NCBI RefSeq assembly: GCF_014854695.1
Contig: NZ_CP027557.1
Location: 4,464,001-4,528,000 of the forward strand
Length of the DNA: 64,000 nucleotides
Reading direction: 5' to 3'
Source of the DNA: Rhodococcus rhodochrous
GTDB lineage: Bacteria; Actinomycetota; Actinomycetes; Mycobacteriales; Mycobacteriaceae
Of the stretch, positions 1-64,000 are shown piece by piece (within the stretch, counting starts at the first letter, position 1; each line of letters begins with the position of its first letter). The notes beneath the pieces are model-generated. The model worked only from the letters and a program-made list of their open reading frames with translations. It was not told the origin of the DNA and searched no databases. Both the position numbers and the translations under genes were made by a program.

Positions 1-38068
<38,068 letters not shown>

Positions 38069-38071
<3 letters not shown>

Positions 38072-38080
38072 TTATCTCCC
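38069..38080 (-). promoter_or_regulatory. Start region of NRPS1: GGGAG, abutting in-frame TAA, GTG
   Basis: On the coding strand the sequence reads GGGAGATAAGTG. The TAA is in frame and immediately precedes the GTG, so this GTG is the furthest upstream possible start. The purine-rich GGGAG four to five nucleotides away can serve as the ribosome binding site. Confidence 0.7.
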
Positions 38081-38145
38081 CGGGCGCGCACGATCCGCAC
38101 GGGTGTGCGCATCACAGAAACGGCGCTGTCTCCCCGACACGGCGC

Positions 38146-39336
38146 CTAATTTCCACCACCGTATCGTGCCTGAATCGCCGTTCGTTTCTCAGGCCGAATG
38201 TTGATTCGCGACAGATCGTGCCCGTAGTGCTCGAGCAGTCGCGGGTCCATTATCCGCCGCCACAGGGGCGGGAACAGCGCCAGGATGATCAATACCGCGT
38301 AACCGGCCGGCAGCTGCGGCGCCTGCGGCATCGACCGCAGGGTCTGGTAACGGCGTAGGGGATTGGCGTGGTGGTCGCTGTGCCGCTGCAGGTTGTAGAG
38401 GAACAGGTTGGAACACACGTGGTTGCTGTTCCAGCTGTGCTGGGGTTGCACCCGTTCGTAGCCGCCGTCCGGTCGCTTCTCGCGCAGCAGACCGTAGTGC
38501 TCGAGATAGTTGGCGCCCTCGAGGAACATGATCGCCATGACGGCCTGGACGACGAGCCACGGAGCGATCGACCAGCCGAACACCGCGATGAGCACGGCGT
38601 AGAGAACGACGCTCAGCGCCCATGCGTTGAGGATGTCGTTGTGCCGCACGTTCCAGAACGACGTACCGCGACGCTCGAGCCGGCCCTTCTCGTAGCGGAT
38701 CGCTGAGCGGAGACTGCCGAACACCGAGCGGGGCAGGAACCGCCAGTAACTCTCCCCCATGCGGGCGGTGGCCGGGTCCTCCGGGGTCGCGACGCGCGCG
38801 TGGTGTCCACGATTGTGTTCGACGTAGAAGTGGCCGTAGAACGACTGGGCGAGGGCGATCTTCGCGAGACGCCGCTCGAGGGTGGTGCGTTTGTGGCCGA
38901 GTTCGTGCGCCGCATTGATGCCGACCCCGCCGACGATGCCGAGCGTGGCGGCCATCGCGAATCGTTCGGCGCCGCCCATGGGCTGCGACACCCACATCCA
39001 GCACCCGAAGGCCAGGCCCGCGTATTGCAGCGGGAGATAGAGATAGGTGCAGTAGCGGTAGTACCGGTCGTTCTCGAGCGTCCGCATCATGCTCTCGGGC
39101 GGATTGCTCGTGTCGAGTTTCGCGAACGCGTCGACCAGCGGGCAGATGATGGCGATGACCAGTGCACCGGTGGCCCAGAAGACGCCGAGGTGCAGATATT
39201 CGACGAGGACGTAGGCGATGAACGGGCTCAGGGGGACGACGAGTCCGTACAGCCAGAGGCGCTTCTTGGGGTCGGTCCATCGATCGTGTGTCGCACTGCG
39301 AGGAGTAGCCGAATCCACAAACACCCATTCCCCCAC
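38146..39336 (-). CDS. alkB: AlkB-family integral-membrane alkane/fatty acyl monooxygenase
   Basis: This is a non-haem di-iron membrane hydroxylase of about 396 residues, the normal length for AlkB. It has the histidine boxes HELGHK (144-149), EHNRGHH (173-179) and LQRHSDHH (316-323), plus the AlkB signature NYLEHYGLLR (276-285). Several hydrophobic segments lie at about 29-70, 95-118, 126-142 and 238-275. Known members oxidise terminal methyl groups of medium-chain alkanes with electrons from rubredoxin. No rubredoxin or rubredoxin reductase gene follows here, unlike the classic rhodococcal alkB-rubA-rubB operons. It ends 74 nt before NRPS1 on the same strand, so co-transcription is likely. 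I took the outermost GTG (39336). GTG 39318, with GGGGGA 10 nt upstream, is an equally good start. Its substrate may be ordinary alkanes, or a fatty acid related to the NRPS product (speculative). Confidence 0.93.
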   Translation of the reverse strand: MGEWVFVDSATPRSATHDRWTDPKKRLWLYGLVVPLSPFIAYVLVEYLHLGVFWATGALVIAIICPLVDAFAKLDTSNPPESMMRTLENDRYYRYCTYLYLPLQYAGLAFGCWMWVSQPMGGAERFAMAATLGIVGGVGINAAHELGHKRTTLERRLAKIALAQSFYGHFYVEHNRGHHARVATPEDPATARMGESYWRFLPRSVFGSLRSAIRYEKGRLERRGTSFWNVRHNDILNAWALSVVLYAVLIAVFGWSIAPWLVVQAVMAIMFLEGANYLEHYGLLREKRPDGGYERVQPQHSWNSNHVCSNLFLYNLQRHSDHHANPLRRYQTLRSMPQAPQLPAGYAVLIILALFPPLWRRIMDPRLLEHYGHDLSRINIRPEKRTAIQARYGGGN

Positions 39337-39421
39337 GAAGGAAAAACCGTCCGGTACGAATCCCCCCGCACCGGAGAAAACAAACTGTTACCCCACGACT
39401 CGGATATACCTTACAAGTCGT

Positions 39422-39439
39422 ACTTACCGACAGGTAGGT
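39422..39439. promoter_or_regulatory. Candidate operator upstream of alkB: ACTTACC-N4-GGTAGGT
   Basis: This is a 7-bp inverted repeat with one mismatch and a 4-nt spacer, about 85 nt upstream of the alkB start. A TATATC-like -10 element lies between it and the gene (about 39407-39412 on the minus strand). TetR-family repressors control several rhodococcal alkB operons, so a similar repressor is plausible. No regulator gene is present in the window. Confidence 0.3.
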
Positions 39440-39472
39440 CCATACGCCCCTGTTGTGGTGGAGAGCACACGA

Positions 39473-39505
39473 CGACGGCGCCGCACCGGAAGTGCGACGC
39501 CGTCG
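39473..39505 (-). terminator. Hairpin downstream of the cold-shock gene
   Basis: CGACGGCG (39473-39480) pairs with CGCCGTCG (39498-39505). The inner arms CGCAC (39482-39486) and GTGCG (39492-39496) extend the stem across a one-base internal loop. It lies 27 nt past the cold-shock stop codon. No strong U-tract follows, as is common for actinobacterial terminators. Confidence 0.55.
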
Positions 39506-39532
39506 AACGCGGAATTCTCGAAAGGGTGCGAT

Positions 39533-39736
39533 CTAGATGATGCGCACGCCCTGAGCCTGCGGGCCCTTCTGCCCCTGACCGATCTCGAACTCGACTCGTG
39601 CCCCCTCGTCCAGGGTCTTGAAGCCCGACCCCTGGATCTCGGAGTAATGGACGAAAACGTCTGCTCCCCCACCATCCTGCTCGATGAAGCCGAAGCCCTT
39701 TTCCGCGTTGAACCACTTGACAGTGCCCTGCGCCAT
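39533..39736 (-). CDS. cspA: Cold-shock domain protein (CspA family)
   Basis: This is a 67-residue single cold-shock domain, the usual size for actinobacterial CspA/CspB. It starts [18 protein letters not shown], containing the RNP1-like KGFGFI motif, followed by DVFVHYSEI (RNP2-like). It binds single-stranded RNA and DNA and acts as an RNA chaperone in the cytoplasm. I chose ATG 39736 because homologues begin at this point and AAGGAG lies about 8-13 nt upstream (39745-39750). A longer in-frame start at 39754 would add six residues unlike the family. It is divergent from the aminotransferase gene and followed by a strong hairpin, so it is probably monocistronic. There is no sign of functional linkage to the NRPS genes. 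Confidence 0.95.
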
Positions 39737-39902
39737 ACCACTTGCTCCTTGCATTCCCCCACGTCACCCCGACGTGCGGCCTAGATGGACCTCGATCATC
39801 GCATTGATCCGGACATTCGTCGCGCCTTGTTTCCCGAGTCGTTACCGCAACCGAGAAAACGCGGATGAAATCGTGTTGCAGCACGGTGGCACCATGTAAC
39901 CC
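39737..39902. promoter_or_regulatory. Divergent intergenic region, cold-shock gene / aminotransferase
   Basis: These 166 nt must carry both promoters and the cold-shock 5' leader. I see no clear palindromic operator. The aminotransferase GTG at 39903 has no convincing ribosome binding site, so a short leader or leaderless transcript is possible. Confidence 0.4.
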
Positions 39903-41159
39903 GTGACTACCGAGGAGCAAGGCCAACTTCACCATCACATCAGCCGTCGGCTCGAGCAGTCGTCGAAGCTCCAGAACGTGCTCTACGAGATCCGCGGGCC
40001 GGTGCACGCCCACGCCGCGCGGCTCGAAGCCGAGGGGCATCGCATCCTCAAGCTCAACATCGGCAACCCCGCGCCGTTCGGGTTCGAGGCGCCCGACACG
40101 ATCGTGCAGGACATGATCGCGGCGCTGCCGCACGCGCAGGGCTACTCGGAGTCCAAGGGCATCGCCTCCGCCCGTCGCGCGATCGTCACGCGCTACGAGC
40201 TCGTGCCGCGCTTCCCGAAGTTCGACATCAACGACGTCTACCTGGGCAACGGCGTCTCCGAGCTCATCACCATCACGATGCAGGCCCTGCTCGACGACGG
40301 CGACGAGGTGCTCATCCCGGCACCCGACTACCCGTTGTGGACGGCGATGACCTCGCTGGCCGGTGGCACCCCGGTGCACTACTTGTGCGACGAGACCAAC
40401 GATTGGAACCCGGACCTCGACGACATCGAGTCCCGGATCACCGAGCGCACCAAGGCGATCGTGGTGATCAACCCGAACAACCCGACGGGCGCCGTGTACT
40501 CGCAGGAGGTGCTCGAGGGGATCGTGCGCCTCGCGCGCAAGCACCAGCTGCTGCTGCTCGCCGACGAGATCTACGACAAGATCCTCTACGACGACGCCAA
40601 GCACATCTCCCTCGCCTCGCTGGCCCCCGACCTGCTCTGCCTGACCTACAACGGCCTGTCGAAGGCGTACCGCGTCGCCGGCTACCGGTCGGGCTGGATG
40701 GTCATCACCGGCCCGAAGGAGCACGCGGCAGGCTTCCTGGAAGGCATCGATCTGCTCGCCTCGACGCGCCTGTGCCCCAACGTGCCGGCCCAGCACGCGA
40801 TCCAGGTGGCGCTCGGTGGCTATCAGAGCATCGAGGATCTCGTCCTGCCCGGTGGGCGCCTGCTCGAGCAGCGCGATGTCGCCTGGGAACGGCTCAACGC
40901 CATCCCGGGCGTGAGCTGCGTGAAGCCACGCGGTGCGCTGTACGCCTTCCCGCGTCTGGATCCGGAGGTCTACGACATCCACGACGACGAGAAGCTCGTG
41001 CAGGATCTGCTGCTGCAGGAGCGCATCCTCGTCACCCAGGGCACGGGCTTCAACTGGCCGAACCACGACCATCTGCGGATCGTCACGCTGCCGTGGGCAC
41101 GCGATCTGGCGGTGGCGATCGAGCGGATCGGCAACTTCCTGTCCTCCTACAAGCAGTAG
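39903..41159 (+). CDS. PLP-dependent alanine/aspartate-type aminotransferase (class I)
   Basis: This 418-residue class I aminotransferase is close to the AlaA (YfbQ) and mycobacterial AspC group, which make alanine from pyruvate with glutamate as donor. Visible motifs are GNPAPFGF (54-61), NPNNPTG (190-196), DEIYD (221-225) and GLSKAYR, whose Lys254 should form the Schiff base with PLP. RSGW (262-265) provides a phosphate-binding Arg. Length and motifs are complete. The start is GTG 39903, which lacks a clear Shine-Dalgarno sequence. It is divergent from the cold-shock gene, and the next gene on the same strand lies 327 nt away beyond a hairpin, so it probably has its own transcript. Alanine or aspartate preference cannot be settled from motifs alone. 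It looks like core metabolism rather than a member of the NRPS cluster. Confidence 0.93.
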   Translation: MTTEEQGQLHHHISRRLEQSSKLQNVLYEIRGPVHAHAARLEAEGHRILKLNIGNPAPFGFEAPDTIVQDMIAALPHAQGYSESKGIASARRAIVTRYELVPRFPKFDINDVYLGNGVSELITITMQALLDDGDEVLIPAPDYPLWTAMTSLAGGTPVHYLCDETNDWNPDLDDIESRITERTKAIVVINPNNPTGAVYSQEVLEGIVRLARKHQLLLLADEIYDKILYDDAKHISLASLAPDLLCLTYNGLSKAYRVAGYRSGWMVITGPKEHAAGFLEGIDLLASTRLCPNVPAQHAIQVALGGYQSIEDLVLPGGRLLEQRDVAWERLNAIPGVSCVKPRGALYAFPRLDPEVYDIHDDEKLVQDLLLQERILVTQGTGFNWPNHDHLRIVTLPWARDLAVAIERIGNFLSSYKQ

Positions 41160-41486
41160 GAGGGCGGCTCCGACCTCGGGAAGATCATCGTTACCGAACA
41201 GTTACTTTGCGGTTTTCGGGACCAAAGTCCCTGTTTGGAGGCACGCGCTACCTACCCGAACGGACAGTTTGTCGGGTTCGTGACCATCGCCACACGCCAA
41301 CCCCTCCCCAAGCCGGGGCCGGAACCAGTAATTTGTCTTATGGCACTAAGCACTACGCAATGTGCCGGGCTCCCTGATCGATCGCCATCCCCCCTGTGCG
41401 AGATCAGGTGACGGTGGCGGGGACACCCCCCCTGCTCCCCGCCACCACCAGCCCAAATCTCCTCGCTTCTTGGCTAGCCTGTCCGA
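41160..41486. other. 327-nt intergenic region with hairpins
   Basis: I find no credible gene. It holds a short GGGAC/GTCCC hairpin followed by TGTTT (41218-41236), a possible weak terminator for the aminotransferase. A perfect 11-bp hairpin lies at 41413-41446, close to the next gene. Confidence 0.6.
41413..41446 (+). terminator. Perfect 11-bp GC-rich hairpin before the YibE/F gene
   Basis: GGTGGCGGGGA (41413-41423) pairs with TCCCCGCCACC (41436-41446) around a 12-nt C-rich loop. There is no U-tract. It sits 40 nt upstream of the next GTG, so it is either a terminator for the aminotransferase or part of the leader of the following gene. Confidence 0.5.
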
Positions 41487-42776
41487 GTGAATCACGGACA
41501 CGGCCATTTCAGCCACGGACACGGTCACGGCCACGGGCAGGCCGAAAGTCCCATCCCGCTCGGCCCCATCGCCGCGAAGATCGTCGTCGGCCTACTGGCC
41601 GCGATCGGTCTCCTGGTGCTCTTCGGCACAGCCCTGCTGTGGCCGAGCAGCCGTTCCGTGGACATCCCCGCCCCCTTCCAGACCAGCGGCGGTGGCGCAG
41701 TCGTCACCGAGGCCGGGACGGTCGTCGAACAGAACACCGGACCGTGCGGCAGCCCGTCCTTCGGGCGCGTCTTCACCGGTGAGCCGTCCCCTCCCTCGAG
41801 CAACACCTTCGACTGCGAACGCAGCATCGTCGCCATCGAATCCGGTCCCGACGACGGCGCCCGGACCCTCCTCGAGGTGATCCCCGGCCCGGGTCAGCCC
41901 GAACTGCAGGCCGGCGACGAGATCCGCCTCGTCCGCCAGACCGATCCCGCGGGTGCCACCCAGTACTCCTTCTACGACTACGCCCGCGGCTTCCCGCTCG
42001 CCCTGGTGGTCGCGGCGTTCGCCGTCGTGGTGGTCGCGATCGCCCGCTGGCGCGGTCTGCGGGCCCTGATCGGCCTGGGCGTCGCGTTCGGTGTGCTGGT
42101 GGTGTTCATGCTCCCGGCGCTCCTGGACGGCAAACCCGCCGTGCCGGTCGCGCTCGTCGGCGGTGCGCTCATCCTCTACGCGGTGCTGTATCTGGCGCAC
42201 GGCGTGAATCTGAGGACCAGTTCGGCGTTGCTCGGCACACTCGCCTCGATGGTCGTGGCAGCCCTGCTGTCCTACGTCGCGATCCGGATGACGCACCTGA
42301 CCGGTCTGTCGGAGGAACAGAACACCGACGTGCAGCTGTACATCGGGCACGTGTCGATCTCGGGCCTGCTGCTGGCCGGATTCATCATCGGCTCGCTCGG
42401 TGTGCTCAACGACGTCACCATCACGCAGGCGTCGTCGGCATTCGAACTCGCCGGGCTCGATCCCGAGTCGTCGCGCCGGGAGATCTTCTCGGCGGCGATG
42501 CGTGTGGGCCGCGACCACATCGCCAGCACCGTCTACACGCTCGTCCTCGCCTACGCGGGCGGCGCGCTGCCGCTACTGCTGCTGTTCTCGGTGGCCGGGC
42601 GGTCGATCACCGATGTGATCACCGGCGACGCCGTGGCCATCGAGGTGGTCCGCGCATGCGTCGGCGGTATCGCGCTGACGTTGTCGGTGCCGCTCACCAC
42701 GGCGATCGCCGCCGTGCTCGCGCGCACCGACGCGCCCGGACAGCAGACGGGTGGCCGGCACGCGCGACGCGCGTGA
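41487..42776 (+). CDS. YibE/F-like multi-pass membrane protein with His-rich N-terminus
   Basis: This 429-residue protein has the YibE/F family pattern. There is one N-terminal membrane segment (about 27-52), then an extracytoplasmic domain to about residue 160 with two cysteines. A bundle of hydrophobic helices follows from about 163 to 415, containing the conserved-looking stretch IIGSLGVLNDVTITQASS. The family's biochemical role is not established, and export of small solutes has been suggested. The first 18 residues are a run of alternating His and Gly (HGHGHFSHGHGHGHG), which could bind Ni, Zn or Co. The start is GTG 41487. It converges on the Hsp70-like gene with 39 nt between stops. 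A metal-related function is inference from the His-rich tail only. Confidence 0.85.
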   Translation: MNHGHGHFSHGHGHGHGQAESPIPLGPIAAKIVVGLLAAIGLLVLFGTALLWPSSRSVDIPAPFQTSGGGAVVTEAGTVVEQNTGPCGSPSFGRVFTGEPSPPSSNTFDCERSIVAIESGPDDGARTLLEVIPGPGQPELQAGDEIRLVRQTDPAGATQYSFYDYARGFPLALVVAAFAVVVVAIARWRGLRALIGLGVAFGVLVVFMLPALLDGKPAVPVALVGGALILYAVLYLAHGVNLRTSSALLGTLASMVVAALLSYVAIRMTHLTGLSEEQNTDVQLYIGHVSISGLLLAGFIIGSLGVLNDVTITQASSAFELAGLDPESSRREIFSAAMRVGRDHIASTVYTLVLAYAGGALPLLLLFSVAGRSITDVITGDAVAIEVVRACVGGIALTLSVPLTTAIAAVLARTDAPGQQTGGRHARRA

Positions 42777-42815
42777 CGCTGTGCGTGACCGCCGACGGGT
42801 CGGCGGCGCGTGACG

Positions 42816-44240
42816 TCAGGGAAGCCGGATCTGCGGCAGCGGGGGCAGCTCGATCGTCGGCAGCGGCGGCAGCGTCGGGACCGGCACCCCCAAACCCGGG
42901 ATGGTCGGAACCGGAGCGGGTGGAGGTTCGGGGGCCGGGGGGACCGGGCGCGGCGAATAGGTCGTCGGAGCCGGCTCCGGCTCGACCGTGGTGGTAGTCG
43001 TGGTGACCTGCGTAGGCGCCACCGCCGGCGCGGGGTTCTGCCGCGGCGCACCGGTCGTCGGGGGGGTGTACGACTGGGTGGGGCTCGTCTCGTCGGTCGA
43101 CGAACTCGTGAAGCCGGTGCTCAGCGCCACCCCGATGACCGCGACGACCGCGAGGGCCGTGCCCGCGATACCGGCGCCGGAGATCTGTTTACCGCTGACC
43201 GACGGGCCGCGACCGGCCAACGTCGACCACCACGGCTTCTTCGCGTCGGCGGACTCCGGACCGGACGCGGCGGCTGCGGTCGTCTGCGCGGGGGCCGCAG
43301 CGGCGACGACCGGGATCTGTTCGGTCTCGGCACTGGTCGACGAGGGACGGCCCGGCACGATGCGGGTGAGGGCGCTCACGGGCTGCGAGGTGGCCGGTTT
43401 CGCGGCGGCCATCGCCCCGCCCTTGGCGAGCACGAGTTCGGGCTCGTGCGGCACCACCAGCGGCAGTCCGAGCCATGAGCGCAGCACCTCCTGCACGAGC
43501 GGGATGTGCGCACCGCCGCCGAGCAGGACCACGGCCTCGGGGTTGCGACCGGCACGGGAGATCACCTGGTGCACGAACTGCGCCGACGACTCGACGCACT
43601 GCGCGATGAGCGGGTCGAAGGTCTCGCGTGACATGAGCACGACTCCCGCCGCGCCCGGCACGGCCACGGTCTCGCTCTGCGAGAGCTTCTCCTTGGCCTC
43701 GCGGCACTGGGCCGACAGTTCGTCGTCGGTGGCGGGGTCGTCGGGGCGCCACACACCGTTGGTGTCGAGCTGGTGGTCGCGGATCACGTTGTCGAAGACG
43801 CGGCCGCCGATGCTGTCGGTGCGTTCGGCGAGCACCTCGCGGGAGACGAGGTCGACGACGGTGACGGTGAGCCCGGCGTCGCCGAGGTCGTAGAAGACGG
43901 CGGTGTTGCTCCCGAGTTCGCCCGTGGCCTGCAGATAGGTGACGGCGGCCTCGGGTTCGGAGACGAGCAGGTAGCGGTCGATGTGTTCGACGGTCATCGC
44001 CGCACGCAGGCGTTCGGCCTGTGCCTGGTCGCGGTAGACCAGTCCGACCCGCTCGACCGGATCGCCCGCGACACCGGTCTGGAAGAGCACCCCGAGGGTG
44101 CCTGCCGCCAACCGCGCCGGATCGTCCTTACCGGTTTCGACCACCTGGAACTGGAACCCCGCCGTCGGGGTCGTTCGATCCACGGGCCGCACCACCCGAA
44201 CGGCGCTCTCCCCCACGGTCACACCGAGAACAGAACTCAT
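42816..44240 (-). CDS. Hsp70/actin-like ATPase-domain protein with membrane anchor and Pro-rich tail
   Basis: This 474-residue protein has a shortened Hsp70-type nucleotide-binding fold. The N-terminal phosphate-1-like segment is LGVTVGESAVRV (5-16), phosphate-2 is FYDLGDAGLTVTVVD (116-130), and the adenosine motif is LLGGGAHIPLV (239-249). There is no substrate-binding domain. Instead an Ala-rich linker leads to one membrane helix (about 356-377) and a 95-residue Pro/Thr-rich tail, presumably outside the membrane. Similar Hsp70-like proteins occur in mycolate-containing actinobacteria, mostly without known function. ATG 44240 is preceded by AAGGCGG. It is divergent from the tyrosine phosphatase, sharing a 181-nt region that contains a palindrome. 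Envelope signalling or a scaffold role is possible but unproven. Classical chaperone activity is unlikely. Confidence 0.85.
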   Translation of the reverse strand: MSSVLGVTVGESAVRVVRPVDRTTPTAGFQFQVVETGKDDPARLAAGTLGVLFQTGVAGDPVERVGLVYRDQAQAERLRAAMTVEHIDRYLLVSEPEAAVTYLQATGELGSNTAVFYDLGDAGLTVTVVDLVSREVLAERTDSIGGRVFDNVIRDHQLDTNGVWRPDDPATDDELSAQCREAKEKLSQSETVAVPGAAGVVLMSRETFDPLIAQCVESSAQFVHQVISRAGRNPEAVVLLGGGAHIPLVQEVLRSWLGLPLVVPHEPELVLAKGGAMAAAKPATSQPVSALTRIVPGRPSSTSAETEQIPVVAAAAPAQTTAAAASGPESADAKKPWWSTLAGRGPSVSGKQISGAGIAGTALAVVAVIGVALSTGFTSSSTDETSPTQSYTPPTTGAPRQNPAPAVAPTQVTTTTTTVEPEPAPTTYSPRPVPPAPEPPPAPVPTIPGLGVPVPTLPPLPTIELPPLPQIRLP

Positions 44241-44317
44241 CAGCCGCCTTCGACGTTGGATGCGCCAGCCGCGTCAGCTTCCCCCGGCGCCCGAAATCAC
44301 CGACGATGGTACAGAAC

Positions 44318-44333
44318 GTTACCGATCGGTCAC
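44318..44333. promoter_or_regulatory. Palindrome GTTACCGATCGGTCAC between divergent genes
   Basis: This 16-bp inverted repeat has a perfect ACCGATCGGT core and one mismatched outer pair. It sits midway in the 181-nt divergent region between the Hsp70-like gene and the tyrosine phosphatase. It could be an operator shared by both promoters. I do not recognise the cognate regulator. Confidence 0.35.
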
Positions 44334-44421
44334 GAGGGCCGTTCGGATGACGTACACCGGGACCGAGCACTCCACAGATGTCTCCTGAGCGTCCGGGAGG
44401 CGTCTCCCATAGGATCGCCGA

Positions 44422-44937
44422 ATGCGGATTCTCTATGTGTGTACCGGAAACATCTGCCGATCACCCACCGCAGAAAGGCTGACCACCGCCTACGCGGCCG
44501 AGGCCGGTCGCGACGACCTCTCGGCGCACAGCGCTGGCACCCGGGCGATGGTCGGCTACGGCATGGAACCCACCGCAGCACTGGTGTTGCAGCAGCTCGG
44601 AGGCGATCCGGACGGATTCGCCGCGCGTCGGATCACCCCGCAGATCGCGGAGGACTCCGACATGATCATCACGATGAGCGAGCGGCACCGCGCCAAGGTC
44701 GTCCAGCTCGCACCGCGCAGGATGCGCGTGACGTTCACGCTGCGCGAGGCCGCCAGGCTGCAGAACGCCACCGGTGCGCGGACCGTCGCAGAACTGACGA
44801 CGGCCCGGGCGCAGATGTCTGCGCCCGGGCCGGAGGACATCGTCGACCCGATCGGCCGTGACGAGGAGACGTTCGTCACGGTCGGGTCCGAGATCGCCGA
44901 TCTGTTGCTACCTCTCCTCGCCGCTCTCCGAGCCTGA
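44422..44937 (+). CDS. Low-molecular-weight protein-tyrosine phosphatase (Wzb/PtpA-like)
   Basis: This 171-residue cytoplasmic phosphatase begins MRILYVCTGNICRS, giving the P-loop CX5R with nucleophile Cys7 and Arg13. The general-acid Asp is in DPIG (142-145). Length and motifs are normal. ATG 44422 has an AGGA element about 10 nt upstream. Its natural partner is probably the adjacent BY-kinase, which carries a C-terminal tyrosine cluster. Kinase and phosphatase pairs of this type control capsule and exopolysaccharide chain length in many bacteria. The last 30 nt overlap the 3' end of the kinase gene on the opposite strand. It shares a divergent control region with the Hsp70-like gene. Confidence 0.95.
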   Translation: MRILYVCTGNICRSPTAERLTTAYAAEAGRDDLSAHSAGTRAMVGYGMEPTAALVLQQLGGDPDGFAARRITPQIAEDSDMIITMSERHRAKVVQLAPRRMRVTFTLREAARLQNATGARTVAELTTARAQMSAPGPEDIVDPIGRDEETFVTVGSEIADLLLPLLAALRA

Positions 44938-46662
44938 GTCGTTCACCGGGCGCCGCGGTGCGTGCACCACGGGCCGCGACAGCGGCTCGGCGGCGGAATA
45001 CGCCTGCGGCGCCCGGTAGGGCTCGCTGCCGTACCGCTCCGATGCCGGCTGCGGTGCCGGCGGGAACTGCTCCGCAGCGCGGTAGTGGTAGGCGTCGTTG
45101 CTCGGCGCCGGATAGGCCTGCGTGGCCGGCGGCTCGACGTGCCGGTGACCGTTCTGCGGCCGGGCCGGTCCCTCGACGGGTGCCTGCGCCTGCGGAGCCT
45201 GTGCCTGCGGAGCCGGCTGGGCGGCCGGTGCAGTCGGTGCCGGCGCTCCGACACGCTGTGTCGCCGGCGTGCTCGTCTGGGCGGCAGCCGGCGTGGCAGC
45301 GTCCTTGTCGGAGCTGTAGTAGTAGCGGTACTCGTAGGCCGTGCCGCGTCCCTTGGTTGGGGTCAGCGCCAGGATCGTGCCGAGCACGGGCGCGTTGACC
45401 GCACGCAGGTTGCCGACGGCCCGCGCGAACTGCTCGCGGGTGGTCTTGCCGTAGCGCGCGATGAGCAGCGCACCGTCGGCGATGTTCGTGAGGATCGTCG
45501 CGTCGGTGACGGGCAGCAGCGGCGGCGCGTCGATGATGACGTAGTCGAAGCGCGACCGCAGGTCCTCGATGACCTCCCGCGCATGCGCGGAACCGAGCAG
45601 CTCGGACGGGTTGGGCGGCAGACCACCGGCGGCGAGCACCCACATGCCGTCGAAGCGGGTGGGCTGGAGCACGTCCTCGAGCGCGGCCGTGTGAGCGAGC
45701 ACGTTCGACAGGCCGGCGTCGCCGAGCGTGTCGAGGTACTTCGTCACACGCGGGCGGCGCAGATCGGCTTCGACGAGCACCACGGAATGGCCGGCCTCGG
45801 CAAGCACCAGAGCCAGGTTGACGGCCGTGGTGGTCTTGCCCTCACTGGGCAGCGAGCTGGTGACGACGATCGCGCGCGGCGGGTTGTCGACCTCGAGGAA
45901 CTGTAGGTTGGTCCGCATCTCGCGGTAGGCCTCGGCGTCGCCGCTGTTGGCTTCTCCGAACACGATCGCCGGGTCCTCGTGCCGTGCCTTCTCAAAAGGA
46001 ATCACACCCACCACACCGGTGCCGGCGAGATCCTCGACGGCGTTGCGGTCCTTGATGGTGTTGTCGAGGCGGTCACGCAGCACCGCGAGGGCGAGGCCAA
46101 GGAGCACACCGATGGCCAGACCCAGCGCGACGTTCTGCGTGGTCTTCGGCGTCACCGGCGACGACGGCGTGGCCGCGTACTGCTCGACCACCACGCGAGC
46201 GGTGGGCAGGCCACCGTTCTCGGGGGTCTCCAGTTCGCGGGCCATGACGACGAATTCGTCGGACAGCGCGTTGGCGAGGTCGCGGGCGCGCTCGGGCGAC
46301 TCGTCGGTGACGGCGGTGTCGATGAGCACCGTGTCGGGAGTCGACGAGGCCGTGACCTTGCCGGCGAGATCGACGGCCGACAGGTCGCTCAGCCCGAGCT
46401 TGTCGAGGGTGCGCTGCGCAAGGGTGGTGCCCTCGAGCAGTTCGGTGTAGGAAGTGACTCGCTGCTGGGAGAACAGGTTGCCCTGATAGATCTCCTGCAC
46501 CGACGCGCCCGACGAGGTCGACACGAACAGGCGTGTCTTGGCTTCGTACTGCGGCGTGGTCAGCAGGGAGGCGCCGAGAGCGGCAAGCACCGCCACCACC
46601 GTCGTGACGGCGACGATCTTCCACCTCGCCTGCAGAATTCGCAGGTAATCATGTACTTCCAT
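44908..46662 (-). CDS. Wzc-like polysaccharide co-polymerase and BY-kinase
   Basis: This is a 584-residue fusion of a Wzz-type chain-length domain and a bacterial tyrosine kinase. Membrane helices at about 15-34 and 178-196 flank an extracytoplasmic loop. The cytoplasmic ATPase shows Walker A (SSLPSEGKTT, 269-278), Walker A' (VVLVEAD, 294-300) and Walker B (VIIDAP, 375-380). A tyrosine cluster YEYRYYY (443-449) and scattered tyrosines in a Pro/Ala/Gln-rich tail are likely autophosphorylation sites. It should regulate polymerisation and export of a surface polysaccharide. I chose ATG 46662 because GAGGGAG (46671-46677) lies 8 nt upstream and the start overlaps the NRPS2 stop as TGATG. An upstream in-frame ATG at 46701 would add 13 residues without family support. 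The NRPS neighbour is unusual for this family. Confidence 0.94.
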   Translation of the reverse strand: MEVHDYLRILQARWKIVAVTTVVAVLAALGASLLTTPQYEAKTRLFVSTSSGASVQEIYQGNLFSQQRVTSYTELLEGTTLAQRTLDKLGLSDLSAVDLAGKVTASSTPDTVLIDTAVTDESPERARDLANALSDEFVVMARELETPENGGLPTARVVVEQYAATPSSPVTPKTTQNVALGLAIGVLLGLALAVLRDRLDNTIKDRNAVEDLAGTGVVGVIPFEKARHEDPAIVFGEANSGDAEAYREMRTNLQFLEVDNPPRAIVVTSSLPSEGKTTTAVNLALVLAEAGHSVVLVEADLRRPRVTKYLDTLGDAGLSNVLAHTAALEDVLQPTRFDGMWVLAAGGLPPNPSELLGSAHAREVIEDLRSRFDYVIIDAPPLLPVTDATILTNIADGALLIARYGKTTREQFARAVGNLRAVNAPVLGTILALTPTKGRGTAYEYRYYYSSDKDAATPAAAQTSTPATQRVGAPAPTAPAAQPAPQAQAPQAQAPVEGPARPQNGHRHVEPPATQAYPAPSNDAYHYRAAEQFPPAPQPASERYGSEPYRAPQAYSAAEPLSRPVVHAPRRPVNDSGSESGEER

Positions 46663-46677
46663 CAGGGCGTCTCCCTC
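46660..46677 (-). promoter_or_regulatory. Translational-coupling junction NRPS2 / BY-kinase (TGATG)
   Basis: The NRPS2 stop TGA (46664-46662) and kinase start ATG (46662-46660) share one base. The Shine-Dalgarno GAGGGAG (46671-46677) sits inside the NRPS2 coding end, 8 nt from the ATG. This supports coupled translation on one mRNA. Confidence 0.85.
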
Positions 46678-47419
46678 GTTGCGGTAACACTGCGTGCGCA
46701 CCCGGCGGGCGCGGTGTGGGGGTCGTCGTGGCGCTCGAGCACGCTGTCGAGCACCGGGCCGATCGCACGCACCGCGTCCGGATCGGCCAGTTCCGAGTGC
46801 GTGAACGGCACCGGATGTTCGACGACGAGACCGCGCACATACCGCTGCCAGGTGGCGGCGATATCTGGGTGCCGGTCGAGATCGGGTGCGGCGACCACCA
46901 GGTCGATGTCGCCGTCGTATTCGCCGAGGGTGTGCCGGCGCACCGCATCTTCGACGGCCTGTGCAGCGGCGTCGGTGCGGCGCCGGACTTCGGCGACGAG
47001 TTCTTCGGGCAACCCGGCGATGTCGGGTACGTTCTCTGCCGTCGGGTGGGGTTCGGCAGGCACAGTCTCGGGCGTGAGCGTGTCGAGCAGCACTACCGCA
47101 CCGACCTGCTCTCCGTGCTCGCGTAGTTGCACGGCCATCTCGTGTGCGATGGTGCCGCCCACCGACCAGCCCAGCAGGTGGTAGGGACCATCGGCCCTCA
47201 CCTTACGGATTTCGGCCACATACCGCGCGGCGAGTTCGCCGATACTCTCCGGAATGTCGTCGAAGCCCGTTGCCTGCAGACCGTAGAGGGTGCGGCCGTC
47301 GAGATGCTGCGCGAACCCGGCGTACATCCATGCGAGCCCGCTGATGGGGTGCACGCAGAACAGCGGCGGTTTCTCGTCACCGCGACCGGCGATCTCGACG
47401 AGGCTGCCGAGCGGGTCGC
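46662..47419 (-). other. NRPS2 C-terminal thioesterase domain
   Basis: This type I thioesterase begins near [13 protein letters not shown]. The nucleophile Ser is in GWSVGG (near 47160), and a candidate catalytic His is in VPFTHSEL (near 46800). It should release the finished peptide by hydrolysis or macrocyclisation. Confidence 0.9.
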
Positions 47420-50400
47420 GCTCATTGTCGCTGCGGCCGTGTTCGATGCGGTCGGCGAGCGACGCGAGATCCGGGCTGGTGAACAGCCACTCGATGGGAA
47501 CGTCGGCGCCGAGCGCGTCGCGCAGTTCGCCGGCGACGGTGACGGCGGCGATGGAACTGCCACCGAGATCGAAGAAGCCGCGGTCGGCGGAGATCTCGTC
47601 GACCGGCAGGTCGAGGTGGCGGGCGAACACCGCGGCGACGGCCTGCGCGATGCGTCCCTGCGGCGCCACATACGGTTCGTCGACGGCGGCGTCGGGGGCG
47701 GGCAGCGCCGCGCGGTCGACCTTGCCGGACGCCATCAGCGGCAGCGCGTCGACGACGGTGATGCTCACCGGCCGCAGGTGACGCGGCAGGTCGGCGACGA
47801 GCGCGCGACGCAGCGCGGACACGTCGGGTGCGGTGCCGGTCTCGGGCTGGATATAGGAGACGAGAACGGTGTCGCCGTCGCGTCCGGGATGCGGGACGGT
47901 CACGGCCGCCGCGACTCCCGGACGGTTCAGCAACGCGGCGTCGACCTCGGCGGGTTCGATGCGGATGCCGTGGATCTTCACCTGGTCGTCGATGCGGGAC
48001 ACGTAGTCCAGTACCCCGTCCGGCAGGATCCGAACCAGATCGCCCGTGCGGTACAGCCGCGACCCGCCGTCGTCGAACGGATTCGCGACGAATCGGGTTG
48101 CGGTGAGTCCAGATTCGTAGCGGTAGCCGCGGACGGTGCTGTCGCCGGTCACGTAGAGCTCGCCGACGGTGCCGCGTGACACGGGGTGCAGGCGCGAATC
48201 GAGCACGTAGGCGGTTGCTCCCGCGACCGGTGTGCCGATGCTCGGCTTCTCGTCGCTGGTGAGCGGGACGGAATACGAGACGGCGACGGTGAATTCGGTG
48301 GGTCCGTAGCCGTTGACGATCCGGTGCCGCGACCAGCGGCCCACCAGCGCACCGGGCAGGGTCTCACCCGCAGCGACGATCGTCGTCGGCCCGAGCGCCT
48401 CGGGGTCGAGGGTGCCGAGCACGGTGGGTGTGAGGTTGAGGTGCGTGACGCGCTCGTCGACGATCAGCTCCTGCAGGGGTTCCCCGGCGAAGGTGTGGTC
48501 GGGGGCGATCACGAGGGCACCGCCGTGTGCGTGGGCGGAGAGCAGTTCGAAGATCGCGGCGTCGAAGGTGTGCGAGGCGACCTGCAGTACGCGCGATTCC
48601 GGGCCGAGATCGAGCAGGCCGGTCTGCACGTCGAGCAGCGCCGCGAGTCCGCGGTGGGTGACGTCGACGCCCTTCGGGGTGCCCGTGGTGCCGGACGTGT
48701 AGATCGTGTAGGCGAGGTCGTCGGATGTCACTGCGGGACGTGGGGGTTCGACGGCGTCGAAGTCGATGCTGCGGTCGGCGGTGAGGTCGAGCCACGTCAC
48801 GTGGCCGAGTTCGCGGTAGCCGACGGTCAGGCCGATGCGGGCGCCGGAGTCGGCGAGGATCGCGGCGCTGCGCGCGTCGGGCTGGGTGAGGTCGACGGAC
48901 ACCCATGCCGCACCGAGTTTCGTGATCGCCCAGACGGCGAGCGGCCAGTACTCGCTGCGCGGCACGGCGATCGCGACGAGGTCGCCGCGTCGCACGCCGT
49001 GGGAGGCGAGCACGGAGGCGATCTCGTCGGCGCGGGCGTCGAGTCCGCCGTACGTCCACGCGACGGTGCCGGAGCGCACCGCGATGCGTCCGCGATGCTG
49101 CTCGACGGAAGTCTCCAGGATCTCGAGCAGCGTGCGCGGTGCGACGGCCGGAGCCGACAGCGGCGCGGGCACCGGCACGGCGAGATCACCGACGGCGCGG
49201 TCGGGTTCGGCGAGCGCCGCGGCGAGCATCGCGACGAGGTCGGTGAGCATCGCGTCGCCGGTGGTGTCGTCGAACAGATCCGTCGCATAGACGAGGCGCA
49301 GGTCGAGTCCGGCCTCACGCTCGACGAGTTCGACGACCACGTCGAACTGCGCGGCCGGTTCCCCGGCGTCGGTCTCGGCGATCTGCACGTCCGGCAGTTG
49401 CGGCAGCACCTCGCCGGCCTCGACGCGGTGCGTGAGCAGCACCTGGAAGAGCGGGCTGTACGACGGGTCGCGCCGCGGTGCCAGGCGGGCGACGACCTCG
49501 TCGAACGGCACGTCGGCGTGCGCGAGCGCGCCGAGGTCGGTGGCCCGCACGTCGCGCAGCAGGTCGGTGAACGGCCGCGACGGGTCGACGGCGGTGCGCA
49601 GCACGACGGTGCCGACGAACATGCCGACGAGCCGGTCGAGGCGCGCATCGGTGCGACCCGCGATCGCGGTGCCGACGGCGATGTCGGTGCGTCCGCTGCG
49701 ACGCGCGAGCATCGCGGCGAGCACCGCGTGGACGAGCATGAACACGGTGACGTCGTGGCTGCGCGCAACGTCCCGGAGGCGACGGTGGGTCTCGGCGTCG
49801 AGCTTGGAGACGATCTGCGCGCCACGGTGGGTCGGCTGCGCGGGGCGCGGCCGGTCGGCGGGCAGTGGCAGCGGGCTGTCGGGCAGGCCGGCGAGTGTGG
49901 TTGCCCAGTAGTCGAGTTGGCGGGCAGCGAGCGAACTCGGATCCATGGTGTCGCCGAGCAGTTCGTGCTGCCAGCGCGCGTAGTCGCCGTAGGTGACGGG
50001 CAGCGACTCGAAGACCGGTGCCTCTCCCCCGCGACGCGTGGCGTAGGCGACGGCGAGATCGGTGAGCAGCGGACCGACGGACGCACCGTCGAACGCGATG
50101 TGGTGCACGGCGGCAGCGAGCACCCAGCGGCCGGGTTCGACGTCGAACAACCGGACCCGCATCGGGGCCTGCGTCGTGATGTCGAAGGGCATGGTGATCG
50201 TGGCGGTCACGGCCGCGGCGACGTCCTCCGGCGCGGAGTGTTCGAGCACCGGCGGGTCGACGGGCACCTGCACGTCGTCGGTGAAGGCGGTGCGCAGCAC
50301 GCGGTGGCGGTCGACGACGTCGCTCACTGCGGCGGTGAGGGCGTCGACGTCGAGGTCGCCGCTCAGCGTGAGCACGACCGGCACGAGATATCCGGCGGTG

Positions 50401-53400
50401 CCGGTCTCGGCGCGCGCGACGATGCCGAGGCGACGTTGCGCGGGGGCGATCGGTGCCGGGGTGTCGTCGTCGTAGTGCCGCAGCGCGACGCGCTGGTCGT
50501 CACCGGATTCGATCCGGGCGGCGAGCGCGGCCAGGGTCGGCGCGGCGAGCACCTCGCGCACCGGCACGTCGGTGCCGAACGCCTCGCTCAGTCGCGCAGC
50601 GAAGACGACGGCCGACAGCGAGTCGCCGCCGGCGGTGAAGAACCCGCGGTGCGCGGCGGGGCGGGCGCCGAGCACGTCCTCGGCGACGGTGACGACGAGA
50701 TCCTCGGCGTCGGTGAGCGGCCGGTCGAGGGCTGCGTCGTCGTCGAGTGCGGCGGCGTCGTGCAGTTCGAGCGCGGCGACGTCGAGCTTGCCGTTGGCCG
50801 TGAGCGGCAGCTGGTCGAGCGCGTGCACACGGGTCGGCATGCGGTGCGGCGGCACGACGAGCGCGACTCGCGCAGTGATGTCGTCGGCCGACAGATCCGG
50901 TCCGGCCGCGAACGCGACGAGCGTGCCACTCACCGCGACCACCGCGGCCTGCCGTATGCCGGGCTGGGCCAGCAGCGTCGCTTCGAGTTCGCCGGGTTCG
51001 ATGCGCACGCCGCGCACCTTGAGCTGGCGGTCGGTGCGGCCGAGATAGCCGAGGGTGTCGTCGACGCGGCGGTGGACGCGATCACCCGTGCGGTACATGC
51101 GTGCACCGCCGGGGGCGGCGACGAAGCGTTCGGCGGTGCGGGCCGGATCGTCGAGATATCCGGCGGCGAGGCCCTCACCCGCGAGGTACAGCTCGCCGAC
51201 GGCTCCGGCCGGCACGGGACGCAGGCGCGCGTCGAGCACATGAGCGACGGTGCCGGGCACGGGCTTGCCGATGCTCGGGCGGGTGCCGGGTTCGATGTCG
51301 ACGAGGGTCGCGACGATCGTGGCCTCGGTCGGCCCGTACGCGTCGAGCATCACGCGGCCGTCGGCCCAGCGCGCCGCGAGCGACGGCGACAGGGATTCGC
51401 CACCCGAGGCGACGACCTTCAGGTCGGGCAGTCCCTCGGGATCGAGGGTGCCGAGCACCGTGGGGGTCGACAGGTAGTGGGTGATGCGCTGTTCGGCGAG
51501 GTAGCGGTGCAGGTCCTGCCCGGCGTAGACGTCCGGGGGTGCGACGACGAGCGTCGCGCCGGTGGTGTGCGCGAGCAGCAGTTCGAGCAGTGCCGCGTCG
51601 AACTCGGGTGAATAGCCGTGCAGCACGCGGTCTCCGGGCTCGACCCGGTAACGCTCGGCCACTTCGGCGGCGAGCGGGGCGAGTCCGCGGTGCGTCACCG
51701 CGACCCGCTTCGGGGTGCCGGTGGACCCGGAGGTGGACACGACGTAGGCGGTGCCGGGCAGGCATGTCTCCCCCGCCTGCCGAGAATGTGTAAAGGCCGC
51801 ACCGGTCTTGGTGATGGCCCACAAGGTGCGGATGTAGTCGACACTGCGCGGCGCGTCGATGCGCACGATCCGGCCGTCCCGCGCGCCGTCGGCCCGCAGT
51901 TCGTCGGCGAGGGCGTCGGACTGCTCGTCGAGTTCGCGGTAGGTGAGCGATTCGCCGTCGCCGCGCAGGGCCTCGCGGTCGGGATGCGCGGCGGCGGTGG
52001 CGCGCAGCATCTCGGCGAGGGTGCGAGTCGGGGCCGGTTCGCCACCGTCGAGGGCAGCGGCCGGGGTGTCGACCGTCAGTCCGCCGACAACACTGTCGGG
52101 TGCGCTCGCCAGGGTGCCGAGCAGCGCGACGAACCGGGTGACGAGCAGTTCGGCGGTGCGGCCGGCGAAGCGGGCGGCGTCGAACACGAGCGTGCCGGTG
52201 TAGCCGTCGGGGCGCGGGGCGAGCGTGAACTGCAGGTCGAACTTCGGTGTGTCGTCGAGGACTTCGCGGGCCTCGACGGTGAGCTCCCCGAGGCTGATCG
52301 GGTCGATGCCGAAGTCCTGCAGCGCCAGCGCGACCTGCGGTGCGCCGCTCTGCCGCTCCGACAGCAGCTGCTCGTAGGGCACGGCGACGTGGTCGAAGGC
52401 GGCGACGTCGAAGTCGCGGACCTGGCCGAGCAGTCCGGCGAACGACATGTCCGGAGCCACGCGGGCGCGCAGCACGAGGGTGTCGAGGAACGGACCGACG
52501 AGGTCTTCGAGCTGCGCCCAGCGGCGTCCGCCAACCACAGCGGCGACGGCGATGTCGTCGCTGCCGCCGAGTCGTGCGAGCAGCACCGACAGCGCGGCGT
52601 GCAGCACCATGAACTCGGTGGCGCCGTGTGCGCGGGCGAGTTCGGCGAGCGCGTCGCGCACATCGGCGGGCACCGTGAAGTCCACGCTGCGCGCACCGGT
52701 GTCGGTTCCGGTGGCGTCGGCGGGCAGTTCGGTGACGGCCAGTCCGTCGAGGGCGCGCCGCCAGTGTTCGAGGTCGCGCTCGGGGATGCCGCGTTCGGCT
52801 TCCCACAGGGCGTAGTCGGCGTACTGCAGGGGCAGCGGTTCCCACTGCGGTGCCGTGCCGTTCACGCGGGCGAGGTAGGCGATGGTGAGGTCGCGCAGCA
52901 GCGGCCGCAGCGACGTGCCGTCGGCGATCGAGTGGTCGACGTCGAGGTGCAGCACGTGCTGGTCGGGGCCGGTGCGTTCGAGTCGCACGCGCCACCGGTC
53001 GCTGCGCGGCGCCTCGTGGATCTCCTGGTACACCCCGTCGCCGTCGACGAGGTAGTCGGTGCGCAGGATCTCGTGGCGCAGCGCGATGTCGCCGAGCGCG
53101 GCCTGCAGTGCTCCGAGGTCGAGCGGTCCGCTCAGGTTGACCTCGCTGCGCAACCGGTACGCATCGGGGGCAATCGAACTCAGACCCCACAGGCGGCGCT
53201 GGGCGCGGCTGAGCGGGATCCGTGCCGGTCGCGGCGACACGGCGACGGGGCCGGCGCCGGTGTCGAAACCACCGGCGTCGAGGGCGGCGGCGAGCGCGTC
53301 GACGGTGGGGTTCGCGAAGACGGTGCGCAGCGGCACCTCGGTGCCGGTCTCGTCGCGCAGGCGCCCGACGAGGACGGTGGCGAGCAGCGAGTTGCCGCCG

Positions 53401-56400
53401 ACGGCGAAGAAGTCGTCGGTGCGTCCCACCGCGGTGCCGTCGCCGAGGACGTCGCCGATGATGCGGGCGACGAGCGCTTCGGTCTCGGTGCGCGGTTCGC
53501 TGCCTTCGCCGGCGGCGGGTTCGGGCAGGGCGGCGGCGTCGACCTTGCCGTGGGAGGTGAGCGGGATCGCGGCCAGCGGCACGATCGCGGTGGGCACGAG
53601 GTGCGCGGGCAGGACGGTGCGCAGCTGGGCTCGCAGGTCTGCGTCGTCCAAATTACTGCCGTCGAGGTTCTCGCCGGTGACATAGGAGATGAGGCGGCCG
53701 CTGCGCACGAGGGTCACGGCGCGGTCGACGCCGTCGAGTGCGGCGAGGGCGGTGTCGATCTCGCCGGGCTCGATGCGCACACCGCGCAGCTTGATCTGGT
53801 TGTCGCTGCGGCCGACGAATTCGAGGGCACCGGCGCGGGTCCAGCGCACGAGGTCGCCGGTACGGTAGCGGCGGCCGTCGGGTCCGGCGACGAACCGCGA
53901 GGCGGTTCGCGCAGCGGCGCCGCGATAGCCCGAGGCCAGTCGCGGTCCCGAGACGTACAGTTCGCCGACCACACCGGCGGGCACGGGACGCAGCCGCTCG
54001 TCGAGAACCTCGACGGTGACGCCGCGGACGGGAGTGCCGATGACGATGTCGTCGCCCGGTCGCAGGGGCTGCGAGTTGGTGACGAACATCGTGGCCTCGG
54101 CCGGGCCGTAGCTGTTGACGAGAGTGCGCCCGTCTCCCCAACGATCGACGATCTCGCGGGTGAGCCGGTCGCCGCCGAGCACGAGCGTGCGCAGGGCCGG
54201 CAGGTCGCGCACCGGCACGGTCGCGAGCGTCGACGGCGTCATCACCGCGTGCGTGATCGCGGCGCTGTCGAGCAGGTCGCCGAGGGCAGCGCCACCGTAG
54301 CTGTCGGCGTCGGCCACCACGAGCGTCGCGCCGGAGATGCCGGCGGTGAGCATCTCGAGCATCGCGGCGTCGAACGACGGTGCCGCGACGTGCAGGACCC
54401 GATCGCCCGGGAAGGCAGCGAGGTATTCGCCGATGTCCTCGGCGAACGCGCTCGCGGCGCGCTGGGTGACGGTGACGGCCTTGGGGTGTCCGGTGGTGCC
54501 GGAGGTGAAGACGAAGTAGGCGGGGGCGTCGGGTGCGGGATCGACGACGTCGGCAAGCGGTTCCTCGTCGTCGGAAGTCACCTCGAGCCACCGCACGGTC
54601 GCCGGAAGTGTCGGCGCTTCACCGACTCCCACACGCACGTCGGCGAGCATCTCGGCCAGGCGCGCGGTGGGGGCGGTGGGGTCGACGAGCATCGGTGCGG
54701 CGCCGGCGCCGATGATGCCCCACACGGCGAGCACCGATTCGAGCGAGCGGGGGTAGGCACACGCGACCGGATCGCCCGGGCGCACCCCGGCGAGCTGGAG
54801 GCGCGCGGCGAGAGCGTCGGAATAGTAGAGCAGTTCGGGATACGACAGTTCGCGGTCGTCGTCGACGATCGCGAGTTCCTCGCCGCCGGCAGCCGCGCCC
54901 TGCGCGAGCCACTGGCGCAGCGACCGGGGTGCGCCCGGCACAGCGCCGACGGTGGGCAGGTCGGCGTCGTCGTGCAGGGCGATCTCCCCGACCCGCACAT
55001 CCGGATCCGCGACGGCCGCGCTCAGGATCGTGCGCAGGCGCTCGGCATAGGCGGCGACGGTGTCGGCGTCGTACAGGTCTGTGCTGTAGAAGAATTCGAG
55101 GTCGATGCCGTCCTGCTGTTCGGTGACGGTGACCTGCACGTCGACGTTGACCGTTTCGGTGTCGATGGGCGCGGCGGTGACGTTGAGGCCGGGCAGCGCG
55201 AAGGTCGATGCGACGGGTCGTGCCTGCGACAACGCGATCTGGAACAGCGGGTGCCGCGCTTCGCTGCGGGCGGGCTGCAGCTTCTCGACGAGCGTCTCGA
55301 ACGGTGCGTCCGGGTTGCTGTAGGCGGCGAGGTCGCGGCGGTGCACCTGCGTGAGCAGGTCGGTGAAGGTGGCGTCGGGGTCGACGTCGGTGCGCAGCAC
55401 GAGGGTGCCGGCGAACATGCCGACGACGTCGTCGAGCTGCGGGTCGCCGCGACCGGAGACGGCGGTGCCGATGGGGATGTCGCGACCGGCACCGTGCCGC
55501 GCGAGCAGGGCCGCGAGGGCGGCGTGCAGCACCATGAACACCGTCGCGCGACCCTCACGGGCCAGCGTGTGCAGTCCGCGGACGAGGTCGGCGTCGAGCG
55601 AGACGGTATGGGCGGCGCCGTGTCCGGTGGGCTGTGCGGGTCGCGGTCGGTCACCGGGGAGGGTCACCTCGTCGGGCAGGTCGGCGAGTTCGCTCAGCCA
55701 GTACGGGATCTGCTCGTCGGCGACGCTGCGCTGCCACCGCGCGTAGTCCGTGTACTGGACGGGCAGTTCCGGCAGCTCGGGGGTCGCGCCGGTGAGGCGG
55801 GCGTCGTAGGCGACGGCGATGTCGCGCAGCAGCGGCGTGAGCGACCAGCCGTCGGCGGCGATGTGGTGCAGGACGACGAGCAGCACGTGCCGGTCGGGTG
55901 CCGTCCGGTACAGCCGCATGCGGGCCGGGGGTTCGACGGTGAGATCGAAGCCGGCGGTGGCGTAGTCGCGGACGAACTCGTCGAGGGCGTCTTCGGGCAC
56001 GGCCACCGGGTCGAGATCGGGGCGCGCGGCAGGCAGCGCGGTGTACTCGTCGGCGGCGGGGTAGACGGTGCGCAGGGTGCGGTGCCGTTCGAGCACATCG
56101 GTCACGGCGGCGGCGAGGGCGTCGACGTCGAGGTTCCCGTCGAGCCGCACCGCGAAGGGCAGGTTGTAGCTCGGGGACGCCGGGTCGAAGCGGTTGATGA
56201 ACCACAGGCGCTGCTGCGCCGCCGACAGCGGAGCGGGTGCGTCCGGATCGGCGACGAGAGGTGTACGGCGCGAGCGAGTCTCACCGTTCTCGTCCACGAA
56301 GGCGGCGAGCGCTGCGACGGTGCGATTCTCGAACACGTCGCGCACGGTGACGTCGGTGTCGAGCACGTCCGAGAGGCGACCGGCGAGGCGCGTGGCGAGC

Positions 56401-59400
56401 AGCGAGTTGCCGCCGAGGTGGAAGAAGTCGTCGTCGGCGCCGAGGGTGCCGGGGGCGATGCCGAGCAGTTCGGCGCACACGTCCGCGACGAGTTCCTCGA
56501 CCGGTCCGTGCGGTGCCGCTCCCCCACCGGCGGTGACGTCGGGGGTGGGCAACGCGGCGCGGTCGAGTTTGCCGTTGGCGGTGAGCGGCAGCGCGTCGAG
56601 GACCACGGTGGCCGACGGCACGAGGTAGTCGGGCAGGCTGCGGCGCAGGTCGCGCAGGGCGGCGGTGGCGTCGCCGCCGACGAGATAGGCGACGAGCCGG
56701 TCGTCGCGCAGCAGCACGACGGCCTGACGCACACCTTCGCTGCGCAGCAGGGCGGCTTCGATCTCGCCGGGCTCGATGCGGTAGCCGCGCAGTTCGATCT
56801 GCTGGTCGGCGCGACCGAGATAGTGCAGCGCACCGCTGGTGTCGCGGCGGCCGAGATCGCCGGTGCGGTAGCGGCGGGCGCCACCGGGAGCGGCGACGAA
56901 ACGCGTCGCGGTCTGGCCGGGGCGTCCGCGGTAGCCGCGCGCGAGTTGTTCTCCGCGCACATACAGTTCGCCGATCGCGCCGGGCAGTGCGGGTCGCAGC
57001 GAGGAGTCGAGCACGTCCACGGCGAGACCGGGCAGCGGTGCACCGATGCCGGTCGCGGTGGCGTCGCCGAAGGTGACGTGCACGGTGGTCTCGGTGATGC
57101 CGAACATGTTGACCGCCCGCACATGCGGATGATGTTCGACCCACGGGCGCACCCGCGCGGGGTCGAGGGCTTCGCCGCCGAAGATCAGCAGCCGCAGGTC
57201 CTCGAGCGGTGCGTGATCGGTGGCGGCGAGCTGGTAGAAGGCCGTGGGGGTCTGGTTGAGCACCGTCACCCGGTTGCTGGTGAGCACGTCCACGAAGGCG
57301 GCCGGGTCGCGCACGGTGAGGTGGTCGACCACCACGACAGAAGCGCCGGTGGCGAGCGGTGCCCACATCTCCCACACGGAGAAGTCGAAGGCCGGCGAGT
57401 GGAACAGCGTCCACACGTCGTCGGCGCGTAGCCCGAACTCGTCGACGGTCGCTGCGAGCAGCGACAGCACGTTGCGGTGCGTCACCTGCACGCCCTTGGG
57501 GGTTCCGGTGGAGCCGGAGGTGTAGACGATGTAGGCGCCGAGATCCGCGACGAGCGGGAAGTCGAAGAGTGCGCCGTCGTCGAGGCGGCCGGCGACCTCC
57601 GGGGCGTCGAGTCGCACCGCAGGAACCCGGATGTCGGTGAGGTCGCTGTCGGTGACGACCAGCGAGGGCTGTGCGTCGTCGAACAGTGCCTGCAGGCGCG
57701 TGGCGGGATGCGTGACGTCGACGGGCAGGTAGATGCCGCCGGCGCGGGAGACGGCGAGGATCGCGACGACGAGGTCGGGGGTGCGCGGCAGTGCGACGGC
57801 GACGACGTCCTCGGCGGTGACGCCGCGTTCGCGGAGGAGTTTGGCGAGCGCGCCCGAGCGCGACCACAGCGCGCCGTAGCTGAGGGAGTACCCGTCCCCC
57901 ACCACGGCGACGGCCGCAGGATCGTCGGCCACGCGCTGCGCGACCAGCTCGGGCAGCGACTCTGCCGGTAGTTGTTGTGCGACGCCGACGGGGGTGAGGT
58001 CGGCGTCGCACAACTCGATACCGCCGACCGGCACAGCCGGGTCGGCGGTAACGGAGTCGAGGATACGCACGAACCACGACTGCCACTGCACAATCGTGTG
58101 CGAATCCAAAAGTTCGTCCGCGTACGTAAGGATCGTCTCCAAACCGGCCGGCACACCGGTCTCGGAACGACGTTCGCGGACGGTCAGCTCGAGGTCGACG
58201 CGCGCGGTGCCCACCGGGATCTCGCGGATGGTCGTGGAGCTGCCGGGCAGCGTGAACTCGTCGAGCGAGAACGACTCGTACGCCAGGATGACCTGGAACA
58301 ACGGGTGGTGGGCATCGGTGCCGGCCCCCACGGCGTCGACGATCCGATCGAACGGCACGTCGGCGTGAGCGAAGGCGTCGAGGTCGGCGCGACGGGTATC
58401 GGCGAGCAGGTCGGCGAAGGTGCGGCGCGGATGCACCCGCAATCGCAGCGGCACGGTGCCGACGAACATGCCCACCACATCGTCGACCGCGGCGTCGCTG
58501 CGGCCGGAGACCGGCGTGCCGATGGTGACGTCGTCGGTGGCGGCGAGCGCCGACAGCAGCGTCGCGAGCGCCGCGTGCATCACCATGAACGGCGTGACGT
58601 CGTGGGCGCGGGCGAGTTTGTCGATCGCGGCGTGCAGTTCGGCGGGGATCGCGAAGCTCGCGCGACCCGCGGTACCTGTGGTCGCCGCGGTGCGGGGACG
58701 GTCGGTGGGCAACGCAAGCAGCGGCGACGCGTCGTCGAAGGTCTGCTTCCAGTAGGCGAGCTGCCGGGCCGCGAGGCTGTCGGGGTCGTTCTCGTCGCCG
58801 AGCACGGCGCGGTGCCAGCGCGCGTAGTCGCGGTAGGTGACCGCCGGGGCCGGCAGGTCCGGCGTCTCCCCGTCGCGGTGGGCGCGGTAGGCGGCGACGG
58901 CGTCGCGGCCGAGCGGCAGCAGCGACAGGCCGTCGGCGGCGATGTGGTCGATCACCACAGCGAGGACATATCCGGAGTCCGTCCGGCACAGCCGGGTGCG
59001 GATGGGCGGATCGACGGTGAGATCGAAACGCGCGCGGGCGAATTCGGTCAGCTCCCCGCCGAGGTCGGTGCCGGCGTCGACGGGCTCGAAGTCGAGCGTC
59101 ACCGACGGCAGCACGTGCTGGCGCGGGCCCGACGGGCTGTCGGGGAAGACCGTGCGCAGCGAGTCGTGGCGGGCCAGCACGGTGGCGGCGGCCGCGCGCA
59201 CGGCGTCGAGATCGGTGTCGGCGTCGAGGTCGAGCGCGAAGGCGATGTGGTCGCCGCCGTCGATGCCGTCGGCCACGTCGAACCGATTGAGCAGCCACAT
59301 GCGCTGCTGCGCCGGTGCGAGCGGCGCGTCGCTGTCGTCATCGACGTGCACGAGCGGCAGATGCTCGCCGGTGGGTTCCTCGACGAGCAGGTTCGCGAGT

Positions 59401-62400
59401 TCGGCGACGGTGGGGTGCTCGAAGATGTCGCGCACACCCACCCGGCGACCCGCGACTCCCCGCAGACGCGCGGCGAGCTGGGTCGCGAGCAGCGAGTTGC
59501 CGCCGACGGCGAAGAAGTCGTCGGATCCGGCGACGCTCGGCAGGTCGAGCAGGTCGGCGACGACACCGGCGACGAGTTCTTCGGTGGCGCTGCGATATCC
59601 GTCAGTGCGGGTCGCGGTGACCTCCGGCTCGGGCAGCGCGGCGCGGTCGATCTTGCCGGTGCTGGTGAGCGGGAACGCGTCGAGCACGGTGACGGTCGCG
59701 GGCACCATGTGCCGGGGCAGACGCTCGGCGGCCCATTCGCGGATCTCGTGCGGGTCGAGGCGGCCGTTGCGGCTGTGCACGTAGGTGGCGAGGGTGTCGC
59801 CGCGCACGACGGTCACGGCGGTGCCGATGCCCGGGTGGGTCTGCAGGGTCGCGTCGATCTCTCCGAGTTCGATGCGGAAGCCACGGATCTTGACCTGGTG
59901 GTCGCTGCGGCCGACGAATTCGAGGGCACGGTCGTCGTCATGTCCCGTCCAGCGCACGAGGTCGCCTGTGCGGTAGAGACGTCCGGTGCCGAACGGGTTG
60001 GCGACGAATCGGTCGGCGGTGAGTGCGGGTGCGTCGAGGTATCCGCGGGCGACGCCTTGTCCCCCGAGATACAGCTCGCCGGTCACCCCCTCGGGCACGG
60101 GCCGCAGGCGTTCGCTCAGCACCACCGCGGTGACGCCGACGAGGCCGGTGCCGATGGTGAGCCGGTCGCCGGGTGCGAAGGGTTCGCTCGACGTGGCGAG
60201 CACCGTCGTCTCGGTGGGGCCGTAGACATTGAGCAGGGTGCGTCCGGGTGCCCAGCGTTCGGCGGTCTCGACCGGCCATGCCTCGCCGCCGATCGCGATG
60301 GTGCGCAGGGCGCCGAGTCCGGTGGGGTCGAGTTGGGTGGGTACCGAGGGCGTCGAGAACCAGTGGGTGATGCCTTCGGTGCGAAGCAGTTCCACGAGCT
60401 CGTCGCCACCGAACAGGTCGGCGGGCGCGACCACCAGCGTGCCGCCGGAGGTGAGCGCCAGGACGTATTCGAGCACCGCGCCGTCGAAGGCGGGGGTGGC
60501 GAAGTGCAGCACCCGTGCGTCGGTTGCGGTGTCCGAGATGGTGGGCAGGTCGAAGCGTTCGACGAACGACTGGGCGAGCGGGCCGAGTCCGCGGTGCGAG
60601 ACCACCACGCCCTTGGGCCGGCCGGTGGAGCCGGAGGTGTAGACGACGTAGGCGGTGTTGTCGAGGTGCAGCGGCCGCACACGATCGGCGTCGGCGATCG
60701 GGCGGGTGTCGCCCTCGACGGTGAAGGCAATCGGCTCGACGCCGTCGGGCAGCGCGACGTCGCCGTCGACGATCGCGTACCGCGCACCGGATGCGCCGAG
60801 CAGCTGGGCGATGCGCGCAGCGGGCTGGCTGGGGTCGACAGGCACGAAGGCCGCGCCGCTCAGCGCGACTGCCGCGGCGGCGAGCACCGAACGCGTCGAC
60901 CGCGAGAGCACGACGGCCACACGGTCTTCCGTGCCGATGCCACGCTCGATCAGCGTCCACGCGAGCGGGCGTGCCGCGGTGCGGATCTCGGCGGCCTGTC
61001 CACCGGGTTCGGCGACGCAGGCCGGCGATCGGTCGATGATCTCGGCGAAGGTCGCCTCCGGGCCGGGCTCGGCCGGTTCGACGGAGAGGGTGCCGAGGTC
61101 GAGGTCGCCGACGGGCAGCGACGGATGCTGCGCGACCTGCTCGAGCACTCCGCTCAGGCGGGTCACCCAGCGGGCGATGGTGTCGTCGTCGAACAGCTTC
61201 GTGTCGTAGACGAGACGGCCGGTGAGCGATCCGTCGCGCAGTTCGCGCAGCGAGATCTCGAGGTCGAATCGTGCCTGCGACGAGGCGATCTCCTGCGGCC
61301 GCACGGTGAGGCCGGGCAGTTCGAGATCGGGCACGTCCACGTTGTCGTAGGCGAGCATCACGTGGAAGGGCGAGAAGCCGAGGGCGTCGACGACGTAGTC
61401 GAACGGCACGGTGGCGTGCGCGAAGGCGTCGAGGTCGGTGTCGCGGGCCTGCGCGAGCAGCGACGTGAACGGCTGTGCCGGGTCGACATTCGTTCGCAGG
61501 GTGACGGTGCCGACGAACATGCCGACGAGCGCGTCGAGGTCGGGGTGGTCGCGACCGGCCGTTCCGGTGCCGATGGCGATGTCGTGCCCGGAGGTCCAGG
61601 CGGCGAGCCACACGGCGACGGCGGCGTGCACGGCCATGAAAGTGGTGGCGTCGTGCGCGGCGGCGACGGACCGCAGTGCCGCGACCTGCTCGGCCGGCAC
61701 CGTGAAGTCCACGGCCGCGGCGGGACCGAAGCCACCATTGCGAGGACGGTCGGTGGGCAGCGGCGCGGCGTCGGCGAGACCGTCGAGTGTGCGTGTCCAG
61801 TAGTCGATCTCGCGACCGGCGCGAGTGTCGGGCGCTGTCGGATCGCCGAGGCGATCGAGGTGCCACTGCGCGTAGTGCCGGTAGTGCAGCGGCAGCGGCG
61901 TCCACGCGGGCGCCTCCCCGGTCGTGCGGGCGAGGTAGGCGGTGGCGACGTCGGCGGTGAGCGGCACGAACGACGCACCGTCGAGCGCGATGTGGTGGGC
62001 GACGACGGCGAGCACGTGCTTGTCGTCGGCGAGTCGCAGCAGGCGGATCCGGAACGGGATCTGCGCGGTGAGGTCGAACGGTTCGGCCGCCCACTCGGTG
62101 ATGAGCGCTTCGACGTCGCCCTCGGTGGTTTCCGGTTCGAGCGCGAGACCGGCGACGGCGCGCTCGAGCGGCAGCACGTCCTGCACCGGGCCGTCGAGCT
62201 CTAGGCGGAACAGCGTGCGGAGGGTTTCGTGCCGGTCGAGGACGTCCACCACCGCGGCCTGCAGAGCCGGCAGGTCGAGGGCGCCGTCGAGGTGCAACGC
62301 GAACGGCAGATGGTAGGCGGCCGGGTCGCCGTGCGCGCGGGCGAGCAGGAACAGTCGGCGCTGCGCGGGAGCGAGCGGCGACGGTCCGATGTCGGGAGTG

Positions 62401-64000
62401 GCGACAGGTCGCGATTCCGATTCGGGTCGTTTCGCCGCGGCGGCCGCAAGGCTGGCGACGGTCGGGTGGGCGAACACGTCGCGCAGCTGCACGTCGCGGC
62501 CCAGTGCGGCCCCGAGACGGGCGGCGAGCTGCGCGGCGCCGAGTGAGTGGCCGCCGAGCGCGAAGAAGTCGTCGTCGGCTCCGATGTCGTCGATGCCGGT
62601 GAGTTCGGCGAACAGCTCCGCGACGATCTTCTCGGTTGGGCCGTTGGGCGGTCGTGATCCGACGGCCACGGCACGCTCGGGTGCGGGCAGCGCGCGCCGG
62701 TCGACCTTGCCGCCCGGCGTAAGGGGCAGCGCCTCGAGCACGGTGATCGACGACGGACGCAGATAGGTGGGCAGTTCGTCGGCGAGACGGACAGTGAGGT
62801 CGGCGGGGTCGACGTCGCCCACGACGTAGGCGGCGATGTGCTCGCCGTGGACGGTGACGGTCGCGGCCTGCACCTCGTCGAAGGAGACGAGCGCGGCTTC
62901 GATCTCACCGAGTTCGATGCGGTAGCCGCGGATCTTCACCTGCTGGTCAGCGCGGCCGAGGAATTCGAGGTGACCGTCGGTGGTCCAGCGGGCGCGGTCG
63001 CCCGTGCGGTACATGCGCCCACCGAACGGTGAGGCGACGAAGCGTTCGGCGGTGAGGGCCGGTGCGCCGAGGTAGCCGCGCGCGACGCCCGGTCCCCCGA
63101 GATACAGCTCGCCGATCACGCCGGCGGGCACGGGATGCAGACGGACGTCGAGGACGACGGCGGTCATGCCGTCGATCGGCCGGCCGATCGGCACGCCCGC
63201 GCCGGGTTGCAGCGGATCGCTGAGGGTCGCGAGGATCGTGGTCTCGGTGGGCCCGTAGGCGTTGAGCATCGTGCGGCCGGTGGACCAGCGATCGGCCACG
63301 GCCTGCGGCAGTGCTTCGCCCCCGGCGTCGAGAACCTGCAGGTCGGGCAGGCCGTCGTCGGGGGTGACGGCGAGGATCGCCGGTGCGGTGATCGCGTGGG
63401 TGACGGCTTCGCTGCGCAGCAGGGTTGCCAGCGCCGGTCCGCCGACGGCGTCGGGCGGGCAGATCACCAGGGTTGCGGCGGCGTCGAAGGCGAGGAGCAG
63501 CTCCTGCAGCGACGCGTCAAAGGACGGCGACGCGAGGTGCAGCACCCGCGACGTCTCATCGGCGCGGTAGCAATCGCGCAGCGTCGACACGAGCGCCGAC
63601 ACACCGCCGTGCCCCACCGCGACGGCCTTCGGGGTGCCGGTGGAACCGGAGGTGTGGACGACCCACGCCGTGTTGTCGACGTGCAGCGGCCGCAGGCGAT
63701 GCTCGGCGGTGAAGGTCTCAGCGGAGCCGTCGGCAGGCGGCGCGATGCGGGTGACGTGCTCGAGCAATGCCGGGTGGTCATGAGCGACGGCGATCCGCAT
63801 ATCGCGCAGCACCTGCTCGAGGCGACGGGCGGGAAGTTCGGGGTCGAGCGGAGTGTAGGCGGCGCCGGTCTTGGCGACGGCCCACAGCGCGACCACCGAA
63901 TCGATCGAGCGAGGCAGCAGCACCGCGACGCGCTCTTCGGGTCCGGCACCCGCCGCGACCAGCGCATGAGCGAGCGCATCGGAGCGAGCGTCGAGTTCGT
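46662..64000 (-). CDS. NRPS2: multimodular NRPS, terminal part with thioesterase (5' end outside window)
   Basis: 5,778 residues are visible, with the start beyond the right edge. The first visible residues ([17 protein letters not shown]) are the N-terminal part of an A domain. Order: A-T, then five C-A-T modules, then a TE. A domains are centred on A3 motifs near 63640, 60630, 57510, 54500, 51735 and 48680. Specificity residues are D-A-Q-I-D-G-A-I-L, D-G-L-F-A-G-V-V-L, D-F-W-N-I-G-M-V-H (exact Thr), D-A-L-V-V-G-S-M-F, D-A-L-L-A-G-A-I-V and D-A-F-N-V-A-G-V-A. No epimerisation domain is visible. Two C domains have DH in place of HH, and one A domain is internally shortened. The TE has GWSVGG. 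The stop overlaps the start of the BY-kinase gene. It is separated from NRPS1 by other genes in both orientations, so the two need not act in one pathway. Confidence 0.96.
47420..50479 (-). other. NRPS2 module f: C - A - T
   Basis: C has HHIAFDGAS near 50095. A3 is [11 protein letters not shown] near 48680. The code D-A-F-N-V-A-G-V-A is not recognised. The carrier is FFDLGGSSI near 47560, with Ser before the phosphopantetheinylated Ser. Confidence 0.85.
50480..53239 (-). other. NRPS2 module e: C (DH variant) - shortened A - T
   Basis: The C motif is DHSIADG. About 50 residues between core A2 and A3 are missing from the A domain: after AITKTGAAF the sequence goes through [13 protein letters not shown] straight to TAYVV. 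A3 reads [12 protein letters not shown], with Ser for Tyr and Arg for the final Gly. Later motifs (YGPTEAT, YRTGD, NGKLD) are intact. Code D-A-L-L-A-G-A-I-V. The carrier is FFTAGGDSL. Activity of this A domain is doubtful. Confidence 0.84.
53240..56259 (-). other. NRPS2 module d: C - A - T
   Basis: C has HHIAADGWS near 55860. Core A3 is [12 protein letters not shown] and core A5 is YGPAEAT rather than YGPTETT. The code D-A-L-V-V-G-S-M-F is not recognised. The carrier is FFAVGGNSL near 53400. Confidence 0.84.
56260..59349 (-). other. NRPS2 module c: C - A(Thr) - T
   Basis: The C motif is DHIAADG, with Asp replacing the first His. The A code D-F-W-N-I-G-M-V-H exactly matches threonine, with FGITET at A5. 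The carrier is FFHLGGNSL near 56420. Threonine is activated four residues from the C-terminus of the peptide. Confidence 0.87.
59350..62419 (-). other. NRPS2 module b: C - A - T
   Basis: C has HHIALDGAS near 61990. The A domain has a weak N-terminal A1 region, A3 near 60630 and code D-G-L-F-A-G-V-V-L. This is loosely like isoleucine codes (DGFFLGVVY, 7 of 9 positions). The carrier is FFAVGGNSL near 59510. Confidence 0.84.
62420..64000 (-). other. NRPS2 module a (partial): A - T
   Basis: The A domain lacks its N-terminal end. A3 reads [13 protein letters not shown] near 63640. The code D-A-Q-I-D-G-A-I-L is not recognised. The carrier motif is FFALGGHSL near 62560. Confidence 0.85.

Follow-up and report, generated by a model that had tools for sequence, protein, structure and literature searches.

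Why would the gene for a six-module peptide synthetase run straight into the gene for a capsule-type tyrosine kinase? NRPS2 and a Wzc-type BY-kinase are arranged in this way in a 64,000-nucleotide stretch of Rhodococcus rhodochrous DNA (the window, G000:C1:4464001-4528000 of a 6.09 Mb genome). We analyzed the window, read the 80 kb that follow it, and compared the locus with its counterparts in the genus (Rhodococcus sensu stricto; 18 genomes, including R. gordoniae, R. ruber, R. aetherivorans, R. zopfii, R. phenolicus, and R. coprophilus) and in a scan of a genome collection (61 named loci). The answer that we favor, with moderate confidence, is that the window takes in one margin of a Wzx/Wzy-type surface-polysaccharide locus with a conserved lipohexapeptide synthetase built into it, and that peptide and polysaccharide would serve the same envelope layer.

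Overlap of NRPS2 and the kinase gene

Across the junction the minus strand reads ...CGCAACGAGGGAGACGCCCTGATGGAAGTACATGATTACCTG... The stop codon of NRPS2 (TGA, 46664-46662) and the start codon of the kinase (ATG, 46662-46660) share an A, creating a one-nucleotide overlap, TGATG (46660..46664, minus strand). A Shine-Dalgarno-like sequence, GAGGGAG (46671..46677, minus strand), sits eight bases 5' of the kinase ATG within the NRPS2 reading frame, whose codons there encode T-R-E-T-P-stop. The original prediction had NRPS2 ending in TGATG with the kinase start and placed the kinase Shine-Dalgarno inside the NRPS frame; both statements are confirmed.

A lone TGATG overlap is ordinary in compact operons and common in actinobacterial operons. 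The one at this junction is found in all 15 genomes of the genus that retain NRPS2 (one of them, G009, a fragmented draft), as TGATG or, in R. ruber and R. aetherivorans, as TAATG. GAGGGAG is kept in all aligned loci of the genus and is nearly identical even in the remnants left where NRPS2 was lost. Among nine diverse genomes, the last ten codons of NRPS2 share 90% amino-acid identity, compared to 32-66% for the preceding 90 codons; this excess is what one expects if the frame conceals a ribosome-binding site. Conservation in 15 genomes, together with these constrained last codons, rules out a chance overlap.

A conserved overlapping stop and start, with the ribosome-binding site in the upstream frame, is the gene arrangement of translational coupling, and it is present in 15/15 cases. 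Given this arrangement, ribosomes that finish NRPS2 can re-initiate on the kinase, and we infer that NRPS2 is translationally coupled to the kinase in Rhodococcus sensu stricto. A promoter and terminator scan of 44300-47600 found none, a type of scan that is uninformative for actinobacteria. From the overlap alone it does not follow that the 6,270-aa synthetase and the 584-aa membrane kinase are made in equal amounts. Stoichiometric co-expression, which had been read into the junction at first, is both unsupported and unneeded. The kinase survives the loss of NRPS2 in R. coprophilus and Rhodococcus sp. 105337.

Domain architecture of NRPS2 and its predicted product

The window holds the C-terminal 5,778 codons of NRPS2 (46662..63998, minus strand) as one open frame. 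Position 64000, taken earlier as its upper limit, is the edge of the window; the frame runs on for another ~1.5 kb (L033:3-1469, G000:C1 to about 4529468), bringing the total to about 6,270 codons. Pfam finds AMP-binding, Condensation, PP-binding, and Thioesterase domains, and motifs resolve them into six C-A-T modules followed by a thioesterase, (C-A-T)x6-TE. As the original prediction had it, the gene ends in a thioesterase: its last domains are A-T-TE, with the PF00975 stretch at 46944..47369 on the minus strand (hmmscan E 4.7e-29).

The first condensation domain of NRPS2 clusters with the first condensation domains of NRPS1, another synthetase encoded in the window, and of synthetases from other genera (43-60% identity); these first domains form a clade separate from the internal ones, to which they are about 25% identical. 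Its best matches in the PDB are the 7c1k group and the first condensation domains of CDA synthetase I and ObiF1, which we take to be starter domains. Given that the first domain is of the starter type, the product is probably N-acylated, and an N-acylated hexapeptide released by the thioesterase is the most likely product of NRPS2. The adenylation signatures are largely alike across the genus, and module 3 resembles a type whose signature is presumably threonine-specific.

NRPS2 thus shares with the lipopeptide synthetases named above a starter-type N-terminal condensation domain, modular C-A-T organization, and a terminal thioesterase. It differs from them in that we see no dedicated acyl-ligase or exporter beside it and in its location in an EPS locus.

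The kinase and its phosphatase

The kinase (584 aa, 44908..46662, minus strand) is of the Wzc/CapAB type, as judged from Pfam (Wzz and AAA_31), TIGR01007, PDB matches, and alignment. Its N-terminal chain-length-determinant domain matches Wzz (PF02706, E 2e-10), and it scores 166.6 bits against NCBIfam TIGR01007, where the cut-off is 108; among proteins of solved structure, it is related to BceF, CapAB, Wzc, and VpsO. The expected motifs are present: Walker A (SSLPSEGKTTT), Walker A' (VVLVEADLRRP), and Walker B (YVIIDAPP). Directly after the kinase domain comes a tyrosine cluster, YEYRYYY, that is nearly invariant in the genus, with four tyrosines invariant in the alignment; the tail is rich in Pro and Ala.

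Converging on the kinase from the other side is a gene for a low-molecular-weight protein tyrosine phosphatase (171 aa, 44422..44937, plus strand; Pfam LMWPc, E 3.7e-22), and the two reading frames share 30 bp at the kinase 3' end. Its C(X)5R loop (CTGNICRS) and DP loop (IVDPIG) are intact. The enzyme and its convergent orientation had been called correctly from the sequence, and we can add that the closest solved relative is E. coli Wzb (5.7e-17). Beyond the phosphatase, a gene for an Hsp70-like membrane protein with a Pro-rich tail (42816..44240, minus strand; Pfam HSP70 and synteny) is a conserved flank of the kinase-phosphatase pair in the genus and in R. opacus-type loci.

The pair therefore has much in common with the Wzc/CapAB/BceF and Wzb-type systems: the Wzz domain, the P-loop kinase with Walker A, A', and B motifs, the C-terminal tyrosine cluster, an adjoining Wzb-like phosphatase, and nearby EPS genes. 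In contrast to those systems, the kinase start here lies at the very end of an NRPS frame, and the phosphatase is convergent rather than part of the same operon. The kinase also departs from its relatives in the Walker A' motif (residues 294-304), where the first Asp is Glu throughout the genus (VLVE[AG]DLRRP); the Mycolicibacterium orthologues have Asp. By analogy with the Wzc/Wzb-type phosphorylation cycle controlling EPS polymerization (PMC8285477, PMC11986026), the kinase and phosphatase most likely cycle phosphorylation of the tail tyrosines and in this way control polymerization of the EPS.

A polysaccharide locus beyond the edge of the window

The original prediction noted that BY-kinases normally accompany polysaccharide genes, none of which is here. 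This is true only of the window; a capsule/EPS cluster begins beyond 64000. Past NRPS2 lie a divergent DUF4012 gene, GlmS, several transposase-like genes, and then the polysaccharide cluster. The cluster encodes a DegT aminotransferase, glycosyltransferases, a UDP-sugar dehydrogenase, a UDP-GlcNAc 2-epimerase, two Polysacc_synt_2 proteins, a CapF-like protein with epimerase and Polysacc_synt_C domains, a FemAB/GNAT-like protein, and a priming sugar transferase. The priming transferase, glycosyltransferases, and sugar-nucleotide enzymes thus lie near NRPS2 (regions L033/L034/L125), separated from it by IS elements and about 17 kb. The R. rhodochrous genome also has a membrane-rich 930-codon frame without a Pfam match, and Wzx (Polysacc_synt) and Wzy_C proteins are encoded in the EPS cluster of Rhodococcus sp. 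105337 (G012, region L037), a relative that has lost NRPS2. CapE/CapF/CapG-like genes in the R. rhodochrous cluster (L034:12937-16339) suggest a sugar of the N-acetyl-fucosamine type.

The apparent lack of polymerase and export genes, and with it the odd look of the arrangement, probably comes from where the window ends. With an EPS cluster just past that edge, an orphan kinase far from any polysaccharide genes is ruled out.

The DUF4012 gene (PF13196; L033:1505-3493) is divergent from NRPS2. We modeled the structure of a relative (L037:3754-5586) from 29 related sequences (pLDDT 81). In a VIA-align comparison, many LytR-CpsA-Psr structures match the central domain (residues about 228-444) with Z of about 9 to 12 and fill most of the top rows; with Foldseek alone, there were none among the top 50 matches. 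The model suggests that DUF4012 is a relative of glycopolymer ligases in actinobacterial EPS loci, with the limit that a fold in common with LytR-CpsA-Psr proteins is no proof of function. If the fold match holds, the locus would include a protein resembling the ligases that join glycopolymers to the wall.

Retention and loss of NRPS2 within the genus

The kinase is present in 17 of the 18 genomes, 15 with NRPS2 and two without it. The remaining genome, G016, has neither gene and is a 180-contig draft, so we gave it no weight. A search of all 18 genomes with the NRPS2 thioesterase found close relatives only beside the kinase and nowhere else.

The two genomes with the kinase alone are those of R. 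coprophilus (G002) and Rhodococcus sp. 105337, in which the kinase and phosphatase are intact. In R. coprophilus and this sister strain (L013/L014), a decayed thioesterase end of NRPS2 is kept up to the kinase start, and the ribosome-binding site is kept with it. The survival of the kinase after NRPS2 loss suggests that it has a role of its own, and the kinase-only lineages rule out an obligate partnership between the two genes; the kinase would work without the synthetase. R. coprophilus and Rhodococcus sp. 105337 amount to natural NRPS2 knock-outs.

The locus outside the genus

In other lineages the synthetase still precedes the kinase, with a gap between them: 121-122 bp in R. opacus, R. 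jostii, R. koreensis, R. wratislaviensis, and one MAG; 42 bp in R. rhodnii; 36 bp in another MAG; and 55 and 63 bp in two genomes of a further genus. These gaps, with adjacency kept, show that the overlap itself is clade-specific. Conservation of the junction in relatives, which the original prediction had made its test, is accordingly complete in Rhodococcus sensu stricto (15/15) and gives way to gaps of 36-122 bp in outside lineages that keep both genes.

The synthetases themselves vary. In the two genomes of the further genus, whose synthetases equal NRPS2 in overall size (6,269 and 6,352 codons), A1 to A6 match those of NRPS2 one to one. For the R. opacus group, one genome gave the complete NRPS next to the kinase; it consists of four modules, which match A3-A6. 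One genome of yet another genus carries a three-module NRPS (L156:982-10563) 66 bp 5' of the kinase and beside a divergent DUF4012 gene, but one-to-one orthology of its modules with those of NRPS2 is absent. This synthetase in the DUF4012-kinase interval may be a reduced homologue or a separate arrival. Across 276 pairs, thioesterase and kinase distances correlate with r = 0.88. We left out of the comparison a locus of Rhodococcus sp. HNM0569 (L066, around 10001), where the kinase frame is broken: it has no N-terminus and is joined to unrelated sequence, by rearrangement or an assembly fault.

Mycolicibacterium relatives have the DUF4012 gene directly 5' of the kinase and no NRPS. Their loci share with the rhodococcal ones an orthologous kinase (about 51-61% identity), the DUF4012 neighbor, and, in some, sugar transferases; they differ in having no NRPS and in that DUF4012 is co-directional with the kinase and directly upstream of it rather than divergent. 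The ancestral core would thus be DUF4012 beside a Wzc-type BY-kinase, as still found in Mycolicibacterium. In rhodococci, a six-module NRPS lies between a divergent DUF4012 gene and the kinase, and the gene for a Wzb-like phosphatase runs toward the kinase from the opposite flank. Most simply, a DUF4012-kinase EPS locus that was already present would have gained the NRPS in an ancestor of the rhodococci, and the overlap would have arisen in one clade.

Relationship between the peptide and the polysaccharide

The pairing is kept across several genera inside an EPS region, which suggests that two surface products are made in step; production of two envelope products is probably coordinated, with peptide and polysaccharide probably destined for a common envelope or matrix layer. 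The link between a peptide product and envelope polysaccharide proposed at the outset is reasonable, given that NRPS2 resembles lipopeptide synthetases and lies in a genuine EPS locus, whereas the peptide decoration of a glycan proposed with it is unsupported. Against our preferred explanation we count the absence of the overlap outside the genus, the persistence of the kinase without the NRPS, the distance to the EPS genes (about 17 kb and IS elements), and the non-orthologous NRPS of L156. Moreover, conservation of gene order alone can reflect a lack of rearrangement rather than function. A possible, if doubtful, alternative is hitch-hiking: an NRPS landed 5' of an EPS kinase in an ancestor, the kinase now just relies on the NRPS message for its expression, and the peptide is unrelated to the polysaccharide. 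Retention of the kinase and its ribosome-binding site after NRPS2 loss is in keeping with this, as are the Mycolicibacterium kinases, which work without any NRPS, and the frequency of TGATG-type overlaps in actinobacterial operons in general. It is harder to reconcile with an adjacency that survives several genera, module losses, and changing spacing despite IS-rich, variable EPS surroundings, or with the finding that NRPS2 is never away from the kinase in the genus.

Other proposals would tie the two products more closely than the co-production that we favor. We think it unlikely that the lipopeptide is a structural component of the EPS or capsule, an anchor or decoration, with the kinase and phosphatase setting peptide and polysaccharide output together; if true, peptide and polysaccharide would form one envelope system governed from a single control point. 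A product covalently joined to the EPS or anchoring it non-covalently, with the kinase tuning both, seems quite improbable. The location of NRPS2 inside the EPS locus, the predicted N-acylation of its product, the LytR-CpsA-Psr-like central domain of DUF4012 (a fold of glycopolymer-to-wall ligases), and the lipid-rich EPS of Rhodococcus (PMC12298843) argue for such a product; no peptide-glycan transferase was identified, and the terminal thioesterase implies release as a free or cyclized peptide. We give very little credence to the idea of direct control of peptide synthesis by the BY-kinase through phosphorylation of NRPS2 or of a dedicated exporter. Its one point in favor is adjacency, and it has to contend with a tail tyrosine cluster and Wzz domain typical of EPS co-polymerases and with the use of the same kinase in lineages without an NRPS.

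Relation to earlier work

The individual parts of the locus are of known kinds. Our literature search on kinases of this type in connection with Rhodococcus or with NRPSs returned no report of an NRPS-kinase pairing, and a lipopeptide NRPS in an EPS locus that feeds translation into a BY-kinase was not found in the literature searched. According to a 2025 survey (PMC12298843), EPS genes in Rhodococcus show no association with BGCs; the conserved pairing of NRPS2 with an EPS locus runs against this. Ceniceros et al. (PMC5550956) described a conserved orphan NRPS-2 gene cluster family, with no mention of a kinase in the main text; judging by its conservation, their NRPS-2 is possibly our NRPS2. 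With a conserved lipopeptide synthetase in the capsule/EPS locus, an orphan NRPS of rhodococci would gain a specific role that can be tested, and part of the lipid-rich rhodococcal matrix could be explained.

A second synthetase in the window

NRPS1 can be dismissed as the partner of the kinase; the adjacent thioesterase is that of NRPS2, and the thioesterases of the two synthetases are only 38-39% identical. At 14,398 codons, NRPS1 (window 2-38071, minus strand, continuing in L035 to position 14875) is one unbroken frame that begins with a starter-type condensation domain and ends with a thioesterase, placing it among the largest bacterial proteins. Just upstream of it are a fatty-acid desaturase/AlkB-like gene (38146-39336) and a cold-shock gene.
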